This document shows, in pieces, positions 1 to 64,000 of a stretch of 64,000 nucleotides of DNA. Position numbers and translations under genes: made by a program. Every line of letters starts with the position of its first letter. The first letter of the stretch is position 1. The DNA comes from Streptomyces caniferus (lineage in GTDB: Bacteria; Actinomycetota; Actinomycetes; Streptomycetales; Streptomycetaceae): positions 62,001 to 126,000 of the forward strand of contig NZ_BLIN01000007.1 in the NCBI RefSeq assembly GCF_009811555.1, in the 5' to 3' direction. The notes beneath the pieces were generated by a model. The model was given only the letters and a program-made list of their open reading frames with translations. It searched no databases and had not been told where the DNA came from.

Positions 1-713
1 CCGGCCTCGACGCGCCCGCCGGGCAGCTCCCACATCCCCCGCGTCGACCGGCCGAGCAGCACGCGCCCGCAGTCGTCGGTGACCACCGCACACACCCCTA
101 CGACGGACTGCGGCTCCGGCCGGCCCTTCTCCACCGCGGCGAAGTCCCCGGTGGGACCGCGCAGCACCAGGACCGCCAGGCCCTCCGCCTCGAACCGCTC
201 CACCTGTGACCATCCCTCCGCTAGCAGAGCGATCTCCTCCTCGTCCATCGCGATGAGTCGTCGCTCCTCCGGCGTGGTCGCCACCACAGGAGTGATCACC
301 ACCAGTGCGCCGCCCGTCCGCAGGCGCGCGGCGAGGCGGTGCAGGACCCGGGTGCGATCGTGCAGGAAGGGGAACACCAGGCGCAGGGTGATCAGGTCGT
401 AGCCGCCGTCGCTCAGCTCTGCCGGATCGTCGTGCTCGATGTCCAGGCACAGCCACCGCACCCGCTCGGCGCCTGCGCGCTCCTTCCGGGCACGGGCCAG
501 GGCACCTTCGGCGAAGTCGACGGCATCGACGGTGTAGCCGAGTTCGGTGAGGAAGGCGGCTAGCTCACCGGTGCCGCAGCCCAGCTCCAGAGCCCGCCCG
601 TCGTCCGGGGCGGGCGCGTGCCGGGCGAGCAGGGACCTTTCCGAGTTACGGAGTGGTCGAAACCCGCGACCATCCTTGTAGTGCTGAGACCAATCGGCTC
701 GGTCGTATGACAC
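1..713 (-). CDS. SAM-dependent methyltransferase-Nudix fusion (3' end outside window)
   Basis: The gene reads leftward from a GTG at 713 preceded by AAGGAG with 7-nt spacing, and runs off the window edge. The first ~150 residues form a class I methyltransferase: SAM motif I LELGCGTGE, then an acidic loop and LVVITP. The protein continues without a stop into a Nudix start, with GRVLLGRSTRGMWELPGGR just before the edge, so the Nudix box itself is cut off. I see a fusion of a small-molecule methyltransferase with a Nudix hydrolase; substrates cannot be read from sequence. It is downstream of the GFA/PIMT/triple-Nudix genes on the same strand, separated by about 255 bp containing an inverted repeat. 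Confidence 0.8.
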   Translation of the reverse strand, partial: MSYDRADWSQHYKDGRGFRPLRNSERSLLARHAPAPDDGRALELGCGTGELAAFLTELGYTVDAVDFAEGALARARKERAGAERVRWLCLDIEHDDPAELSDGGYDLITLRLVFPFLHDRTRVLHRLAARLRTGGALVVITPVVATTPEERRLIAMDEEEIALLAEGWSQVERFEAEGLAVLVLRGPTGDFAAVEKGRPEPQSVVGVCAVVTDDCGRVLLGRSTRGMWELPGGRVEA

Positions 714-794
714 AGGGTCGCTCCTTGTCAGCGGTGGTGTACGGCGGTTCACACGCGATGGATGGCACGAAGGTGTGCCAGGTGCGGCCGGACC

Positions 795-830
795 GCCCGA
801 GCAGGTCGGGCTGCCGCGGACTGCTCGGGC
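795..830. terminator. Inverted repeat, possible terminator
   Basis: GCCCGAGCA (795-803) pairs with TGCTCGGGC (822-830) around an 18-nt loop. It lies in the 255-bp gap between the GFA gene and the methyltransferase-Nudix fusion, both on the minus strand. It may end the upstream transcript. There is no T tract, which is common in high-GC actinobacteria. Nothing else is recognisable in 714-968. Confidence 0.35.
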
Positions 831-968
831 CGGTCGTGGGCTGTTCGGGCACCGCGTCCGACGGGGTCGCAGATCGCTGATCGCGAGCACAGGCGGTCCG
901 GACTTGGACAGAGGGGCAGTTGCGGGGCCTTTGCCGCAGCTGGAGTCGAATGGACGCTCGGTGCGAGG

Positions 969-1412
969 TCAGGTGACGCTGCTGTGCTGGGCATCTGGAA
1001 CCGGGGGCAGCCAGGAGACGGCGTCCTCGCGGAAGCTCTGGTTGACCGGCACGAGGCCGGACGCGTCATCGAGTGCCGAGAGGGTGATCGCGATGCTGTT
1101 GGTCCCGTCGTCGAGAGCGCACAGCTGGCTGCCGCAGCCCGGGCAGAAGCCACGCCGGGAGTCCGGCCAGGTGTAGTGCCAGACCGGTGCGCCGCCCTCC
1201 CCGGTCCAGGTCAGGCCGCTCAGAGGGAAGGAGACCCAGGACATCATCGGGCCGCCCGACAGCCTCTGGCAGTGCGTGCAACTGCAGGTGTGGGGATAGT
1301 CGGCCTGGCCAGTGATGGTGAAGCGGATCCTCCGGCACAGGCACCCGCCGGACCGCAGGGTGCTGTCGGCCCTCATGCTCATAGGCTCGTCTCCTGTGGT
1401 GATGTGGGTCAT
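969..1412 (-). CDS. GFA/CENP-V-type zinc protein
   Basis: A 147-aa protein with the cysteine pattern of the GFA (glutathione-dependent formaldehyde-activating enzyme-like) fold: GGCLC near the N-terminus, CSCTHCQRLSGG, then GFCPGCGSQL. These residues bind structural and catalytic zinc in the family. Members are often annotated as formaldehyde-activating, but most have no proven reaction. The chosen start is the ATG at 1412, with AGGAGG 7 nt upstream and an ATGA overlap with the stop of the PIMT-like gene. A second ATG at 1382 also has a good GGAG site and is a real alternative (137 aa). It is the fourth coupled gene after the ABC exporter, triple Nudix and PIMT genes. Confidence 0.82.
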   Translation of the reverse strand: MTHITTGDEPMSMRADSTLRSGGCLCRRIRFTITGQADYPHTCSCTHCQRLSGGPMMSWVSFPLSGLTWTGEGGAPVWHYTWPDSRRGFCPGCGSQLCALDDGTNSIAITLSALDDASGLVPVNQSFREDAVSWLPPVPDAQHSSVT

Positions 1413-2737
1413 TGCGTTGCCTCCTCGGTGACGGTGTGCGGCGTGGGCAACCGCCAGGTCAAGGCGCCCTGCCCGCGGCCGGCGCTCACCCACTGTTCGC
1501 CGTCGGGCTCAAGTTCGAGCCGGTAGACCTCCGGCTCTCCGGCGACCCGCCACCGGACGGTCGTCTCGCGGATCTCGGCCCAGATGTCCCGCGGGCCACT
1601 GGCTGTGACCGCCCATGTGCCGGTTTTGTCCGGGCGGGCGGCCATCCAGGAACCGCAGCCGGGCGCGCCGATTACGAGGTCGTCGACCCCCCTGTGCCGC
1701 ACCAGGCCCGGGTGCAGGGCGTCCAGCGCGAGCCAGAAGCCGCGGGCCTCATCCGACGGCGGAACCCCAGCGGATCGGAAGGCCCGGGCCTCCGCGCTAC
1801 CGGCGGACCGCGCTGTGATGCGCTCGCGGAACGCTGCGGACAGGAAGATCTGCTTCCGGCCGTGCCCCGCCCGGTGGGCGAACTCCACCGCCCGCAGGTG
1901 CGAGCTGACCCGCCCGTCCGGGCACCGGGAGATCACCGCCAGCGCGGGCCACGACGGCGACGTCGTCGTGATGTGCATCAGCATCCGCCCTCCTGGGGCG
2001 AGTTGATCCACCAACGCTCCCGGCACGCAGGGGAGGGCGAACGAGACGAAGATCCGGTCGTACGGGGCGCGCTCCGGCCAGCCGTCCTCCCCGCTGCCGC
2101 TCACCACGGCGGGCCGGTACCCCAGGGCCCCCAATCGAGCCTGCGCGGCTACCGCGATGTGCTGATCTCGGTCGAGGGTGACCACGCCGGTGTCCCCGCA
2201 GATGTGACAGGCCACCGCTGCGGTCACCGCGGCTCCGGTGCCGATGTCGAGTACCCGATGTCCGGGCCGCAAGTCCAGCTCCTGCAGCAACGAGGCGGTC
2301 AGACTCATCACGGTCGACATGGACGTGATCACCCCGCCCGACCGGGCACGGCCGGTCCGGCCCAGGAGGGATTCTGCGTTGTGCTGGATCGGCACGCTCT
2401 CGCCGCTATACAGCACCGCGAGCAGCTCCTCACGGTCACCCGGCTTCGACCAGTCCAGCAGGTCCCAGCGCGGCGGACGTTCATCGAGCGCGCTACGCCT
2501 CACGTACGCCTGCGGCATCAGCACCTCGCGCGGTAGCGCGAGCAGGGCCTCACGCACCGGGCCGGCGCCGAGGGCACCGGCTGCCTCCAGCTGGGCGATC
2601 ATCGCCGTCCGAGCAGCCGCTGCTTCACCTGCGGGGCCGGTCCTGGGCCGCCTGCCCCGGTCGGCCGGGCTCTGCCGTGGTAGCGCGTCGCCTTGCGTGC
2701 CCGTTCGGTTCGCTCCTTGGCTCGTCTCAGCGGTCAT
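1409..2737 (-). CDS. PIMT-like (protein-L-isoaspartate) methyltransferase
   Basis: 442 aa. Residues ~45-330 resemble protein-L-isoaspartate O-methyltransferase: a start like REALLALPREVLMPQAYV, SAM motif I VLDIGTGAA (~162-170), VVTLDRD, then APYDRIFVSFA and QLAPGGRMLM. The ~110 C-terminal residues form an extra domain. PIMTs methylate L-isoaspartyl or, in RiPP pathways, aspartyl side chains using SAM. The ATG at 2737 overlaps the stop of the triple-Nudix gene (ATGA), which fixes the start, and its own stop overlaps the GFA gene. The N-terminal ~40 residues are low complexity. It is the second PIMT-type enzyme near the lanthipeptide locus, the first being the fusion at 8098-10149. Whether both serve one product is inference. 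Confidence 0.82.
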   Translation of the reverse strand: MTAETSQGANRTGTQGDALPRQSPADRGRRPRTGPAGEAAAARTAMIAQLEAAGALGAGPVREALLALPREVLMPQAYVRRSALDERPPRWDLLDWSKPGDREELLAVLYSGESVPIQHNAESLLGRTGRARSGGVITSMSTVMSLTASLLQELDLRPGHRVLDIGTGAAVTAAVACHICGDTGVVTLDRDQHIAVAAQARLGALGYRPAVVSGSGEDGWPERAPYDRIFVSFALPCVPGALVDQLAPGGRMLMHITTTSPSWPALAVISRCPDGRVSSHLRAVEFAHRAGHGRKQIFLSAAFRERITARSAGSAEARAFRSAGVPPSDEARGFWLALDALHPGLVRHRGVDDLVIGAPGCGSWMAARPDKTGTWAVTASGPRDIWAEIRETTVRWRVAGEPEVYRLELEPDGEQWVSAGRGQGALTWRLPTPHTVTEEATQ

Positions 2738-4230
2738 GACCAGCCCATCTCCGTGTAGAGGCGGCCTGCGCGGATGCCGTTGATGGCTGCTCTGGTATAC
2801 GGAACGACCGGCTCGGGGAGCTCTTCGGGATTCCAGAAGCGCCAGCCGATGCATTTGTCGGGCTCCCGGATCTCGGGAGTCCCGGACCAGGACCGGGCCC
2901 GGAAGACCAATCCCATCCGCGGGGTGTAGCCGGGGGCGTCCACGAGGTGGACCACGTGGGCGAGTTCGACGTCTCCGGGGTCGATCACCAGCCCGGCTTC
3001 CTCCTGAGCCTCCCGCACGAGGCAGGTCACGGCGCTTTCGCGCTCGCAGTGGCCCGCGAGGAAGTGGTGCATGGAGGCGGCGTAGGCCGAGTCGGGGTGG
3101 CGCAGCCCGAGCAGCACTCGCCCTTCGGTGTCCTCCAGGTAGAGGTGGACGCCGATGACGTTCAGAACGGTCCCGCTCGGCGCGGGTACCTGCGTGGTCG
3201 GTGGACGGGGCGTCCCCGCGAGCCCGGACCCGCCTGATGCCAGGCCGGCGGCCCCGCCTGCACGTGCAGCGTGGCGCTTCACCAGATCGACGGTTGAGGG
3301 GCTGATCCGCAGCCGGGGGAGGACCTCCGGGTCGAACCACGCCAGCATCACGCCTTCGGTCAGGGTGAGGTCGGCAGGGGCGCCGTTCCAGCGGCCCGAG
3401 TAGATGGCGATGGAGATCGTTGCGCCGTCGTCGCTGCGCGCTTCCTCGACGGCGAACGGCTCCAAGTCCGGCAGATCGAGGCCGGCTTCTTCCCGCAGTT
3501 CCCTGCGGACGGTCTCTTCCAGCGACCGGTCCTGCGCTTCACGGCCGCCTCCCAGGAGCGACCAGGCTCCCGGTTCCCAGATGCCGGGAACGTCATCACG
3601 CAGGTGAAGGAGGTACTGTCCGGCGTCGTTGTGGATCAGGGCCGAGGCATTCACTGGCTCGGCTACGGGGGCGGAGGAGCCGAGCTTGAGCAGCTTTTCG
3701 CGCAGCGTGGGCGAGGTGACGCGGTCCAGGGAGCGCCACTCCCACCCGGAGACTTCTTCGGCTTGGAGGGTGATGGCCGCCTCGCGCTCGACGAGGCGGA
3801 AGGGGAAGCGCAGGTCGTAGTGCTGGTGGGCCGATTCGTTCTTCGCCGGACTGGCGTCGATGTCGTGCACATCGATGTCCAAGGGCACACCGGCGTACCC
3901 GGGCCAGGCGGATACGGCGTGTGGTGGGATGCCGGCCTCTTCGTGCAGTTCGCGCAGGGCCGCCGCGGCGAGCGTCTCATCGCCGGGCTCGGTGTGGCCG
4001 CCAGGGGCGAGGACCTTCCCGCTGGCACGGTGATGGATGTGCAGCACCCGGCCGGTGTCGTCGATCAGGATGGCGCCACAGGTCACGTGGCCGGGGAGGG
4101 TAGTGCGACTGGTCGGGTCGGCAGGGCGGTCGAGAGCCGTCAGGAGAGCGTCAAGACCGGAACGCTCGTCCGGGTGGCGTTCGAGATACGCCTCGACGGT
4201 GCTGCGGATGAGGGAGCGGCTGGGCGGCAT
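2734..4230 (-). CDS. Triple-domain Nudix hydrolase
   Basis: A 498-aa protein with three consecutive Nudix domains. The boxes are GGHTEPGDETLAAAALRELH followed by EEAGI (about residues 75-100), GGGREAQDRSLEETVRRELR followed by EEAGL (about 230-255), and GHCERESAVTCLVREAQEEA (about 395-415), each ending in the REx2EExG metal-binding core. The third box is one residue shorter than consensus before the RE pair. Single Nudix domains hydrolyse nucleoside diphosphates linked to other moieties; three in one chain is unusual. ATG 4230 has GAGGTG upstream. The gene follows the ABC exporter by 87 bp and overlaps the PIMT gene by 4 nt, so it is probably in one operon. Substrate unknown. Confidence 0.85.
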   Translation of the reverse strand: MPPSRSLIRSTVEAYLERHPDERSGLDALLTALDRPADPTSRTTLPGHVTCGAILIDDTGRVLHIHHRASGKVLAPGGHTEPGDETLAAAALRELHEEAGIPPHAVSAWPGYAGVPLDIDVHDIDASPAKNESAHQHYDLRFPFRLVEREAAITLQAEEVSGWEWRSLDRVTSPTLREKLLKLGSSAPVAEPVNASALIHNDAGQYLLHLRDDVPGIWEPGAWSLLGGGREAQDRSLEETVRRELREEAGLDLPDLEPFAVEEARSDDGATISIAIYSGRWNGAPADLTLTEGVMLAWFDPEVLPRLRISPSTVDLVKRHAARAGGAAGLASGGSGLAGTPRPPTTQVPAPSGTVLNVIGVHLYLEDTEGRVLLGLRHPDSAYAASMHHFLAGHCERESAVTCLVREAQEEAGLVIDPGDVELAHVVHLVDAPGYTPRMGLVFRARSWSGTPEIREPDKCIGWRFWNPEELPEPVVPYTRAAINGIRAGRLYTEMGWS

Positions 4231-4317
4231 GTCATCACCTCGGAATCGACAGGAGGGGAAGTTCGGCGCTGGAGCGCCGCCTGGGGAGGGTGTTCGGCGG
4301 GGTTCTGTGAGCAGTGC

Positions 4318-6384
4318 TCACCGGGCTCTCTTGTGCTCACGCGTGTCTTCGCGCCGAGGTGCGGGGAGTCCGTCTGCCGGGGGAAGGGCGATTCCGTACT
4401 GGGCGGCCTGCGCTTGGAACATGCCGTGGTAAAGGCCACCGGCGGTCATGAGCTGGTCGTGTGTGCCGTGTTCGGCGATGCGCCCGTCGTCGAGGACGTA
4501 GATGTGGTCGGCGGTGGTGGTCGCGGCGAGACGGTGGGTGATCAGCACGACCCCGGTGCCGTTGCCGGCCATGGACCGCAGGCGCTCGAACGCTTCGATC
4601 TCGGCGTGCGGGTCGAGGGCGGAAGTGGGTTCATCCACCAGGAGGAACGGCGCGTCGCGGTAGCGGCTGCGTGCGTTGCCCAGCTTCTGCCACTGTCCGC
4701 CTGAGAGCTGCACGCCGCGTTCATAGCCCTTGAAGACGATGGAGTCCCATCCGTGCTCCAAGCCCTCGATCAGGTCGCCCACGTCGGCGGCCTGTGCAGC
4801 GGCCTTGACCTGGGCCATGTCCCGTGGGCGGTCCCCGGCACCGACGGCGATGTTCGCGGCGGCCGTCATCTGCCAGTGCGGAAAGTCCTGCGCCAACAGC
4901 CCGATGGAGCCGAAGACCTGGGCCCGGTCGGCCTCGCGTACCTCCACCCGTTCCCCGTTCGCCCCCTCCCACCACAGCTCTCCGTTGCTGGGCAGCAGCA
5001 GCCCGGCCAGGAGCTTGGCCAGCGTGGTCTTGCCGGAGCCGTTCGCGCCCACCAGCGCCGTCACCTCGCCCCGGCGCACGGTGACGCTCACCTCGCGCAG
5101 CGAGGGCGTCGTCGCCCCTGGGTAGATGAAGGAGAGGTCCTGGACCTGAATCGCCCGCACGGGGGAGGGGAGCGGTGCACCCGTCGTCGGGATGGCGTGT
5201 TTCGCTGCCAGCTCGGTGGCTACCTCGGTGTCGCCGAGCTGCAGCATCTCCTCGTACATGCGGTTGACTTGCTGCACGAGGGAGGTGAGCTGGGCGGTGG
5301 AGTTGCGGATCGCGACCACGGCGGTGCCACCGACCGCCAGCGGAAGTCCGCCGCTGGTCAGCAGCCACCACAGCACCCCGTAGCAGCCCAGAGACGCCAC
5401 ACCGGAGAACGCGCCGGCGACGAGGTCCGTGCGAGCCTGGGCCCGGGCCAGGCGCCGCTGCTCGGTTTCCATCAGCCCCGACATCTCGCTGTACCCGCGC
5501 AGCAGCAGCGCGGAGGCCGCGTGCACCCGGATCTCGCCCGCCGCGTGCGGCATCGTCAGGTACTGCAACAGGGTGGACACTGCCCGGCGGTGGTCGACCC
5601 AGTGCAGTCGCGAGATGTATTCGCGCCGGGCGGACCGCACAGCTCCCCAGCCCTTGGGAAGGGCGATGGCCAGCAGCATCGGAAGGAGAGCCCAGTGCAG
5701 CGAGGCCAGCACGACGGCCGCGGCCACCATGCCGATCACGACGCCGGAGGCGCCCACGGACAGGCCGAGCATCCGCCTGGCGGAGTCGGTGCCGAACTTC
5801 CCGGCCTCCAAGTGCCGCTGCACGTCCGGCTGTTCAGTAGCCTCGACCTCCACCCGTGCGAGGGCACGGTAGTACTGGGTGGAGACGGCCCGCTCGACCT
5901 GCGGTTCCAGCCGTCCGGACATCGCTGTCGACCAGGCCGATAGCAGGGCCGTCCCCACGGCGACGACCGCCAGCACCAGCAGCGCAGGCACTGACTGCCG
6001 CAGCTTGTCTCCGGTCGGGCCGTCCGCGAACAACTGGTTGAGCACACCGTTGACGGCCACCAGGCCGAGCGCGGCCGTCACACCCTGTGCGATTTGCGAG
6101 ACCACCAGGCCGATCAGTGCCCTTCGGTCTGCGGTCCATCCGGCCCGTAACACGACACCGACCATGCGCGGCAGCGCTGCGGCCATCTGCCCGAACCGCA
6201 TACGGGCGACCGCACCTTCATGCCCAATGAACGCCTGGTCCCAGCGCAGCCGTCCCCCGAACAGCTCGCGTTCCGCCGCTGAGACGCCGTCCGCGTCTGC
6301 CTGCCGGCGCTTCATGCGGATGCCTCCGTCGCGGTCGCGCCTCACAGCCCGGGCTAAGCGGGTCACATCGATCCGCAGCTTCAT
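4318..6384 (-). CDS. ABC transporter, fused membrane and ATPase domains
   Basis: 688 aa. Residues ~70-375 carry the six-helix exporter membrane domain and residues ~405-650 the ATPase: Walker A GANGSGKT, signature LSGGQ, Walker B FLLVDEP, H-loop ITHRL. This is a type IV half-transporter that would act as a homodimer and resembles exporters of small molecules or peptides. No peptidase C39 domain is visible. The ATG at 6384 overlaps the stop of a 50-aa reading frame (ATGA), so I prefer it to the in-frame GTG at 6396. Cargo is unknown; possible roles are export of the nearby lanthipeptide, which otherwise has no exporter in view, or of a separate product made with the PIMT/Nudix enzymes. Confidence 0.88.
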   Translation of the reverse strand: MKLRIDVTRLARAVRRDRDGGIRMKRRQADADGVSAAERELFGGRLRWDQAFIGHEGAVARMRFGQMAAALPRMVGVVLRAGWTADRRALIGLVVSQIAQGVTAALGLVAVNGVLNQLFADGPTGDKLRQSVPALLVLAVVAVGTALLSAWSTAMSGRLEPQVERAVSTQYYRALARVEVEATEQPDVQRHLEAGKFGTDSARRMLGLSVGASGVVIGMVAAAVVLASLHWALLPMLLAIALPKGWGAVRSARREYISRLHWVDHRRAVSTLLQYLTMPHAAGEIRVHAASALLLRGYSEMSGLMETEQRRLARAQARTDLVAGAFSGVASLGCYGVLWWLLTSGGLPLAVGGTAVVAIRNSTAQLTSLVQQVNRMYEEMLQLGDTEVATELAAKHAIPTTGAPLPSPVRAIQVQDLSFIYPGATTPSLREVSVTVRRGEVTALVGANGSGKTTLAKLLAGLLLPSNGELWWEGANGERVEVREADRAQVFGSIGLLAQDFPHWQMTAAANIAVGAGDRPRDMAQVKAAAQAADVGDLIEGLEHGWDSIVFKGYERGVQLSGGQWQKLGNARSRYRDAPFLLVDEPTSALDPHAEIEAFERLRSMAGNGTGVVLITHRLAATTTADHIYVLDDGRIAEHGTHDQLMTAGGLYHGMFQAQAAQYGIALPPADGLPAPRREDTREHKRAR

Positions 6385-6533
6385 ACCCACCACCACGTAT
6401 CCGGACGGGATGAGTGGAGAGCACGTTGGGAAGAGGCGTCAATCACGTGACTGGGGAGGCCCGCCGCTACGGCCGCGGGCCGCCACCGTTCGAATCGAAT
6501 GGGCTGATGTGCGTCGACCTGCACAGGGTTCAT
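6381..6533 (-). CDS. Possible 50-aa peptide ending PDTWWWV
   Basis: A short frame with ATG at 6533 preceded by GGAGGAG, ending in a TGA that overlaps the ATG of the ABC transporter (ATGA). The peptide starts MNPVQVDAHQ and ends HSSRPDTWWWV; it has no Cys. Third-position GC is only about 65 percent, lower than neighbouring genes, which argues against it. The ribosome-binding site and coupled stop argue for it. It could be a leader frame that couples translation of the exporter, a small precursor peptide, or chance. Confidence 0.35.
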   Translation of the reverse strand: MNPVQVDAHQPIRFERWRPAAVAAGLPSHVIDASSQRALHSSRPDTWWWV

Positions 6534-6821
6534 GGCTCCTCCAGAACGAGCGTTGGTGGGCACAGGCGCTCTAAAGAACGGCCCGTCCTGCTCCCCGTAA
6601 CGGGTGAAGAGGGGGCAGTTAGTGGATGCACGTTCTATTCGGTGGCGGAAGGTGGGCGCGGCTTTGGTTGTGGATGCAGGCCGGCACTCGAACGGTGCGT
6701 TTCACTCCTTCGTGGGCTTGCGTCGCCTTGGTCGATGCAAGTCCGGGAGGGGTGTGCGGGCATCGCCCGGAGGGCAGTGGCGCTGGCGGTGCCGCTGCCC
6801 TGGCGGGCGGGGTGTTTCACG

Positions 6822-8093
6822 TCATGCTCCTGGGTGGCGGTCGTGGGTTGATCTCAAACGGGAGTCGTCATGGGGCAGTCCGTTGGGCGGTGCCGGCCCT
6901 TCGGATGCGGATGATTCGTAGGCGGCGGGTGTGCGGCGCAGGTGGGTGGTGATCGCTTGGCGCAGTGTCGGCCGGACGGATTGTCTGCGGGACGGTCGCA
7001 GAAGACCGCGGAGGTCGACTTCCGCTTTGTCTACGGCCTCAGTGAGGGTCTGCATGTGGGTTGTTGAGAGTTGCCCTGTGCCGAGCCCTGAGGCGGTGAG
7101 CACGGCGCCAAGTTTCTGCATCTGGGTGCTGGTCAGGTGGGGACGGGTTACGGAGTGGTTCAGGACGTCGCGAGCGGAGTAGGCGTCGAGAATGGCCACG
7201 TTCGCCACGGCATCCTGCAGCGGGGGCGTGTGGGGGCTGGTTCGGTCATGGGCCAGATCGAGCGCGGTCAGTCCGGCTCTGGTCTGGAAAGCTGCTGTCG
7301 AGGGGTCGGGCGTAGCTATCAGTGCGGCTGCCCCTTGCAGAGCGAGGTCCAACTCCTGCTGCGGCGCGGGCGAGACCGCGGGCCGGCAGTGGAGACGCAG
7401 GAGGGCCGCGATGGCGTGCTCCCACGGTTCCGTGGGGACGGTGGTGTCGATCGTGTCGCGAGCCTGTTGGTCGAGGCCGCGTTCCATCAGCGCCATGATC
7501 TGGAGTTGGCGGCCGTCGAGGAGGCGTCTTCCGATGCCGCGGTGCTTGGCCATGATGTCGGCGGCCTCGGTCCAGCGGCCGATCCGTGCCAGGGCGCGGG
7601 CGCCGTCGACGAGCACGGTGACCCACAGTTCCTGGCAGACCTTGCGGTGGTTCGCGTCCGTGTCGGTCAGTGCCCACAGGTCGACGGTGCGTCCGTGGAT
7701 CTCGGCTGCCCCGCGCTTCTGGGCGGCGCGGTAGAGGCGGGCAAGGACGTTGTAGGCGGCTTCGCCGTCGCCCTCGCGGGTCAGCAACCGGGAGACATTG
7801 ATAAGGGGCATCAACGACATCACAGCGACATCGCCCGTCAGGCGCCCGGCGGCCGCGAAGACTTGGTGCTGTCTCCAGCACAGGTCGGCTGCCAGGGCGG
7901 GCATCCCTACGTCGGAGGCGATCAGCGCGGCATAGTTGAGGACCCCGCAGGCACGTGCCACCAGGTCGTGGTGGCTCGCGCCTGCGGGTGCGATGGACAG
8001 CGCGTTGAGGTGGGTGATGCGGTCGTCCAGCGGGAGCGCCGGCGCCTTCGAGCGGCAGACCAGAGGGATGCGGCTGGCCATCGCGGGGAGCAT
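6822..8093 (-). CDS. Unknown helical (TPR-like) protein of the lanthipeptide operon
   Basis: 423 aa, alpha-helical throughout, with alanine-rich helix pairs resembling TPR repeats (for example LARIGRWTEAADIMAKHRGI and EAAYNVLARLYRAAQ). There is no helix-turn-helix, catalytic motif, signal peptide or membrane segment. It resembles the C-terminal TPR half of actinobacterial XRE-type regulators, but the DNA-binding domain is absent. The ATG at 8093 lies 4 nt after the stop of the LanB-elimination/PIMT fusion, so it is very probably the last gene of that operon. A scaffold or regulatory role is inference. The C-terminal 40 residues are polar and low complexity. Confidence 0.7.
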   Translation of the reverse strand: MLPAMASRIPLVCRSKAPALPLDDRITHLNALSIAPAGASHHDLVARACGVLNYAALIASDVGMPALAADLCWRQHQVFAAAGRLTGDVAVMSLMPLINVSRLLTREGDGEAAYNVLARLYRAAQKRGAAEIHGRTVDLWALTDTDANHRKVCQELWVTVLVDGARALARIGRWTEAADIMAKHRGIGRRLLDGRQLQIMALMERGLDQQARDTIDTTVPTEPWEHAIAALLRLHCRPAVSPAPQQELDLALQGAAALIATPDPSTAAFQTRAGLTALDLAHDRTSPHTPPLQDAVANVAILDAYSARDVLNHSVTRPHLTSTQMQKLGAVLTASGLGTGQLSTTHMQTLTEAVDKAEVDLRGLLRPSRRQSVRPTLRQAITTHLRRTPAAYESSASEGPAPPNGLPHDDSRLRSTHDRHPGA

Positions 8094-8097
8094 CGGC

Positions 8098-10149
8098 TCA
8101 GCCCTTGCGCGGCCAGTCGACGACGAGACGGCCGTACGTCTTGTCGATGATGAAGCGCGGGTCGGCCGCCGCGAGCTTGTCGCGGGCGTCCCCAACCGCC
8201 ATGCGGAAGGCGGGCTCCGGCCCGGTGTTGCCCCAGCCTGCATCCCAGTCGCGGATCTCGCTCACGACCTGTTCGGCGAGCGCGTCGCCTCGGGAGCCGT
8301 GGCCGAGTACGCCGATCTCCCAGAACCGGCCCTCGTCGTCCTCCCCTTCGCGGATGGTCAGATAGGCCAGGGAGTCGCAGTCGAGCGCGGCCATGGAGCC
8401 CCAGCCGAAGTGCGGGGTGAAGCCGGGGCGAGCGCCGGGCAGGCGCGACAGGCCATTGGGCAGCACACAGGCCAGGTACAGGTACAGCCACTCCCACGGG
8501 TCGCCCTGGCGGAACTTGACGCCGGTGTAGATCTTGGTCTGCGGCTGGTCCAGGACGGTGCGGATCGCGTCGTGGTCCACGTTCTGCTCGCTGAAGGTCT
8601 CCAGCCGGACGTTGCCCTCGCCGGCCATGGGCACGAGGGTGTAGATGTCGTCGCAGACGCCCTTGCGCAGGGGAATGAAGGTGGCCATCTCGCAGGAGAC
8701 GGTCTTCCAGTTGTCGCCGTCCCGCTCGAAGGCAAAGCTCCGGCTGATGCTGCCGCGAATCCGCATGGGCAGGACCAGGCGTCCGCCGGGGGCGAGCTGG
8801 TCGAAGATCTTCACGGGGAGGTCGCCCGCACCGACGGTGAACTGGATGCGGTCGTACGGGGCGTGCTCGGGAAGTCCGGCGGCGCCGTCGGCCAGCATGG
8901 CGGTGACGTTGGTAGCCCCGGCCTGGGCGAGGTTCTTCTGGGCACCTGCGACGAGGTCCTGGTCGACGTCCAGGGTCCACACGTGCCCGCTGGGGCCGAC
9001 GAGCTTGCCCAGCAGGCGGGCGTTGTAGCCGGTGGCGGCTCCGGCCTCCAGGACCTTGTGGCCGGGCTGCGCACCCAACTGTTCGAGCTGGGTGGCGACG
9101 ATGGAGGGCGCGGAGATGCAGGAGATCATCTCGCCGTGCTCGTCGTGCTTGATGGGGACCGCGTCCTCCTTGTACGCCGACTCGATGTCGACGCCGGGCA
9201 GGAACTGGTGGCGGTCGGTGGTACGGAAGGCATCGATGGTGCTGGGGGTGCGCAGGTGGCCGCTGTCGACGAGGCGGTTCGCCAGGGATTCGCGCAGTTC
9301 GGCGGGGTCAGTGACGGCTGTCACGGTGGTCTCCATTCGAGCGAGGTTAGGGTCCGCAAAAGTGGACCGGCGGGTAGACGCGTCAGCGCCTTCCCCTGTG
9401 GAGAAGGCGACTTGGCGGCCCAACCACGCAGTGGCGGCCTGCACGGTGGCAGGCACGCCGGCGCGGTTGAACGCGAAGATCGCGTGATGGGCGAGGACGG
9501 CGCGCAGACCACGTATCAGTCGTCCATCAGCGGCGAGCTGACGCAGGCGACGGCCTGCGTCCTTGAAGGCGGCGACGCGCTCGGCCCAGCCCGGTTCAGC
9601 GTCCGGCCGACGGCCGGCGTCCGCGTTCATCAGACGCCGCATAGCCGAGACTGAGCGGTCGAGCGCGGTCCCGGTGGGCGGAGCGACGGGGGGCCGCAGG
9701 GCGGCGAGCTGGGACCAGACGTCTCCGGCCTCGAACGGGTCCAGGCCGGCTTCGCGAATCATGGCGGACAGCAACATCACGCAGCGCTCGCGGGTGCCGG
9801 GGCTTCCGTTCTCGGGCAGGGCGCTGCGGCTGTCGGCGCAGAACACGTCATGTGCGACGTCCATGCCCTCGGGCCCGCCGAAAGCATCGGTCTCCGGCTC
9901 GTAGACGCCGCCGACCCAACCGGTGGCCTGCTGTTCGGCGACGAGGCTGTCCAGCACGGCGGCAGAGGGGCGCTCGGTGCGCAGCCGCAGCCCTGAGTCC
10001 TTGCGCAGGAAGTGGAAGCGCTGGTCGTGCAGCGCGGCCGACAGGACCTGGGCGGCTTCGGGGCTCACCGAGCCGCCGGGGAAGGCCACACTGGCGTGCC
10101 ACCAGGTCGTGTCCAGGGTGATCGGAAGGTTCTCGTCGTCGAAGTCCAT
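8098..10149 (-). CDS. LanB elimination domain fused to PIMT methyltransferase (FxLD-system type)
   Basis: 683 aa. Residues ~10-245 match the thiopeptide-type/SpaB C-terminal domain, with WWHASVAFPGG at the start, FHFLRKDSGLRLR and the late helix HHAIFAFNRAGV; in class I lanthipeptide dehydratases this domain eliminates glutamate to form Dha/Dhb. Residues ~280-500 are a protein-L-isoaspartate methyltransferase with SAM motif VLEAGAATGYN (~366-376), APYDRIQFTVGAGDLP and QLAPGGRLVLPM. Residues ~500-683 are a C-terminal extension. I recall this arrangement as the 'methyltransferase, FxLD system' family. It supplies the half missing from the neighbouring LanB and would methylate Asp in the precursor core. 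The ATG at 10149 has AAGGAG 10 nt upstream. Confidence 0.9.
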   Translation of the reverse strand: MDFDDENLPITLDTTWWHASVAFPGGSVSPEAAQVLSAALHDQRFHFLRKDSGLRLRTERPSAAVLDSLVAEQQATGWVGGVYEPETDAFGGPEGMDVAHDVFCADSRSALPENGSPGTRERCVMLLSAMIREAGLDPFEAGDVWSQLAALRPPVAPPTGTALDRSVSAMRRLMNADAGRRPDAEPGWAERVAAFKDAGRRLRQLAADGRLIRGLRAVLAHHAIFAFNRAGVPATVQAATAWLGRQVAFSTGEGADASTRRSTFADPNLARMETTVTAVTDPAELRESLANRLVDSGHLRTPSTIDAFRTTDRHQFLPGVDIESAYKEDAVPIKHDEHGEMISCISAPSIVATQLEQLGAQPGHKVLEAGAATGYNARLLGKLVGPSGHVWTLDVDQDLVAGAQKNLAQAGATNVTAMLADGAAGLPEHAPYDRIQFTVGAGDLPVKIFDQLAPGGRLVLPMRIRGSISRSFAFERDGDNWKTVSCEMATFIPLRKGVCDDIYTLVPMAGEGNVRLETFSEQNVDHDAIRTVLDQPQTKIYTGVKFRQGDPWEWLYLYLACVLPNGLSRLPGARPGFTPHFGWGSMAALDCDSLAYLTIREGEDDEGRFWEIGVLGHGSRGDALAEQVVSEIRDWDAGWGNTGPEPAFRMAVGDARDKLAAADPRFIIDKTYGRLVVDWPRKG

Positions 10150-10186
10150 ACGCGTGGGCGCTCCTTGTCGGTGGGATCGGTGCGGG

Positions 10187-11260
10187 TCAGGTGATCAGCA
10201 GAGCGCTGGTCCAGTCCGTGGCGTTCGTGCCGATGAGGGCGAGCTGCGCGCCGCTGCGGCCCTCCATGAAGCCGGGCTTGGGCAGCCGATCGAGGTCTGC
10301 GGCCAGGCGCTGTTGCAGGTCGCCGATCGCGGGGGTGAAACGTTCGGGGGCGGGGCTGTCAGCGGCAACGGCGCGGGCGAGCGTTACCAGACCGGCCCAG
10401 CCGTGGCACAGCGTGGCGTCGGTGATCCGAGCGAGGTGGAAGCGGTCGGTCAGCGTGCGTGCGACGGTGTCCTCTGCAGCATGGCGTCGGACCGGGTCGC
10501 CCAGGGCAAGCGCGGCGAGCTGTTGGGCGCGGGCGATGCCGGGCCGGCCGTAGCACCATGACTGGCGGGCGGTCTCCGGCTCGGGCGGCTCGGCAGCGTC
10601 CAGTTGGGCGCGGGTAGTCCAGTAGCACCCGCCGAACCTGTCCAGCCAGCGCGCGAACACCTCGATCGCCTCGCGCTGCCCCGGCACCTGGACGTCGCGT
10701 CGGGCAGCGAGAGAGAGCACCGTCAGGGGACCGGCGACGCCGTGCGCCATGCCGTTGTTGCCGTGCCCGCCGGCCATCTCCTCACCTGCGGGCCCGACCG
10801 CGGACCACCATCCCGGCAGCTCCCGGCCCGCGATGCGGACCGGCCGTGACAGGGAAACGAGGTAGGCCAGCACGTCCGTCAGCCGGGCGGAGGGTGCTCC
10901 GCGGGTCAGGAGAAGCGCGCCCAGACCGGCCAGGCCGCGGATGAGGTCCCATTCCGCGAGGTTGGGCAGAGCCCCGGACGCCTGTCGTCGCCGTGCTGCG
11001 GCCAGCCGGGCATCCACGACGCGGTCGACGACTCCGCGGACGTGGCGGCCGGCATGCCCGGTGCGGGCAAGCACGAACTCCAGCGCGGGGGCTCCGTGGA
11101 ACAGAGACGCGTTGCCTCCGGCGCTCACGCCGTGTGCGACGGCTTGCGTGAGGTGGCGCCGCACAGTGGACAGGTCGCCGAGCTCGATGTCCAACAACGC
11201 CATCCCAAGAGCGCCCTCGGAGAGATCCTGCGTGCGGGGTGGGAACCCCGTACTCGTCAT
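10187..11260 (-). CDS. LanC-type lanthionine cyclase
   Basis: 357 aa. It has the lanthionine synthetase C signature: HGNNGMAHGVAGPL (~166-179), the zinc ligands Cys236 in SWCYGRPG and Cys285-His286 in LCHGWAGL. LanC proteins add Cys thiols to dehydrated Ser/Thr residues to form (methyl)lanthionine rings in the cytoplasm. The ATG at 11260 overlaps the LanB stop (ATGA), which decides the start. Its length is somewhat short of the ~400 aa usual for free-standing cyclases, but all zinc ligands are present, so it should be active. Its place in the operon, after LanB and before the elimination/PIMT fusion, fits stepwise ring formation on the FGLD precursor. Confidence 0.93.
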   Translation of the reverse strand: MTSTGFPPRTQDLSEGALGMALLDIELGDLSTVRRHLTQAVAHGVSAGGNASLFHGAPALEFVLARTGHAGRHVRGVVDRVVDARLAAARRRQASGALPNLAEWDLIRGLAGLGALLLTRGAPSARLTDVLAYLVSLSRPVRIAGRELPGWWSAVGPAGEEMAGGHGNNGMAHGVAGPLTVLSLAARRDVQVPGQREAIEVFARWLDRFGGCYWTTRAQLDAAEPPEPETARQSWCYGRPGIARAQQLAALALGDPVRRHAAEDTVARTLTDRFHLARITDATLCHGWAGLVTLARAVAADSPAPERFTPAIGDLQQRLAADLDRLPKPGFMEGRSGAQLALIGTNATDWTSALLIT

Positions 11261-13296
11261 GAACGTGCCGCCAGGGGAAGGACGAGGCTGTGGGCCCGGC
11301 CACCGATCCAGCCATCGCCGTCGGGCGGCGGTGCCTCGTGCAGGGTTGCGACGCCGATGGGGCTGGCGTCCAGGTGAGCGCGCAGCAGGTCCAGGTGCAT
11401 GTCCTGGCTCAGATCGAGAGGGAGTTGCTGATCGTCCTCGGCCAGCAGCACGCGCTCCGGCACCCGGAAACGGCCTCGCCAGGCGTGCAGTTGCTCGGCC
11501 CATTCCTCGATAGGTGCGGTACGGCCGGGCAGATCCCGAGTCCGCACCTTCCACCGCGCGGCCGCGAGGATGGAGCGCCGGTAGGTGAGTGCCGGGGTGA
11601 AGGGCAGTGTCCATGCCGCGCCCCAGTCGAACCAGGTCACCTGAGGTGCGGTGGCCCGGCTGATCTCGCCGAGGAACCGAGCCATCGGGGGTGTGTAGTT
11701 GTTCCAGAGGAAGTTGATCGCGGTCGGAGCCAATAGTTCCAGGTGCGTGCCGGTGGCGATCTCAACCAGGCAGGGGCGGCCGTCGCGGACTCTGACAGCC
11801 AGGTCGGAGGGGAACAGCACACCGTCGCCAGGGTGGCGGAACTCGCCGACGCTGACGACCCGGGGCAGCACTCGCGGGGTGCGGGTGAGGAGGTCGGCCG
11901 GGACGCGCCCGGCGTGGAAGGAAAGCTGGGCCAACTCGGCGCCGGGCTCGACCGTGGGCAGATCCGTGTACATCGCCCCCGTATCCGGGAGCAGGTGCCA
12001 GAACCGTCCCGACATCGAGCCGGCCGAGCGGGAGACGGTGACCACGCGGAGCCGAAAGTTTCCTCGCTCCAGAGCCTGGACCGAGCGGGCATGTACCTGA
12101 GCGGCCAATTCGAGGTGAGGCGCGGTGAGGTTGGGCTTTTCCCCGGCCGCTTCCAGCTCCTCGATCACCGCGCCGGTCAGGGCCACGGAGCGGGTGCCTT
12201 CGACCGCTGCGGTTCCGGCCAGCTCCAGCAGGAGCCGGTCGCGTCGGGACATCGGGCGGGGAGGCTCGACCACCTTGACGAACCCGTCGGGGAAGCCCAC
12301 ACCTCTCTCGGGGTCTGTCGCCACCTCCACCGGCACCGCGGTGTGCTCGCCGTAGCGCTCCGTGAACCATTCGACCCAGCGGCGCCAGGCCGGAGCGCCG
12401 TTCGGGTGCGTGGCGAGCCGGGCAAGGACGGTCGCAGCGGTCTCCGCCTCGGTCAGGACTTCCCGCGGCAGCACCACCGTGGCGTCCAGCCGTAAATCGG
12501 TGGCCGCCGAGCGGTCCCGCACCTGCGCGAGCAGAGCGGGCGGTAACGGGTCGGTGGGGTCGATGACGGTGGCGGGTGCGCGCAGCGACGAGCGCAGCAG
12601 CCGCACCCGAAGCAGCTCTCCGAGCAGCTTGACGCGGCTGCGTTCGGAGGTGGCCGGGAACTCGGCGGCGAGCTTGTCCGCCAGGAGTGAGTAGCGGATG
12701 GGGGAGCGCGCTGCGTTGAGGACGAACCTGAGGGCGGGGCTGCTCAGCGCGAGGCGGAACTCGGCCTCGCCCTCGGACGGCACGTAGATGTGTCCCTCGC
12801 GCTGCTGGGCAAGGGTATTGACGCGTACGTCGACGTCGGCCATCCGCGTGCCGTCCGTCTCCCATGCGCTGATCGCCTCATCGAGCGCCACCGGGTCGGG
12901 ACGGGTGACGGCCTGGTGGCGGTGGCCGAAGTGGACCTTCGCCGTGTCGCCGAACTCGATCAGCGTGACGCCGGCGAAGTAGCCGTACGGGGTGGAGCGG
13001 CGCTCGTACCGGATCGCGTATCGGGCCGTGGCCAGTGCCGCCCGGCGCACACGGCGCAGCTTTGGGAACCGGCCGTCTAGGATCCTCTGCACCTGGAGGG
13101 CCAGATCCGGGCTGGCGCTGGACACCGCCTGTCGGAAGGGGCCGTCGCCCCACACTGTGCTCAGCCACGAACGCCACTCTTCAAGCGGGGCCGCTCGCCC
13201 CGGCCAGGACGGCATGGCCGGGGCGGCGAGGTTCACCGCAGCGCGCAGCATCCCTTGCCCGGCACACTGGTACAGGCTGTGTCGCACGCGTGTCAT
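11257..13296 (-). CDS. Class I lanthipeptide dehydratase, glutamylation part (LanB N-terminal)
   Basis: 679 aa, matching the Lant_dehydr_N domain. The RRSTPYGYFAGVTLIEFG segment (~100-117) is the family's R(x)TPxGxFAG motif, and long helical and beta segments follow to WTLPFTPALTYRRSIL. Full-length LanBs are ~1000 aa because they also carry an elimination domain; here that part is on the separate protein at 8098-10149. The enzyme uses glutamyl-tRNA to activate Ser/Thr of the precursor. The ATG at 13296 with GGAG 5 nt upstream is preferred to the GTG at 13302. The gene is downstream of the precursor, separated by a strong hairpin, and overlaps LanC by 4 nt. Confidence 0.92.
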   Translation of the reverse strand: MTRVRHSLYQCAGQGMLRAAVNLAAPAMPSWPGRAAPLEEWRSWLSTVWGDGPFRQAVSSASPDLALQVQRILDGRFPKLRRVRRAALATARYAIRYERRSTPYGYFAGVTLIEFGDTAKVHFGHRHQAVTRPDPVALDEAISAWETDGTRMADVDVRVNTLAQQREGHIYVPSEGEAEFRLALSSPALRFVLNAARSPIRYSLLADKLAAEFPATSERSRVKLLGELLRVRLLRSSLRAPATVIDPTDPLPPALLAQVRDRSAATDLRLDATVVLPREVLTEAETAATVLARLATHPNGAPAWRRWVEWFTERYGEHTAVPVEVATDPERGVGFPDGFVKVVEPPRPMSRRDRLLLELAGTAAVEGTRSVALTGAVIEELEAAGEKPNLTAPHLELAAQVHARSVQALERGNFRLRVVTVSRSAGSMSGRFWHLLPDTGAMYTDLPTVEPGAELAQLSFHAGRVPADLLTRTPRVLPRVVSVGEFRHPGDGVLFPSDLAVRVRDGRPCLVEIATGTHLELLAPTAINFLWNNYTPPMARFLGEISRATAPQVTWFDWGAAWTLPFTPALTYRRSILAAARWKVRTRDLPGRTAPIEEWAEQLHAWRGRFRVPERVLLAEDDQQLPLDLSQDMHLDLLRAHLDASPIGVATLHEAPPPDGDGWIGGRAHSLVLPLAARS

Positions 13297-13321
13297 CACC
13301 ACTCCGTTCTTGGTAGGCGGG

Positions 13322-13358
13322 GTGCTGGCCGGACGGGCAGGTCCAGTCCGGCCAGCAC
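13322..13358 (-). terminator. Hairpin between precursor and LanB (attenuator)
   Basis: A perfect 12-bp stem, GTGCTGGCCGGA (13322-13333) with TCCGGCCAGCAC (13347-13358), around a 13-nt loop. It starts 17 bp past the precursor stop and lies 25 bp before the LanB start. In many lanthipeptide operons a leaky terminator here keeps precursor mRNA in excess over enzyme mRNA; that function is inferred. Confidence 0.75.
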
Positions 13359-13375
13359 TGCCGAGCTGTCCCGGC

Positions 13376-13564
13376 TTACGAGGTGGTGCAGGCGCTGGGA
13401 CAGGAGCTGCCGCAGGTGTCGCCCGTGGTGCACATCAGGACCGTCTCGCTCGCCGGCGTGCCCTCGATGAAGGCGATGTCGAGCCCGAACGGGTCGACAT
13501 CGTCGAGGATGTCGAGGGTCGGCTGCACGGGAGCGACCGGCTTCTCTGTGTGAACGGCGGTCAT
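13376..13564 (-). CDS. FxLD-family lanthipeptide precursor
   Basis: 62 aa, ATG at 13564 with AAGGAGG 5 nt upstream. The leader carries DPFGLDIAFIEG (24-35), the FxLD motif at 26-29, the counterpart of the FNLD box that LanB enzymes bind. The C-terminal core is rich in Ser/Thr/Cys: MCTTGDTCGSSCPSACTTS (44-62), with Cys45, 51, 55 and 59. Up to four (methyl)lanthionine rings could form. Asp49 is the only Asp in the core and lies between Cys45 and Cys51, so it is the natural target for the PIMT enzyme, giving an ester, succinimide or isoaspartate. The leader protease and cleavage site are not identifiable here. The 388-bp upstream gap suggests its own promoter. Confidence 0.93.
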   Translation of the reverse strand: MTAVHTEKPVAPVQPTLDILDDVDPFGLDIAFIEGTPASETVLMCTTGDTCGSSCPSACTTS

Positions 13565-13952
13565 GCTTGCCTCCTTGGTAGTGGCTGAATGTGCAAGGTG
13601 CCTGGACCCGACCGGGCCCAGGAGCTTTGGCGCACAACTGCGCGAACCGGCAGGACGGCCTTCGGAGTTCGGCTGAAGGACAGTCCCGGAAGTCACTGCT
13701 GCTCTTTCCTCTCTTCAGGCCAGGCGTGTGGGGAGGAGCCAGTGGAGGGGAACTCCTCCCCGCACACTTCGTCCGGCACCGAGCCCTGGCGCGGGTCCGG
13801 CTGCCGGGTGGTGCACCCGCCCACCAATCGGACCGTCACGCACCGACGGCGGCGGGCGGTCTGTGGTCACGGGCCTACGGACAGGGCCTCGGTGGCGCGG
13901 CGGAACCAGTCTTCGGGCAGGCCGGTGCGCTGAGGCGTCTCTTGCTTCGCGT
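13565..13952 (-). other. Upstream region of the lanthipeptide precursor
   Basis: 388 bp between the DUF6415-like gene and the precursor, both on the minus strand. I see no convincing open frame. Besides the AAGGAGG site at the precursor start there is no clear promoter consensus, but the length suggests the promoter of the precursor-LanB-LanC unit is here. Confidence 0.4.
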
Positions 13953-14402
13953 TCAAACGGTGCCCTCGTCGGCTGGGGCAGGGGCGGCGCTGCCGGTGCC
14001 ACGGAGCAGGGCTTGGATCAGGCGCGCGAGGTTCTGCGCTCTGTGGGCGGCCCCGCGCTCCGAACAGCCAGGAGGCGGCATGTAGAGACGCCGGGCGGCT
14101 TCGCTGAGCGTCGCCTGCGGCCCGCAGCGGAGATCCGAGTCGGCCGGCAACCGGCGGCACACAGCGGCGAGCTCGCCTTCGAGGACTCGCCCATAGGCGG
14201 TGAACGCCTTCACCAGGTCCAGGCTGACGTCGACCTCCGGCAGGCTTCCGCGGTTCAGGTCCCAACTGAGGACCGTCTCGACGAGCGGCAGCATCGCGGC
14301 CTTGTCGGGGACCACCCGGGTCAGGGCAGTCACGTGACCACCTGTTTTGTGCGCCCCCACGGCATTCCTCGGGACTCGAGTCCCCGACAGCGTCGCGCTC
14401 AT
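13953..14402 (-). CDS. DUF6415-like protein
   Basis: 149 aa, helical and cytoplasmic. The central part (LEGELAAVCRRLPADSDLR, then SEAARRLY, then a RAQNLARLIQALL helix) follows the layout I remember for the DUF6415 'natural product biosynthesis protein' family: a helix with the pattern LRGHxxLLxPEVE, then EARR(K/R)L, then HARRLARxLNAL. No catalytic motif is visible. The ATG at 14402 overlaps the oxygenase stop (ATGA), so the two are co-translated. The job of DUF6415 proteins is unknown; their frequent occurrence next to RiPP genes suggests an accessory role, and the family assignment here is by resemblance only. Confidence 0.65.
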   Translation of the reverse strand: MSATLSGTRVPRNAVGAHKTGGHVTALTRVVPDKAAMLPLVETVLSWDLNRGSLPEVDVSLDLVKAFTAYGRVLEGELAAVCRRLPADSDLRCGPQATLSEAARRLYMPPPGCSERGAAHRAQNLARLIQALLRGTGSAAPAPADEGTV

Positions 14403-15190
14403 GACATGGCCTCCACACGCGCGGGGGGCTGGGGTGCGTACAGGGCAGGCGCGAAACCGTGACCGAGGTCGAAGCGCGGGTTGCCCAGGGCCCGCCAGTG
14501 CACGCGGTCACCGACAAATGCTGTACGGGCGTGCAGCCATCGCTCGTTGTCGAGGAGATATCCCTGGCCCGGCTTCAGGGGAAGGGGCTGTTGGTAGCGA
14601 AGAGCTGCCGCCTTGAGGTCGGGCAGGTGCGGCTGGACCATGGGGCTCCATCGGGCGAGAGCATCGAACCGCAGCCGTATGGCCATCCGTCCGCCGCTGT
14701 GAGGGCTGAGGACCTGGGCGGCATGTCCGTCTCCGGCGCCGAAGTACGCCGTCCTCGGCAGGGACAGGGCATCAGCAGCTTCACCACCTTTGTGATGCAG
14801 CAAGTCGGCGTGCACGCTACGTCCGTCGGTGAGCAGGCATTCGCCTCCTCGGTCGGCGGGCTGGGCGCAGACCAGCAGCATCAGACGCGGAGGATGGGGG
14901 AGGCCGGACCGTTCCGTATGTGGGTCGAGCTCTCCGTTGCCAAGGCCGGCGAACCCGGGCCGGCCGGCGTGGCGCGGGGTGTCGCGGATGGTGGTCAGCC
15001 CATCGGAGTCACTGTCGCGGTGCACGGAGATGGTCATGATGCGGGAGGCGAAGGCCCGTACCGCGTCGCGAGTGGCGAGCCCGGCGACAGTGACCAGACC
15101 ATCCTTGCTCAGTTGCTCGGCGATCTGGGCCGATGCGCCCGGGGCTTTGTGATTGAGGAAGTGCGCTGCAAACAGATCACCGGGGCGCAT
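14399..15190 (-). CDS. Fe(II)/2-oxoglutarate oxygenase, TauD/clavaminate synthase type
   Basis: 263 aa with the jelly-roll oxygenase facial triad: His91-x-Glu93 in LDPHTERSG and distal His220 in LLDNERWLHART, with Arg229 placed to bind 2-oxoglutarate. HxE rather than HxD is typical of clavaminate synthase and AsnO-like amino-acid beta-hydroxylases. The AQPADRGGECLLTDGR segment also fits that group. It would hydroxylate or oxidise an aliphatic carbon using O2. ATG 15190 has AAGGAG upstream. It is the first gene of the leftward lanthipeptide operon and is coupled to the DUF6415-like gene. A role in hydroxylating a residue of the lanthipeptide core, such as Asp49, is inference. Confidence 0.85.
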   Translation of the reverse strand: MRPGDLFAAHFLNHKAPGASAQIAEQLSKDGLVTVAGLATRDAVRAFASRIMTISVHRDSDSDGLTTIRDTPRHAGRPGFAGLGNGELDPHTERSGLPHPPRLMLLVCAQPADRGGECLLTDGRSVHADLLHHKGGEAADALSLPRTAYFGAGDGHAAQVLSPHSGGRMAIRLRFDALARWSPMVQPHLPDLKAAALRYQQPLPLKPGQGYLLDNERWLHARTAFVGDRVHWRALGNPRFDLGHGFAPALYAPQPPARVEAMS

Positions 15191-15358
15191 CGTGTGACTC
15201 CTTCGTCGGCGGTCAGTGGCTTCACTGTCGAGATCGGAGGCGCAGAAGGTAAAGCGACTGATTGTCGACTCCGGCAAATCACCCAAGAGCAGTGAGCGTT
15301 GAACGCACCGTGCTACGGTCCGAACACTCCGGCACTGCCCTGCACTGCGAGGAAACTC
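15191..15358. promoter_or_regulatory. Divergent intergenic region between oxygenase and Nudix genes
   Basis: 168 bp separate the leftward lanthipeptide operon from the rightward Nudix-XRE pair. It must hold promoters for both directions and is AT-richer than its surroundings around 15250-15300. No convincing -10/-35 pair or operator palindrome could be picked by eye. The adjacent XRE regulator is a plausible controller. Confidence 0.45.
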
Positions 15359-15778
15359 ATGACGTACACGCCCCCCACCTGGCCCGTTTCCGTCAAAGGT
15401 GTCGCCCTGGATGTGCGCGGCCGGGTGCTGCTGCTGAAGAATGAGCGTGAGGAGTGGGAGCTGCCCGGCGGCCGGCTGGAGGCAGCAGACCCAAGCCCCG
15501 AGTGCACGGTCGAGCGCGAACTGCAGGAAGAGTCCGGCTGGATGGTCAAGGCGGGGCCGCTGCTGGACACCTGGATCTACCAGCCGCTTCCGCAGACCCA
15601 CCCCGAACGACGCGTCGTGATCATCACCTACGGCTGCACGGTCCTCACACCGGAAGCGGACCCGGTGGTCAGCCACGAGCACAAGCAGATCGGAGTGTTC
15701 ACCGCAGCCGAGGTCCCGGGACTCACCATGCCCGAGGGCTACAAGCAGTCCATCGCCACCTGGTACGGGCGGATGTAA
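15359..15778 (+). CDS. Nudix hydrolase
   Basis: 139 aa, single Nudix domain with box GGRLEAADPSPECTVERELQ followed by EESGW (about residues 38-62). It hydrolyses a nucleotide-linked substrate that cannot be predicted. The ATG at 15359 has GAGG 6 nt upstream; an in-frame TTG 60 nt earlier is less likely. The stop lies 6 nt before the XRE regulator, so the two are one transcript, divergent from the lanthipeptide operon. With the methyltransferase-Nudix fusion and the triple Nudix, this locus holds five Nudix domains in 16 kb. Confidence 0.85.
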   Translation: MTYTPPTWPVSVKGVALDVRGRVLLLKNEREEWELPGGRLEAADPSPECTVERELQEESGWMVKAGPLLDTWIYQPLPQTHPERRVVIITYGCTVLTPEADPVVSHEHKQIGVFTAAEVPGLTMPEGYKQSIATWYGRM

Positions 15779-15784
15779 CAGGCA

Positions 15785-16957
15785 GTGGCCGCCCCCGAAC
15801 GTCTGCCGGCGTCCCGTCCCTCGGCCCAGCATGTGGTGTGGCACTGGGCCACCCCGCAGGCCCGCACCATCCTGAACAGCGGCGATCTCGGCGCGATCCT
15901 GCGCTTCCACCGAACCGTCCACGGCCTGAACCAGACCGAGCTGGGAAACCTTCTCGGCTACGACAAGACCTACATCTCGGCCCTCGAACTCCGAAAGAAG
16001 ACCCTGGGCGACGTCGGCTCCCTGCGCCGCGTCGCCGAGCAACTGCGACTGCCCCCGCACATCCTGGGCGTCACCGATCCGGCTGACACCGATCACCGGG
16101 CAATGGTCCAGTTCGGACAATCCACGGTCCGCCTCGCCGAGATCGCCCGCCAGAGCGGTCACGCCTCCGAAGCCGTCGCCGAACTGTGGCCGCTGGTCGC
16201 CCGCCTCGAAGCGCGCCTCGCAGACGGGCACGCCGAACGCGAGGTCCTGCGCCTGCTCGCCCACGCCCGGGTCGGCCTCGGCGTCGCGCTCGGAAACGTT
16301 CTTCCCGAGGAGCGACTGGCCACCGCCGCCCACTGGACCGCCAAGAGCCTGAGCATCGCCGCCCACTTCAACGATCCCACCTTCAGCAGCTACGCCCTGC
16401 GCATGCACGGAAACGAACTGCGCAAGGCCCACATCCGGGGCGCCGCGGTGGACCGGCTGCGCCACGCAGCGGCCCTGGCGCCGGACCGCGAAACCCGTGC
16501 GGAGGTACTGCCGCTGTTGGCCCGAGCCGCAGGCGAACTCGGCGATGCCCAGCTCTTCGACAGCGTGATGCAAGAAGCCGACGGTCTGATCGAAAGCGCA
16601 GGACACACGTCGCTCTTCAACCCTTACGCGCTGCACGAGATCCGCCTGCGCGGCCTCGTGAGCACGGGGCGCGCGGACGTCGCCATACGGCTGGTCGACC
16701 ATGGACCTGGCTCGACGACGACCGTCGCACCGCAATGGAGAGTGATCGAACTGATCACTGTCGCCCACGTACGGCTCCTTGCGAACGACCGGGGCGGGGC
16801 GACCGAATCGCTGAACACCGCGATGACCGAGGCAGTAGTTCAGCGGCTGCCCCACCAGTTGCAACGGATCGTACGGACCGCCGGCGACCGGCTTCCCGAC
16901 GTGCGCGGCCAGGCGGTTCAGGCGCTCGACCGGATACGGCAGGAAATGGCGGCCTAG
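15785..16957 (+). CDS. XRE-family regulator with C-terminal TPR region
   Basis: 390 aa. Residues ~33-95 form an XRE helix-turn-helix (LGAILRFHRTVHGLNQTELG, then LLGYDKTYISALE, then LRRVAEQLRLPPHILG). The rest is a helical TPR-like array with no other motif, the layout of many Streptomyces regulators in which the C-terminal array senses a ligand or partner. The GTG start at 15785 follows the Nudix stop by 6 nt. Its helical half resembles the free helical protein at 6822-8093. It is likely to control the divergent lanthipeptide operon; this is inferred from position. Confidence 0.85.
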   Translation: MAAPERLPASRPSAQHVVWHWATPQARTILNSGDLGAILRFHRTVHGLNQTELGNLLGYDKTYISALELRKKTLGDVGSLRRVAEQLRLPPHILGVTDPADTDHRAMVQFGQSTVRLAEIARQSGHASEAVAELWPLVARLEARLADGHAEREVLRLLAHARVGLGVALGNVLPEERLATAAHWTAKSLSIAAHFNDPTFSSYALRMHGNELRKAHIRGAAVDRLRHAAALAPDRETRAEVLPLLARAAGELGDAQLFDSVMQEADGLIESAGHTSLFNPYALHEIRLRGLVSTGRADVAIRLVDHGPGSTTTVAPQWRVIELITVAHVRLLANDRGGATESLNTAMTEAVVQRLPHQLQRIVRTAGDRLPDVRGQAVQALDRIRQEMAA

Positions 16958-16965
16958 CACTGAGG

Positions 16966-17430
16966 TCAGCGCAGCCATTCGATCACCTGACCAGCGGTGA
17001 GGATTTGGTACTGCCACGCCCGCGTGATGGCGTGAGCGCGGTTCCGCGCGCGCAGGTTCATCAGCAGCTCGCGGCCGTCCCGGCGGATGCTGCAGACCTC
17101 CCGCTTCAAAGCTGTGGCCATCTGCGCCGCCGTCATCTCCTGGGCGATGAGGGGCACGAGTGCACACTGTTCGCGGGACAGGTATAGCAACTCGGGATCC
17201 AACAGCTGAGGCCGGTCGATGGCCTTGGTGGCGTAGGTGACGGCGAGTGCAGCAGCCGACTCGCTCACGCCGTACAGCTTCCACTTGGCGAGCTTGAGGT
17301 AACCCGAAGCTGTGCCCTCCCGGATCTGGAGGCGCAGCGCAACCGCGGCGAGCATGCTGCCGTCGGCCAGGCCCTCGAGGACATGCCGCTCCCTGGGCGC
17401 GAGGATGACCTCCGCTACGCTCGTGGGCAT
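16966..17430 (-). CDS. Double LuxR-type HTH protein
   Basis: 154 aa. Residues ~9-60 look like a LuxR/GerE DNA-binding domain (LAPRERHVLEGLADGSMLAA, then LQIREGTASGYLKLAKWKLY). Residues ~78-135 look like a second, weaker copy beginning LSREQCALVPLIAQEMTAAQ. There is no receiver or ligand domain. The ATG at 17430 shares a base with the stop of the DUF5999 gene (TGATG), so they are translationally coupled. It probably regulates transcription; targets unknown. It converges with the XRE gene, 8 bp away. Confidence 0.65.
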   Translation of the reverse strand: MPTSVAEVILAPRERHVLEGLADGSMLAAVALRLQIREGTASGYLKLAKWKLYGVSESAAALAVTYATKAIDRPQLLDPELLYLSREQCALVPLIAQEMTAAQMATALKREVCSIRRDGRELLMNLRARNRAHAITRAWQYQILTAGQVIEWLR

Positions 17431-17624
17431 CAGGCCGCCGCCTTCGCCCGGCACCGCGCCGGGGCGATGACCTGTCCGTCCGGCAGCAGCTCACCGGTGT
17501 CCTCGAAGAGCAGGACGCCGTTGCACAGCAGGCTCCAGCCCTGTTCCGGGTGGTGCGCCACCAGGTGCGCGGCCTCCCGATCAGTAGCGTCGGGCGACGG
17601 GCACGGTGGCTGATGCTGGCACAT
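17430..17624 (-). CDS. DUF5999 family protein
   Basis: 64 aa. The sequence MCQHQPPCPSP, then DREAARLV-like DREAAHLVAHHPEQGWSLLC and VLLFEDTGELLPDG matches my memory of the widespread Streptomyces DUF5999 family. Two N-terminal cysteines and a third in WSLLCNG might bind metal. ATG 17624 has GGAG 7 nt upstream. It is coupled to the LuxR-type gene. Function unknown. Confidence 0.85.
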   Translation of the reverse strand: MCQHQPPCPSPDATDREAAHLVAHHPEQGWSLLCNGVLLFEDTGELLPDGQVIAPARCRAKAAA

Positions 17625-17838
17625 CGGATAACTCCAAATCGGGGTTGTGGTTACGCCGTTGTGTTGTCGCTGCGGGCCGGCCCGCTTCAGGGCAGGTAGT
17701 GGCGGGTCGGCCCGCAGCGCCGGGCACCCAGGGGTAGGGGTGCCGGTCTGGTCCCTCGCGAGTGCCGGCCATTCGACGGCACGCGGAGGAGTCGAGGCGT
17801 CGATTCCGCCGGCGGCGACGAGGGGCCTCTGACCGTCG

Positions 17839-18768
17839 TCATGCGACGCCCGCGTCCTGGGGGGTGTGCGCCTCCTGGCGGAGGATGTCCGCGAGCCGGT
17901 CTCCGTCGAGTCGGGCACGGACGATGTGGTGATCCGACATGTCCAGCGGAACCTCGATCACGTCGACATCCGACACCGCGGGCAGGAGTACCTCCGAGGC
18001 GTAGATGCGGTCGATGCGCGCGTCCGGCCCGTGCGTCTCACAGCCGGTGACCGTTCGAGCCAGGGAGTGGGTGTTGCCGCTGCGAGAGGCGACGTGGCGT
18101 GCCACGTCTTCCAGCCCTGCGGTGCGCAGGGTCTCGTCCGAGCAGGTGCACATCCGCCTGGTCCCGTCAGGACCGATACAGGAGCGATGGACCCGGTGTC
18201 GCCGGTCACGGATCTCTTCCAGGACCGGCAGCGGAAGATCCCCATCCGCGCCGGGTACGGGGTAGGAGTTGTGGTCTCCGCCCATCAGCACGGGCAGTTT
18301 GACGTCCATCCCGGTGGGGGTGGTCCACGTCTTGTCGGCGAAGGTTGTCGCCCAGTCCGCTTCGGCGTGCCGTTGCGTCGGGGAGGCGTAGTTGTGGTGG
18401 TAGGAGGCGCAGACCAGGGGTACCGCGTCAGGTCCTGCGGGACGGAATCGCAGGCCCCGGACGGTCGGTGGCATCTTCCAGATGGTCTCTTCATCCCTGT
18501 CCGGCCACCCGCACACGGGGCTGAACAGAGACGTGGCGGCAAAGACGGCGGTATGGGAGGAGGGCCCCAGCCAGCCACGCAGGGCCAAGTCCTCCTCCAT
18601 GGACTCCATCACGGCCTTGCCCTTGGCATCGGCTCCCCACATCTCCTGCCGAAAGAGCAGGTCCGGATGGAGTGAAGCGAGGAGCCGGTTGGCCTCCTTG
18701 CGCTTGTTGGAGTCAGCGCCGCCGTTGGCCTCGAAGTTCCAGCAGAGCAGGGTGATGCTGCGGCTCAT
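17839..18768 (-). CDS. Endonuclease/exonuclease/phosphatase-fold hydrolase
   Basis: 309 aa, EEP superfamily. The metal and catalytic residues are visible: CWNFEANGG at the start (Asn12), RQEMWGAD (Glu), MGGDHNSYP (Asp and Asn) and the C-terminal SDHHIVRARL (Asp-His). The family includes DNases, phosphodiesterases and inositol phosphatases; the substrate cannot be told. There is no signal peptide, so it is likely to be cytoplasmic. It sits at the downstream end of the long minus-strand gene chain from the conservon, 37 bp after the unknown 165-aa gene, and precedes DUF5999 by 214 bp. Confidence 0.82.
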   Translation of the reverse strand: MSRSITLLCWNFEANGGADSNKRKEANRLLASLHPDLLFRQEMWGADAKGKAVMESMEEDLALRGWLGPSSHTAVFAATSLFSPVCGWPDRDEETIWKMPPTVRGLRFRPAGPDAVPLVCASYHHNYASPTQRHAEADWATTFADKTWTTPTGMDVKLPVLMGGDHNSYPVPGADGDLPLPVLEEIRDRRHRVHRSCIGPDGTRRMCTCSDETLRTAGLEDVARHVASRSGNTHSLARTVTGCETHGPDARIDRIYASEVLLPAVSDVDVIEVPLDMSDHHIVRARLDGDRLADILRQEAHTPQDAGVA

Positions 18769-18805
18769 GCGATCAGTGATCCTTTCGTGGATTCGGGCAG
18801 ATGAG

Positions 18806-19303
18806 TCAGACGTCCGTCTCGGTGGTGGCGAGGGCGAGGAAGCCGCGGCGGGCGTGGATCTGCCGGAGGACGTCCTCGTAATCGCCGTTGAGGTCGGAGA
18901 GGTCGGTCCGGGACATCGCGGCGATGCCGTCTATGTCGTCGTGGTCGAGGGCATCCAGCAGGCGGGCCAGCTGAGGTCGAGTGACGGGGGCGGTCAACCC
19001 CGTGAAGTCCACGGCCGGAGCCCGCTCCAGGAGCCAGTTGTTCCGAACGGCCATGCCGCGGGCTACGGCTAGCCGCAGGGCAGGGTCCTGGTGCGCGTGC
19101 ACCATGGTGTAGATGCCGATGCGGGGGCGTGGCGTACGGCTGATGGCCGCGGCAAGGGCGGCTTCGCGTATCGCCTGGAGTTCGGCGGTGGACTTTGGGG
19201 GGCGGATGCAGCGGGGGACCAGTCTGGCCAGGACGGTCTCGATCTGTGTCGGGTCGTGGTGGGTGGGGGGTGCTGTCGCTGTGGTGTACCGGTCTGTGGT
19301 CAC
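18806..19303 (-). CDS. Hypothetical protein
   Basis: 165 aa, not recognised. It starts at a GTG at 19303 (AAAGGGA upstream). It is helical, with a basic N-terminal half (LARLVPRCIRPP, then AISRTPRPRIGIYTMVHAHQ) and an acidic C-terminal half (LLDALDHDDIDG, DLSDLNGDYEDVLRQIHARR). There is no membrane segment or catalytic motif. It lies 82 bp after the 50-aa gene and 37 bp before the EEP hydrolase, so is probably part of the same transcript. Function unknown. Confidence 0.6.
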   Translation of the reverse strand: MTTDRYTTATAPPTHHDPTQIETVLARLVPRCIRPPKSTAELQAIREAALAAAISRTPRPRIGIYTMVHAHQDPALRLAVARGMAVRNNWLLERAPAVDFTGLTAPVTRPQLARLLDALDHDDIDGIAAMSRTDLSDLNGDYEDVLRQIHARRGFLALATTETDV

Positions 19304-19385
19304 AGGGGTCCCTTTGGGGCTGTGGTGCGGGTGGCGAACGTGTTGGGGGACACGTGTGGGTGCGCCGAAGTGCGGAGGTTGTCGC

Positions 19386-19538
19386 TCAGTGGAGGAGATC
19401 GCCGAAGTAGTGCGGCAAGGGGTCGCTGGTGTGAGGGGAGGGATAGTCAAGGTCGCGCATCCCCTCGGCCGTCTCTGGCGACGGTCCGGCAGCAGTGGGC
19501 GGCGGATAGGCGTCGGGCTGGATCTCGTCGGCTGTCAT
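19386..19538 (-). CDS. Small acidic Pro-rich protein, 50 aa
   Basis: ATG 19538 overlaps the stop of the GntR-like gene (ATGA) and has AAGGAA upstream. The peptide is acidic and Pro-rich, beginning MTADEIQPDAYPPP and ending PLPHYFGDLLH. It has no Cys and no membrane segment. It could be a small accessory protein or, since two P450 genes lie just upstream, a precursor peptide with an aromatic C-terminus; the latter is speculation. Confidence 0.55.
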   Translation of the reverse strand: MTADEIQPDAYPPPTAAGPSPETAEGMRDLDYPSPHTSDPLPHYFGDLLH

Positions 19539-20665
19539 CGAGGTTCCTTGGGGGCCAGGGGGAGGATGTCGCTGATGGACTTGGCCAGGCAGGCGGTGTG
19601 CCACTGCTGGAGCCAGGGCGTGTCCGGCAGCGGGGCGGACGTAAGCTCTGCGGCTCGGGCAAGGGCGGCCCGCTCCTGCGTGGCGTCAGGGGCCGGGTTT
19701 GGGACCGTCGCCAGCAGCTGGCTGGCCATGGAGCACAGGTCCCGCCACCGTCCGTGCAGCACCTCGGCTGGAGCCGGGCCGCGACGGCGCCACTGCTCAT
19801 GAGCAGCACGGCAGGTGGCCACGATCGTGTCCCGGCTGAAACGGGGGTTCTTCTCGTCGTGATGGGGCGCGGTGCGAGCGGGGTGGGCAAGGAAACGGGC
19901 GGATTGCGCCACCTCGCTGCCGCGCGGTCCGATGTGCACCGTGCCTTCGGCGGCCAGGATCCGCAGCGCCCGCCCAACGGGCGCGGAGTCGCTGCACACC
20001 GTGGTGGCCAGGAACTTCGCGCTGGGCAGCCGGCTGCCGCGGGCGTAGACGCCGACGGCGATCTGGGCGCGCAGCCGGTCGGCAATGTGGGTGGCCAGCG
20101 CGTCGTGCATCTCCAGACTCCCTGCCGGGAAGATCCGTCGGCTTCGCCTCTCCAGAACGTTGCTGTCGACGAGACTGCTCACCGCGGCCCGGACCGTTTC
20201 AGCAGGTGCCCGCAGATCAGCGGCCACCTGCTTGACCCGCAGTTCGAAGCCAACGGGGAAGCCACCCTTTGAGATTGCTGCGGTGATCGACCGGGCGACC
20301 TCGGGCACGGTCGTGCCCGGCCGGATGGTGTCGTGCAGCGCTTGCACGAACTCCCGGACGGCATACGCGTACACCACCACGTCGGCGTAGCACTGCTTCA
20401 CGGACCGCTCGGGGTCGGCACGTGCCAGCAGGATGTCCCACCGTCGTTCCTCGGCAGCGGAGCCGTTGGCGGCGGCGCGACGGGTGTGGCCGAAGGGAGC
20501 CCAGTGGCGGGCGATGCGCCGGACCATGTCGAGGTTGCGGGCAACAGACGCAGGAGCGGCCTGCATCCTGTTGCCGCTGACACGGTGCAGGACGAGGAGA
20601 TCGTCCCGAAGTTGACGGGGATCCAGCGTGCGGGCCGCGGCGTCGTCGGTGGTCGCGGTGGTCAC
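19535..20665 (-). CDS. GntR-type winged-helix protein
   Basis: 376 aa. Two winged-helix-like segments are seen: RPGTTVPEVARSITAAISKG with KQVAADLRAPAETVRAAVSS (~130-185), and LATHIADRLRAQIAVGVYAR with LRILAAEGTVHIGPRG (~195-255), the latter with the 'G.YxxGsrLPS...LA' pattern of GntR DNA-binding domains. The C-terminal ~120 residues are helical and unassigned. The GTG at 20665 overlaps the P450 stop (GTGA), placing it in the conservon operon. It probably acts as a DNA-binding regulator; ligand unknown. Confidence 0.72.
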   Translation of the reverse strand: MTTATTDDAAARTLDPRQLRDDLLVLHRVSGNRMQAAPASVARNLDMVRRIARHWAPFGHTRRAAANGSAAEERRWDILLARADPERSVKQCYADVVVYAYAVREFVQALHDTIRPGTTVPEVARSITAAISKGGFPVGFELRVKQVAADLRAPAETVRAAVSSLVDSNVLERRSRRIFPAGSLEMHDALATHIADRLRAQIAVGVYARGSRLPSAKFLATTVCSDSAPVGRALRILAAEGTVHIGPRGSEVAQSARFLAHPARTAPHHDEKNPRFSRDTIVATCRAAHEQWRRRGPAPAEVLHGRWRDLCSMASQLLATVPNPAPDATQERAALARAAELTSAPLPDTPWLQQWHTACLAKSISDILPLAPKEPR

Positions 20666-21957
20666 TTGGCCGCTCCGGCATCGTGCCGGTGGCGGGAGGG
20701 GCGCAGGCGGAGGGGGAGGCTGGTGTGCGCGTTCATCAGGACCGAGGGGGTGCGCGGCGCCGGCGCGGCCGGGGCGAGGTCGGGCCATCGGCTGAAGAGG
20801 GCCTTGAGCGCCACCCGCCCTTCGAGGCGGGCAAGGGGTGCGCCGATGCAGGCGTGCTGGCCGTGGCCGAAGGAGGTATGGCCGCCCTCGCGGGTGATGT
20901 CGAAATCGTCTGCGGTGAGGCCGTAGCGGTCGGGATCACGGCCCATGGCGGCGTAGGAGATCATCACCGGTTCGCCCCGGTGGATGAGCGTGTGGCCGAG
21001 GGTGGTGTCCCGGGTGGCGAAACGCATCAAAAAATTTGCGGTCGGGGGTTCCCAGCGCAGGATCTCCTCGACGGCGCGATCCCAGGAGACCTCGCCCTGG
21101 AGGAGCAGGTCGAGCTGGTCACGGTGTTGGGTGAGGGCCAGCACGCCATTGACGAGGAGGTGGACGGTGGTCTCGTGCCCGGCGGCGATGAGGACCTGCA
21201 CGGTGGCGACCAGCTCCTCCTTCGTCAGCTGCTCGTCGTCAGGGAGCTGGAGCAGGGCGCTGGTGAGGTCGCTGCCGGGCTGACGGCGCTTGCTGTCGAG
21301 GTGCCGGGTGATGATGCCCTCGATGGCAGCGACCGCGGCCGTCGGATCACGGGTGTCGTCGAAGAAGATCTCGTAATGGCCGCGCAGGGCGTCGTGTTCG
21401 GACTCCGGCAGGCCCAGCAGAAGACTGATGACGGTCATCGGCAGCGGCCAGGCCACGACCTTTCGGAAGTCGACGATCCCGTCGTCGGCGACGGTGGCGG
21501 CGTCGGCGAGATCGGCCAGCAGCTTCTTGGTGATGATGTCGATGCTCGTCCGCAGGGCCCGTACCCGCGTCTCGGTAAACACCATCGCCAGCGGACTGCG
21601 CAGGCGCCAGTGGTCGATGCCGTCGGTGGTGACCATGCTGGGCCCGGCCGGTGCGGCCAAGCCGATCAGTGGCCAGTCGGCAGGGATCTCGCCGCGTTGG
21701 AGGGCGTCCCAGTGCCGGGAGTCCTTACGGAAGATGTCGGTGTTACGCAGTACGGCACGGGCGGTGGCGTCGCGGGTGACCGCCCACACGGGGACGCCGC
21801 CGGGCAGCTGGACCGGAACGACCGGGCCGGCCTTGCGCATGACGGTGGCGTCGTGGTGGAGGTCGCAGCTGTGAGGGTCGAGCCGGTGTACCGGACGCGA
21901 CAGCGACAGCGCCGGTGCGCTCGGCTCGGTGGCGGGGGTGGGGTGGGTCAGATCCAC
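20662..21957 (-). CDS. Cytochrome P450 (CYP154-like position)
   Basis: 431 aa bacterial soluble P450. I-helix LIAAGHETTVHLL, K-helix ExxR as EEILRWEPP, and heme-binding FGHGQHACIGAPLARLEG with the axial Cys are all intact. It needs external ferredoxin and reductase, neither encoded nearby. The GTG start at 21957 has GGAGG 6 nt upstream and overlaps the preceding P450 gene by 10 nt. In Streptomyces conservons a CYP157 and a CYP154 commonly sit in tandem; by position this would be the CYP154-type partner. Substrate unknown. Confidence 0.88.
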   Translation of the reverse strand: MDLTHPTPATEPSAPALSLSRPVHRLDPHSCDLHHDATVMRKAGPVVPVQLPGGVPVWAVTRDATARAVLRNTDIFRKDSRHWDALQRGEIPADWPLIGLAAPAGPSMVTTDGIDHWRLRSPLAMVFTETRVRALRTSIDIITKKLLADLADAATVADDGIVDFRKVVAWPLPMTVISLLLGLPESEHDALRGHYEIFFDDTRDPTAAVAAIEGIITRHLDSKRRQPGSDLTSALLQLPDDEQLTKEELVATVQVLIAAGHETTVHLLVNGVLALTQHRDQLDLLLQGEVSWDRAVEEILRWEPPTANFLMRFATRDTTLGHTLIHRGEPVMISYAAMGRDPDRYGLTADDFDITREGGHTSFGHGQHACIGAPLARLEGRVALKALFSRWPDLAPAAPAPRTPSVLMNAHTSLPLRLRPSRHRHDAGAAK

Positions 21958-23231
21958 GGGGTGCCTCCGGCGTAGCGGGTGGTCGGTGGGGTGGGGGTGA
22001 AGGTGACGGGGAGGGCCTCCAGGCCGCGCATCCACACCGACGGTTGCCAGCGGACCTGTTCGGGTGGGCAGGCCAGGTGCAGGTCGGGAAGGCGGTCGAG
22101 GAGGACCTCGATTCCGGCGGTGACGATCGTCTCGGCGAGGTCCCGGGCGGGGTCGGGGCAGCTGTGCGGGCCGTGGGAGTAGGACAGGTAGGCGCGGCTG
22201 CCGCGTAGGCCGCCCGGTTCGGCTCGCAGGTGGGGGTCGGTGTTGCCCGCGGCGAGCCCCAGCAGGATCAGGTCGCCGGCCGGGATGGTGACGTGGCCGA
22301 GGCGGGCGGGGCGGCTGGTCCAGCGCCCGGCGAAGACCTGGGTGGGGGTGTCGTCCCAGAGAACTTCGCGAAGAGCCTGGCTGACGGCGAGCCGGCCACG
22401 GATGAAGGCGTCGGTGTGGCGGCGGTCGACGAGCATCCGGTAGGTGGAGTTGCCCATCCAGTACGTGGTGGTCTGGTGACCGGCCAGGATGGTGACGATC
22501 AGGTCCTGGCAGAGCTGCTCGTCGCTCAGGCCGACGGGGTCGGCTGCCAGCCGCGAGGCGACATCGGCACTGGGGCGCTCGCGCACCCGCCGGACGAGCG
22601 CTTGCACGGTGCGGCGGATGTGCTGATGGCCGGCCAGGGCGCGGTCGCCGCCAGCGAGCTGGTCGGTGAACGCCGCCACCAGATCCCGGTGTTCCTCGGT
22701 CGGCACTCCCAGGGCCCAGCCCATCACCATCACCGGCAGCAGCAGGGCGTAGTGGGCCATCAGCTCGGCACGCCCGCTGTGGGCGAAGGAATCGACGAGG
22801 TCCTCGGCGCGCGACTCGCACTGGGCTCGGAACTCGACTGGATCGACGCTGGCAAGAGCACGGCTGACCGCCCCGGCGCGCTGCCGGTGCTCGTCCCCTT
22901 CGGTATAGAGGAGAGATGATTCTGTGTGACCGCCGCCGAGCATCGGCCACAGCGGCCAGTCGGCCGGGAGCTGTTCACGCAGCCGCCACCGTGCCGCTTT
23001 GCGGGCGAACAGCCGCGTGTCGGTCGTGACTTGGGTCAGCTCGCGGTGCCCGAGGACCAGCCAGGCTGGCACCTGTCCGACCAGCAGCACCGGAGCCACC
23101 GGCCCGTATGTGCGCCTCAGCGCGGAGAAGACCTCGGCGGGGTCGCGGTGGTAGCCCGGGTCGCCCAGCACGATCGCCCCTCGGTGGCTGTCGGGCAGCT
23201 CCACGAGTACTGGCTTTTGCGGGCTGTTCAC
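21948..23231 (-). CDS. Cytochrome P450 lacking ExxR (CYP157-like)
   Basis: 427 aa. The I-helix is ILAGHQTTTYW and the heme-ligand loop YSHGPHSCPDPARDLAE keeps the Cys. The K-helix, however, reads LREVLWDDTP: the invariant Arg of ExxR is Trp. Loss of ExxR with a Trp at this point is the known hallmark of CYP157 enzymes found in conservon operons, so this is probably a genuine family trait and not a sequencing error. The GTG at 23231 overlaps the cvnD stop (GTGA). Reaction unknown. Confidence 0.88.
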   Translation of the reverse strand: MNSPQKPVLVELPDSHRGAIVLGDPGYHRDPAEVFSALRRTYGPVAPVLLVGQVPAWLVLGHRELTQVTTDTRLFARKAARWRLREQLPADWPLWPMLGGGHTESSLLYTEGDEHRQRAGAVSRALASVDPVEFRAQCESRAEDLVDSFAHSGRAELMAHYALLLPVMVMGWALGVPTEEHRDLVAAFTDQLAGGDRALAGHQHIRRTVQALVRRVRERPSADVASRLAADPVGLSDEQLCQDLIVTILAGHQTTTYWMGNSTYRMLVDRRHTDAFIRGRLAVSQALREVLWDDTPTQVFAGRWTSRPARLGHVTIPAGDLILLGLAAGNTDPHLRAEPGGLRGSRAYLSYSHGPHSCPDPARDLAETIVTAGIEVLLDRLPDLHLACPPEQVRWQPSVWMRGLEALPVTFTPTPPTTRYAGGTPWI

Positions 23232-23839
23232 GCTCGTCCCTCCCGCAGTTCGGCCAGGCGCATCACGTGCTGGACGAGGGCGATCAGTACGTGCTGGACC
23301 GATTGCCGGTCGCGGGCGTCGCAGCGCATCACCGGCACTCCGGGGGCCATCTGCAACGCGTCGCGGACGTCGTCCAGGCTGTGCGCCCGGTCCTCGTGGC
23401 CGAAGACGTTGTGGGCCACTACGTAGGGCAGGTGTTTGTCCTCGACCAGGTCCAGGGACGGGAAGGAGTCCTCTACCCGGCGGGTGTCGACCAGCACCAC
23501 CGCGCCCAGGGCGCCGTTGAGCACCGTGTCCCACACGAACTTGAAGCGGTCCTGGCCGGGAGCGCCGAAGAGGTACAGCACCATGGACTCGCTGAGCGCG
23601 GCCCGGCCGAAGTCGAAGGCGACCGTTGTCATGGTCTTCGACGGTGTGGCGGACAGGTCGTCGGTGCCGATGCTCGCGGCGGTCATCTCCGCCTCGGTGC
23701 GCATCGGGGTGATCTCGCTGACGGCGCCGACGAAAGTCGTCTTCCCGGCTCCGAAGCCGCCGGCCACGGCGATCTTCACCCCCCGGCTGGCGGTCTGCGC
23801 GAGCGGCACCGGCGCGGCTTCACAGGTGGTGGAGTCCAA
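23228..23839 (-). CDS. cvnD: Conservon small GTPase CvnD
   Basis: 203 aa. The P-loop GGFGAGKTT is followed by VSEI, then a switch-II-like FGAPGQDRFKFVWD, and VAHNVFG in place of NKxD. These match the ATP/GTP-binding CvnD proteins of Streptomyces conservons, which form a membrane-associated complex with CvnA-C reminiscent of eukaryotic G-protein systems. The start appears to be TTG 23839, with AGGAAGG 6 nt upstream, giving a 20-nt overlap with cvnC. It is followed directly by the two P450 genes. Confidence 0.9.
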   Translation of the reverse strand: MDSTTCEAAPVPLAQTASRGVKIAVAGGFGAGKTTFVGAVSEITPMRTEAEMTAASIGTDDLSATPSKTMTTVAFDFGRAALSESMVLYLFGAPGQDRFKFVWDTVLNGALGAVVLVDTRRVEDSFPSLDLVEDKHLPYVVAHNVFGHEDRAHSLDDVRDALQMAPGVPVMRCDARDRQSVQHVLIALVQHVMRLAELREGRA

Positions 23840-24161
23840 CGAGGACCTTCCTCAAAAGAGCAGCATCGTGTGGCGAGGCTGAGGTGGCGTGTGGGTGTCG
23901 GGCGGTGACGCGGCTCTGGTCGAGGAGGCCGGAGATGAGGACCTGCGCCATCCCCACGGGCAGGCGCAGGCGACTGGCGATCTCCACGACCCCGGTCGGT
24001 GAGGCGCACATCCGGACGATGGCGGCCTCCTCCAGCCCGAGGCCGGCGGTGTCGTCGCGCTCGGTGACGATTAGGGACACCGCGTCAAGTTCGTGGTCGG
24101 CGGCAGTACGACCGCCCAGGACGACGAACGACCGGTCCGGCACGTCCCAGTCGTCGCTCAC
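23820..24161 (-). CDS. cvnC: Conservon protein CvnC (DUF742)
   Basis: 113 aa, DUF742. The helix-turn-helix-like segment PTGVVEIASRLRLPVGMAQVLIS (split here as PTGVVEIASRLRLPVGMA and QVLISGLLD) and VGLHHL at the C-terminus are typical. GTG 24161 overlaps the cvnB stop (GTGA). It acts in the Cvn complex; its biochemical role is not established. Confidence 0.9.
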   Translation of the reverse strand: MSDDWDVPDRSFVVLGGRTAADHELDAVSLIVTERDDTAGLGLEEAAIVRMCASPTGVVEIASRLRLPVGMAQVLISGLLDQSRVTARHPHATSASPHDAALLRKVLVGLHHL

Positions 24162-24556
24162 GACGGAGCCTGGGGTGACCGCGGCGGGACGCTCAGGTGG
24201 TCCGCGACGCGCTCCACCAGCTGGGCCATCGCGGTGCCGACAATGCCGGGATCAGCCTCACTCTCGGCCACAGTGGCGAGGACGCCGCCTGTCCCGGCGC
24301 CGACTACCAGAAGCTGGGCGCGGGGTGTGTCGATGGTGATCGTCAACGCCGGGCCCCCGGCCTTGAACGCCTTGTCCAGCTCGTTGGAGATGGAGCGCAG
24401 ACTGGAGCAGATCGCGGAGAGAATGTCGGCGGAGTCGAGGTCGAGGCTCTTGTCGTAGGCGACTTTCAGGCCGTCGCTGGACAGGAGCAGGGCGTGGCGT
24501 ACGCCAGCAGTGTCGCGGCAGAGCTGGTCGAGCAGCCAGGAAAGGTCAGTACTCAC
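24158..24556 (-). CDS. cvnB: Conservon protein CvnB (roadblock/LC7)
   Basis: 132 aa roadblock/LC7 domain: WLLDQLCRDTAGVRHALLLS, then SDGLKVAYDKSLD, ending LVVGAGTGGVLATVAE. In conservons this protein bridges the kinase-like CvnA and the GTPase CvnD. The GTG at 24556 has GGAGG 6 nt upstream and overlaps the cvnA stop by 11 nt. Confidence 0.92.
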   Translation of the reverse strand: MSTDLSWLLDQLCRDTAGVRHALLLSSDGLKVAYDKSLDLDSADILSAICSSLRSISNELDKAFKAGGPALTITIDTPRAQLLVVGAGTGGVLATVAESEADPGIVGTAMAQLVERVADHLSVPPRSPQAPS

Positions 24557-26045
24557 CGTGATCCTCCAGGGTCGGTGCGGCGGGTGTCGGCCGGCGGGTG
24601 GCTCGGCGGAAGGCGGACAGGCGCTTGCCGGTCTCCAGTGCGCTTCGCGTCGGCGGTGGTGCAGGCTCGGCTGGATGCTCGGCCGGGCTCGACCGCGTGG
24701 CGCCGGGGATCCGGCGCGGCAGCCGCACAGTGCTCCGCGTCGGCTGCGGTGCGGCGGCCGAGTGGTCCGGTGGTGGCTGCACCTCACGGACCGGTGGCGG
24801 CCCGCCGCCCTGCGGAAGGGCCGGAGCACGGCTGGCTGCGGGGGGTGTTGGCGTGTCGTGGGTGAGCCACTGGCGAGGTAGCACGATGCTGGCTCGGGTA
24901 CCGCCAGTGGCGGAGGCGCAGTACGCGATCCTCAAGCCGAAGCGTTCGGCGGAGAGGCGTGCGGCGGCAAGGCCCAGTCGGCTTCCGGAGAGCCTGGTGA
25001 TGTCCAGCGGCTGCTCGAAGTCGACGGTCTCGCGTGCACGGGCCAGGGTCTCTTCGCCCATGGCCAGGCCGCTGTCGTCTACGTGCAGGACCATCGCCGA
25101 GACGGCGTCCTCGCCCGACACCCGCACCCGCGTCGTTGGTGGGCTGAACCGCAGGGCGTTGTCGAGCAGTTCCGCTAGTCCGTGGATCGTGGCAGTGACG
25201 GCCGGCCCGGCGACCGCGACGGGCACCTGGGGCAGAGCCAGCTCAACTCGCGGGTGGTGTTCGCAGGCACCTATCGCTGCCCGCACGACGCGCTCCAGCG
25301 AGACCGGCTTCGCCCACGGCCGTCCCGCTCGGCGGGCGCCGGACAGGGCCAGCAGCCGCTGGGTCAGCAGCCCCGTACTCGACAGCCCCGAATCAAGCGC
25401 CTCAAGGTCCGCGCGCACGTCCTCCCGGCGAATCGGCGCGGAACCGCTGTCCCAGTAGGGCCTCTTCCGCTCATCGATCTCCCGAAGGTGGTCGGTGATT
25501 GCAGCATGAAGGCGCTGCGCACAGCCCTGCACGATGACCATCGCGGACGTCAGCCGCCGGTGCTCCTGGTGGAGCGTGTGCACCGTCTTGTGGATGACAC
25601 CCCGGAGCGTTTCGTCTGTGGGCAGCAGACCCTGTTCGCCGAGTCGCGCCAGCACGGTGGGCGCCGATGCGCGCTCCCGCAGCTGGTCCACCGCCCAAGG
25701 CAGAACGCGGGCTGCCCGATCGATGTCGTCCTGGAGGCGGCGAAGATCAGCTTCCGATCGCCCCTGGGCGAACTCCGCGCGACGCACCCGCTCCCACGCC
25801 TCATCGCGCTCCCGGCCGACAGAGCGGAGCCGGTGCTGCGCCTCAGCCAGTCCCGCAACCACCAGCACGGTAGAGACGGCAGTGCACCAGGCAACGGCCG
25901 CACGGCCCGGCGACGACAGCATCACGGCGGCAGCGGACGCGGCAGCGACCAGCACGACGACCAGCACGCTGCGCCTCAGCGTCATCTGCGGAGCCCGCCG
26001 GTGGCGCGGCCTACTGGCCTGATCCAGGGGAGGTATCGGGGTCAC
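24546..26045 (-). CDS. cvnA: Conservon sensor kinase-like protein CvnA
   Basis: About 499 aa. Two membrane helices lie near the N-terminus (SVLVVVLVAAASAAAVML and AVAWCTAVSTVLVVAGLA), followed by a coiled-coil region and a HATPase domain with N-box ELLDNALRFSPPTT, G1 VDDSGLAMGEETL and G2 SRLGLAAARLSAERFG. No extracellular sensor domain or clear phospho-acceptor His is visible, as in other CvnA proteins. The C-terminal ~110 residues are Pro/Arg-rich and disordered. Start is uncertain: GTG 26045 with GAGG close upstream is chosen; ATG 25983 in MTLRRSVLV is an alternative. It would anchor the Cvn complex at the membrane. Confidence 0.88.
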   Translation of the reverse strand: MTPIPPLDQASRPRHRRAPQMTLRRSVLVVVLVAAASAAAVMLSSPGRAAVAWCTAVSTVLVVAGLAEAQHRLRSVGRERDEAWERVRRAEFAQGRSEADLRRLQDDIDRAARVLPWAVDQLRERASAPTVLARLGEQGLLPTDETLRGVIHKTVHTLHQEHRRLTSAMVIVQGCAQRLHAAITDHLREIDERKRPYWDSGSAPIRREDVRADLEALDSGLSSTGLLTQRLLALSGARRAGRPWAKPVSLERVVRAAIGACEHHPRVELALPQVPVAVAGPAVTATIHGLAELLDNALRFSPPTTRVRVSGEDAVSAMVLHVDDSGLAMGEETLARARETVDFEQPLDITRLSGSRLGLAAARLSAERFGLRIAYCASATGGTRASIVLPRQWLTHDTPTPPAASRAPALPQGGGPPPVREVQPPPDHSAAAPQPTRSTVRLPRRIPGATRSSPAEHPAEPAPPPTRSALETGKRLSAFRRATRRPTPAAPTLEDHGEY

Positions 26046-26107
26046 AAGTCCTCGCGGAGAAAGGAGAGATGGAATGGCAGGAACACGGTCGTGCCGCACT
26101 GCCGGGA

Positions 26108-26206
26108 CTAGAGGTGAAGGCGGCCGACGAGCTGGGCGACGAGGCGACACGCCTCGGTGATGGCCGGAGCTGCCTGGCCATGCGCCAGCTGAAAGCCGAA
26201 CACCAC
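26108..26206 (-). CDS. Possible 32-aa peptide before cvnA
   Basis: A short frame starting at GTG 26206, 2 nt after the stop of the 30-aa membrane peptide, and ending 62 bp before cvnA. Third-position GC is high (about 26 of 32). The product ends ITEACRLVAQLVGRLHL. There is no good ribosome-binding site. It may be a real micro-gene of the operon or a shadow. Confidence 0.25.
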   Translation of the reverse strand: MVFGFQLAHGQAAPAITEACRLVAQLVGRLHL

Positions 26207-26208
26207 GG

Positions 26209-26301
26209 CTACAGCGCCGGCCCTCCCCGCAGCCTCTGGCCGCGGATCAGCACCACCATCACCACTCCCAGCACCACGACCGCGGGTACAGTCAGGCGCA
26301 T
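26209..26301 (-). CDS. 30-aa single-pass membrane peptide
   Basis: ATG 26301 overlaps the stop of the upstream 154-aa gene by 10 nt. The peptide is one hydrophobic helix with a basic tail: PAVVVLGVVMVVLIRGQRLR. Codon third positions are almost all G/C. Position and composition support a real small membrane protein between the upstream genes and the conservon, perhaps a partner of the membrane-bound CvnA. Function unknown. Confidence 0.55.
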   Translation of the reverse strand: MRLTVPAVVVLGVVMVVLIRGQRLRGGPAL

Positions 26302-26756
26302 GCCGCCGCAGCCAGCCGACGAGCGGAACTGACGCGCATCATCCGGTCCGCCAACGGCACAAGGTCGGTGAGGTGCCGCGGATCGGACGGGAGCAGCCAC
26401 AGTCGGCCATCGCAGCCACCGCGGTGACGATCGTCGACGGGGCAGGAAAGATCCCGCCCCCGAACCCCCAGCCGCTCGCCCTCCAGGCTGTGTCGGCACT
26501 CTGCGGCCACCGGCGCGTAGAGCCGTCGGTGCCGCGGGCAGCACAGGACCGGGCCCACAGGCTCACCGTCGCAAAGGAGGGCCTCCAGGGCCGGAAGCCC
26601 TGGCTGCAAGCCAAGCGGCAAGATGGCCCAATCCAGTTGGGCCAGCGGATCGGGGAGCGGCATCTCGGTCAACTGCACCCACCACGAGTACGAAGTGACC
26701 GAGATGGCGCGGCGCGGGGCACGAACGGCATCCGTGACGGTGATCACCGGTGACAT
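26292..26756 (-). CDS. Hypothetical protein
   Basis: 154 aa, not recognised. ATG 26756 overlaps the preceding gene by 13 nt. It contains SYSWWVQLTEMPLPDPLAQL, then CCPRHRRLYAPVA and a Cys in LSCPVDDRHRGG, so might bind metal through CCP-H and C residues, but this is weak. There is no membrane segment. It is part of the overlapping chain feeding into the conservon. Function unknown. Confidence 0.6.
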   Translation of the reverse strand: MSPVITVTDAVRAPRRAISVTSYSWWVQLTEMPLPDPLAQLDWAILPLGLQPGLPALEALLCDGEPVGPVLCCPRHRRLYAPVAAECRHSLEGERLGVRGRDLSCPVDDRHRGGCDGRLWLLPSDPRHLTDLVPLADRMMRVSSARRLAAAACA

Positions 26757-27253
26757 AGCCACCTCACGCCGCGCGACGTGCTTTCCCACAGACTTGCCCA
26801 ACGGCCTGACATGGGGGGAAAGAGTCCCTTCTGCGTCTCGGAATGGTCCGATCGCGATGGGGGGCCGAAAGCCTGCGGGGTGAGGTCCCGTTCGTCGCGC
26901 GCCGCCCAAGCCATAAGGCATTGGGCAGCCTCGGCCAGGCGCACGAGATGGATGCGTGACCCTATGTAGTCGTGCGGCACCATCTGACGTTGCACCGATC
27001 GTGCCGAGGCAACTGCCTTTTGTAGCGCGGGTATGCGCCGACGCCATCGCGGCATGAGTTGTCGGTCCAACCGCGCGATATGGACGTGAAGCCGGGCTAC
27101 CAGATCGTCCACGTCGGGCTGGTAGTCAGGCAGCAGTGCCGATCCGCCCAGCACGAGCGCCACGGTCTCTGCCGCAGCGCGCACCTCGTCACGATGAGGC
27201 GGCCTTCCGGGCCGTACGAACTGGCTCGCGTACTGCCGCTTCGAGATCCTCAC
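26744..27253 (-). CDS. Hypothetical helical protein (DUF6415-like layout)
   Basis: 169 aa. The GTG at 27253 overlaps the HATPase-gene stop (GTGA) and has AGGAAGA upstream. Helices VDDLVARLHVHIARLDRQLM and HLVRLAEAAQCLMAWAARDE with an Arg-rich segment between them have the same layout as the DUF6415-like protein at 13953-14402, though sequence similarity is faint. No catalytic motif. Function unknown. Confidence 0.6.
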   Translation of the reverse strand: MRISKRQYASQFVRPGRPPHRDEVRAAAETVALVLGGSALLPDYQPDVDDLVARLHVHIARLDRQLMPRWRRRIPALQKAVASARSVQRQMVPHDYIGSRIHLVRLAEAAQCLMAWAARDERDLTPQAFGPPSRSDHSETQKGLFPPMSGRWASLWESTSRGVRWLCHR

Positions 27254-27681
27254 TCTTCCTCCCTGCGGATGCAGCGGGGGAGGCTCATCGCGAGCCAGAC
27301 GGTCTTTCCAGCGTCGTCCTGGGCAGTGGTGAACCACCACCGGTCAGCGATGGCGCCGACGAGCATCAGACCGCGGCCGGACTCGTCATCGGCGTCGCTT
27401 CTCCGGGGTTGCAGGCCGACATCGGACGGGTCCGTCACGCTGATGACCAGTTCGTCCGTGGTGCACCAAGCTGTCATTGCCACTGTGTCCTGCCCACCCG
27501 AGCAGCCGTGCAGTACGGCATTCGTCACAAGCTCACTCGTGGCCAGCACCGCGGGTTCCATCAGCGGCGCCAAATCCCAGGCGATGAGCTGCTCGCGCAG
27601 TTGGCGGCGCGCATTGGAGACCGACGCCAGCTCTGCCGGGAATTCTGTCCGCAGGATGGATCTGGACTGTTCCCGGATCAC
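27250..27681 (-). CDS. HATPase (anti-sigma-factor-like) ATP-binding protein
   Basis: About 143 aa with a GHKL fold: N-box LATSELVTNAVLHG, G1-like VTDPSDVG, and G2 ESGRGLMLVGAIADRWWF. This is the RsbW/SpoIIAB-like HATPase common in Streptomyces, which binds ATP and often titrates sigma or anti-anti-sigma factors. The frame is open to an ATG at 27891 (213 aa), but the first 70 codons do not resemble the family, so GTG 27681 is chosen. It heads the minus-strand chain running into the conservon, divergent from the TPR regulator at 28020. Confidence 0.75.
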   Translation of the reverse strand: MIREQSRSILRTEFPAELASVSNARRQLREQLIAWDLAPLMEPAVLATSELVTNAVLHGCSGGQDTVAMTAWCTTDELVISVTDPSDVGLQPRRSDADDESGRGLMLVGAIADRWWFTTAQDDAGKTVWLAMSLPRCIRREEE

Positions 27682-28019
27682 GGGACAGGCCGACTTCCCT
27701 GGCGCTCGTCTCCGGAATAGCCCCGAGCGCAGCAGCCGTACACCATGGGCAGGCGTTGCGCTGTCACGATGCTGAGCGACACGGAACGCGTTGCGGACGG
27801 TCAGCACGAAGTCGCCTCCGTAGGTCGAAGTTCGAAGCAGCTCACGGGCCAGCCCCTCGGGGCGGGCGCCCCAAACGAGGAGCCCATTCACTCGGAGGCC
27901 GGATGTGGAACCAGGACACAGCGAGTCGGCGCCCTGCCGGCAGGGGGCGACGGCGCGAATATCGCGAACTTCTCGGAGTGAGTGCGAAAATCCGCGAATT
28001 CACGCCTGGCGGTGCAGTC

Positions 28020-29474
28020 ATGACTTACCGTCTGTCTGTGAGCACCGTTCGCAATGCTCCAGGTGAGCACTCCAACTCGGGGAAACGGGAACCTAATCGC
28101 GCTTTGGCGGAGGCCCTCCGCCAGGCTGGCTGGTCGCCGCGAGAGCTGATGCGTGTACTCAATCCGCGTCTGACCGCGGTCGGTGAACCTGCCTTGCACC
28201 TCACAGCTTCACAGGGCTGGTTGGCGGGCGGGCGACCGAGATCTCAGACGGTGCGACGGCTGACCGTCACCGCGCTCAGTGAAGCTGCGGGGATCCCGTA
28301 CACCGTCGCCGGTCTCTGGGGCGATCAGCGCAACGGGAAGGAAGCCGAGAGAGGCGCCACCGACGACCTGCTCGGGCGCCGCTCGCTAGACGACGTTCTG
28401 GCCTCCGCCGCGGCCTGGACCGCAGCGGATCCGCGCGACCAGGCCAGTGCCAAGCCGGCTAGCGAGGAGCAGCTCTTCGGTGCGGTCTGGGACGCAACCC
28501 ACCAGGCTGCTTCTCAGCCGCGCCTTGGCCCGGGAACGGACCAGGTCCTTCCTCCGATGATGGATGTGCTTGAAGGCCACCTTCGGGGGCTGCGTCGCCT
28601 GGATGACACGGCGGGTGGTGGAGCCTTGCCTCAGCGCTACGTGCGAACCGAATTGCTCGGCGTCCTGGACCTGTTGCGTAACAGTCGTTACACGCCTGAG
28701 ATTCGCCTGCGCCTGCTCACCACGGCCAGTGGCTTGTCGCAACTCGCCGGTTGGATGGCATTCGACGCCGATCTATCTGCCCCCGCGCAGCGTTATCAGC
28801 TGTTCGCCATCCGTCTTGCTCGCGCAGCTAACGACAGCAATGGTGCCGCCAATGTCCTGGGCATGCTGGCCTATCAGCATGCGGCCACCGGCAAGCCTTC
28901 CTCCGCACTGCGTTTTGCGGAGGCCGCAGTTGAGCACACTGCTGGAAGCGCCCCCACCGTGCGTGCGCGAGCCCTCGGCCGCCTGGCCACTGCTCATGCT
29001 GCTGCGGGCGATATGCGCGCTTTCCGTAGTGTCACTGACCAGTGTCGTGTACTGCTGGACCACCGTAGAGACGATGACCCTCCATCGTTGTACTACTTCA
29101 CAGCAGAGCAGGTGGCAGCTGAGTCAGGGCATGCCTTGGTGGAACTCGCTGCGGCGAACCCTGCCCAGGCGCGACGCCTCCTCGCAGAGGCCACGGACTT
29201 GCTCACACCCTTGACGGACCACGGGGCGAACAGTGGGTATCCGCGCTCTGCGTTGCTGCACGGCATACACCTGGCCCGAGCCCACCTTCTCCGCCGAGAC
29301 TCGGAGACCACTGTCGGGACACTGCTTCACCTGGCTGGTCGTGTCCCCGACGTGCAGTCGATCCGTTGCCGCAATCTGCTGAGTCGAATTCGACGCCAGG
29401 TCGGCAGCCGCGTCCAGTCAGGGGCATGCGCTGATGCGCTCGTAGCGGTGGACAGGGCACTATCGGCTACATGA
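28020..29474 (+). CDS. TPR-containing regulator-like protein
   Basis: 484 aa. The N-terminal ~90 residues contain a helical DNA-binding-like unit (ALAEALRQAGWSPRELMRVL, then LTASQGWLAGGRPR, then VAGLWG), reminiscent of the start of NsdA-type Streptomyces regulators. The rest is a TPR-like helical array (RLARAANDSNGAANVLGMLA, RALGRLATAHAAAGDMRAF). Its third-position GC is visibly lower than its neighbours, suggesting recent transfer. ATG 28020 is chosen; the ribosome-binding site is weak and GTG 28038 is an alternative. It is coupled to the GNAT by ATGA. A developmental or antibiotic regulatory role is inference. Confidence 0.68.
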   Translation: MTYRLSVSTVRNAPGEHSNSGKREPNRALAEALRQAGWSPRELMRVLNPRLTAVGEPALHLTASQGWLAGGRPRSQTVRRLTVTALSEAAGIPYTVAGLWGDQRNGKEAERGATDDLLGRRSLDDVLASAAAWTAADPRDQASAKPASEEQLFGAVWDATHQAASQPRLGPGTDQVLPPMMDVLEGHLRGLRRLDDTAGGGALPQRYVRTELLGVLDLLRNSRYTPEIRLRLLTTASGLSQLAGWMAFDADLSAPAQRYQLFAIRLARAANDSNGAANVLGMLAYQHAATGKPSSALRFAEAAVEHTAGSAPTVRARALGRLATAHAAAGDMRAFRSVTDQCRVLLDHRRDDDPPSLYYFTAEQVAAESGHALVELAAANPAQARRLLAEATDLLTPLTDHGANSGYPRSALLHGIHLARAHLLRRDSETTVGTLLHLAGRVPDVQSIRCRNLLSRIRRQVGSRVQSGACADALVAVDRALSAT

Positions 29475-30001
29475 CGTTCCTCAGCACTGCTCGGCCGTGC
29501 CAGACGGGCACCTCGTCCCTGACGGCCATTTCCTATGGTGATCCCGAAGCCCGGCGCCTGACACGAGCGCTCCACGCCGAGCAGGTTGCTGTCTACGGAT
29601 TCGCTGATGACCCTGATGACACTCCAGCAAGTCACTTTGTGTTGCCACAGGGCCTCTTTGTCATAGCCAGGTGTGACGATTCGCCAGAGGCCGTCGGCTG
29701 CGGGGGCTGGCGGCTGCTCTCGCCGGATACAGCAGAGATCAAGCGTATGTACGTGACGCAAGCGGGCAGAGGCAGAGGAATAGGACGGCGAATTCTGGAA
29801 CATCTGGAGTCGCAGGCAGTCTCTCGTGGCGTGATCCGAATGGTCCTGGAAACGGGGGTTCGGAACGACGCGGCGCTCGCCCTGTATCGAAGCTGCGGAT
29901 ATCAACCCTGCCCGTCGTACGTTCCAGGTAGAGACTCAAGGGTAAATCGCGCTATGACCAAGTCCTTGCCTCTCTCCCCTTCGACAGTGAGTGCTCAGTA
30001 A
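29471..30001 (+). CDS. GNAT acetyltransferase
   Basis: 176 aa with acetyl-CoA-binding motif A IKRMYVTQAGRGRGIGRRIL (Q/RxxGxG/A pattern) and motif B RMVLETGVRNDAALALYRSC. Substrate unknown. ATG 29471 overlaps the TPR regulator stop (ATGA), so both come from one transcript. Codon use is as relaxed as in its partner. Confidence 0.85.
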   Translation: MTFLSTARPCQTGTSSLTAISYGDPEARRLTRALHAEQVAVYGFADDPDDTPASHFVLPQGLFVIARCDDSPEAVGCGGWRLLSPDTAEIKRMYVTQAGRGRGIGRRILEHLESQAVSRGVIRMVLETGVRNDAALALYRSCGYQPCPSYVPGRDSRVNRAMTKSLPLSPSTVSAQ

Positions 30002-30314
30002 CAGTCCGCAGGCCCGCTGTCTCCAAGCTCGCGTCTGCCGACGGTGCACTGGGTTCTGGAGGACTTCGCATCGGTTACCAGCAGTAGGTAACCCTGCTGT
30101 TGCCGTCGGTGCGTCGCACTGCACGCTTCTCAAGTCGCCGGCCGCACATGCCCCGGATACCCCTACGCAGCACCTGTTGCGGGTCGAGGGGGGCGTTCTC
30201 GGAGCGCTCGACGGTGAACTGCCACACCGCCTGCTCGATCCCACGCTGCATAGCCGCCATCCTGGCTCAGCTACGGTTCGCCGCTACGTGATGGAGCCGG
30301 CGCCTGGCAGAGCG
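30002..30314. other. Intergenic stretch without recognised gene
   Basis: 313 bp after the GNAT. Several short frames overlap on both strands but none has a good start, codon bias or recognisable product. It is probably degraded DNA at the left border of the insertion-rich region. Confidence 0.4.
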
Positions 30315-30344
30315 TTCCAGCCGAGTGCGTCCACTCGGCTGGAA
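30315..30344. terminator. Strong hairpin terminator
   Basis: A perfect 13-bp stem, TTCCAGCCGAGTG (30315-30327) with CACTCGGCTGGAA (30332-30344), and a 4-nt loop CGTC. It lies between the GNAT and the IS1380 copy and could stop transcripts from either side. Confidence 0.65.
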
Positions 30345-30398
30345 AAGACCAGGCCCTTCTCAACGAAGTTGTGCAGCAATGTGCAACCGCAATAGGGC

Positions 30399-31970
30399 CT
30401 AGCCTCGGGATTTCATGAGGCTGGTTGTCCGAGGGGCGGCTATAGACACGAGGAGTGCCTCTGACCTGCGACGATGGACTTGTCTAGGATCCAGATTCGT
30501 TTGGGAAGAGGCACTCCTCAGGTGAAGAAGCGTATCGGGTCGTACCCGTCTGTCCGTGCCGAGAGCGGTGGTCGTGGCCTGCATGATCCGGGCAAGATCC
30601 TGCTGGACGTGGCGCTCGCGGTCGCGCTGGGCGGGGACTGCCTGGCCGATGTCGAGGTGCTGCGGGCCGAGCCGGCGGTGGTCGGCCCGGTGGCCTCCGA
30701 CCCGACCGTCTCCCGTCTCATCGACACTCTCGCCGCGTCCCGCCCGAAAGCCCTGGCCGCGCTCCAGTCCGCACGTTCCCAAGTGCGGACGCGGGTCTGG
30801 GGGCTGCCCGGGGCGAGAAGTCCGGCCGCCGACGGCCAGGTGATCGTGGACATCGACGGCGTGCTGGTCCTCGCGCACTCCGAGAAACAGGACGCCACCG
30901 CGACCTGGAAGAAGACCTTCGGCCATCATCCGCTTGTCGCGTTCGTCGACCACGGCCAGACCGGGTCCGGAACCGGTGGCCGCCCTGCTGCGGCCCGGCA
31001 ACGCGGGCTCCAACACCGCTGCCGACCATATCGAGACCGCTCAACTCGCCCTGGACCAGCTGCCCAAAGCATTGCGGCGGGGACGGGGAACGCTGATCCG
31101 GGCCGACTCCGGCGGCGGCACCCACGCCTTCCTCGACTGGCTCTCCAAGCCGGGCCGGTGGCTGTCGTATTCCGTCGGAATGACAATCACCGATGCCGTC
31201 CACCAGGCCGTGCTGAAGATCCCGAAGAAGGCGTGGACGCCGGCCTACGACGCGGGAGGCACCGAGAGGCCCGGCGCCTGGGTCGCGGAGATCACCGACA
31301 TGCCCGACCTCTCCGCCTGGCCCAAGGGAATGCGGCTGATCGTCCGCAAGGAACGCCCCCACCCCGGCGCCCAGCTGCGCTTCACCGACCTCGACGGACT
31401 GCGGCTGACCTGCTTCGCAACCAACACCCAAGGCGGCCAGCTCGCCGACCTGGAACTGCGTCACCGCAGACGGGCCCGCTGCGAGGACCGCATCCGAAAC
31501 GCCCGTGACACCGGCCTGCGCAACCTGCCCCTGCACGACACAGCCCAGAACCGGATCTGGCTGGAGACCGTCTCCCTCGCACTCGACCTTCTCGCCTGGC
31601 TGCCGATGCTCGCCCTGACCGGCAAGACCCGCCGCTGGGAACCCAAGAAGCTCCGCCTGCGCCTGTTCTCCGCCGCCGCACAGCTCGTGAACACCGGACG
31701 CCGCCACTGGCTCCGCTTCACCGCCCGATGGCCCTGGAGCGACGTCATCACCCACGCGATCGACAGGCTCCACACCCTCCCGAACCCTGGTTGACCAGCC
31801 ACTTCGACCGCCCCGGCAACCCGCACCACCACATCGGAGAATGGAACCCGGCGCCCACCCGACGCGACAGTCGGACCGCCGGCCTGTCCGAGCTCCGGAG
31901 AGGACGCACCACACAGGCAAAGAGCCCTCATCAAGAAACCGACGGGGGCTCATGAACGATCGAGGCTAGG
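30399..31970 (+). mobile_element. IS1380-family insertion sequence
   Basis: The ends are inverted repeats: CCTAGCCTCG then 5 nt then TCATGA at 30399, and the same pattern read from 31970 on the other strand. The 1572-bp element contains one transposase frame with a frameshift. I could not see a target-site duplication in the flanks. Confidence 0.88.
30474..31794 (+). pseudogene. IS1380 transposase, frameshifted
   Basis: The first part (30474 to ~30960) reads as the N-terminal half with DPTVSRLIDTLAASRPKAL and the DDE segment VIVDIDGVLVLAHSEKQDA. The frame then shifts near HGQTGSG, and the second part continues VAALLRPGNAGSNTAADHIE, RADSGGGTHAFLDWL and the C-terminus to 31794. The expected junction DHG-DG-GEPVAAL is disturbed by a change equal to +1 (two bases lost or one gained). 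The element is therefore probably not autonomous unless frameshifting occurs. Confidence 0.85.
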
Positions 31971-32368
31971 CAGCGTGACCAGGCGTCATGACAGCGCGAA
32001 AATGATCGAACTGGCTTGTGGGATTGAGGAGATGGGCTGCCGCCAGTTGGTGGCAAGCAGGGCGTGGTCGACACTGTCGCCCAGTGACTCCGCGACGAGG
32101 GCGCGGACTCTTGCTCCCGACCGGATAGGTGAGGTGGGAGTCTGTCGCAATCCATCAGCCTGGCATTCGCCCACGGCAGACGAGAAAGAGCCCCAAGGGA
32201 CTGGAACCTCCTCCGGGAGCATGTCAATGTACAACGTCCCGGAAAACACCAGGTCAGCGAGGGTATGAGAGGTTCCGGGTCGACCAACAGACAGGTCGAC
32301 CGTGACGGCAGCCCGTACCCCTGCGCTGGTCGGTCTCGTCCCCGAGGCCCCGACCCAAGGAGCCCCAC
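31971..32368. other. Region between IS1380 and membrane wHTH gene
   Basis: 398 bp with no convincing gene. Near its right end two 8-bp palindromes GGTCGACC lie at 32278-32285 and 32294-32301, 16 bp apart, about 70 bp before the next gene. They may be operator half-sites. Confidence 0.4.
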
Positions 32369-32737
32369 CTGTCGAATGCTGCCCTCAGATCCGCCCGCTT
32401 CACTGCCCCCGTCCTCTTGGCCCTTGGCGCCCTGAACGCGTGGACCGCGCACCAGCGAGAGGACTACGGTGCCCTTTCCACGGCATTGTGTCTCTGCGTC
32501 TGCGCGGCTGGGCTGTTCGGCGAGGACCTGGTACAACGTGGCTACCGTCGCGATCGAGCGGTCCTCGCGCACATCGCGATGCATCCCGGAGCCGCAACGC
32601 GGCACGTTGCCCGAGCCGTTGGTGCTTCACAACGAGTCGTGGCCCGCAACCTCGACCGACTCACCGACGACGGGCTCCTGGTGGTCGTCTCGGACGGCGC
32701 GACTTCCGCTCTCCGGTCGTACCGGCTGGCCTCCTGA
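32369..32737 (+). CDS. Small membrane-anchored winged-helix protein
   Basis: About 122 aa. Two N-terminal hydrophobic helices (RFTAPVLLALGALNAW and LSTALCLCVCAAGLFG) are followed by a MarR-like winged helix: AVLAHIAMHPGAATRHVARA, VGASQRVVARNLDRLTDDGL and a wing ending in SYRLAS. The best ribosome-binding site, AAGGAG with 6-nt spacing, points to a CTG start codon at 32369; TTG 32417 would remove the first helix. It lies 0.4 kb upstream of excisionase and integrase genes and probably belongs to that element. It is followed by a hairpin terminator. Confidence 0.6.
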   Translation: MSNAALRSARFTAPVLLALGALNAWTAHQREDYGALSTALCLCVCAAGLFGEDLVQRGYRRDRAVLAHIAMHPGAATRHVARAVGASQRVVARNLDRLTDDGLLVVVSDGATSALRSYRLAS

Positions 32738-32792
32738 GCTTCGTGCGCTAGGAACGGTCCGTGAACTTCCTGTGCGGGCGCGCAACATAAAC

Positions 32793-32825
32793 CACGATCG
32801 CCGGTTGGCCAAACCGGCGATCGTG
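32793..32825. terminator. Strong hairpin terminator
   Basis: A perfect 14-bp stem, CACGATCGCCGGTT (32793-32806) with AACCGGCGATCGTG (32812-32825), around a 5-nt loop. It lies 56 bp after the membrane winged-helix gene. Being symmetric it could act on both strands. Confidence 0.75.
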
Positions 32826-33155
32826 ACGATCATTGAGGGTGTTCGCAGCGGCTGTGCTTGGCGGTGGAGCCCTTGCGGACGCAGTCGGTAGTGCCGCAAG
32901 ACGCAAGGAGCTAATGAGCGGCCCCCGCCTGCGGCTTCCCTGAAATCCGCAGCGCTGTTCGCTGAAAGACAGCGATGCCTCCGCCGAGTCGGCGTGGGCT
33001 CCCGGCGTTGTTGATCCCGTTCTGTCGCCCCGCGCGCTCCTTCGCAAGGAACACCACTTGATGTGCCGATCCGCGATACCCCCTGCCCTGATTCGATCGC
33101 TCAGCTGTCTGCATGGGCGCCTGTCGTCACGTCGTGCGAATCGGAACTGACGATT
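32826..33155. other. Upstream region of the excisionase gene
   Basis: 330 bp with no recognised gene. It is less GC-rich towards the right end, matching the excisionase and integrase genes that follow, and presumably carries their promoter. Confidence 0.35.
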
Positions 33156-33344
33156 GTGACTCCACGAAGCATGCTGACCGCAAAAGAGGCGGCAGATTTC
33201 CTGAACGTGTCCCTGACGTGGATATATCGCGATGCGCCGAAGCTGGGGCTAACTGGATACAAATTCGGCCGCGGGAAGAATGCCAAACTGCGATTTAAGT
33301 ACAGTGAAGTCATGAAATGGCTTGAGCAGCAGAAGATTCACTGA
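33156..33344 (+). CDS. Excisionase-like HTH (HTH_17) protein
   Basis: About 62 aa. MLTAKEAADFLNVSLTWIYR followed by KFGRGKNAKLRFKYSEVMKW is the winged MerR/AlpA-like fold of recombination directionality factors. GTG 33156 has GGAA upstream; ATG 33171 is an alternative. It lies 24 bp before the integrase, the usual arrangement for xis-int of actinobacterial integrative elements. It would direct excision of the element. Base composition is less GC-rich than the host genes. Confidence 0.82.
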   Translation: MTPRSMLTAKEAADFLNVSLTWIYRDAPKLGLTGYKFGRGKNAKLRFKYSEVMKWLEQQKIH

Positions 33345-33368
33345 CGCGCCAAAAGACTAGACCTAGGA

Positions 33369-34511
33369 GTGGCTGCATTGGTTCCCGTTAAGCTTGCCCG
33401 AGGGATGGGGAGCTTCCTGAAGAACTGTTCTTGCGTGAAGCCCACGCGGTGCTCTCACTCATACACAATCCGCTACCGCGACTCTGCAGGTAAGCAGCGT
33501 GAAGAAACGGGCTACCCGACGCAAGACGCTGCCAAAGATCGCCTTACGGCAATCTACAACGATAAGCGCAATACGCCCATTTCCGTCGCTGAGGTCAGGG
33601 CTCAGCTAGGTCGAATGTCCTTCAAGGAGTATGCGGAGGATTGGCGTACCCGTCGGCGGGATATCGTGGAATATGCCACGGGCCCTGCTCACGAGACGTA
33701 CCTGCGGGCGCATTTGTATCCGGAGTTTTCTTCTAGGAAGATGGAAACGTTCGCTCCTATGACCCTGGAACGCTTCATCGCGACCATGGAACGGAACGAC
33801 GTGCAGCTTGGAACGCAGAGGAACGCCTACGGCCTTCTTCATGCAATCCTGACGGATGCCTTTCGTAAAGGGGCAATCGCGGCGGACCCTACGCTCGGCG
33901 TGATACCGCCGAAATACATACCTGACCGGGCCGTCGTCCCCGCGAAGGGCTACATAAAAGAAGCGGCGGGGAAAGCCGACTTTCAGCTGGCCATGCATAT
34001 GCGGATGATGTATGGATGTGGCCTGAGGAACGGTGAAGCTCGTGCCGTCAATATCAACAATATCGTTGCTGATGACGTGTATCGAGTGACGGAGCAAATA
34101 CATCATTACACCTACCGGCCGGCACCATTGAAGCATCGAGAGGTCGGTGAGTTTCGCGAAGTTCCGCTCCCGCGATCGGTTAAGGAAGCAATCGAACGAT
34201 TCGTGGAGAGGCATGGGGTCTCGGAGGACGGGTACCTGCTTCGCGGGCCGACGGGATACTTCACGTACTCCATGGAGTCTCGGCGGGCTAGGAACCTTTT
34301 CAAGAAGGTGCCTCCTCCAGAGGGCATGACGTTGTACGGCTTTCGTCACTTCTTCGCGTCGAACTGTTTGAGCCACGGGATCCCAATCACGGATGTCGCG
34401 GAGTGGATGGGCCACAGGAACATCCAGATCACTTACCGCACTTATCGGCATCTGATGCCGGGGTCGATCACTGCGGCCGCCAAGATCTTGGACCACGACC
34501 TCGCTGCGTAG
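33369..34511 (+). CDS. Tyrosine recombinase / integrase
   Basis: 380 aa. An N-terminal SAM-like DNA-binding domain (MSFKEYAEDWRTRRRDIVEY) precedes the catalytic domain: Arg in GCGLRNGEARAV, the box GFRHFFASN where the usual HxxR has Tyr for His, and GHRNIQITYRTYRHL with the nucleophile Tyr. It catalyses site-specific integration and excision. GTG 33369 is chosen; ATG 33405 in MGSFLKNCSC is an alternative. It follows the excisionase and is followed within 70 bp by repeats that may be recombinase arm sites. AT-richer codons mark it as acquired. Confidence 0.9.
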   Translation: MAALVPVKLARGMGSFLKNCSCVKPTRCSHSYTIRYRDSAGKQREETGYPTQDAAKDRLTAIYNDKRNTPISVAEVRAQLGRMSFKEYAEDWRTRRRDIVEYATGPAHETYLRAHLYPEFSSRKMETFAPMTLERFIATMERNDVQLGTQRNAYGLLHAILTDAFRKGAIAADPTLGVIPPKYIPDRAVVPAKGYIKEAAGKADFQLAMHMRMMYGCGLRNGEARAVNINNIVADDVYRVTEQIHHYTYRPAPLKHREVGEFREVPLPRSVKEAIERFVERHGVSEDGYLLRGPTGYFTYSMESRRARNLFKKVPPPEGMTLYGFRHFFASNCLSHGIPITDVAEWMGHRNIQITYRTYRHLMPGSITAAAKILDHDLAA

Positions 34512-34523
34512 AGGCAAAGGTCC

Positions 34524-34576
34524 CTGACATGTCAGCCATTGGATGGGGTCCCGACTGGTGCTGACGGTTTGCTGAC
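34524..34576. repeat. Candidate integrase arm/attachment repeats
   Basis: A 12-bp palindrome CTGACATGTCAG (34524-34535) is followed by two direct copies of TGCTGAC at 34559-34565 and 34570-34576, 11 bp apart, i.e. one helical turn. They lie just after the integrase stop, where attP arm sites are expected. The core attachment site cannot be defined without the empty-site sequence. Confidence 0.45.
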
Positions 34577-34622
34577 CCCAGGTGGTCGTCAAGCCGCCGC
34601 GACCTGCAAGAACGCTGATCTG

Positions 34623-35322
34623 ATGCATCTTCGGCTTCCATTGGCACCGCCCCATCCAGGCCCGGGCCAACAGCCCCATGGTGTGCTCGGGTTGCTGCTC
34701 CGTCTTCCGGCGCGACGACCTGATGGCCTTCGGCGGATTTCCGGAGCGGACCATCGTCGAGGACATGGACTACACCTGGTCCCAGCAGATCGCGGGCAGG
34801 CGCGCGGTCTACGTCTCCGACGCCGTAGCCCTCGCCGCCGATCCGGAAGACCTCACCTACCTCCGCAAACAGGTCTGGCGCTGGATGGCCGGCTTCTGCC
34901 AGAACGTCCGGCTCCACGTCGGACGGCTGGTCGTTCACAAACCTCTGCTGGCGGTCTGGGTGCTCCTCGCCCTCCTGGAGATCCTCACCGCACCGCTCTG
35001 GTGGGCGACACCGTTCGTGCTCGCCGCGACCACCCACCAACCGCTCGCGCTCGCCTTCACCTGGTGGGCCGGAGCCGAACTCCTCCTCACCCTGCCACCC
35101 CTCCTCTACGCCGCCCGACGCCGCAAACTCCCCCTCGCAGGAGTGCTGTTGAACATCCCCTGCGTCTACGCAACCAAGGCCGTCAACCTCGTCTACGCCT
35201 GGAAGGCCCTCATCGTGGAACTTCTCCTGGTGCCCCTACGCCTGTCACGCGGCCTGACGGTCTATGAAAAGGGACGGGCCGACTACCGGCCGATGCGGTC
35301 GGCTTCGGCGGGGGTGGGCTGA
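34623..35322 (+). pseudogene. Glycosyltransferase family 2, 5'-truncated
   Basis: The frame begins just after a TGA at 34620 and keeps only the C-terminal part of a membrane GT2 (hyaluronan/cellulose synthase-like) enzyme: NSPMVCSGCCSVFRRDDLMA, FGGFPERTIVEDMDYTWSQQ (the ED and acceptor motifs), LRKQVWRWMAGFCQN (the Q..RW motif) and three membrane helices. The catalytic N-terminal domain with the UDP-sugar-binding DxD is missing. The break point coincides with the end of the integrase region, suggesting loss by recombination. An ATG at 34678 gives a 214-aa frame, but a functional protein is unlikely. Confidence 0.78.
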
Positions 35323-35344
35323 GTTGCGCTGAGCCATGGTGGGG

Positions 35345-35377
35345 GACGCCGCTCCGCCGCATTACCGGAGCGGCGTC
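35345..35377 (+). terminator. Hairpin terminator after the GT2 remnant
   Basis: A perfect 12-bp stem, GACGCCGCTCCG (35345-35356) with CGGAGCGGCGTC (35366-35377), and a 9-nt loop, 23 bp after the glycosyltransferase stop. Confidence 0.75.
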
Positions 35378-35637
35378 CTGATCCCCTGACTTGCGAGCCC
35401 GCGAGAACGCGCTCGGCAGGCAATCAGGAAGGGGCCGGCGACCCCGGCGAGCGAAAACACAAGGCAGACGAACAAACACCAGAAAGCAATTCTCTTGACC
35501 TTGCGGCGATTGGCGGCGGCGGGACGCCTTTTCCGCGGCTGAGGCGCAGAATCATTCGAGCGGTTCGGGTCTCGCGGTCCCTCGGTGTTCGCTGCCGCTG
35601 AGGTTCGAGCTCAGTTCTGTGGAGGCCTGAACTCTAA

Positions 35638-35762
35638 GAGGTTGTCTCACGTGACAAGTTTCGCGAGCCTCTTGTAGCAGGTCAGGGCGACGGCCATGGC
35701 CAGGCCTCGGCTCTGCCTGTCGTTGCGGACCCCGTACGGGATCTTGAGACCACGAGCAGCCC
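35638..35762 (-). mobile_element. IS5-family relic (3' end)
   Basis: The terminal repeat GAGGTTGTCTCACGTG at 35638-35653 is followed, reading leftward, by the last ~34 codons of a transposase: GLKIPYGVRNDRQSRG, then LAMAVALTCYKRLAKLVT and stop. The rest of the element is gone. It ends against the start of the DinB gene. The 260 bp before it (35378-35637) holds nothing recognisable. Confidence 0.75.
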
Positions 35763-35780
35763 ATGGCAGGCTCATGCCGC

Positions 35781-36365
35781 ATGATCGATGAATTCGCGAA
35801 AGGCAACCTGCACGGGAGACTGCGGCGGGACCGCAAGGCGCTGCTCTGGAAACTCGACGGCTTGTCCGAATACGACGCCCGCCGACCTTTGACAGCGACC
35901 GGGACCAACCTCCTCGGCCTGGTCAAACACGTGGCCACCGTCGAGGCCAGGTACTTCGGCGAGGTCTTCGACCGCCCTTCCCCGGAACCGCTGCCCCGGT
36001 GGCAGGATTCCGACGGCAGCGATCTGTGGGCGACCGAGGACGAGACCCGCGATCAGATCATCGGGTTCTACTGGCGCACGTGGGAACACTCGGACGCGAC
36101 GATCAACGAGCTTGCCCTCGACGCCCCCGGCCACGTGCCGTGGTGGCCGGAGCCTTATGCCGACACCAACCTGTTCGCCATCATGGTCCATGTCCTCGGC
36201 GAGTCCATCCGGCATGCCGGGCACGCCGATATCCTGCGCGAGGACCTCGACGCCCGGACCGGGTTGCGCGCCGAACTCGAGAAACAGATCGACGAGGAAG
36301 CCCGTGCAGCCTACTGCGCGAAGATCGAGCAGGCCGCCAGGTCGGCCGCACCAATCAAGGCTTAG
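35781..36365 (+). CDS. DinB/DUF664 family protein
   Basis: 194 aa four-helix DinB-like protein: LLWKLDGLSEYDARRPLTAT, NLLGLVKHVATVEARYFGE and the late MVHVLGESIRHAGHADILRE carry the three spaced His residues that bind metal in the family (bacillithiol/mycothiol transferase-like proteins). ATG 35781 is chosen from position; the upstream site is weak because an IS relic abuts it. The stop TAG joins directly to the left terminal repeat of the next IS5-family copy. The reaction is unknown; thiol transfer to small molecules is a family guess. Confidence 0.85.
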   Translation: MIDEFAKGNLHGRLRRDRKALLWKLDGLSEYDARRPLTATGTNLLGLVKHVATVEARYFGEVFDRPSPEPLPRWQDSDGSDLWATEDETRDQIIGFYWRTWEHSDATINELALDAPGHVPWWPEPYADTNLFAIMVHVLGESIRHAGHADILREDLDARTGLRAELEKQIDEEARAAYCAKIEQAARSAAPIKA

Positions 36366-37016
36366 AGGTTGTCTCACGTGACGTGATGTTCGTGCGGCAT
36401 GATGCCGGTCGTGGGTGCTGAGCTATCGAAGCGCCTGATTCCTGGTGAACTCTGGGAGTTGGCTGCCCCGTTGCTGCCGTCGTTCGCTGCTCGTTCGCAA
36501 GGTGGTGGGACCGCTCGTGTGACGAGCGGGCCGTGTTCACGGCAGTGGTGTACGCGCTGACCAGCGCCTGTGCCTGGCGGCATCTGCCGCCGACGTTCGG
36601 CACGTCGCCCGCCACCGCGCATCGCCGCTTCACGGCATGGACCGAGGCCGGCGATCGTCGACGCGGCCTCCGTTCGCGCCAAAGGGGGGATCGCTGACTG
36701 GGCCGAGCCCGGTCGATCGCGGTAAGAAGGGCAGCAAGCTGCATGTGCTGTCCGATGCCCAGGGCATCCCGCTCGCCGTCGCCGTGTCCAGCGCGAACAT
36801 GCACGACAGCCTCGCCCTCAAGCCGCTCATCCGCCGCATACCCGCCGTCCGGCCCCGCCGGGGGCCACAGCGGCGCCGACCCGTCAAACTCCGTGCGGAC
36901 AAGGCGTACTTCTCCGCCGAACTACCTGGCGCTCGCACTTACTCGCCTTCCTCGGCCTGGCCGCCGCCCTGACCTGCTACAAGAAGCTCGCGAAACTTGC
37001 CACGTGAGACACCCTC
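36365..37016 (+). mobile_element. IS5-family insertion sequence, degenerate
   Basis: The terminal repeats are GAGGTTGTCTCACGTG (36365-36380) and its near-inverse CACGTGAGACACCCTC (37001-37016). At 652 bp it is shorter than active IS5 members (~800-900 bp) because of internal deletions in the transposase. Confidence 0.8.
36402..37007 (+). pseudogene. IS5-family transposase with internal deletions
   Basis: Pieces in different frames: MPVVGAELSKRLIPGELWEL and APLLPSFAARSQGG; DERAVFTAVVYALTSACAWR and FTAWTEAG; then FAPKGGSLTGPSPVDRGKKG, SKLHVLSDAQGIPLAVAVSS and LRADKAYFSAE; finally LAFLGLAAALTCYKKLAKLA. The stretch before KGGSLTGPSPVDRGKKGSK and the stretch after DKAY are missing, so catalytic DDE residues are lost. 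Not functional. Confidence 0.8.
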
Positions 37017-37252
37017 CAATTGTGACCAGCCCGTTTGGGACCATCAGCGACTTCGGCGACGAACAGGTGGGTGAGCGTGACCGACAGCGTCCCGTGGGGT
37101 GCCGCCGAACCACGCATCCGGCCAGCCACTCCACTCCACCGTGCCGCTCCCACTCACCACGCATCACCAACTCATCGTTCCAGTAGGAGGCGTGTGGTCG
37201 TGAACAGGCAATTCAACACCCTCATCGAACAATCGATCCCTATGCTGACGGC

Positions 37253-38257
37253 ATGATCGACGTACCGCTTTCGGCGCTGGAAGTCGCGATGGTTCAAACG
37301 GGTACCCGAGCCGTGGAGACCCTGCGCGACACCACCGCCTTCGCGCAGGGGCTGGAACGGCTCGGCTACCACCGGATCTGGTACGCCGAGCATCACCACT
37401 CACCCGCCATTGGCGCATTCCCACCGGTCGTACTGACCGCGCACGCCGCTGCCTCGACCTCTGCGATCCGTCTCGGTTCGGGCGGAGTACTGGCACCCAA
37501 CCACGCGCCCCTCACCCTCGCGGAACAGTTCGGGACGCTGGCCGCCTTGCACGAGGACCGCATCGACCTGGGCATCGGCCGCGGCCCCGGCACCTTCGAC
37601 GAGGCCATCGCGCGGGCGCTGCGCCGCGGAGCCGGACCCACGACGGACGCGGAGTACCACGGTGACGTGGCCGCGATCCTGACCTTTCTCGTCGAGGAAG
37701 TCGCACTCGGCTCCCTCCCGGAGCCATGGCTGCTGGTCTCCAGCACCGCAGGTGCCGCTCTCGCCGCACAACTCGGCCTGCCGATCGCCGTCGCGCACCA
37801 CATCCGGCCGGACAACACCCGCGCGGCGCTGGAACGTTACCGGTCCGCCTTCACCCCGTCCCGTTGGTGCGAACAACCTCGGGTGCTGGTGTGCGTGGAG
37901 GCGGTGTGTGCCGAGACGGAAGAAGAAGCCGCGTGGCGAGTGAGACCGATGGACGTCATCAAGGCCGGGCTCCTCAAAGGCTTGAGTGAGATCCCCTTCC
38001 CCACGCCCGCCGAGGCGGCCGCCCACCCCTTCACGGCCGAGGAGCGACGAGCACTGGCCGGCTTCCGTGCAGAGCAAGCCGTTGGTACGCCCGAGACCGT
38101 CGTACAGCGGCTTGCGCAACTGGCGGCTGAGACCGGAGCAGACGAACTGATGCTGACCACACCCGTCTACGACCTCCACGACCGCATTCGCTCCTACGAA
38201 CTCATCAAGAAGCACTCGGAGGCCACGACTGCCGCGACCAGCACGACCGCACCGTAG
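37253..38257 (+). CDS. LLM-class (luciferase-like) flavin oxidoreductase
   Basis: 334 aa TIM-barrel of the bacterial luciferase family: YHRIWYAEHHHSPAIGAFPP near the N-terminus, LGSGGVLAPNHAPLTLAEQF, RIDLGIGRGPGT, and the late VGTPETVVQRLAQLAAETGA and ADELMLTTPVYD. It uses reduced FMN or F420 for monooxygenation or hydride transfer; the substrate is unknown. ATG 37253 is preceded by no strong ribosome-binding site. It stands alone between the degenerate IS5 copy and the DUF1707 gene. Confidence 0.88.
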   Translation: MIDVPLSALEVAMVQTGTRAVETLRDTTAFAQGLERLGYHRIWYAEHHHSPAIGAFPPVVLTAHAAASTSAIRLGSGGVLAPNHAPLTLAEQFGTLAALHEDRIDLGIGRGPGTFDEAIARALRRGAGPTTDAEYHGDVAAILTFLVEEVALGSLPEPWLLVSSTAGAALAAQLGLPIAVAHHIRPDNTRAALERYRSAFTPSRWCEQPRVLVCVEAVCAETEEEAAWRVRPMDVIKAGLLKGLSEIPFPTPAEAAAHPFTAEERRALAGFRAEQAVGTPETVVQRLAQLAAETGADELMLTTPVYDLHDRIRSYELIKKHSEATTAATSTTAP

Positions 38258-38479
38258 AGCCATGCCGGGAGGGAGACACCGCCGGGGAACTGTGGGTCGC
38301 AGTCGCCCCCACTAGTGCTGTGTGACCCCGTGGGTTCACCTGCAGCGGATCGTGCCCCGCGGTGGCAGAAGCTTCGGTGCGCTACCGGCGCGCGATGCTG
38401 CTGCCGGCCTCGGCAGGCGGGGGAGTGGTGCGGGGACGAAATAGGCGGTGGACGGGTGGTCCCGGTGCCGGATGGTGCC

Positions 38480-39022
38480 TCAACGCCGCGCGTGGCGGAC
38501 CTTCAGCCGTCCGTACCCCATGGCCCCGGAGATCCGGATCTTCGGCCCGCCGGGGCCGGAGGGCTGCCGGGGCTTGTAGTGCGAGTCCTTCCACCCGGTG
38601 CGCAGGCCCTCGAGGTCGACGATCGCGTCGCGAGGCACCGTGATCTTGGCCTTGCCGCTTCCGAGTTGCAACTCGATGTCGACTACCGGATGTTCGATGA
38701 TCGCCCGGGACAGGTCCAGGTGCACCCTTCCGAATGCGGACTCGACCTTCAGGACCCGAGGCACCCGCCATGCACCGCGCCGCTGGATCCGCCCGCTGTG
38801 GGCGGCAACCGTGGACGTGGTGCCGGCACTCTCCTCCGGGAGCGAGGCCAGAGCCGACACGAGTTCGCCGTGCGCCTTGGCAGTGAGCACCTGGTGGAGA
38901 CGTTCGTCCATCTCCTCATGAGAGATGTGCCCTTTGGTGTACGCCTCCTGCAGGCGCTGCACAGCCGTGTCGCGGTCGTCTTCGCCGACCAGTGGCGACG
39001 GGTCTTCCGGCAGAGAGGTCAC
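38480..39022 (-). CDS. DUF1707 (SHOCT-like) protein
   Basis: 180 aa. The N-terminal DUF1707 segment DRDTAVQRLQEAYTKGHISH, EEMDERLHQVLTAK is followed by a linker and a beta-rich C-terminal half (VLKVESAFGRVHLDLSRAII, then LQLGSGKAKITVPRDAIVDL), like the YvqF/LiaF-type beta-solenoid often paired with DUF1707. There are no membrane helices. It may take part in cell-envelope sensing, but no role is established. Confidence 0.82.
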   Translation of the reverse strand: MTSLPEDPSPLVGEDDRDTAVQRLQEAYTKGHISHEEMDERLHQVLTAKAHGELVSALASLPEESAGTTSTVAAHSGRIQRRGAWRVPRVLKVESAFGRVHLDLSRAIIEHPVVDIELQLGSGKAKITVPRDAIVDLEGLRTGWKDSHYKPRQPSGPGGPKIRISGAMGYGRLKVRHARR

Positions 39023-39646
39023 CGTTTCACATTACTGCCATACCGGCGATGCGCACGTGCCAACGTCCGCAGCGGGCACGGAATCCGACGGTGAGACCGA
39101 CCGTTCGTCATCGTGGCCTTGATCGCCCAACTCCCCGGCGAACGCGCATGGTTACAGCATCAGCCGTCGCCTCAGAAGCCCCTCAGTCATCATCAGGCAG
39201 TGCCAGCCGTGAACTACTGCGCATCGCCACCGCGACCGTTCCCGCGATCCATCGCCATTGCCACTGTGACCGTCTCCGGGATCGGCATCGCCCTATTCGT
39301 CGTCGCAGACGGGACCGCGCTGACCCTTCTTCTCCTCTTGACCAGGTGCCTTACGTCGACCGCAGCAGGGATCTGCCTCCCCGGCCCATCGCCGCTGAAA
39401 GCTTTTACGAAGCGCCGTTCGGGGGTGTTCGGTGTTCTGCGGACGACGTGACGGTCCGTGTGCCCGGCTGCGATGCGGACGTGAAGCTCGCCGAAGCGCC
39501 GTCTTGCGCGCGACCGCTTTGACGCGAAAGGCCCCAGTCCGACGCCCACAGTGGAGACGGCGAGCCCGATGACTGTGTGGACGCCGTTGGCGGCGGTGGT
39601 GGCGGTGGCCAGGGCTGTCTATTTCTCGCCCAGCAGGATGCGCAAC
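39023..39646. other. Intergenic stretch, no secure gene
   Basis: 624 bp. A plus-strand frame at 39113-39451 contains one hydrophobic stretch (SIAIATVTVSGIGIALFVVA) but has poor codon bias and no family resemblance. I do not call a gene here; it may be decayed DNA next to the IS remnant. Confidence 0.35.
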
Positions 39647-39862
39647 TCATGGACGGTGGCTGTGAGTTAGGCAGTTTGGTGTGGATCGCCTTGCTGACCA
39701 GATAAAGGTGGCGGCGATGTGTGGTCCGGCGAGGTAGACGGTGGCGGTCTTGTCGTAGCGGGTGGCCAGCTGGGCCATTTGGTGATTCGTCACCGCCACC
39801 GCCCACCCCGCCTCGGCGTCCGGCCCGGTAGCAATGGCTGGATCTTCGCCACTGGGCGTCAA
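39647..39862 (-). pseudogene. Transposase C-terminal fragment
   Basis: Reading leftward, NHQMAQLATRYDKTATVYLA then GPHIAATFIWSARRS matches the C-terminal end of IS5-family DDE transposases (LATRFDKTATVYLAGLHIA). Only this piece is left; no terminal repeats were found. Confidence 0.65.
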
Positions 39863-39951
39863 TCAGCGACACACATCAACAAACGATTAAATGACCCGTA
39901 GGGGGCGACCCAGGGCCTCTATATGGGTCAGCGTGCCGCAGCTACGGCCGC

Positions 39952-40407
39952 TCACCGGGGGGGAAGCAGGTTATGCCATGCGTGTCCGCAGGTGTCTTTG
40001 CAGTACGTCTGCCTGCGGCGGGTGTCGGCGACGGAGAACACCGAGACGAGGATACGGAACGCTTTGACGTGTTCGTCGGCGGGTAGGGCTGCGAACCCGT
40101 AGCGAGGTGGATCCATGCAGATCATCACCGAAGGGTTGGCCGTGGGCTTTACACCGGACCGGGCAACTCCCGCGCGCCCGTCTGTCGCCGTGATGTGCGC
40201 TTGCATCGCGTAGCCGGCGACTTCTTGCAGTACAACCTGCCGTCCTACCGGGGAAAGGGCGCAGAACCAGGCTGTCCCGTCGTCCAACGTGCGAAGCCCT
40301 TGGGCGACCTCGTTGGCGACTCGCTCGGCTTCACGCCGAATGACTCGCCCATCCTCACTGTTTGTCCCCATCATCTCCCGATCATTCCAGATCGCCCCGG
40401 CAGTCAC
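39952..40407 (-). CDS. DUF5958 family protein
   Basis: About 151 aa. NEVAQGLRTLDDGTAWFCAL, YAMQAHITATDGRAGVARSG and KPTANPSVMI, plus the C-terminal ADTRRRQTYCKDTCGHAWHN match the DUF5958 family I remember from Streptomyces, which ends in C-x(3)-C-x-H-xWH. The conserved Cys/His cluster suggests metal binding. The start is uncertain: GTG 40407 has AAGGGG upstream, while ATGs at 40374 and 40371 are possible. Function unknown. Confidence 0.8.
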   Translation of the reverse strand: MTAGAIWNDREMMGTNSEDGRVIRREAERVANEVAQGLRTLDDGTAWFCALSPVGRQVVLQEVAGYAMQAHITATDGRAGVARSGVKPTANPSVMICMDPPRYGFAALPADEHVKAFRILVSVFSVADTRRRQTYCKDTCGHAWHNLLPPR

Positions 40408-40643
40408 GGCCCCTTCGTCGCCCGGCCTCGCGCACTTGCGGCAGCGCTCGCCGCGATCCCGTAGGGGAGGGGAGGGAGTCATGACTCACGTGCCGACATC
40501 CACTGCTGATCCTGCGGTGCTTCCGCTCGCGTGCAGACGCACTGCTGTTGACGCCACCCGGTAGGTGCGCAGAATGACCTCACACTCCACCTCTCTCATG
40601 GGGTGGGGTCCTGCACCTCCGGCGATGACGAAACCAGGTGGTC

Positions 40644-41285
40644 ATGCAGGTCGGCGCACTTGCCATTGGGTGGGGCATGTTCTTATTGCTCCCTGCCGTG
40701 CCCTGGTTCTTGTTCCCCGGGCGCCGGAAGAGGGGAGCGGTGGCGGCGCTCTTATGGGCGGGTGTGTGCGGTGCTTGGGCGCTGAACACCTATGGGGCGG
40801 GGGCCGTTCGGGTCCTCGCCGTCATTGTGGTCAGCTCGTCCGTGCGCGTGGTTGCCGAGATGGCCGGCGTTTTCGGTCGAGAGCGTGAGGTGCGTGCGCA
40901 TCGCCTCACCTGCCTCGACTCCCCCTCGTGCGGGGTGAAGCACCGGACGGAGAGGATGCCGTACATCCTGGTGGCCTTCCTCGCCACGGCCTTCCTTCTG
41001 ATGCTGTACACCGCATGGCCTCAGCGCTCAGAGGCACTTCGCTGTGGCGGCTGGTGCTGGTCAGGCCCGTATGCGGTGCTGCTGCAGGGGCCGGGGGCAG
41101 CCGGGTCCGGCCCCCATCCGTCGCCGCGGGTCATGGCGTGGGTTGTCTCGGCGAGGGTGCACATGTGGGCCCCGTCGCAGTCCCCGGGCCGCAGCGAATC
41201 CGACGTGTCCAGCGTGCTGATCTGCAGGGATGCCGGCTCGCGGTTGCCCTCCCCTTTCCGGCTTCCCTCTGTCCCCCCTCCCTAG
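40644..41285 (+). CDS. Small integral membrane protein
   Basis: Up to 213 aa. Four hydrophobic helices are clear: ALAIGWGMFLLLPAVPWFLF, VAALLWAGVCGAWALNTYG, VRVLAVIVVSSSVRVVAEMA and MPYILVAFLATAFLLMLYTA. After residue ~130 the sequence is low in secondary structure and may be an out-of-gene extension, because the frame only stops at 41285, where it overlaps the convergent DegT-like gene by 4 nt. ATG 40644 has AGGTGG upstream. Function unknown. Confidence 0.55.
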   Translation: MQVGALAIGWGMFLLLPAVPWFLFPGRRKRGAVAALLWAGVCGAWALNTYGAGAVRVLAVIVVSSSVRVVAEMAGVFGREREVRAHRLTCLDSPSCGVKHRTERMPYILVAFLATAFLLMLYTAWPQRSEALRCGGWCWSGPYAVLLQGPGAAGSGPHPSPRVMAWVVSARVHMWAPSQSPGRSESDVSSVLICRDAGSRLPSPFRLPSVPPP

Positions 41286-42541
41286 TACCGCCCGCTCGCC
41301 GTCGTCGGCATCGACACCGGAGGCGGTGGACCGCCGTTCAGTTCGGCCAGCGACGCGTCCAGCGCCTCGACGAGGTAGTCCTCCTGAGAGGGCGTCAGCA
41401 GGGGGTGGCAGGGGAGGTTGAGGTGCTGGTCGAACCAGCTGCGTTCGGCGACCGGGCACTCGCCGCGCAGATGTCCTCGGTGGCGCCACTGGGGCAGCAG
41501 ATGCTGGGGGAAGTAGCGCAGTTGGATCTCCACGCCCCTGCGGTCCAGCGCCAGGACGAGCCGGTCGCGTACCTCCTGGTGGTCGGCGAAGCAGGTGTAG
41601 AGGTGATAGGCGTGCTCGCTGTGGGCGGGCGCCAACTGGGGCGTGATGAAGGGGTAGCGGGTGAGTACCTCGTTGAGGCGCCCGGCGAGGGCGCGCCGAC
41701 GGCCGACGGCGGCCCATAGTTCGGTGAGTTGAGCCTGTCCGAGGGCCGCTACGGTCTCCGGCATCGTCGTGTCCCTGCCGGTCCGCCGCGGAGAGCCGCG
41801 GTGCAGGGGTGCGGCGTGCGCGGCCCACGGCAGCAGGCCAGGACGAGCCGCTCCGGCCTGCGGGGTGCGCACGATACGGGTGTCCCGGTCGGCGGCGCGC
41901 AGCAGGCGGAAGCGTTCGGCCCAGTCGTCCCGGTCGCAGGTGATCAGACCGCCCTCGGCGGACAGGGTGCCGTTCCTGGCGTTGCGGAGGCTGAAGGTGG
42001 CCAGGTCGGCCAGCGAACCGGGACTCCGTCCGCGGTAGCGGGCGCCCAGTGCATGCGCACAGTCCTCCAGCACGATGAAGCCGTGGCGTCGCGCCAGCGC
42101 CATGATGCTGTCCATCTCGGCGGGGCAGCCGCCGTAGTGCACCAGCAGCAGAGCCTTGGTACGAGGGGTGATCAGCGCTTCCAGCGCGGCCGGGTCGATG
42201 TTGAGGGTCGTCGGGTCGATGTCGCAGAACCGGACGTGTACGTCGTGGTCGCACAGCGGCTGGACGGTCGCCCGGTGGGTCTGCGGGGTGGCGATCACCT
42301 CGTCGCCCGGTTCCAGATCGAGCATGCGGACCGCGAGCTGGAGGGCGACCGTTCCGCTGGTCACCGAGATCGCGTGGCGGCTGCCGACCGTCTCGGCGAA
42401 GGAGCGCTCGAACCCCTCGCGCCGGCTGCCCGTCGGCAGTGGGCTGGTGTCGTGGGCGAGCTCGGTCAGTACGGCCGCCTCGGCGCCGGCCGAGATGCTG
42501 CCCCGTTTCCCCCAGGGCACGACGTAGCTCCTGTCCAGCAT
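41282..42541 (-). CDS. DegT/DnrJ/EryC1/StrS-family protein without the PLP lysine
   Basis: 419 aa with the fold type I aminotransferase pattern: GSRHAISVTSGTVALQLAVR, PGDEVIATPQTHRATVQPL, VHYGGCPAEMDSI, IVLEDCAHALGARYRG and the glycine-rich EGGL. The active-site segment reads FSLRNARNGTLSAEGGL, where active members have FSxHxxKNxTxGEGG: the Schiff-base Lys is Arg189. It may therefore be a non-aminotransferase, for example a regulatory or dehydratase-like member, or inactive. It is divergent from nothing obvious; the LacI gene lies upstream on the same strand 0.43 kb away. A sugar-modifying role is not supported by neighbours. Confidence 0.82.
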   Translation of the reverse strand: MLDRSYVVPWGKRGSISAGAEAAVLTELAHDTSPLPTGSRREGFERSFAETVGSRHAISVTSGTVALQLAVRMLDLEPGDEVIATPQTHRATVQPLCDHDVHVRFCDIDPTTLNIDPAALEALITPRTKALLLVHYGGCPAEMDSIMALARRHGFIVLEDCAHALGARYRGRSPGSLADLATFSLRNARNGTLSAEGGLITCDRDDWAERFRLLRAADRDTRIVRTPQAGAARPGLLPWAAHAAPLHRGSPRRTGRDTTMPETVAALGQAQLTELWAAVGRRRALAGRLNEVLTRYPFITPQLAPAHSEHAYHLYTCFADHQEVRDRLVLALDRRGVEIQLRYFPQHLLPQWRHRGHLRGECPVAERSWFDQHLNLPCHPLLTPSQEDYLVEALDASLAELNGGPPPPVSMPTTASGRY

Positions 42542-42845
42542 CAGTTCCCCCAGATCGTCTGCGGCCGCACCGGTGGGTGTGCTCTCCCTATGAGAGTCGA
42601 AGGAGGCGTGTTGTTGAAGAGCCGGCGGTGGTCAGCAAGGTCAGTTAGGTCAGCTTCTCGGCTACGTCGGCGCTCGTTCGGCACAGCGCAAGTCGAGACG
42701 GGGGACGCGGACGGCTCCGCTGCCCCGGGTTCGGCGACGGTAGCGGCGCGTGCGGCGAGAAGAGTCCCTCTCGGGGCCGAGCCGCCATGCCCGGCGTCCG
42801 GCCGGAACCCCCGCCGGCCGGGCTTTCGTGCTGCCGCGCGCCCCG

Positions 42846-42972
42846 CCTCGGGACCGGGACGGTGCGAAACCCCTTCCCCCGCCCCGCCCCGCCCCGTGAC
42901 CGGGACGCGCGAGGGCCCTTCCCGCCCCGCCTCGTGCCCCGGACGGCGCGAAGCCCCTTCCCCCGCCCCGCC
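42846..42972. repeat. Three imperfect ~42-bp direct repeats
   Basis: Three tandem units of C/G-only DNA beginning around 42846, 42892 and 42930, each with the pattern CCGGGACGGTGCGAA then CCCCTTCCCCCGCCCCG. They end at the stop of the LacI gene (42974). The rest of the gap (42542-42845) has no recognised gene. The repeats may act as a transcript end. Confidence 0.6.
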
Positions 42973-42973
42973 G

Positions 42974-44005
42974 TTACCCCTTCCCCGGCGGCGGCCCCGT
43001 GCTGCCGCGGGGGACGAGTTCGGTGGGCAGGACGATGTGGCGTTCGTGGGCGCCGTCGGTGTTGTCGATCACTGCGCGGGTGAGGCGGACGGCGGTGCGT
43101 CCGATTTCCACGGCGGGCTGGGCGAGGGTCGTCAGGCCCATGACGTCCGCCATCACGTGGTCGTCGAAGCCCATCACCGAAACCCGGCCCGGTACCGGGA
43201 CGTTGGCGTCGCGCAGGGCCGCGAGCAGTCGGAAGGCCATGTCGTCGGTCTCGGTGAACAGGGCGGTGGGCGGGTCGGAAAGGCTCAGCAGCCGTCCCAC
43301 CGCCGGGGCCATGCCGCCGCCCTTCCAGTCCGGCACGCTCATGACGAGCGATGTGTCGTGCTCCAGCCCGGCTTCGGTGAGTGCCCGCAGGTGGCCGGTG
43401 AGCCGGTTCTTGCTGCTCCAGGCGAAGCCCGTGGTGTCGGACGTCTGGAGGAAGGCTATCCGCCGGTGCCCGAGGTTGATCAGATGGCGGGTGCCGCGCA
43501 GGGCGGCGTCCTCGTCGTCCACGTAGACGCTGGGGCGTCCCGGGGCGTGCTGGCTGACGAAGACCAGGGGCATGCCCAGGTTGTCGAGGCGGGCGCGTTC
43601 GGCGGGGGAGAGGGAGAAGCTCACCACGAGCAGGGCGTCGGCGTTGCGGCGGGCGGGCAGCCGGTCGAAGAAGTCGGCCCGTTCGTGCACGTCGGTCACG
43701 CTGTAGACCAGCAGTTCGAGGCCTGCCTCGCGCAGCGCGGGGGCCATGCCGGACAGCGCCGAACTCAGGAACCACGACGCCAGGTCCGGCATCAGGACGG
43801 CGACTCGTCCGGTGCGGCCGGTGACGAGGCTGGAGGCGCTGCGGGTGATCGCGAAGGAGAGTTCGCGGGCTGCGGCTTCCACCCGGGCGCGTGTCGTGTC
43901 CGAGACCGTCGACAGCCCGCGCAAGGTGCGCGAAACGGTGGACACCGAAACCCCCGCCCGATGGGCCACATCGGCCATCGTGGCCTCGCTCTGCGCTGAG
44001 GACAT
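42974..44005 (-). CDS. LacI-family transcriptional regulator
   Basis: 343 aa. HTH and hinge at residues ~9-60 (MADVAHRAGVSVSTVSRTLR), then a periplasmic-binding-protein-like sugar domain (VAVLMPDLASWFLSSALSGM ... FVSQHAPGRPSVYVDDEDAA ... SVMGFDDHVMADVMGLTTLA). LacI regulators bind palindromic operators and release on binding a sugar. It is divergent from the sugar ABC transporter operon, and two operator-like sites lie between them, so it is the probable repressor of that operon, and possibly of itself. Confidence 0.92.
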   Translation of the reverse strand: MSSAQSEATMADVAHRAGVSVSTVSRTLRGLSTVSDTTRARVEAAARELSFAITRSASSLVTGRTGRVAVLMPDLASWFLSSALSGMAPALREAGLELLVYSVTDVHERADFFDRLPARRNADALLVVSFSLSPAERARLDNLGMPLVFVSQHAPGRPSVYVDDEDAALRGTRHLINLGHRRIAFLQTSDTTGFAWSSKNRLTGHLRALTEAGLEHDTSLVMSVPDWKGGGMAPAVGRLLSLSDPPTALFTETDDMAFRLLAALRDANVPVPGRVSVMGFDDHVMADVMGLTTLAQPAVEIGRTAVRLTRAVIDNTDGAHERHIVLPTELVPRGSTGPPPGKG

Positions 44006-44030
44006 GCCGGGACGCTAGCACAAAAGGGCG

Positions 44031-44133
44031 ATGACAGCGTTGCCAAGAGATCATCTTGAAATCTGTCGTTCACGAGCCGTTGACCTGATGACAAGGCCAC
44101 TTCTAGCCTGCAAGCGCTGTCATCGATGACAGC
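44031..44133. promoter_or_regulatory. LacI-type operators and promoter of the sugar operon
   Basis: An 18-bp perfect palindrome GCTGTCATCGATGACAGC spans 44116-44133, and a matching inverted half ATGACAGCG lies at 44031-44039, nearer the LacI gene. A possible promoter TTGACC (44080-44085) with TAGCCT (44104-44109) and 18-bp spacing lies between them, so the palindrome would overlap the transcription start. The arrangement fits repression by the divergent LacI protein. The binding claim is inference. Confidence 0.7.
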
Positions 44134-44152
44134 CAAGACGTGAGGAGCACTC

Positions 44153-45478
44153 ATGGCCTTGAGCCGCAGAACCCTGCTCGCGGGCGGTCTTGCCGCCGGA
44201 GCCGGGCTCACCAGCGGTTGCGCGGGCAAGCCCTTGGACACCCTGCTGACCCAAGCCGCCCATGTCCCGCGTACCCCGGCCACTCTCACCTGGTGGGTAT
44301 CCGAAATCCCCTCCCGGAACGGCCCCGTGGTGGCAGACCTGATCATCCGCGCCTTCGAGCGCCGCCATCCGCACATCCATGTCCGAAAATCGAACGCCCT
44401 GAGCACCACCGACGGCAATCGTGCCGCGGTCACCACCCAGCTCGCGGGCGCCTCGCCCACTCCTGACGTCTACCTCGGTGACACCACCTGGCCCGCCCAG
44501 TTCGGCGCCAACTCCCTTGCGCTGCCGCTGCAGACGCTGCTGCCCAAGGACTTCTGGACGGCCTATCCGGCGGCCCTGCGGCGGGTCAGCGAATACCGCG
44601 GCGCCGTCTACGCGCTGCCCTTCTTCACCGACAGTGCCTTCCTCTATTACCGCAAGGACCTGCTGGCGAAGCACGGCCGGCCGGTGCCCCGCACCTGGGA
44701 GGAGCTGCTGCGCACCGCACGCACCGTCCAGCGGGCCGGGGACGCCCCGTACGGGTTCCTCTGGCAGGGGTCCGTATCGGAGTCGCTGACCTGCAATGTC
44801 GCCGAATTCCTGGCCGACGCCGAGGCCCCCGTACTGGACGGCGCGGGCCGGGTGGCGCTGAACGGGCCGGGCGCGGAGCGGGCCTTCTCCCTGATGCGGG
44901 AGTTCACCGAGACCGGGGTGACGCCCTCGACGGTCACCACCTATGTGGAGGCCGACTCGCAGGACGCCTTCACCGGCGGCCGCGGTGTCTTCCTGCGCAA
45001 CTGGTCCTACGCCTGGGGCAATGCGGCCGACCGCACGGTCTCCAAGGTGGCGGGCAAGGTCGGCGTCGCGCCCCGCCCCGGTTTCGAGGGCGACGGGCCG
45101 CGCGGGGTGAGCTGCGCCGGGGGCTGGAGCAACTTCATCAACCCCAACTCGCGTCACCTCGGGGCCGCAGTCGCTTTCGCCCGGTTCTGTGCAGGTGAGG
45201 AGGCGCAGATGATTCTGCTGAAGAACGCCGGGGTGATTCCGGCGCTCGACGAGGTGTTGACCCGGCGGGAGGCGCGCGCGGTCGGCGATCCGACGCTCGC
45301 CCGGGTGCGCGAACTGCAGCTGGTCGCCCGGCCCGTGCAGACCCCGTACTACCCCCAGGTCAGCAAGGCGCTCTACACCCGGGCCAATGCCGTGCTCGGC
45401 GGCCGGGCCACGCCCGCCCAGGCCGTGCGCGCCGCCCGCGCCGACATCCGGACCGCGCTGGAAGGCGGGGCGCTGTGA
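44153..45478 (+). CDS. Sugar ABC transporter solute-binding lipoprotein
   Basis: 441 aa. The signal SRRTLLAGGLAAGAGLTSGC is a Tat-type (RR) lipoprotein signal with lipid-attachment Cys22. The mature part is an MBP-like binding protein: TLTWWVSEIPSRNGPVVADL, DVYLGDTTWPAQF, YALPFFTDSAFLYYRKDLLA, GRPVPRTWEELLRTARTVQR. It captures a sugar, probably maltose/trehalose/alpha-glucosides given the following alpha-glucosidase. ATG 44153 has GAGGAGC upstream. Its stop overlaps the first permease (GTGA). Confidence 0.92.
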   Translation: MALSRRTLLAGGLAAGAGLTSGCAGKPLDTLLTQAAHVPRTPATLTWWVSEIPSRNGPVVADLIIRAFERRHPHIHVRKSNALSTTDGNRAAVTTQLAGASPTPDVYLGDTTWPAQFGANSLALPLQTLLPKDFWTAYPAALRRVSEYRGAVYALPFFTDSAFLYYRKDLLAKHGRPVPRTWEELLRTARTVQRAGDAPYGFLWQGSVSESLTCNVAEFLADAEAPVLDGAGRVALNGPGAERAFSLMREFTETGVTPSTVTTYVEADSQDAFTGGRGVFLRNWSYAWGNAADRTVSKVAGKVGVAPRPGFEGDGPRGVSCAGGWSNFINPNSRHLGAAVAFARFCAGEEAQMILLKNAGVIPALDEVLTRREARAVGDPTLARVRELQLVARPVQTPYYPQVSKALYTRANAVLGGRATPAQAVRAARADIRTALEGGAL

Positions 45479-46467
45479 ACGCCATGACATCCTCCGCTCC
45501 CGTGTCGCGGCGGCCGGCCCCGGAGGAGGCCGGACCGCATGCGGCGCAGGCGCCCCGTGGCGGCGGCCCGGCCCGGGTGAGCAGACGCCGCCGGGCGCGC
45601 ACCGGCTGGTTCTTCGCCTCCCCGGCGCTGCTGGTCATCACCGCCGTGACCGTCTTCCCGGTGCTCTTCTCGCTGCTGCTCAGCTTCGCCGATGTCCGCC
45701 TGGAGTACGGCGGGTTCCGCATCCTCTCCCTGACGGGAGACCACTACGCCGCCGTGCTGAGCAGCCCGGAATGGCGCCAGGCGCTCGTCTTCACCTTCGG
45801 GTTCACCGCCGTCACCGTCCTGCTGGAACTGGTGCTGGGCACCGCGGCCGCTCTCGTCCTGGAACGGCTGGGGGCCGCCCGCGGCTGGGTCCTGGCCGTC
45901 CTGCTGCTGCCCTGGGCCTTGATCAATGTCGTCGCCGCCCAGCTGTGGGGGTATCTCTACAACGGCACCTACGGCGGCCTGACCTGGCTCTTCGAGCAGA
46001 TCCTCGGCCATCAGCCGGACATCCTCGGGCAGCCCGCCTCCGCCATCAGCGCCATGGTGGTGGTCGATGTCTGGAAAACCACCCCCTTTGTCGCGATTGT
46101 CGTCCTCGCCGGGCTGATGCTGATTCCCGGAGACGTCTACGAGGCGGCAGAGATCGACGGCGCCGGCACCTGGACGACGTTCTGGAAGGTGACCCTCCCG
46201 CAACTGCGCCCGATCATGGCCATCGCCGTCCTCTTCCGCATCCTGCAGGCCTTCGGCATCTTCGATCTGCCCTTCGTCCTGACCCAGGGCGGTCCCGGCA
46301 CCGCCACCGAGTCCCTGGCGATCCTCGGGTACAAGACGCTCTTCCAGAACCTCGCCATCGGCCGCGGTGCGGCGGTGGCGACCACCACCGCCGTCATCGT
46401 GATCACGTGTTGTCTGCTCTTCCTGCGGGTCTTCCGGACGCAGGCCGACGAAGGAGGGCGGGCATGA
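45475..46467 (+). CDS. Sugar ABC transporter permease (MalF/UgpA type)
   Basis: 330 aa with six membrane helices after a Pro/Arg-rich cytoplasmic N-terminus of ~45 residues. The permease EAA loop is EAAEIDGAGTWTTFWKVTLP. GTG 45475 overlaps the binding protein stop. It pairs with the second permease and would need an MsiK-like shared ATPase encoded elsewhere, since no ATPase gene is present in this operon, which is usual in Streptomyces. Confidence 0.92.
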   Translation: MNAMTSSAPVSRRPAPEEAGPHAAQAPRGGGPARVSRRRRARTGWFFASPALLVITAVTVFPVLFSLLLSFADVRLEYGGFRILSLTGDHYAAVLSSPEWRQALVFTFGFTAVTVLLELVLGTAAALVLERLGAARGWVLAVLLLPWALINVVAAQLWGYLYNGTYGGLTWLFEQILGHQPDILGQPASAISAMVVVDVWKTTPFVAIVVLAGLMLIPGDVYEAAEIDGAGTWTTFWKVTLPQLRPIMAIAVLFRILQAFGIFDLPFVLTQGGPGTATESLAILGYKTLFQNLAIGRGAAVATTTAVIVITCCLLFLRVFRTQADEGGRA

Positions 46468-47312
46468 ACCGCCGTGCCCCGGCGTCCGGCATCCGCCGGT
46501 ACGTCAACGCCGTCAACGTGGGCGGTCTGGCGATCGTCGTGCTGTCGGCACTGCCGCTGTACTGGATGATTGTGTCGTCCTTCAAGGGACCGGGCGAGAT
46601 CAGCGCCGCCCCGCCGACCCTGGTGCCGAAGGCGGCGACGCTCGGCAACTACGCCGAGGCCTTCGTCCGCAACGGCATCGGCCGCTACCTGCTCAACAGC
46701 GTGCTGGTGGCGTCGGTTTCCACGGTCGTCGTGCTGGGGCTGTCCTTCTTCGCGGGGTACGCCCTGGGCCGCACCCCGCTGCGGGGCCGCGGCGCCATCA
46801 TGACCGCGCTGCTGATGCTCTCCGTCTTCCCGCCGATCGCGCTGGTCGTCCCGCTCTTCCTGCTGGAGCGGCAGTTGGGGCTGCTCAACAGCTATGCGGG
46901 CCTGATCGTGCCCTATGTCGCGCTCAACCTCCCGTTCGCCATCTGGATCATGCGCAACTACCTGGCCGGTGTCCCCCGTGAGCTGGAGGAGGCGGCGACC
47001 GTCGACGGCGCCGGCCCGCTGCGCACCGTCCTGACCGTCATCGCGCCGCTGGCCCGGCCGGGGCTGTTCACCGCGGGCATCTTCACCTTCACCGCGACCT
47101 GGTCGGAGTTCCTGCTCGCGCTGACCTTCAACAGCGAGGACGGCCACCGCACCGTCCCGGTCGGCATCGCCCTGTTCACCAGCCAGTACACGGTCCCCTA
47201 CGGGACGCTGTTCGCGGGAGCCGTGGCGGCCACCCTCCCCATCGGCGTCCTGGTCATGATCTTCCGCCGCTCGATCGTCTCGGGCATGACCTCAGGGGCG
47301 GTGAAGGGATGA
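46464..47312 (+). CDS. Sugar ABC transporter permease (MalG type)
   Basis: 282 aa, six membrane helices, starting VNVGGLAIVVLSALPLYWMI. The EAA loop is EEAATVDGAGPLRTVLTVIA. ATG 46464 overlaps the first permease stop (ATGA) and has AAGGAGG upstream. It forms the heterodimeric channel with the preceding gene. Confidence 0.93.
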   Translation: MNRRAPASGIRRYVNAVNVGGLAIVVLSALPLYWMIVSSFKGPGEISAAPPTLVPKAATLGNYAEAFVRNGIGRYLLNSVLVASVSTVVVLGLSFFAGYALGRTPLRGRGAIMTALLMLSVFPPIALVVPLFLLERQLGLLNSYAGLIVPYVALNLPFAIWIMRNYLAGVPRELEEAATVDGAGPLRTVLTVIAPLARPGLFTAGIFTFTATWSEFLLALTFNSEDGHRTVPVGIALFTSQYTVPYGTLFAGAVAATLPIGVLVMIFRRSIVSGMTSGAVKG

Positions 47313-47381
47313 GACCGGCGTCCCCAGGGCCCGCCGGCCCCGCCGCACCCGACCGCATCCGGCGCCGCAGCGCGCCCGCTT

Positions 47382-47405
47382 CCTCCCCCAGCTAGCGCTG
47401 GGAGG
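47382..47405 (+). repeat. Hairpin element between permease and glucosidase
   Basis: CCTCCCCCAGC and GCTGGGAGG form a stem with a short TA(G) loop and a small bulge. Similar CCCCCAGC-TAGC-GCTGGG elements are common between Streptomyces genes. It may process or partly terminate the transcript between transporter and enzyme. Confidence 0.45.
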
Positions 47406-47444
47406 TGCCCCCATGCGACCGCTCTCGCACCGAAAGGCCTCCAC

Positions 47445-49115
47445 GTGACCGCACAGCACCTCGGCTCCGACCGCAACACCACCGACTGGTGGCGGCAGGC
47501 CGTCGTCTACCAGGTGTATCCGCGCAGCTTCGCCGACCTCGACGGCGACGGCATCGGGGACCTCCCCGGCGTCACCTCCCGGCTGCCCTACCTCGCCGAC
47601 CTCGGTGTGGACGCCATCTGGCTGAGCCCCTTCTACCCCTCGCAGCTGGCCGACGGCGGCTATGACGTCGACGACTACCGCAATGTCGACCCGCGGCTGG
47701 GCACCCTCGACGACTTCGACGCCATGGTGGCCGAGGCGCACCGCCTGGGCCTCAAGGTGATGGTCGACATCGTGCCCAACCACTCCTCCGACCAGCACCT
47801 CTGGTTCCAGGAGGCGCTGCGCGCCGCGCCCGGATCCGCAGCCCGGGAGCGCTATGTCTTCCGCGAGGGCAAGGGCGAGCACGGTGAACTGCCGCCCACC
47901 GACTGGGTCTCCTGCTTCGGCGGCCCCGCCTGGACCCGGCTGCCCGACGGCTGGTGGTACCTCCACCTCTTCGCCCCCGAGCAGCCCGACTTCAACTGGG
48001 ACAACCCCGAGGTCCGCGCGGACTTCCGGCACACCCTGCGCTTCTGGTCCGACCGCGGCGTCGACGGCTTCCGGGTCGATGTGGCCCACGGCCTGGCCAA
48101 GGACCTGGCCGCACCGCTCCGCGACATCGGCACCGTCGAGGGCTACACGCCGGGAGACCTGCCCGAGGACGGCAGCCACCCCTTCTGGGACCGCGACGAG
48201 GTGCACGACATCTTCCGCGACTGGCGCAAGGTCTTCAACGAGTACGACCCGCCGCGGGTCGCCGTCGCCGAGGCGTGGGTACGCAGCTCCCGCCGTACCG
48301 CGTACGCCACCCCGCAGGAACTCGGCCAGGCCTTCAACTTCGACTTCCTCAAGGCCCCGCTGCACGCCGGGGAGCTGCGCTCCTCCATCGACACCGCACT
48401 CGCCGACGCGCGGGCGGCCGGGGCGACCGCGACCTGGGTGCTCTCCAACCACGATGTGATCCGGCACGCCTCCCGGTACGGCCTGCCGGACGGCCGCGAC
48501 GAGGAGGCCTGGCTGCTCTCCGACGGCCAGGAGCCCGTGCTGGAGCGGGAGTTCGGGCTGCGCCGGGCGCTGGCCGCGACGTTGCTGATGCTGGCGCTGC
48601 CGGGCTCCGGCTACGTCTACCAGGGCGAGGAACTGGGCCTGCCCGAGGTCGCCGGCCTCTCCCGGGACAGCCTCCAGGACCCGGTGTGGACCCGGAGCGG
48701 CGGGCTGCTGAAGGGCCGGGACGGCTGCCGGGTACCGCTGCCGTGGCGCCGCGAGGGCGCCTCGTACGGTTTTGGGGGCGGAGGTTCCTGGCTGCCGCAG
48801 CCGGCGGGCTGGGGCGAGCTGTCCGTGGAGGCGCAGCAGGGTGTGGCGTCGTCACCGCTGGAGCTGTACCGGGCGGCGCTGGCCACCCGCCGCCGGCTGC
48901 TGGCCGACGAGGCGCTGGAATGGGCCGACGACGCGCCGACGGCCCACCCGGACGTGCTGCACTTCCGCCGCTCGGGCGGCTGGGGGTGCGTGACCAACCT
49001 GTCGGACGAACCCCGGCCGCTGCCGGCCGGCGAACTGCTGCTGTCCTCCGCACCGGTCAGCGGCGACGAACTGCCGGCCTGGACGACGGTCTGGCTGCGC
49101 ACCCCGCAGGCCTGA
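47445..49115 (+). CDS. GH13 alpha-glucosidase
   Basis: 556 aa, glycoside hydrolase family 13. It opens WWRQAVVYQVYPRSFADLDG; region I is VDIVPNHSSD, region II GFRVDVAHGL with the Asp nucleophile, region III AVAEAWV with the Glu acid, region IV LSNHDVIRH. The length and start match oligo-1,6/alpha-glucosidases that hydrolyse maltose-like sugars in the cytoplasm. There is no signal peptide. GTG 47445 has AAAGG upstream. It follows the sugar transporter by 132 bp and probably cleaves the imported sugar. Confidence 0.93.
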   Translation: MTAQHLGSDRNTTDWWRQAVVYQVYPRSFADLDGDGIGDLPGVTSRLPYLADLGVDAIWLSPFYPSQLADGGYDVDDYRNVDPRLGTLDDFDAMVAEAHRLGLKVMVDIVPNHSSDQHLWFQEALRAAPGSAARERYVFREGKGEHGELPPTDWVSCFGGPAWTRLPDGWWYLHLFAPEQPDFNWDNPEVRADFRHTLRFWSDRGVDGFRVDVAHGLAKDLAAPLRDIGTVEGYTPGDLPEDGSHPFWDRDEVHDIFRDWRKVFNEYDPPRVAVAEAWVRSSRRTAYATPQELGQAFNFDFLKAPLHAGELRSSIDTALADARAAGATATWVLSNHDVIRHASRYGLPDGRDEEAWLLSDGQEPVLEREFGLRRALAATLLMLALPGSGYVYQGEELGLPEVAGLSRDSLQDPVWTRSGGLLKGRDGCRVPLPWRREGASYGFGGGGSWLPQPAGWGELSVEAQQGVASSPLELYRAALATRRRLLADEALEWADDAPTAHPDVLHFRRSGGWGCVTNLSDEPRPLPAGELLLSSAPVSGDELPAWTTVWLRTPQA

Positions 49116-49137
49116 ACCGCCGCGCCGCGGGGGCCCG

Positions 49138-49908
49138 TCAGGCGCTCAGCGCCGTCAGGTCCCCGCGGGCGCGGTCCAGGACGGACGCGTCGTAGCGCCG
49201 CAGCAGCAGGCGGGCCAGCTCGGGCGCCGGGCCGAGGACGGGGGCGAGCACATCGGCCCCCGCCTCGCGGGCCCCGGCGGCGATTCGGTCCGGCAGGAAG
49301 CCGGGGGCGATGACGTACGGGGCCACCGCCACCCGGTCGACGCCCTCGGCGCGGAGGGCGTGCACGGCGTCGGCCGTGCGGGGAAGAGATGCGGAGGCGA
49401 ACGCAGGTCGCACGGCACACCAGCCAGCGGTGTGCCGCCACTCCCGCGCGATTTCAGCGATCACTGCGATCGCCTCCGGGTCCGAAGAGCCCGCCGAGGC
49501 CAGGACGACTCCGGTCGAGCGGCGGTCGCCGGGCCGCAGCCCGGCCTCCTCCAGCCGGCGCTCCAGCGCGGCGGTCAGGAGGGGAGAAGGGCCGAGCACC
49601 TCGGCCTGGCGGACGGACAGCAGGGGCAGCCGCGCGGCCGCCTCCCGCAGGACCGCCGGGATGTCGGACTTCGCGTGGAAGGCCCGGGTGAGCAGCAGCG
49701 GCAGCGCCACCACCTCCCGCCTCCCCTCGGCCGCCAGACGCTCCAGCACCCGCGGCACCCGGGGCGCGTTGAAGTCGAGATAGCCGACCTCGACGCGCAG
49801 CCCCGGCCGCAGCGCCCGGACCCGCGCACAGAGCGCGGAGACGGCCGCCGCGTGCCGCGGATCGCGGCTGCCGTGGGCGATGACGAGAAGTGTGGGGCGT
49901 GTGTCCAT
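49138..49908 (-). CDS. Sirohydrochlorin chelatase (CbiX/SirB-type)
   Basis: 256 aa of two similar halves: LLVIAHGSRDPRHAAAVSAL with the first catalytic His, and the second half with ASAGSSDPEAIAVIAEIARE and VAPYVIAPGFLPDRI. Class II chelatases of this kind insert iron (or cobalt) into sirohydrochlorin. In a sulfur-assimilation operon, iron insertion to make siroheme for the sulfite reductase at 56879-58576 is the logical role. It is the last gene of the minus-strand operon, 3 bp after the permease gene. Confidence 0.88.
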   Translation of the reverse strand: MDTRPTLLVIAHGSRDPRHAAAVSALCARVRALRPGLRVEVGYLDFNAPRVPRVLERLAAEGRREVVALPLLLTRAFHAKSDIPAVLREAAARLPLLSVRQAEVLGPSPLLTAALERRLEEAGLRPGDRRSTGVVLASAGSSDPEAIAVIAEIAREWRHTAGWCAVRPAFASASLPRTADAVHALRAEGVDRVAVAPYVIAPGFLPDRIAAGAREAGADVLAPVLGPAPELARLLLRRYDASVLDRARGDLTALSA

Positions 49909-49911
49909 GGG

Positions 49912-50844
49912 TCAGCTCTTCACGAGGAGGCCGCGGCTGCGCAGCACCCGGCGTTCGATCGGGGCGAAGATCAGCAGCTCGATGCCGATGCCGACGATGA
50001 GGATGAGCAGGATCGCGGCGAGCACCCAGGACATGTCCTGGAACTCGCGGCCCTGCTCCAGCAGCTGGCCCAGTCCGGTGCCCAGATCCGGCGCGTTGAC
50101 GATGAGCTCGGCGGCCATCAGGGAGCGCCAGGAGAACGCCCAGCCCTGCTTGAGCCCGGCGATGTAGCCCGGCAGGGCGGCCGGCAGCAGCACATGCCGT
50201 ACCCCCGTCAGACCGGTGGCGCCGATGGTGCGGCCCGCCCGCAGGTAGAGCGGGGAGATCTGGTCGACGCCCGCCACCAGGCCGTTGGCGATGGACGGGA
50301 CGGCGCCGAGCAGCACCACCGCGTAGATCGTGGCGTCGCTCAGCCCGAACCAGATGATCGCGGCCGGGACCCAGGCCACCGACGGCAGCGACTGCAGACC
50401 GCTCAGGATCGGCCCGATCGCGGCCCGTACGACCTTGACCCGGGCGACGACCAGCCCGAGCACCGTCCCGAGGCCCACCGAGGCCACGAAGCCCAGGGCG
50501 CCGCGGGAGACACTGGTCCACACGAAGCCCAGCAGGGTGCCCTCGAGCCACTTCTGCTGCAGCGAGTGCGCGACGTCGACGGGGCTCGGCAGGAGGTAGT
50601 GCGGCTTCAGCTCGAAGTGGTAGGCGAGCTGCCACAGTCCGAGCACGATGACGATCGCGATGAGCGGGGGGAACGCCTTCGAGGCCGCGGTGCGCAGCCA
50701 CGGCTGCCGGTCGACGACCCTGGATTCCAGGGCGTCGAGCCCCGCCTCCAGACCGGCGATGTCACCGGCCCTGGCGGCGGTGCCGTCGGCCGCGGTGTCC
50801 GCGCCGCTCCGGACGGCGGCGGACGTGGTCTCAGTGCTGGCCAT
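49912..50844 (-). CDS. ssuC: Sulfonate/taurine-type ABC transporter permease
   Basis: 310 aa. A cytoplasmic N-terminus of ~50 residues precedes six membrane helices, opening AFPPLIAIVIVLGLWQLAY; the permease loop is LRAGRTIGATGLTGVRHVLL. This is the SsuC/TauC family. ATG 50844 overlaps the ATPase gene by 14 nt. With the ATPase and binding protein it imports aliphatic sulfonates or a similar sulfur source. Confidence 0.88.
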   Translation of the reverse strand: MASTETTSAAVRSGADTAADGTAARAGDIAGLEAGLDALESRVVDRQPWLRTAASKAFPPLIAIVIVLGLWQLAYHFELKPHYLLPSPVDVAHSLQQKWLEGTLLGFVWTSVSRGALGFVASVGLGTVLGLVVARVKVVRAAIGPILSGLQSLPSVAWVPAAIIWFGLSDATIYAVVLLGAVPSIANGLVAGVDQISPLYLRAGRTIGATGLTGVRHVLLPAALPGYIAGLKQGWAFSWRSLMAAELIVNAPDLGTGLGQLLEQGREFQDMSWVLAAILLILIVGIGIELLIFAPIERRVLRSRGLLVKS

Positions 50845-51637
50845 GACGGCGGATCTCCCCACGGAGCTGTTCGGTGATCTCGATGGAAAGGTCGGCGACC
50901 GCGGAGTCCTCGATGCGCCGCGGCTGCGGGATGTCCACCCGCCACTCGTGCGCGATCCGGCCAGGACGGGAGGAGAGCAGCACCACCCGCTCGGCGAGCC
51001 GCACGGCCTCGCGGACGTTGTGCGTGACGAACAGGACCGAGAGGTCGGTCTCGCGCCAGATGCGGGTCAGCTCGTCGTGCAGCACATCGCGGGTGATCGC
51101 GTCGAGTGCGGCGAACGGCTCGTCCATCAGCAGCAGTTGACTGTCCTGGGCCAGGGCGCGGGCCATCGCCACACGCTGGCGCATACCGCCCGACAGCTCG
51201 TGCACCCGCTTGCCGTGGGCGCCCTTGAGCCGGACGAGTTCGAGCAGCCGCTCGGCTTCGTCGCGGCGCTCCGCGCGCGGCACCCCGCGCAGCCGCAGCG
51301 CCAGTTCGATGTTGCGGCCCGCGGTCAGCCACGGGAACAGCGCATGCTCCTGGAACATCAGGGCCGGCCGGCCACCGGGCGTCTCGATGGCGCCGGCGGA
51401 CGGCGCGTCGAGCCCGGCCACGAGGTTGAGGAGGGTGGACTTGCCGCAGCCCGAGGCCCCCAGGAGGCAGACGAATTCGCCGGGCGCCACATCGATGGTG
51501 ATGTCGTCCAGGACATGCTGCTGTGCGCCGGTGCGGCCGAACGACTTCGAGACATGGTCGATGCGAGCCGCGTACGGCACGGTGGTGCCCGTGTCCGCCG
51601 TGGCGGGCTGCTGCTTGGTGAGCGTGGTGGTCGTCAT
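50831..51637 (-). CDS. ssuB: Sulfonate/taurine-type ABC transporter ATPase
   Basis: 268 aa. Walker A LLGASGCGKST, Q-loop FQEHALFPWL, signature ELSGGMRQRVAMARALA, Walker B LLLMDEPFAALDAITR, and H-loop FVTHNV. The FPWLT and VREAVRLA segments are typical of SsuB/TauB. ATG 51637 has AGGAGGTGA 5 nt upstream. It energises the adjacent permease. Confidence 0.9.
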   Translation of the reverse strand: MTTTTLTKQQPATADTGTTVPYAARIDHVSKSFGRTGAQQHVLDDITIDVAPGEFVCLLGASGCGKSTLLNLVAGLDAPSAGAIETPGGRPALMFQEHALFPWLTAGRNIELALRLRGVPRAERRDEAERLLELVRLKGAHGKRVHELSGGMRQRVAMARALAQDSQLLLMDEPFAALDAITRDVLHDELTRIWRETDLSVLFVTHNVREAVRLAERVVLLSSRPGRIAHEWRVDIPQPRRIEDSAVADLSIEITEQLRGEIRRHGQH

Positions 51638-51679
51638 CGGTGTCACCTCCTGGGGGAGTGCGGTACTGCGGGGGCGGGG

Positions 51680-52789
51680 CTACTTGCTGCCGAGTCCGGC
51701 GTCGGAGACCGGCGGCCTGCCCTCGGACTTGAGCACCTTGTTGAGCAGGGTGAGGTCGTAGATGCCCTTGAGGTCGGGCTTCTTGAGCAGGCCTGCCTTG
51801 ACGGCGTGATCCGCCTCCTCCTCGAGGGTGGCGGCCAGCGGGTCGTCGGTGACGTCGACGTTCTTGAACGCCGGGTCGATGACGTTGTCCGGCAGTGCCT
51901 TGCCGGAGACGTCCGGAGAGGCGAGCTTGTCGTTGAGGGCCTTCTTGGCCTCGGCCGGGTGCGACCGGATCCAGGCGTTGGTCCGCACCGAGGCCCGCAG
52001 TACCGCCTCGACGGCCTTGGGGTGCTCCTTGAGGAACTTCTGCGAGACGATCATGTTCGTGATGACGAACTTCCCGTCCTTCCACAGCTTCTTCTCGTCC
52101 AGCAGCGTCCTGCCGCCCTCGGCGACCAGCTTGGAAGCGGTGGGCTCGGGAACCCACGCGGCGTCGATGCCGCCCTGCCGGAAGATCGTCGGCGTCACCT
52201 TGTTGTCGGTGCGCTGGACGGTGACATCGCCCTTGCCCGTGGTGGCGTCGACCTTGAGGCCCTTCTGGGCCAGGTAGTGCAGCAGCGCCACGTCCTGGGT
52301 GTTGCCCAGCTGCGGGGTCGCGATCGTCTTGCCCTTGAGGTCGTCCAGGCTCTTGATCTTCTTCGGGTCGACCACGAGCGAGACACCGCCGGAGGCCGAA
52401 CCGCCAATGATCTTCAGGCTCTTGCCGTGCGACTTGGCGTAGCCGTTGATCGCGGGGGAGGGGCCGATCCAGCCGATGTCGATGGCGCCCGAGTTGAGCG
52501 CCTCGATCTCGGCGGGGCCCGCGTTGAAGGTGGAGGACTTCACCTTGGTGCCGCCCAGTTCCTTCTGGAACCGGCCGGTCTGGAGACCGACCAGCGGCGT
52601 GGCGTGCGTGGTGTTGCCGAAGAGGCCGATCGTGACGTGATCGAGCCCGTCGGTCTTGGCGCCCTTGGGCGCGACACCGGCCGACGTGTCCTTCTTGGCC
52701 TCGGAGCCATAGCCGCAGGCGCCCAGCGCCCCTATCAGGAGCGGGACGGTGGCGGCGGCCGCCAGCAGGCGGTGACGAACGGCAGACAC
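51680..52789 (-). CDS. Sulfonate/taurine-type substrate-binding lipoprotein
   Basis: 369 aa. Signal sequence RHRLLAAAATVPLLIGALGAC with lipobox Cys25, then an NrtA/SsuA-like fold: IGLFGNTTHATPLVGLQTGR, GPAEIEALNSGAIDIGWIGP, IATPQLGNTQDVALLHYLAQ, GIDAAWVPEPTASKL. It binds a sulfonate or sulfate ester outside the membrane. The GTG at 52789 is 41 bp after the small overlapping reading frames that follow cysN, which may control its translation in response to cysteine. Confidence 0.9.
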   Translation of the reverse strand: MSAVRHRLLAAAATVPLLIGALGACGYGSEAKKDTSAGVAPKGAKTDGLDHVTIGLFGNTTHATPLVGLQTGRFQKELGGTKVKSSTFNAGPAEIEALNSGAIDIGWIGPSPAINGYAKSHGKSLKIIGGSASGGVSLVVDPKKIKSLDDLKGKTIATPQLGNTQDVALLHYLAQKGLKVDATTGKGDVTVQRTDNKVTPTIFRQGGIDAAWVPEPTASKLVAEGGRTLLDEKKLWKDGKFVITNMIVSQKFLKEHPKAVEAVLRASVRTNAWIRSHPAEAKKALNDKLASPDVSGKALPDNVIDPAFKNVDVTDDPLAATLEEEADHAVKAGLLKKPDLKGIYDLTLLNKVLKSEGRPPVSDAGLGSK

Positions 52790-52830
52790 GGGAGGGGTTC
52801 CTCTCGGAGGGCCGGGTCAGTACGCGCCTT

Positions 52831-52911
52831 CTATGGCGCGCCCGGCAGATCGATGGATCTTCGGAAGGGAGGTGCGGGGCATACGGAGTCGGGCATCGTC
52901 AGCACACACAT
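52831..52911 (-). CDS. Possible 26-aa leader peptide (MCVLTM...)
   Basis: ATG 52911 begins MCVLTMPDSVCPAPPFRR and ends PGAP. The start overlaps the Cys-rich end of the 33-aa frame at 52899-53000, in another frame. Codon bias is modest. It may be a leader upstream of the sulfonate-binding protein or a shadow of the overlapping frame. Confidence 0.3.
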   Translation of the reverse strand: MCVLTMPDSVCPAPPFRRSIDLPGAP

Positions 52912-53000
52912 CGGCCGACTCCGCCCTGCCCGCTGCCCAGGGCGCCGCTGCCGATGCGGCCGCCCTCCTTCGCGAAGGTCGAGAAGATGTCCTTGAGCAT
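52899..53000 (-). CDS. 33-aa mini-protein ending RCVC
   Basis: ATG 53000 lies 2 nt after the cysN stop. The peptide begins MLKDIFSTFAKEGGRIG and ends GGVGRCVC; the last codons are TGT GTG TGC TGA. Nearly every third position up to the end is G or C, strong evidence of coding. No family was recognised. The terminal Cys codons in a sulfur operon suggest a cysteine-sensing attenuator for the downstream transporter genes, or a small metal/thiol-binding protein. Confidence 0.55.
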   Translation of the reverse strand: MLKDIFSTFAKEGGRIGSGALGSGQGGVGRCVC

Positions 53001-53002
53001 GC

Positions 53003-54364
53003 TCAGAAGTCCCATCCCTCGTCGTCCGCGGCGTCGGCCGGAGCGGCCTCGGCGGCCGCCTCGGCAAAGGCGTTGCCCGCCATGCCCGCGGTCAGCGTCG
53101 TACCGTCGGCCGGGTCGATCAGCAGGAAGGATCCGGTGCGGCGGGAGTCGGCGTAGGCGTCCAGGGCCAGCGGCTCGGCCGTACGGACCACGATCCGTCC
53201 GATGTCGTTGGCGACCAGCTCACCGGGCGCCGGGTGCTGGGAGAGGTCGTCCAGCGTCAGCCGGGACGGGATGTCCTTGACGATCGCCTTGACGGTGCGG
53301 GTGGTGTGCTTGAGCAGCACCCGGTCGCCGACCTTCAGCGGACGGTCCGCCACATGGCAGATGGTCGCCTCGATGTCCTGCGAGACCCCCGGCGCGGTGG
53401 CCGTCGGGGCGATCAGGTCACCGCGCGAGACGTCGATGTCGTCGGCGAGCCGGACGGTGACCGACTGCGGTGCCCAGGCGACGTCCACGGCCTGGCCCAG
53501 CGCGTCGATCGCCTCGATGGTGCTGGTGCGGCCCGAGGGCAGCACGGTGACGGCGTCGCCGACGCGCAGCACGCCGGAGGCGATCTGGCCCGCGTAGCCG
53601 CGGTAGTCGGGGTGTTCGGCGGTCTGCGGACGGATGACGTACTGGACCGGGAAACGGCCGGGGTCCTCCGAGGGGTCCGCGACGACGGGCACGGTCTCCA
53701 GGTGCTCCAGCACGGTCGGACCGCCGTACCAGTCCATGTTCGCCGAGGGGGACACGACGTTGTCGCCGGCCAGCGCCGAGATCGGGATCGCGGTGATCTC
53801 CGGGACGCCCAGCGAGGCCGCGTACGTCGTGAACTCCTCCGCGATGGCGGCGAAGACGGGCTCGGCGTAGTCGACCAGGTCCATCTTGTTGACGGCCAGC
53901 ACCACGTGCGGGACGCGCAGCAGGGCGGCGACCGCGGCGTGCCGGCGGGTCTGCTCGACCACGCCGTTGCGGGCGTCGACCAGCACCACGGCCAGCTCGG
54001 CGGTGGAGGCGCCGGTGACCATGTTGCGGGTGTACTGCACATGCCCGGGGGTGTCCGCCAGGATGAACCGGCGCCGCGGGGTGGCGAAGTAGCGGTAGGC
54101 GACGTCGATGGTGATGCCCTGCTCGCGCTCGGCGCGCAGCCCGTCGGTCAGCAGCGCCAGGTCGGGCGTCTCCTGACCGCGGCCCAGGGAGGCCCGCTCG
54201 ACGGCCTCCAGCTGGTCGGCGAGCACCGACTTGGAGTCGTGCAGCAGCCGGCCCACCAGCGTCGACTTGCCGTCGTCGACGGACCCGGCGGTGGCGAACC
54301 GCAGCAGCGAGGTGGCACCGGCGTCGACGACGTCGAGGGCGCCCGTGTTCGTGGTCGTGCTCAT
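53003..54364 (-). CDS. cysN: Sulfate adenylyltransferase large subunit
   Basis: 453 aa EF-Tu-like GTPase: P-loop TAGSVDDGKSTLVGRLLHDS, switch II DTPGHVQYTRNM, and NKMDLVDY. CysN hydrolyses GTP to drive formation of adenylylsulfate (APS) by CysD. There is no fused APS kinase domain; CysC is separate here. ATG 54364 follows the cysD stop by 2 nt. The C-terminal tail is Ala/Asp-rich. Confidence 0.95.
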   Translation of the reverse strand: MSTTTNTGALDVVDAGATSLLRFATAGSVDDGKSTLVGRLLHDSKSVLADQLEAVERASLGRGQETPDLALLTDGLRAEREQGITIDVAYRYFATPRRRFILADTPGHVQYTRNMVTGASTAELAVVLVDARNGVVEQTRRHAAVAALLRVPHVVLAVNKMDLVDYAEPVFAAIAEEFTTYAASLGVPEITAIPISALAGDNVVSPSANMDWYGGPTVLEHLETVPVVADPSEDPGRFPVQYVIRPQTAEHPDYRGYAGQIASGVLRVGDAVTVLPSGRTSTIEAIDALGQAVDVAWAPQSVTVRLADDIDVSRGDLIAPTATAPGVSQDIEATICHVADRPLKVGDRVLLKHTTRTVKAIVKDIPSRLTLDDLSQHPAPGELVANDIGRIVVRTAEPLALDAYADSRRTGSFLLIDPADGTTLTAGMAGNAFAEAAAEAAPADAADDEGWDF

Positions 54365-54366
54365 GG

Positions 54367-55311
54367 TTAGAAGTACCCCTCGCGCTTGCGGTCCTCCATG
54401 GCGGCCTCGGACATCTTGTCGTCGGCCCTCGTCGCGCCCCGTTCGGTGAGCCGGGACACGGCGATCTCCGCGATCACGGCCTCGATGGTGTCGGCGTCGG
54501 AGTCGACGGCACCGGTGCAGGACATGTCGCCGACGGTGCGGTAGCGCACCTGCCGCGTCTCCAGGCTCTCGTCGTCCTTGGGGCCGCCCCACTCGCCGGG
54601 CGAGAGCCACATGCCGCTGCGGGCGAAGACCTCGCGCTCGTGGGCGTAGTAGATGGCGGGCAGCTCGATCTTCTCGCGGGCGATGTACTGCCACACGTCC
54701 AGCTCGGTCCAGTTGGACAGCGGGAAGACCCGCACATGCTCACCGGGCGAGTGCTTGCCGTTGTAGAGCTGCCACAGCTCGGGGCGCTGCCGGCGCGGGT
54801 CCCAGCCGCCGAACTCGTCGCGCAGCGAGAAGACCCGCTCCTTGGCGCGCGCCTTCTCCTCGTCCCGGCGGCCGCCGCCGAAGACCGCGTCGAAGCGGTT
54901 CTTGTCGATGGCGTCCAGCAGCGGGACGGTCTGCAGCGGGTTGCGGGTGCCGTCGGGGCGCTCGCGCAGCTCACCGCGGTCGATGAAGTCCTGTACGGAG
55001 GCGACGTGCAGCCGCAGGCCGTGCCGCTCCACCGTGCGGTCGCGGTAGTCGAGGACCTCGGGGAAGTTGTGCCCGGTGTCGACGTGCAGCAGCGAGAACG
55101 GCACCGCGGCCGGCGCGAACGCCTTCAGTGCCAGGTGCAGCATGACGATGGAGTCCTTGCCGCCGGAGAACAGGATCACCGGCCGCTCGAACTCACCCGC
55201 CACCTCGCGGAAGATGTGCACCGCCTCGGACTCCAGGGAGTCGAGGTGGGAGAGGGCGTACGGATTGTTCGCGTCCTCGGTGTTCCCGGTCACCGCAGTG
55301 ACGGTCGTCAT
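54367..55311 (-). CDS. cysD: Sulfate adenylyltransferase small subunit
   Basis: 314 aa PAPS-reductase-like ATP pyrophosphatase fold: PP-motif ILFSGGKDSIVMLHLALK, LHVDTGHNFPEVLDYRDR, FGGGRRDEEKARAKERVFS and FPLSNWTELDVWQYI. It makes APS from sulfate and ATP with CysN. ATG 55311 overlaps the cysC stop (ATGA). Confidence 0.95.
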   Translation of the reverse strand: MTTVTAVTGNTEDANNPYALSHLDSLESEAVHIFREVAGEFERPVILFSGGKDSIVMLHLALKAFAPAAVPFSLLHVDTGHNFPEVLDYRDRTVERHGLRLHVASVQDFIDRGELRERPDGTRNPLQTVPLLDAIDKNRFDAVFGGGRRDEEKARAKERVFSLRDEFGGWDPRRQRPELWQLYNGKHSPGEHVRVFPLSNWTELDVWQYIAREKIELPAIYYAHEREVFARSGMWLSPGEWGGPKDDESLETRQVRYRTVGDMSCTGAVDSDADTIEAVIAEIAVSRLTERGATRADDKMSEAAMEDRKREGYF

Positions 55312-55865
55312 GCCAGTCCCCTTTCGGTGAGCAGCGCGTGCAGCGCCGCCGCGGACTCCTGCACGGTCTGGGTGTGCGACTCGATGCGCAGGTCGGGTGA
55401 TGCGGGTGCCTCGTACGGGTCGTCCACGCCGGTCAGGCCGGAGATCTCACCGGCCGCCTGCTTGGCGTAGAGCCCCTTCACATCCCGCTCGGAGCACACC
55501 TCGACGGGCGTGGCCACATGCACCTCCAGGTAGGGGGTGCCCTCGCTCTGGTGGCGTCCCCGCACCGCCTCCCGGCTGTCCGCGTACGGCGCGATCACCG
55601 GCACCAGCGCCTTGACGCCGTTGCTCGCCAGCAGTTCGGCCACGAAGCCGATGCGCTGGACGTTGGTGTGCCGGTCCTCGCGGGTGAAGCCGAGGCCCGC
55701 GGAGAGGAACTCGCGGATCTCGTCGCCGTCGAGCACCTCCACGCGGTGGCCGTCGCCGCGCAGTCGGCCGGCCAGCTCGTGCGCGAGCGTCGTCTTGCCC
55801 GCGCTCGGCAGACCGGTCAGCCAGATCGTGGCGCCCGTCATGGATATCTCCTGATGCTCGGTCAT
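55308..55865 (-). CDS. cysC: Adenylylsulfate kinase
   Basis: 185 aa. P-loop TIWLTGLPSAGKTTLAHELA, VEVLDGDEIREFLSAGLGFT and REDRHTNVQRIGFVAELLA are typical APS kinase motifs. It phosphorylates APS to PAPS. ATG 55865 overlaps the cysH stop (ATGA). The presence of an APS-type reductase beside it suggests PAPS is needed for sulfation or as a branch. Confidence 0.95.
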   Translation of the reverse strand: MTEHQEISMTGATIWLTGLPSAGKTTLAHELAGRLRGDGHRVEVLDGDEIREFLSAGLGFTREDRHTNVQRIGFVAELLASNGVKALVPVIAPYADSREAVRGRHQSEGTPYLEVHVATPVEVCSERDVKGLYAKQAAGEISGLTGVDDPYEAPASPDLRIESHTQTVQESAAALHALLTERGLA

Positions 55866-56554
55866 CCGTGCAGCCCGCACTCGGTCTTGTTGCTGCCGGC
55901 CCAGCGGCCGGCCCTTGCGTCCTCGCCCTCCAGCACCCGGCGGGTGCAGGGCGCGCAGCCGACGGAGGCATAGCCGTCCATCAGCAGCGGGTTGGTGAGC
56001 ACCCCGTGCTCGGCCACGTACGCGTCCACGTCGGCCTGCGTCCAGCGGGCGATCGGCGAGACCTTGACCTTGCGCCGCTTGGGGTCCCAGCCGACGACCG
56101 GGGTGTTCGCCCGGGTGGGCGACTCGTCCCGGCGCAGGCCCGTCGCCCAGGCGTCGTAGCCGGCCAGGCCCGTTTCGAGCGGCTCGACCTTGCGCAGCGC
56201 GCAGCACAGGTCAGGGTTGCGGTCGTGCAGCTTCGGGCCGTGCTCGGCGTCCTGCTCGGCGACGGTCCGACGCGGCGTCAGGGTGATGACGTTGACGTCC
56301 ATCACCTCGGCCACCGCGTCCCGGGTCCCGAGGGTCTCCGGGAAGTGGTAGCCGGTGTCCAGGAAGACCACGTCCACGCCGGGGAAGGCCCGCGAGGCCA
56401 GGTGCGCGACGACCGCGTCCTCCATCGAGGAGGTGACGCAGAAGCGCGGACCGAAGGTCTTCGCGGCCCATTCGAGGATCTCCAGGGCGGGCGCGTCCTC
56501 CAGGTCCCGGCCCGCCTGTTCGGCCAGCTGCTGAAGGTCGGTAGCGGTGGTCAC
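55862..56554 (-). CDS. cysH: Adenylylsulfate (APS) reductase
   Basis: 230 aa. It has the PAPS-reductase fold (FCVTSSMEDAVVAHLASRAF, FLDTGYHFPET, TGLRRDESPTRANTPV) and two Cys pairs, CCALRKVEPL and VGCAPCTRRV, that bind a [4Fe-4S] cluster in APS reductases, with a C-terminal ECGLHG nucleophile Cys. It reduces APS to sulfite. GTG 56554 has GGAGG 6 nt upstream and overlaps the zinc-ribbon stop. Confidence 0.93.
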   Translation of the reverse strand: MTTATDLQQLAEQAGRDLEDAPALEILEWAAKTFGPRFCVTSSMEDAVVAHLASRAFPGVDVVFLDTGYHFPETLGTRDAVAEVMDVNVITLTPRRTVAEQDAEHGPKLHDRNPDLCCALRKVEPLETGLAGYDAWATGLRRDESPTRANTPVVGWDPKRRKVKVSPIARWTQADVDAYVAEHGVLTNPLLMDGYASVGCAPCTRRVLEGEDARAGRWAGSNKTECGLHG

Positions 56555-56763
56555 GTGGTACCTCCGTCGGAAGCGGAAGCGGAAGCGGAAGCGGAAGCGG
56601 AAGGGGGCCGGCCGGTGCTGCCCGGCGCCAGCAGACCCAGGAACTTCAGCCGGAACGCGCGGCTGCAGGCACGGCATTCCCAGGCACCGTGGCCCTCCTC
56701 GGAGGGCTGGAGGTCCTCGTCCCCGCAGTACGGGCAGTAGAACGGCGCGGCGCGTTCGCTCAC
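56551..56763 (-). CDS. Small zinc-ribbon protein with Ser-Ala repeat tail
   Basis: 70 aa. Two Cys pairs, FYCPYCGDED and WECRACSRAF, form a zinc ribbon. The C-terminus is a Ser-Ala repeat encoded by six copies of a hexamer (56568-56603). GTG 56763; its stop overlaps cysH (GTGA). Small ribbon proteins of this kind are found between sulfite reductase and cysH in Streptomyces; their role is unknown. Confidence 0.82.
   Translation of the reverse strand: MSERAAPFYCPYCGDEDLQPSEEGHGAWECRACSRAFRLKFLGLLAPGSTGRPPSASASASASASDGGTT
56568..56603. repeat. Hexanucleotide tandem repeat (CGGAAG)x6
   Basis: Six perfect copies of CGGAAG lie inside the 3' end of the zinc-ribbon gene and code for alternating Ser-Ala. 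Being a multiple of three, changes in copy number would keep the frame but alter tail length and the distance to the cysH start. Confidence 0.9.
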
Positions 56764-56878
56764 TGTGTCCCCCGCTCGGCCTCGGCGCGCTCAGGTGCGC
56801 CGGCTTCCCTCGTCACTGCTCGTTCCTTCGTCACTGCGCGGCTCCTCGGTCCAGCCGGCGCCGCGCGCCGAGGCCCGC

Positions 56879-58576
56879 TCACTTCAGCGCACCCTCTTCC
56901 GCACGGGCCGCCCACTGGGCGAACCGCTCGTCGTCCGTGCGCTGCGCCTCGAAATTGCGCAGCACCCGCTCGACGTAGTCGGGGAGTTCGTCGGCGGTGA
57001 CCTTCAGGCCGCGGACCTTGCGGCCGAAGCCGGCCTCCAGGCCCAGCGCGCCGCCCAGGTGCACCTGGTAGCCCTCGACCTGGTTGCCGTCGTCGTCCAG
57101 GACCAGCTGGCCCTTGAGGCCGATGTCCGCGACCTGGATCCGGGCGCAGGCGTTCGGGCAGCCGTTGAGGTTGATGGTGACCGGCTCCTGGAAGTCCGGC
57201 ATCCGGCGCTCCAGTTCGTCGATGAGCGAGGCGCCCCGGCCCTTGGTCTCGACGATGGCGAGCTTGCAGAACTCGATGCCGGTGCAGGCCATCGTGCCGC
57301 GCCGGAACGGCGAGGGGGTGACCTGGAAGTCCAGCGCCTCCAGCCCGGCGGTGAGCGACGCGACCTGGTCCTGCTCGACGTCGAGGATGATCATCTTCTG
57401 CTCGACGGTGGTGCGCAGCCGGTCGGAGCCGTGGGTGGCGGCCAGTTCGGCGATCTTGGTGAGCGTGGTGCCGTCGACCCGGCCGACCCGCGGTGCGAAG
57501 CCCACGTAGAAGCGGCCGTCCTGCTGCTGGTGCACGCCGATGTGGTCGCGCCACCGGGAGCGGGGCTCCTCGGGCGCGGGGCCGTCGACCAGCTTGCGCT
57601 GGAGGTACTCGTCCTCCAGCACCTGGCGGAACTTCTCCGGACCCCAGTCGGCCATCAGGAACTTCAGCCGGGCGCGGGTGCGCAGCCGTCGGTAGCCGTA
57701 GTCGCGGAAGATGCCGACGACACCGGCCCAGACGTCCGCGACCTCGTCCAGCGGCACCCAGGTGCCCAGGCGCTGGGCCAGCTTGGGGTTGGTGGACAGG
57801 CCGCCGCCGACCCAGAGGTCGAAGCCGGGCCCGTGCTCGGGGTGGACGGCGCCGACGAAGGCCACGTCGTTGATCTCGTGGACCACGTCCTGGACGGGCG
57901 AGCCGGAGATCGCGGTCTTGAACTTGCGCGGCAGGTTGGAGAACTCCTTGCTGCCGATGTAGCGGTCGTGGATCTCCTCGACGGCCGGGGTGCCGTCGAT
58001 GATCTCGTCCGCCGCGATACCGGCCACCGGGGAGCCGATGATCACGCGCGGGCAGTCGCCGCACGCCTCGGTCGTGGAGAGCCCGACGGCCTCCAGCTTC
58101 TCCCAGATGGCGGGGACGTCCTCGATGCGGATCCAGTGCAGCTGGATGTTCTGCCGGTCGGTGATGTCCGCGGTGCCGCGGGCGTACTCCTCGGAGACCT
58201 CGCCGATGGCGCGCAGCTGGGCCACGGACAGCCGTCCGCCGTCGACGCGGACCCGCAGCATGAAGTACTTGTCGTCCAGCTCCTCCGGCTCCAGGATCGC
58301 GGTCTTGCCGCCGTCGATCCCGGGCTTGCGCTGGGTGTACAGGCCCCACCAACGCATCCGCCCGCGGAGGTCGTTGGGGTCGATGGAGTCGAAACCCGAC
58401 TTGGAGTAGATCGTCTCAATGCGTGTCCGCACATTGAGACCGTCGTCGTCCTTCTTGAACTGCTCGTTGCCGTTGAGCGGCGTGTGGTGGCCCACGGCCC
58501 ACTGGCCCTCGCCGCGGTGGCGTCCGGCCTTGCGGCGGGTCGTGGCAGCTGCGGGGACTTCGGGGGAGGCGGCCAT
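56879..58576 (-). CDS. Nitrite/sulfite reductase (ferredoxin-sulfite reductase type)
   Basis: 565 aa siroheme/[4Fe-4S] reductase. The cluster cysteines are in GTMACTGIEFCKLA (C-x5-C) and LNGCPNACARIQ (C-x3-C); DITDRQNIQLHWIRI and EACGDCPRVIIG are siroheme-pocket motifs, the last carrying the Cys that in mycobacterial SirA pairs with a Tyr. It reduces sulfite to sulfide with ferredoxin. ATG 58576 has a good ribosome-binding site. It is the first enzyme gene of the operon, preceded by a leader peptide and hairpin, and needs the CbiX product for siroheme. Confidence 0.95.
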   Translation of the reverse strand: MAASPEVPAAATTRRKAGRHRGEGQWAVGHHTPLNGNEQFKKDDDGLNVRTRIETIYSKSGFDSIDPNDLRGRMRWWGLYTQRKPGIDGGKTAILEPEELDDKYFMLRVRVDGGRLSVAQLRAIGEVSEEYARGTADITDRQNIQLHWIRIEDVPAIWEKLEAVGLSTTEACGDCPRVIIGSPVAGIAADEIIDGTPAVEEIHDRYIGSKEFSNLPRKFKTAISGSPVQDVVHEINDVAFVGAVHPEHGPGFDLWVGGGLSTNPKLAQRLGTWVPLDEVADVWAGVVGIFRDYGYRRLRTRARLKFLMADWGPEKFRQVLEDEYLQRKLVDGPAPEEPRSRWRDHIGVHQQQDGRFYVGFAPRVGRVDGTTLTKIAELAATHGSDRLRTTVEQKMIILDVEQDQVASLTAGLEALDFQVTPSPFRRGTMACTGIEFCKLAIVETKGRGASLIDELERRMPDFQEPVTINLNGCPNACARIQVADIGLKGQLVLDDDGNQVEGYQVHLGGALGLEAGFGRKVRGLKVTADELPDYVERVLRNFEAQRTDDERFAQWAARAEEGALK

Positions 58577-58762
58577 GGGTGTACGTCCTTCTGGGCGGGC
58601 TCAAGGAATGCGGACGGGGCGCTGGGCACCCACGATGACCTGCGCAGACATACCGAAAGGCGGCGCGTGGCACACGCGTCGGAAAGGTCTGTGGATCAAG
58701 GGGTGTCAGCGCGTCCGCGACGGTGGGGACGGCAGGAGATGCGGTGGTGCTGGGTGCTGCCC

Positions 58763-58777
58763 GGGGCCGAAGGCCCC
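58763..58777 (-). terminator. Attenuator hairpin after the leader peptide
   Basis: GGGGCC (58763-58768), loop GAA and GGCCCC (58772-58777), starting 14 bp beyond the leader-peptide stop and before the sulfite reductase gene. Its position fits a leader-controlled attenuator. The rest of 58577-58762 shows no other gene. Confidence 0.5.
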
Positions 58778-58791
58778 TGGTGAATACAGCC

Positions 58792-58875
58792 TCAGCCCGC
58801 CCGACAAATGGCGCTGGACATGCGGCCGAGGTCGACGTGCCGCCGACTCACCAAGGCAATTCCAGCTCGAGACAT
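58792..58875 (-). CDS. Leader peptide of the sulfur operon
   Basis: 27 aa, ATG 58875. It contains GIALVSRRHVDLGRMSSAIC, the SRRHVDLxR motif of short Streptomyces leader peptides found before sulfur and amino-acid genes, with a single Cys codon near the end. It lies 216 bp upstream of the sulfite reductase and is followed by a hairpin. Ribosome stalling at the Cys codon when cysteinyl-tRNA is scarce would favour operon expression; this mechanism is inferred. Confidence 0.85.
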   Translation of the reverse strand: MSRAGIALVSRRHVDLGRMSSAICRAG

Positions 58876-58967
58876 GACGGAAGCGTGTCACGCCGCTCTC
58901 CGGCCAGTCCACCGTTATCCAGAATCCGGACACCTCTGTCTCGCATCACGAGACAATGTGGTTTGGG

Positions 58968-59567
58968 TCACTCCCCGGCGGATGCGCCGGCCGTGGTGGG
59001 CCCCGCGCCGGGCCAGGGGCCGGGGGCCGTCACGTCGGGCTCCTCGGTCACCGTGGTCTCGTACACCCGGAAGCCGCGCCGCTCGTAATTGGCCTTCGCG
59101 TGCGGGCCGTCCTGGCTGCACGTGTGCAGCCACACCCGCTTGGTCCGTGCCAGGTCCGGCCACCGCTCGGCCAGGTCCCAGGCCCGCTCGGTCCCGTACG
59201 TGAGCAGGTGCCCGCCGATCCGGCGCCCCTGGAAGTCCGGCACGAGCCCGAAGTAGACGATCTCCACGGAGCCGTCCGCCTCCGCCGCCAGCTCGATGAA
59301 CCCGGCGGGGGTGCCGTGCTCGTACGCCACCCAGGTCTCGACTCCGGGGCGCCCGAGATGCGCCGCCCACTGGGCGTACGACCACGTCAGCCGGTCGGTC
59401 CAGTTGACGTGCCGGCCCACCGCGGTATGGAGGAAGCGGCTGAATTCGGGCGACGGCACCTCGGACCGGACGATGCGGAGATCCTGCTCGGCCGGCGGCT
59501 CCCCGGCGGGGGACAGGTCGGCGGGCGAGGTCTGCTCGAGGTACCACGTGGTGACCGAGATGCTCAT
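58968..59567 (-). CDS. GNAT acetyltransferase
   Basis: 199 aa. Motif A IVYFGLVPDFQGRRIGGHLL gives the acetyl-CoA site; ANYERRGFRVYETT is motif B. It has the layout of SSO/RimI-like GNATs. Substrate unknown. It is separated from the sulfur operon leader by 92 bp and transcribed the same way, but is probably independent. Confidence 0.88.
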   Translation of the reverse strand: MSISVTTWYLEQTSPADLSPAGEPPAEQDLRIVRSEVPSPEFSRFLHTAVGRHVNWTDRLTWSYAQWAAHLGRPGVETWVAYEHGTPAGFIELAAEADGSVEIVYFGLVPDFQGRRIGGHLLTYGTERAWDLAERWPDLARTKRVWLHTCSQDGPHAKANYERRGFRVYETTVTEEPDVTAPGPWPGAGPTTAGASAGE

Positions 59568-59621
59568 GCGGTCAGCACATCACACCGGGAGCGGGGGGAC
59601 GGGGGTCGGTCCGAAAGGAGT

Positions 59622-59663
59622 GAGGGGAGGGGGAGGGAAGAGGAAAGGGGAGGGGCGAGGGGG
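59622..59663 (+). repeat. Purine-rich G-run tract upstream of the GNAT
   Basis: An almost pure A/G stretch with five or more runs of three to five G. It is in the 159-bp gap before the GNAT start (59567), on the strand opposite the gene. Such tracts can fold as G-quadruplexes or form triplex DNA; no function is known here. Confidence 0.5.
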
Positions 59664-59726
59664 TGCTCAGGGGCTGCTCTGAGGTGACCGTCCGCATGGT
59701 GAGACATCGGCTCACAGTGTGAGGGA

Positions 59727-60416
59727 TCAGCGGTGCCCGGTCTCATCGGCTCCGGCCCTGGTCATCCGGGCGAAGACCACCACGTTGCTCGCGTAGCCGG
59801 AGCCCGGCTCGTAGGCGCCGCCGCAGGTCAGGACGCGCAGCTCGGGGCGGCCGGTGGCGCCGTAGACCTTCTTGGCCGGGAACTTCCGCTTGTCGAAGAC
59901 CTGGATGCCGTAGACCTCGAAGACCGCGGTCCGGCCGTCCCGGCGGGTCACCCGGATCGTCCTGCCCTTCTCCAGGGCGCCCAGCCCGTAGAAGACCGCG
60001 GGCCCGCTGAGACTGTCGACGTGCCCGACGATGACGGCGGTGCCGTTCTCGCCCGGGGTCGGTGCGCCCTCGTACCAGCCGGCCAGCCGGGGTTCGTCGG
60101 CCGGCGGGGCCTCGATCCAGCCGTCCTTGCCCAGGCCCAGCGGCATCAGCGGGGCCGACACATCGAGCGAGGCGATCGCCACCCGGGAGGGGGCGGAGCG
60201 GGGCAGCGGCGGCGGCGCGGGCCCGTCGGGCGGGAGATCGCCGGGGAAGAGTGCGGTGCCGGCCTCCGGCTGCGGCGGCCCGTCCGCCTCACCGGACAGT
60301 CCTTGGCGCACCATGCCGAGGCCGATGAGCCCGGCCAGCGCCAGTACGCCCCACCGGGGCCGGCGTGCGGCCGCAGGCTCCCCGGCCGTCGCCTCCGGCG
60401 GGTCCGTCGGGCTCAT
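59727..60416 (-). CDS. Class F-like sortase
   Basis: 229 aa. A single N-terminal anchor helix (WGVLALAGLIGLGMV) is followed by a Pro-rich linker and a sortase domain with catalytic His in TAVIVGHVDSLSGPAVF and Cys in LRVLTCGGAYEPGSGYASN. Sortases cut surface proteins at LPxTG-like motifs. The region where many sortases have RYxxN reads GYASN, so the usual catalytic Arg is not obvious; class F enzymes often differ there. No substrate protein is adjacent. Envelope-located. Confidence 0.85.
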   Translation of the reverse strand: MSPTDPPEATAGEPAAARRPRWGVLALAGLIGLGMVRQGLSGEADGPPQPEAGTALFPGDLPPDGPAPPPLPRSAPSRVAIASLDVSAPLMPLGLGKDGWIEAPPADEPRLAGWYEGAPTPGENGTAVIVGHVDSLSGPAVFYGLGALEKGRTIRVTRRDGRTAVFEVYGIQVFDKRKFPAKKVYGATGRPELRVLTCGGAYEPGSGYASNVVVFARMTRAGADETGHR

Positions 60417-60758
60417 CGCTCACCTCCCGTGACCGCGTTTCCGGGGCGCCGGGGCGCACGGTCCGCTGTCGGCACGCTAGGCGCGCGACCGGGCGGGGGC
60501 GACAGCAGGCGATCGAACGGGTGGCGGACGCCGAATGATCGCGCCGAAGCGCCGCCCCGGATCGCCGTACTGCCGGATCGCCGCGCCGCGCCCCGCACCG
60601 TCCCGGCGTGCCACCGGGCGCCGGACGGCCGGCCCGGGGCGCCCGCCCGGCCGCTTCCCCTCCGCACGCCGCGCCCCTGCCGGTCCGCTTGCCACGGGCC
60701 CCCGGCCGGACGCCGCCCGCCCGCTCACGACCAGGCGGCATCCGGCCGGGTACCCCCC
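60417..60758. other. Intergenic, no gene seen
   Basis: 342 bp of extremely GC-rich DNA between the sortase and the second LLM gene. Open frames on both strands are by-products of base composition; none has a start with support. It presumably holds the sortase promoter. Confidence 0.45.
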
Positions 60759-61619
60759 CTACGGCACCGGGAACACCGCCTCGGCCAGGCGCTCGACCTG
60801 GTCGGGGTCGGGGGACCAGCAGTAGAGCATCACCTCGTCCGCGCCCATCGCGCGGTAGGCGGCCACCGCCGCACGGATCTGTGCCGCGGTGGTGAGCAGG
60901 CCCTTCACGACATGGTCGGTGTAGTCGCTCGGCCGGTAGTACGCGCGCAGTTCCTCGCGGGCCCGGTCGAGTGTCGGCTCCGGGCCGAGGGCGACATTGA
61001 CCTGGGCCAGCAGCCGCGGCCGGCCCGTACGGCCGGCCCGGGACCAGGCCGTCTCCACCGCACGGAACATGCCGTCCATCTGCGGGGCCGGGAGTGCGGC
61101 GCCGAGAAACCCGTCGCCCCAGCGGGCCACGCGCTCCACCACGGCGGGCACGAAACCGCCGAACAGCACCTCGGGCCCACCGGGCCGGGCGGGAGCCGGG
61201 CCGATCGGGCCGACGTCCGCGGAGAGCGGCGCACCGGACCAGAGGCGGCGCAGGGTGGCCAGCTGCCGGTCGAGGCGCCGGCCGCGGGTGCGGAGGTCGA
61301 CACCGGCGGCCAGGTAGTCGTCGTCGCGTCCGCCGATGCCGATGCCCAGGGTGAAGCGGGAGCCGGAGAGCAGATCGAGCGTCGCGGCCTGCTTGGCGAG
61401 CAGCGTCGTACGGTGCAGCGGGGCGAGCAGCACCTCGGTCTGCAGCCGGATCCGGGAGGTCGCGCCGGCCAGTGTGGCGAGCGTGATCAGCGGCTCGGGG
61501 TTGTCGAACACGAGCCGGTCGAGCAGGGCGAGGGTGGTGAAGGGGGTGGCTTCGGCGCGCCGGGCCCAGCTCAGCAGCTGTGCGGGATCGCCGATGGGAA
61601 GGCCGAGGCCTACGGACAT
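60759..61619 (-). CDS. LLM-class flavin/F420 oxidoreductase
   Basis: 286 aa TIM-barrel: FTTLALLDRLVFDNPEPLIT, RIRLQTEVLLAPLHRTTLLA, GSRFTLGIGIGGRDDDY and the C-terminal MGADEVMLYCWSPDPDQVER. It resembles F420-dependent LLM-class reductases of actinobacteria; cofactor and substrate are inferred only from family. ATG 61619 with GGAGG 7 nt upstream is preferred to upstream in-frame ATGs. Confidence 0.88.
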   Translation of the reverse strand: MSVGLGLPIGDPAQLLSWARRAEATPFTTLALLDRLVFDNPEPLITLATLAGATSRIRLQTEVLLAPLHRTTLLAKQAATLDLLSGSRFTLGIGIGGRDDDYLAAGVDLRTRGRRLDRQLATLRRLWSGAPLSADVGPIGPAPARPGGPEVLFGGFVPAVVERVARWGDGFLGAALPAPQMDGMFRAVETAWSRAGRTGRPRLLAQVNVALGPEPTLDRAREELRAYYRPSDYTDHVVKGLLTTAAQIRAAVAAYRAMGADEVMLYCWSPDPDQVERLAEAVFPVP

Positions 61620-61935
61620 GGAGGGTCCTCCGGAAGAACGTGCGGGCATGAGTGATCGCGGATTGTCGTGTCGCCCACTCATTCGGCTCCGCGCGTTCGC
61701 TGCGCGCGGGCTGCTCCCGTTCTGCGACGTCCTTCTGGAGAGCTGGGGTCAGAGTGCGGTCACCTTACGACGCGGGCACGCAGGTCCGCATCGGGTTTTC
61801 TCGCGGTGTGCACCCCGGCCCAGGTCCCGGCCCTCCTCGTCCGCGGGCGCGCGGCGTCCCTGATGCATCGTCAATCGCCCTGGCTGCAAAGCTCCGTGAG
61901 GCGCCGGACTCCCTGGACCCGTCACCCCGGCCCCG
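61620..61935. other. Intergenic, no gene seen
   Basis: 316 bp between the GAF regulator and the LLM gene, both minus strand. No supported gene, palindrome or RNA is apparent. Confidence 0.4.
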
Positions 61936-63225
61936 TCACCCCTGCCGCGCCGCCGCCACCGCCGGGGCCAGTGACTGCGGGAGCAGATGGGCGGGCCGTG
62001 GTGGCAGCAGGAGCTCCACTTCCACCCCGTCCGCGAACCGGTACGGCCGGTGTGCCAGGACGCTCGCGAGATGGCGGCGCAGCCGGGACAGTTCGGCCCG
62101 CACCGTGACCGTACGGCTGTCGTCGCCGAAGAGGTCGCGGGCGAGTTCGGCGGCGCTGCGGCCCTGCGGATGCGCGGCGAGGACGAACAGCAGCTCCGCA
62201 TGACGCGGGGTCAGCTCGTGGGACCAGCTGCCGGCCGCCCCGCTGACGGTGACCGTCGAACCGTCCCGGCCGCTGACGTCCAGCACCACCCGGCTCGGCC
62301 CCATCTCCCGCTCCTGCCGCCCGACACGGACCAGCCAGCCGCCCGGCAGCGGCTCCAGGGCGCACATGCCGTACCGCGGCAGCCACAGCGGCCCGGCCTC
62401 GGGCGTCTTGGGCAGTGCCACCCGGTCCGGCGGCGTCATGCCCGTCACCCCCACGACCCAGCCGCTGGGGTCGACGGCCAGTGCCCGCCCGCCGATCCGT
62501 GCCAGCACCGGTGCCGCGCTCGACCGCAGCCGTTCCAGGGACAGATGGTGGCGGGTGCGCAGCTCGCCCTCGGCGAGCCGGGCGACGGAGGAGACCAGGG
62601 AGAGCGTCGTGGGGTGGAAGGAGGGCGCCGGACCGCTGATGTCCACCGTGCCCAACAGGCGCCCGTCGCGCGGGTCGTGGAGCGGCGCCGCGGCACACGT
62701 CCATGCGTGGTGGCTGCGGACGAAATGCTCCGCGGAGTGCACCAGCACCGGCCGGCGGGCCACCAGCGCGGTGCCGATGGCGTTGGTGCCGACGACGCCC
62801 TCCGTCCAGTCGGCGCCCTTGTCGAAGCCCAGCCGGTCGGCCATCCGCCGGACCGGTGCGCTGCCCTCGCGCCACAGCACCCGGCCCTCGGCATCGGTGA
62901 CGACCATGATCTGCTGCGCGGCATCGGCGGACGGCAGCAGCCCCTCGGTGAACACCGGCAGCACCGTCGCCAGCTGGGACACCTGCCGACGGTGCTCCAA
63001 CTCCGCGACGGGAAGCGGGTATTGCGGCCGGTCCCGCTCCGGGTCGACGCCCGAGACCAGCACCCGGCGCCACGATTCACCGATCACCGCACGCGGCGCG
63101 TCGGACGCCTCGCCGGGCGCCATCCCGCCCGCGAGCGCCGCCTCGTGGACCGTGGCGAGGCGGTGTGCGGTGGCGCGGTTGTCCTGGGCCGACCGGACGG
63201 CGCCGTCGATCGCTCTGTCGCTCAC
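61936..63225 (-). CDS. GAF-domain transcriptional regulator (AcoR-like N-terminus)
   Basis: 429 aa. The N-terminal two-thirds match the sensory part of AcoR-type activators: IGESWRRVLVSGVDPERDRP, QQIMVVTDAEGRVLWREGSA, GFDKGADWTEGVVGTNAIGT and HHAWTCAAAPLHDPRDGRLL. There is no sigma-54 AAA domain; instead the C-terminus is a winged-helix-like domain (SHELTPRHAELLFVLAAHPQ, then RTVTVRAELSRLRRHLASVL). It is a common Streptomyces regulator of aldehyde/alcohol metabolism genes; the target is unknown here. GTG 63225. Confidence 0.85.
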   Translation of the reverse strand: MSDRAIDGAVRSAQDNRATAHRLATVHEAALAGGMAPGEASDAPRAVIGESWRRVLVSGVDPERDRPQYPLPVAELEHRRQVSQLATVLPVFTEGLLPSADAAQQIMVVTDAEGRVLWREGSAPVRRMADRLGFDKGADWTEGVVGTNAIGTALVARRPVLVHSAEHFVRSHHAWTCAAAPLHDPRDGRLLGTVDISGPAPSFHPTTLSLVSSVARLAEGELRTRHHLSLERLRSSAAPVLARIGGRALAVDPSGWVVGVTGMTPPDRVALPKTPEAGPLWLPRYGMCALEPLPGGWLVRVGRQEREMGPSRVVLDVSGRDGSTVTVSGAAGSWSHELTPRHAELLFVLAAHPQGRSAAELARDLFGDDSRTVTVRAELSRLRRHLASVLAHRPYRFADGVEVELLLPPRPAHLLPQSLAPAVAAARQG

Positions 63226-63701
63226 GCTGTTCTCCGTAGTGCCCTGTCCTCGGGTCGTGCCGTCCCTCGGGTCGTGCCTCTCGTGCGCTCACCGGCCGTC
63301 CTGGAAGGGCCCATTGTCCCGGTCCGCCTCCGGGCGCTGCAACGCACTGCAACCGTTGTCGCTCACGACGCGTTGCGGGGAGTCTGGCCGGAGCGGCCGA
63401 TGGTGTCTCGCCACCGCGGGTTCACCGGTCACCCGTCGGGAGCCCGCCGGATGTCGCCGGGACTCCATCGGCCGCCCTACGTGACGTCGGCGCGGTGCGG
63501 GAGGTGGCCGCTGCCCCGCGCGCGGACGCACCGGGGACCTTTCGGGAGGCCCGGGACACCCTTGTACCGGGAGCGGTGCCGAGTCGGCGCGGCACCGCTC
63601 CCCGACCGACGTGGCGGCGGTAACCCCCTGTCCCCGCCGCCTCATGAGGCGACGGCCCGGAGGCGACGGGGAGCCGCCGCCGCGTCGGGCCGGTGCCGCG
63701 C
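63226..63701. other. Intergenic, no gene seen
   Basis: 476 bp between the acyl-CoA dehydrogenase stop and the GAF regulator start. No supported gene was found. It should contain the promoter for the regulator. Confidence 0.4.
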
Positions 63702-64000
63702 TCAGTCGTCGGCCACCGGCCGCGCCCGCGCCACCACGGACGCGAGATCCAGCGTGTGCGGCAGCGTCCCGAACGCCGCGCCCCCGTCACCGCCGAGCCG
63801 GGCGGCGCAGAACGCGTCCGCGACCTCGGGCGGCGCATGGCGCACCAGCAGCGCACCCTGGAGGACCAGCGCCATCCGCTCCGTCAGCCGCCGGGCCCGC
63901 GCCTCGATGCCCTCCAGATCGGCGAGTTCGGTGAGCATCCCCCTGATGGCACGGTCCAGCCGGTGGTCCGCGCCCCGTGCCGTCCCGATCTCGGTCAGGA
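63702..64000 (-). CDS. Acyl-CoA dehydrogenase, AidB-like (C-terminal end; 5' outside window)
   Basis: The last ~98 codons. LTEIGTARGADHRLDRAIRG, ARRLTERMALVLQGALLVRH, and VADAFCAARLGGDGGAAFGT with LPHTLDLASVVARARP match the C-terminal helices of AidB/isovaleryl-type acyl-CoA dehydrogenases. The catalytic and FAD-binding parts lie beyond the window edge. Confidence 0.75.
   Translation of the reverse strand, partial: LTEIGTARGADHRLDRAIRGMLTELADLEGIEARARRLTERMALVLQGALLVRHAPPEVADAFCAARLGGDGGAAFGTLPHTLDLASVVARARPVADD

Follow-up and report, generated by a model that had tools for sequence, protein, structure and literature searches.

How the gain and loss of glutamyl lyase (GL) domains separated the olv from the coi pathway, and set the stereochemistry of the rings formed, is a question already posed for class I lanthipeptides (PMC9486935). 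The locus described here lies within a 64,000-nucleotide stretch of Streptomyces caniferus DNA (the window, meaning that whole stretch) and raises the same question in another form: its LanB has no elimination domain, and the one such domain found nearby is fused to a PIMT-type methyltransferase. Which enzyme would then serve as eliminase, and what rings would follow?

Gene content and limits of the cassette

Open reading frames and profile searches place all of the named genes on the minus strand of the window, as follows.

6822..8093, minus strand, TPR-like protein, which completes the conserved cassette as its fifth gene
8098..10149, minus strand, GL-PIMT fusion, 683 aa (PF14028, TIGR03891, PCMT, TIGR04364)
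8098..9303, minus strand, PIMT-type Asp O-methyltransferase that makes up the C-terminal part of the fusion and bears the extension found at the C-terminus of PIMTs associated with RiPPs
9379..10149, minus strand, N-terminal part of the fusion, putative syn-type glutamyl lyase (PF14028, TIGR03891 and residue markers)
10187..11260, minus strand, LanC cyclase, 357 aa (PF05147, 94.2 bits)
11257..13302, minus strand, LanB, glutamyl-transfer domain only (PF04738, 513 bits)
13376..13564, minus strand, precursor LanA, 62 aa (TIGR04363, 52.9 bits)
13953..14402, minus strand, DUF6415 protein, a neighbour (PF19979, 36.6 bits, cut-off 27.5)
14399..15190, minus strand, TauD-type Fe/2OG oxygenase, a neighbour (PF02668, 72.8 bits, cut-off 27)

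The original prediction of a 62-aa precursor with an FGLD leader and four Cys, a LanB without its elimination domain, a LanC, a separate protein joining that domain to a PIMT, and an Fe/2OG oxygenase with a DUF6415-like protein is borne out by these calls, and the domain searches that it had proposed (for LanB, LanC, the elimination domain and PIMT) all returned matches. It had also described genes running in one direction with overlaps; the single direction holds, but only LanB/LanC and the oxygenase/DUF6415 pair overlap, by 4 bases each. Gaps of 388 bases (DUF6415 to LanA), about 79 (LanA to LanB, counted from the ATG) and 37 (LanC to the fusion) lie between other genes, and the TPR-like gene, which adjoins the stretch originally described, begins 4 bases past the fusion. 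A LanB glutamylation domain, a glutamyl lyase, a LanC and a Cys-rich precursor, the gene set of a class I lanthipeptide, are thus found in one locus. Both components of an FxLD system score above their curated cut-offs: the precursor against TIGR04363 (“FxLD family lanthipeptide”; cut-off 30) and the methyltransferase against TIGR04364 (“methyltransferase, FxLD system”; 414.6 bits, cut-off 320). An Rfam scan of window positions 1-20000 at the gathering threshold gave no match.

Homologues of the TPR-like protein occur at 42 of the 46 loci L009-L054 and at all nine truncated-type loci L169-L177 (truncated-type meaning a GL-PIMT fusion beside a LanB without GL), and they adjoin the coi-type loci L041 and L048-L050 at 36-38% identity. 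The protein gave sub-threshold matches to TPR profiles, and a PHROGs scan of it and of the DUF6415 protein gave no match. Pairing by gene order makes it the probable counterpart of CoiH.

Whether the two neighbours belong to the pathway is a separate matter. The oxygenase stands beside NUDIX and XRE genes in 11/11 other genomes, and in nine of these the stretch around the module contains neither LanB nor LanC (two have them); homologues of the oxygenase and of the DUF6415 protein were also absent, at E<=1e-5, from the stretches around the 46 loci L009-L054. For these reasons both proteins are probably outside the pathway, the oxygenase probably forming, together with a divergent NUDIX/XRE pair, a module of its own. 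That they are instead true pathway genes and the product is also hydroxylated seems unlikely to us, even though they share the strand of LanA with the DUF6415 gene ending just ahead of it, the module adjoins lanthipeptide genes in L144 and L145 (the latter with a DUF6415 homologue, at 42% identity, near the oxygenase), a PIMT gene falls within the L154 stretch, and in genome G087 some 17 kb separate the module from a cassette like that of the window.

A LanB without a lyase and a lyase fused to a PIMT

LanB is 681 aa long from the GTG at 13302, or 679 aa from the ATG at 13296, and profile searches of it found no PF14028, no TIGR03891 and no NCBIfam match of any kind. This state is shared: across 36 distinct fused/truncated loci, window included, LanB is likewise without PF14028, and its span is 678-693 aa in 33 of them, the outliers being L071 (643, two pieces), L034 (472, partial) and L025 (406, two pieces). 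At full-length loci the span is 929-1042 aa in 56/58, with two partial copies of 375 and 384. Since LanB has no lyase of its own, the fused GL is the only predicted eliminase within the locus.

The fusion is a single 683-aa reading frame in which PF14028 covers residues 42-240 (TIGR03891, 105.1 bits, cut-off 48.45) and PCMT residues 287-496. Alignments place Lys50, Arg55, Arg57, Glu86, Ala89 and Ala220 in the GL half, and among these are three published markers, namely Lys50 at the position of CoiSA K46 and Ala at the sites of NisB R826 and H961. We compared 122 syn-type GLs (profile score >100, at least 200 residues) with 65 LanB C-termini, placing the NisB residues through the alignment with CoiB. 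The K46 column holds Lys in 121/122 against 0/65, the R826 column Arg in 2/122 against 63/65, and the H961 column His in 0/122 against 64/65, counts that describe a biased sample because the syn set was chosen by profile score, leaving out relatives that score <100 (for instance, L131-L138). In the CoiSA orthologue of L049 the residues K46, R51, R53 and E89 fall at their published numbering. Judged by these residues, the fused GL is of the syn type. Arg55 is no strict marker, as the column has Arg in just 15/31 fused rows with a full LanB. His222 was considered as an equivalent of the catalytic His and dropped, since Ala220 occupies the NisB H961 column.

Structure prediction for the whole fusion (21 rows) gave a mean pLDDT of 64.6, with residues 44-59, Lys50 included, below 50. 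The PIMT fold is supported by the predicted model; comparison with solved structures showed no LanB among the 50 matches listed and barely probed the GL half.

PF14028 has two matches in the window's own genome, one in the fusion and one in a full-length LanB encoded on a different contig (C3:976620-979556; PF04738 577.6 bits, PF14028 184.4 bits). The system might therefore work like coi, with this second LanB acting in trans to anti-eliminate some Thr while the fused GL handles only the last, and CoiC did require (Z)-Dhb at two positions (PMC9486935). We regard this as quite unlikely: the second LanB sits beside a LanC of its own (L140), and the truncated cassette recurs across several genera and families, each of which would need such a helper.

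A role for the fused domain in some step other than elimination, with LanB eliminating alone, is less likely still. Such a role was raised for extra elimination-like domains by Walker et al. (2020), where homology to the thiopeptide cycloaddition enzyme is noted (PMC7268733). Against it, LanB here is entirely without a GL domain, Lys, both Arg and Glu are kept in 50/50 truncated-type fusion rows (duplicates included), and eliminase activity was shown for CoiSA(ED), which eliminates at all three Thr once the CoiB lyase is inactivated (PMC9486935), the K46A change impairing it so that glutamylated peptide builds up (PMC9011353, PMC9486935).

The combination of a GL-PIMT fusion with a LanB lacking GL was found at 44 distinct loci, in 10/200 genomes of the genus as well as in other genera and families. 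Trees suggest that the fusion arose first and that the LanB GL was lost afterwards; a second truncated group (L182, L183) may represent a separate loss, the supports there being 29 and 53. Decay of the cassette to a state without product deserves hardly any weight, for although LanB is in pieces in the related loci L025, L040, L047, L052, L071 and L169, the genes in the window are intact and lengths, residues and precursor core are equal in dozens of loci.

Precursor, proposed pathway and predicted product

The C-terminal part of LanA, ETVLMC-TTGDTC-GSSC-PSAC-TTS, contains four Cys and a single core Asp. All 43 truncated-type precursors, LanA included, have this Asp, the extra N-terminal Cys, two upstream Thr and a Ser before the third Cys, and 42 have the C-terminal Thr (L071 has Gly). 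The L071 precursor, with that Thr missing, runs against the ring pattern set out below. Of the 44 truncated-type loci, L025, L034 and L170 gave no precursor in our search, which required an F-x-[LMIV]-[DE] motif and a Cys pattern and reached precursors of that shape.

At the position of CoiA1 Thr50, Ser is found in 43/43 truncated-type precursors, and the Thr43 equivalent is the same in all 43. A strict coupling of this replacement to loss of the LanB GL was rejected, since Ser is present there not only in both second-group precursors but also in 7/35 full-type ones (four off-pattern full-type precursors excluded); with one or two origins of the truncated state, the association is a correlation and not an independent proof.

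LanC keeps the SWCYG, LCHG and HGNNGMAHG stretches in alignment, the first two of which are likely to hold the Zn ligands. The matched stretch of LanC is the shorter one, with a median of 368 over 43 rows against 411 over 59, duplicates included and starts uncurated.

With gene content, domain limits, residue signatures and conservation as observed, we put at roughly 65% the probability that the locus encodes a split-LanB pathway of the coi/olv kind with a syn-GL. We infer each reaction step, with coi and olv as the model for the ring pattern and CoiSA and SptBb as that for the stereochemistry. LanB would transfer glutamate from Glu-tRNA onto Ser and Thr, and the GL fused to the PIMT would eliminate it, giving Dha from Ser and, as a syn-GL, (E)-Dhb from Thr. 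LanC would then form four rings, joining the Thr of ETVLMC to its Cys, the Thr of TGDTC to its Cys, the Ser of GSSC to the Cys of PSAC, and the C-terminal Thr (CTTS) to the Cys of GSSC. Acting next, the PIMT half would methylate the Asp of TGDTC, which is probably turned into aspartimide and isoAsp.

By analogy with these systems, the predicted product has one Lan, three allo-MeLan and an isoAsp/aspartimide (beta-linked Asp), the allo-MeLan being predicted from the residue markers. If the predicted Lan forms, the fused GL must act on Ser too; CoiSA acted poorly on Ser at position 57 (T57S). With (E)-Dhb at all three Thr positions, CoiC left ring closure incomplete (PMC9486935), so LanC here would need to differ, and its shorter matched stretch bears on this. 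In coi, the facial preference of LanC at the Asp-bearing ring gives LL-MeLan. Every Thr-derived ring here would stem from (E)-Dhb, and thus only allo-type MeLan would be expected; should LanC keep the coi preference, the Asp-bearing ring beside isoAsp might hold L-allo-L-MeLan, the fourth diastereomer, unreported as of 2022 (PMC9011353), an outcome we consider a long shot. For the GluC fragment TVLMCTTGDTCGSSCPSACTTS the calculated masses are 2124.81 unmodified, 2052.77 after four dehydrations and 2034.76 with aspartimide, a methyl ester adding 14.02.

Relation to coi, olv and split-LanB systems

Class I lanthipeptide pathways that include a PIMT-type methyltransferase are already in the literature, and coi of Streptomyces coelicolor A3(2) (CoiA/B/C/SA/H) is the closest studied (PMC9486935, PMC9011353). 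CoiSA is the same syn-GL-PIMT fusion, and the two systems share a leader of the FxLD type (which reads FDLD in the L049 orthologues), a LanC, the probable CoiH-like fifth gene, the core Asp and, for three rings, equal donor spacing. They differ in the dehydratase, CoiB being a full-length enzyme that carries an anti-GL whereas LanB here has no GL, a state conserved across the family, and in the precursor, where the Ser and the extra Cys of the truncated-type family take the places of Thr50 and an Asn in CoiA1 (PMC9486935). The olv system of S. olivaceus (OlvA/B/C/SA) likewise directs a PIMT to a core Asp and has the Cys for an additional N-terminal ring, but OlvSA carries no fused GL and OlvB is a canonical dehydratase (PMC13001092, PMC9486935). 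SapT (SptBa, SptBb, SptC; PMC9011353) and dmxorosin (PMC11855644) offer, in the parts of those papers available, a split LanB, one Lan with three MeLan and a syn-GL (SptBb); here too, by sequence, glutamylation and syn-elimination would reside on separate proteins with one GL in the locus, but the GL sits in the 683-aa fusion, whereas theirs is a separate protein and those parts describe no PIMT. The NCBIfam models TIGR04363 and TIGR04364 both match the window above cut-off but leave LanB uncovered, so that split and full-length LanB are not told apart.

The original prediction of a probably uncharacterised lanthipeptide therefore needs narrowing, because the fusion and the close relative coi/CoiSA are published; the LanB without GL does differ. 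Its glutamylation-only class I LanB and PIMT-fused elimination domain stand, its modified Asp is probable, and it had missed the syn type of the eliminase. Given that type, what is predicted to be new is the stereochemistry of the rings and not the union of thioether rings with a modified Asp, already shown by olv.

We read the family as a third state beside olv and coi, in which the fused syn-GL is retained, the anti-GL of LanB is absent and Ser replaces one Thr. Two Thr of coi are thought to be handled by the anti-GL, and one of them is the residue that is Ser in truncated-type precursors. By analogy with OlvSA, the fusion would join elimination and Asp methylation, two steps with LanC acting between them.

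Cassette and neighbours

The original prediction named a precursor, LanB, LanC, a lyase–methyltransferase fusion, a DUF6415 protein and a TauD-type oxygenase, and all six are present on the minus strand. The cassette genes are as follows.

13376-13564, minus strand: FxLD precursor, 62 aa
11257-13302, minus strand: LanB, with PF04738 as the sole match above cut-off
10187-11260, minus strand: LanC
8098-10149, minus strand: GL-PIMT, a glutamyl lyase (GL, elimination) domain fused to an Asp-modifying methyltransferase
6822-8093: fifth gene, close behind GL-PIMT

The FxLD-type assignment holds, since both the precursor and the methyltransferase exceed the curated cut-offs of the corresponding NCBIfam FxLD models. 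Domain searches also bear out the proposal that LanB lacks an elimination domain, which is joined instead to the PIMT: PF14028 and TIGR03891, both GL models, hit the fusion but not LanB. In alignment, the SWCYG and LCHG stretches are conserved in LanC of this type, whereas some N-terminal and internal parts are missing. A search of genome contigs gave 46 related loci, of which 42 have a homologue of the fifth gene.

The Fe/2OG oxygenase is probably a neighbour rather than a pathway gene. Among the 200 genomes, 11 others have TauD relatives (E<=1e-20); in all 11 the same NUDIX and XRE genes as in the window lie within 3.5 kb, and in just two does the fetched stretch contain LanB and LanC. Against this, one stretch with the TauD module (L154) has a PIMT gene, and in genome G087 some 17 kb separate the module from a cassette like the window's. 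The window's own genome has a second, shorter TauD copy (L155) without the module. With modest doubt, we place the oxygenase outside the pathway. The divergent oxygenase/NUDIX/XRE trio of the window spans 14399-16957.

At 1409-6396 lie a PIMT-like gene (TIGR04188, 198.5 bits, below the cut-off of 380), a three-NUDIX protein and an ABC transporter; the ABC protein is matched in 28 and the three-NUDIX protein in 21 of the 46 related loci. At 14377-16890 (minus strand), locus L055 encodes a methyltransferase-NUDIX-PIMT fusion (TIGR04364, 372.4 over a cut-off of 320) whose ORF reaches window 1-890; the GL models do not match it, and L055 yielded no F-x-L-D precursor. The same stretch carries a radical SAM enzyme assigned to the AmcB cyclophane maturase family (7913-9169, plus strand; NF041718, 503.8 over 425), possibly marking a further RiPP locus nearby. 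Six coi-type or stand-alone-GL clusters (L041, L043, L048, L049, L101 and L102) hold an additional orphan PIMT, which clusters with the window's type but has no GL half; these may be remnants of replaced cassettes.

Lyase type and occurrence of the truncated LanB

By its sequence, the fused GL is of the syn type. We aligned 122 syn-type GLs (score >100, at least 200 residues) with 65 LanB C-termini, anchoring NisB positions by aligning the NisB chain with CoiB of L049, and CoiSA numbering on the L049 orthologue, where K46, R51, R53 and E89 fall at their published numbers. The K46 column holds Lys in 121 syn-type GLs (L074 has Gln) versus no LanB C-terminus; Arg at NisB R826 occurs in two versus 63, and His at NisB H961 in none versus 64. 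The Lys, both Arg and the Glu are kept in 50/50 truncated-type rows (duplicates counted). Among the 31 fused rows with full LanB, only 15 have Arg at R55. The two Arg exceptions, L120 (8787-10862) and L121 (8662-10743), are GL-PIMT fusions combining the syn-type Lys with Arg at the R826 site, possibly an intermediate type.

The variant with fused GL and truncated LanB is real and widespread. GL relatives (E<=1e-6) occur in 65 of 200 genomes of the genus; 10 of these, the window's included, have the window's type (73-100% identity over most of the domain), and one further genome, G143, has a match of only 58 residues (74%). Full-length fusion matches of at least 65% identity were found in 8/200 genomes of the family draw and 6/393 of the class draw, the window included in each. 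Stretches around matches were typed with local profiles, seven being dropped as contig repeats.

Architectures among the 117 distinct loci
Fused GL, truncated LanB: 36
Fused GL, full LanB: 26
Stand-alone GL, full LanB: 32
Stand-alone GL, "truncated" LanB: 4 (L040, L047 and L052 belong to the window's type but are interrupted; the LanB of L131 is distant and long, and neither GL profile matched its end)
GL, no LanB within the stretch: 15
No syn-GL: 4

Beyond the genus, in further genera of the family and in other families of the class, eight additional distinct truncated loci bring the total to 44 (L176 is a repeat of L035, and the LanB of L169 is split in two pieces). In L182 and L183, LanB is truncated too and the fusion shares 42 and 46% identity with that of the window; this second group has a core that starts coi-like with LTDDGC and ends with GSSCPSACTTS.

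Order of fusion and truncation

All trees were built by a quick method. Truncated LanBs form a single clade (SH-aLRT 100), and most outgroup LanBs have full length (L139, L140, L185; of the others, L131 is long but unmatched and L020b ends at a contig edge), so loss of the GL from LanB is the simple reading. The clade sits on a long stem and one tree groups the full-length ingroup by itself (89); thus, LanB alone does not show nesting within full-length LanBs. In the fused-protein tree, rooted on stand-alone PIMTs, full-LanB lineages split off before the truncated type: L120/L121 (100), L184 (95) and L179-L181 (81; L179, whose stretch lacks LanB, is "full" by default). This branching suggests that the fusion probably preceded LanB truncation.

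Precursors and predicted product

PIMT homologues are described as the commonest auxiliary enzymes of class I clusters (PMC13001092), with additional elimination domains "often fused" to them (PMC7268733). CoiSA of the S. coelicolor coi cluster, the closest studied system, is such a fusion, and its syn-type GL leads to D-allo-L-MeLan (PMC9486935, PMC9011353). Two elimination domains are reported "in almost all cases" (PMC9011353), wording by which exceptions were already known to exist; the window, with a single GL in its locus, is one. In the main-text portions consulted of the literature on such clusters, we found no description of a fused GL with a LanB lacking one.

We collected 43 distinct truncated-type precursors; 41 of the 44 loci contributed, as did L047 and L052. 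All have four core Cys, Thr at -4 from the first and second Cys, Asp at -2 from the second and Ser immediately N-terminal of the third; one of the four is the extra N-terminal Cys, which is found in 0/35 full-type precursors. A C-terminal Thr is present in 42. The Ser occupies the position of Thr50 in CoiA1, which in full-type precursors is Thr in 28/35 and Ser in 7/35 (four others did not fit the pattern). For coi, the authors of PMC9486935 inferred that the anti-GL acts on Thr43 and Thr50 and the syn-GL on Thr57; the truncated family, without an anti-GL, thus has Ser at one of the two anti-GL positions and keeps Thr at the other. Dha, formed from Ser at the Thr50 position, has no E/Z form.

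In the proposed pathway, LanB would glutamylate the precursor, the fused syn-GL would then eliminate, LanC would close four rings, and the PIMT half would modify Asp, a step placed after cyclisation by analogy with OlvSA, the PIMT of olv (PMC13001092). The predicted product contains one Lan, three allo-MeLan and an isoAsp or aspartimide. The locus is a conserved, apparently undescribed combination of two published arrangements, and one that carries a sharp stereochemical prediction.
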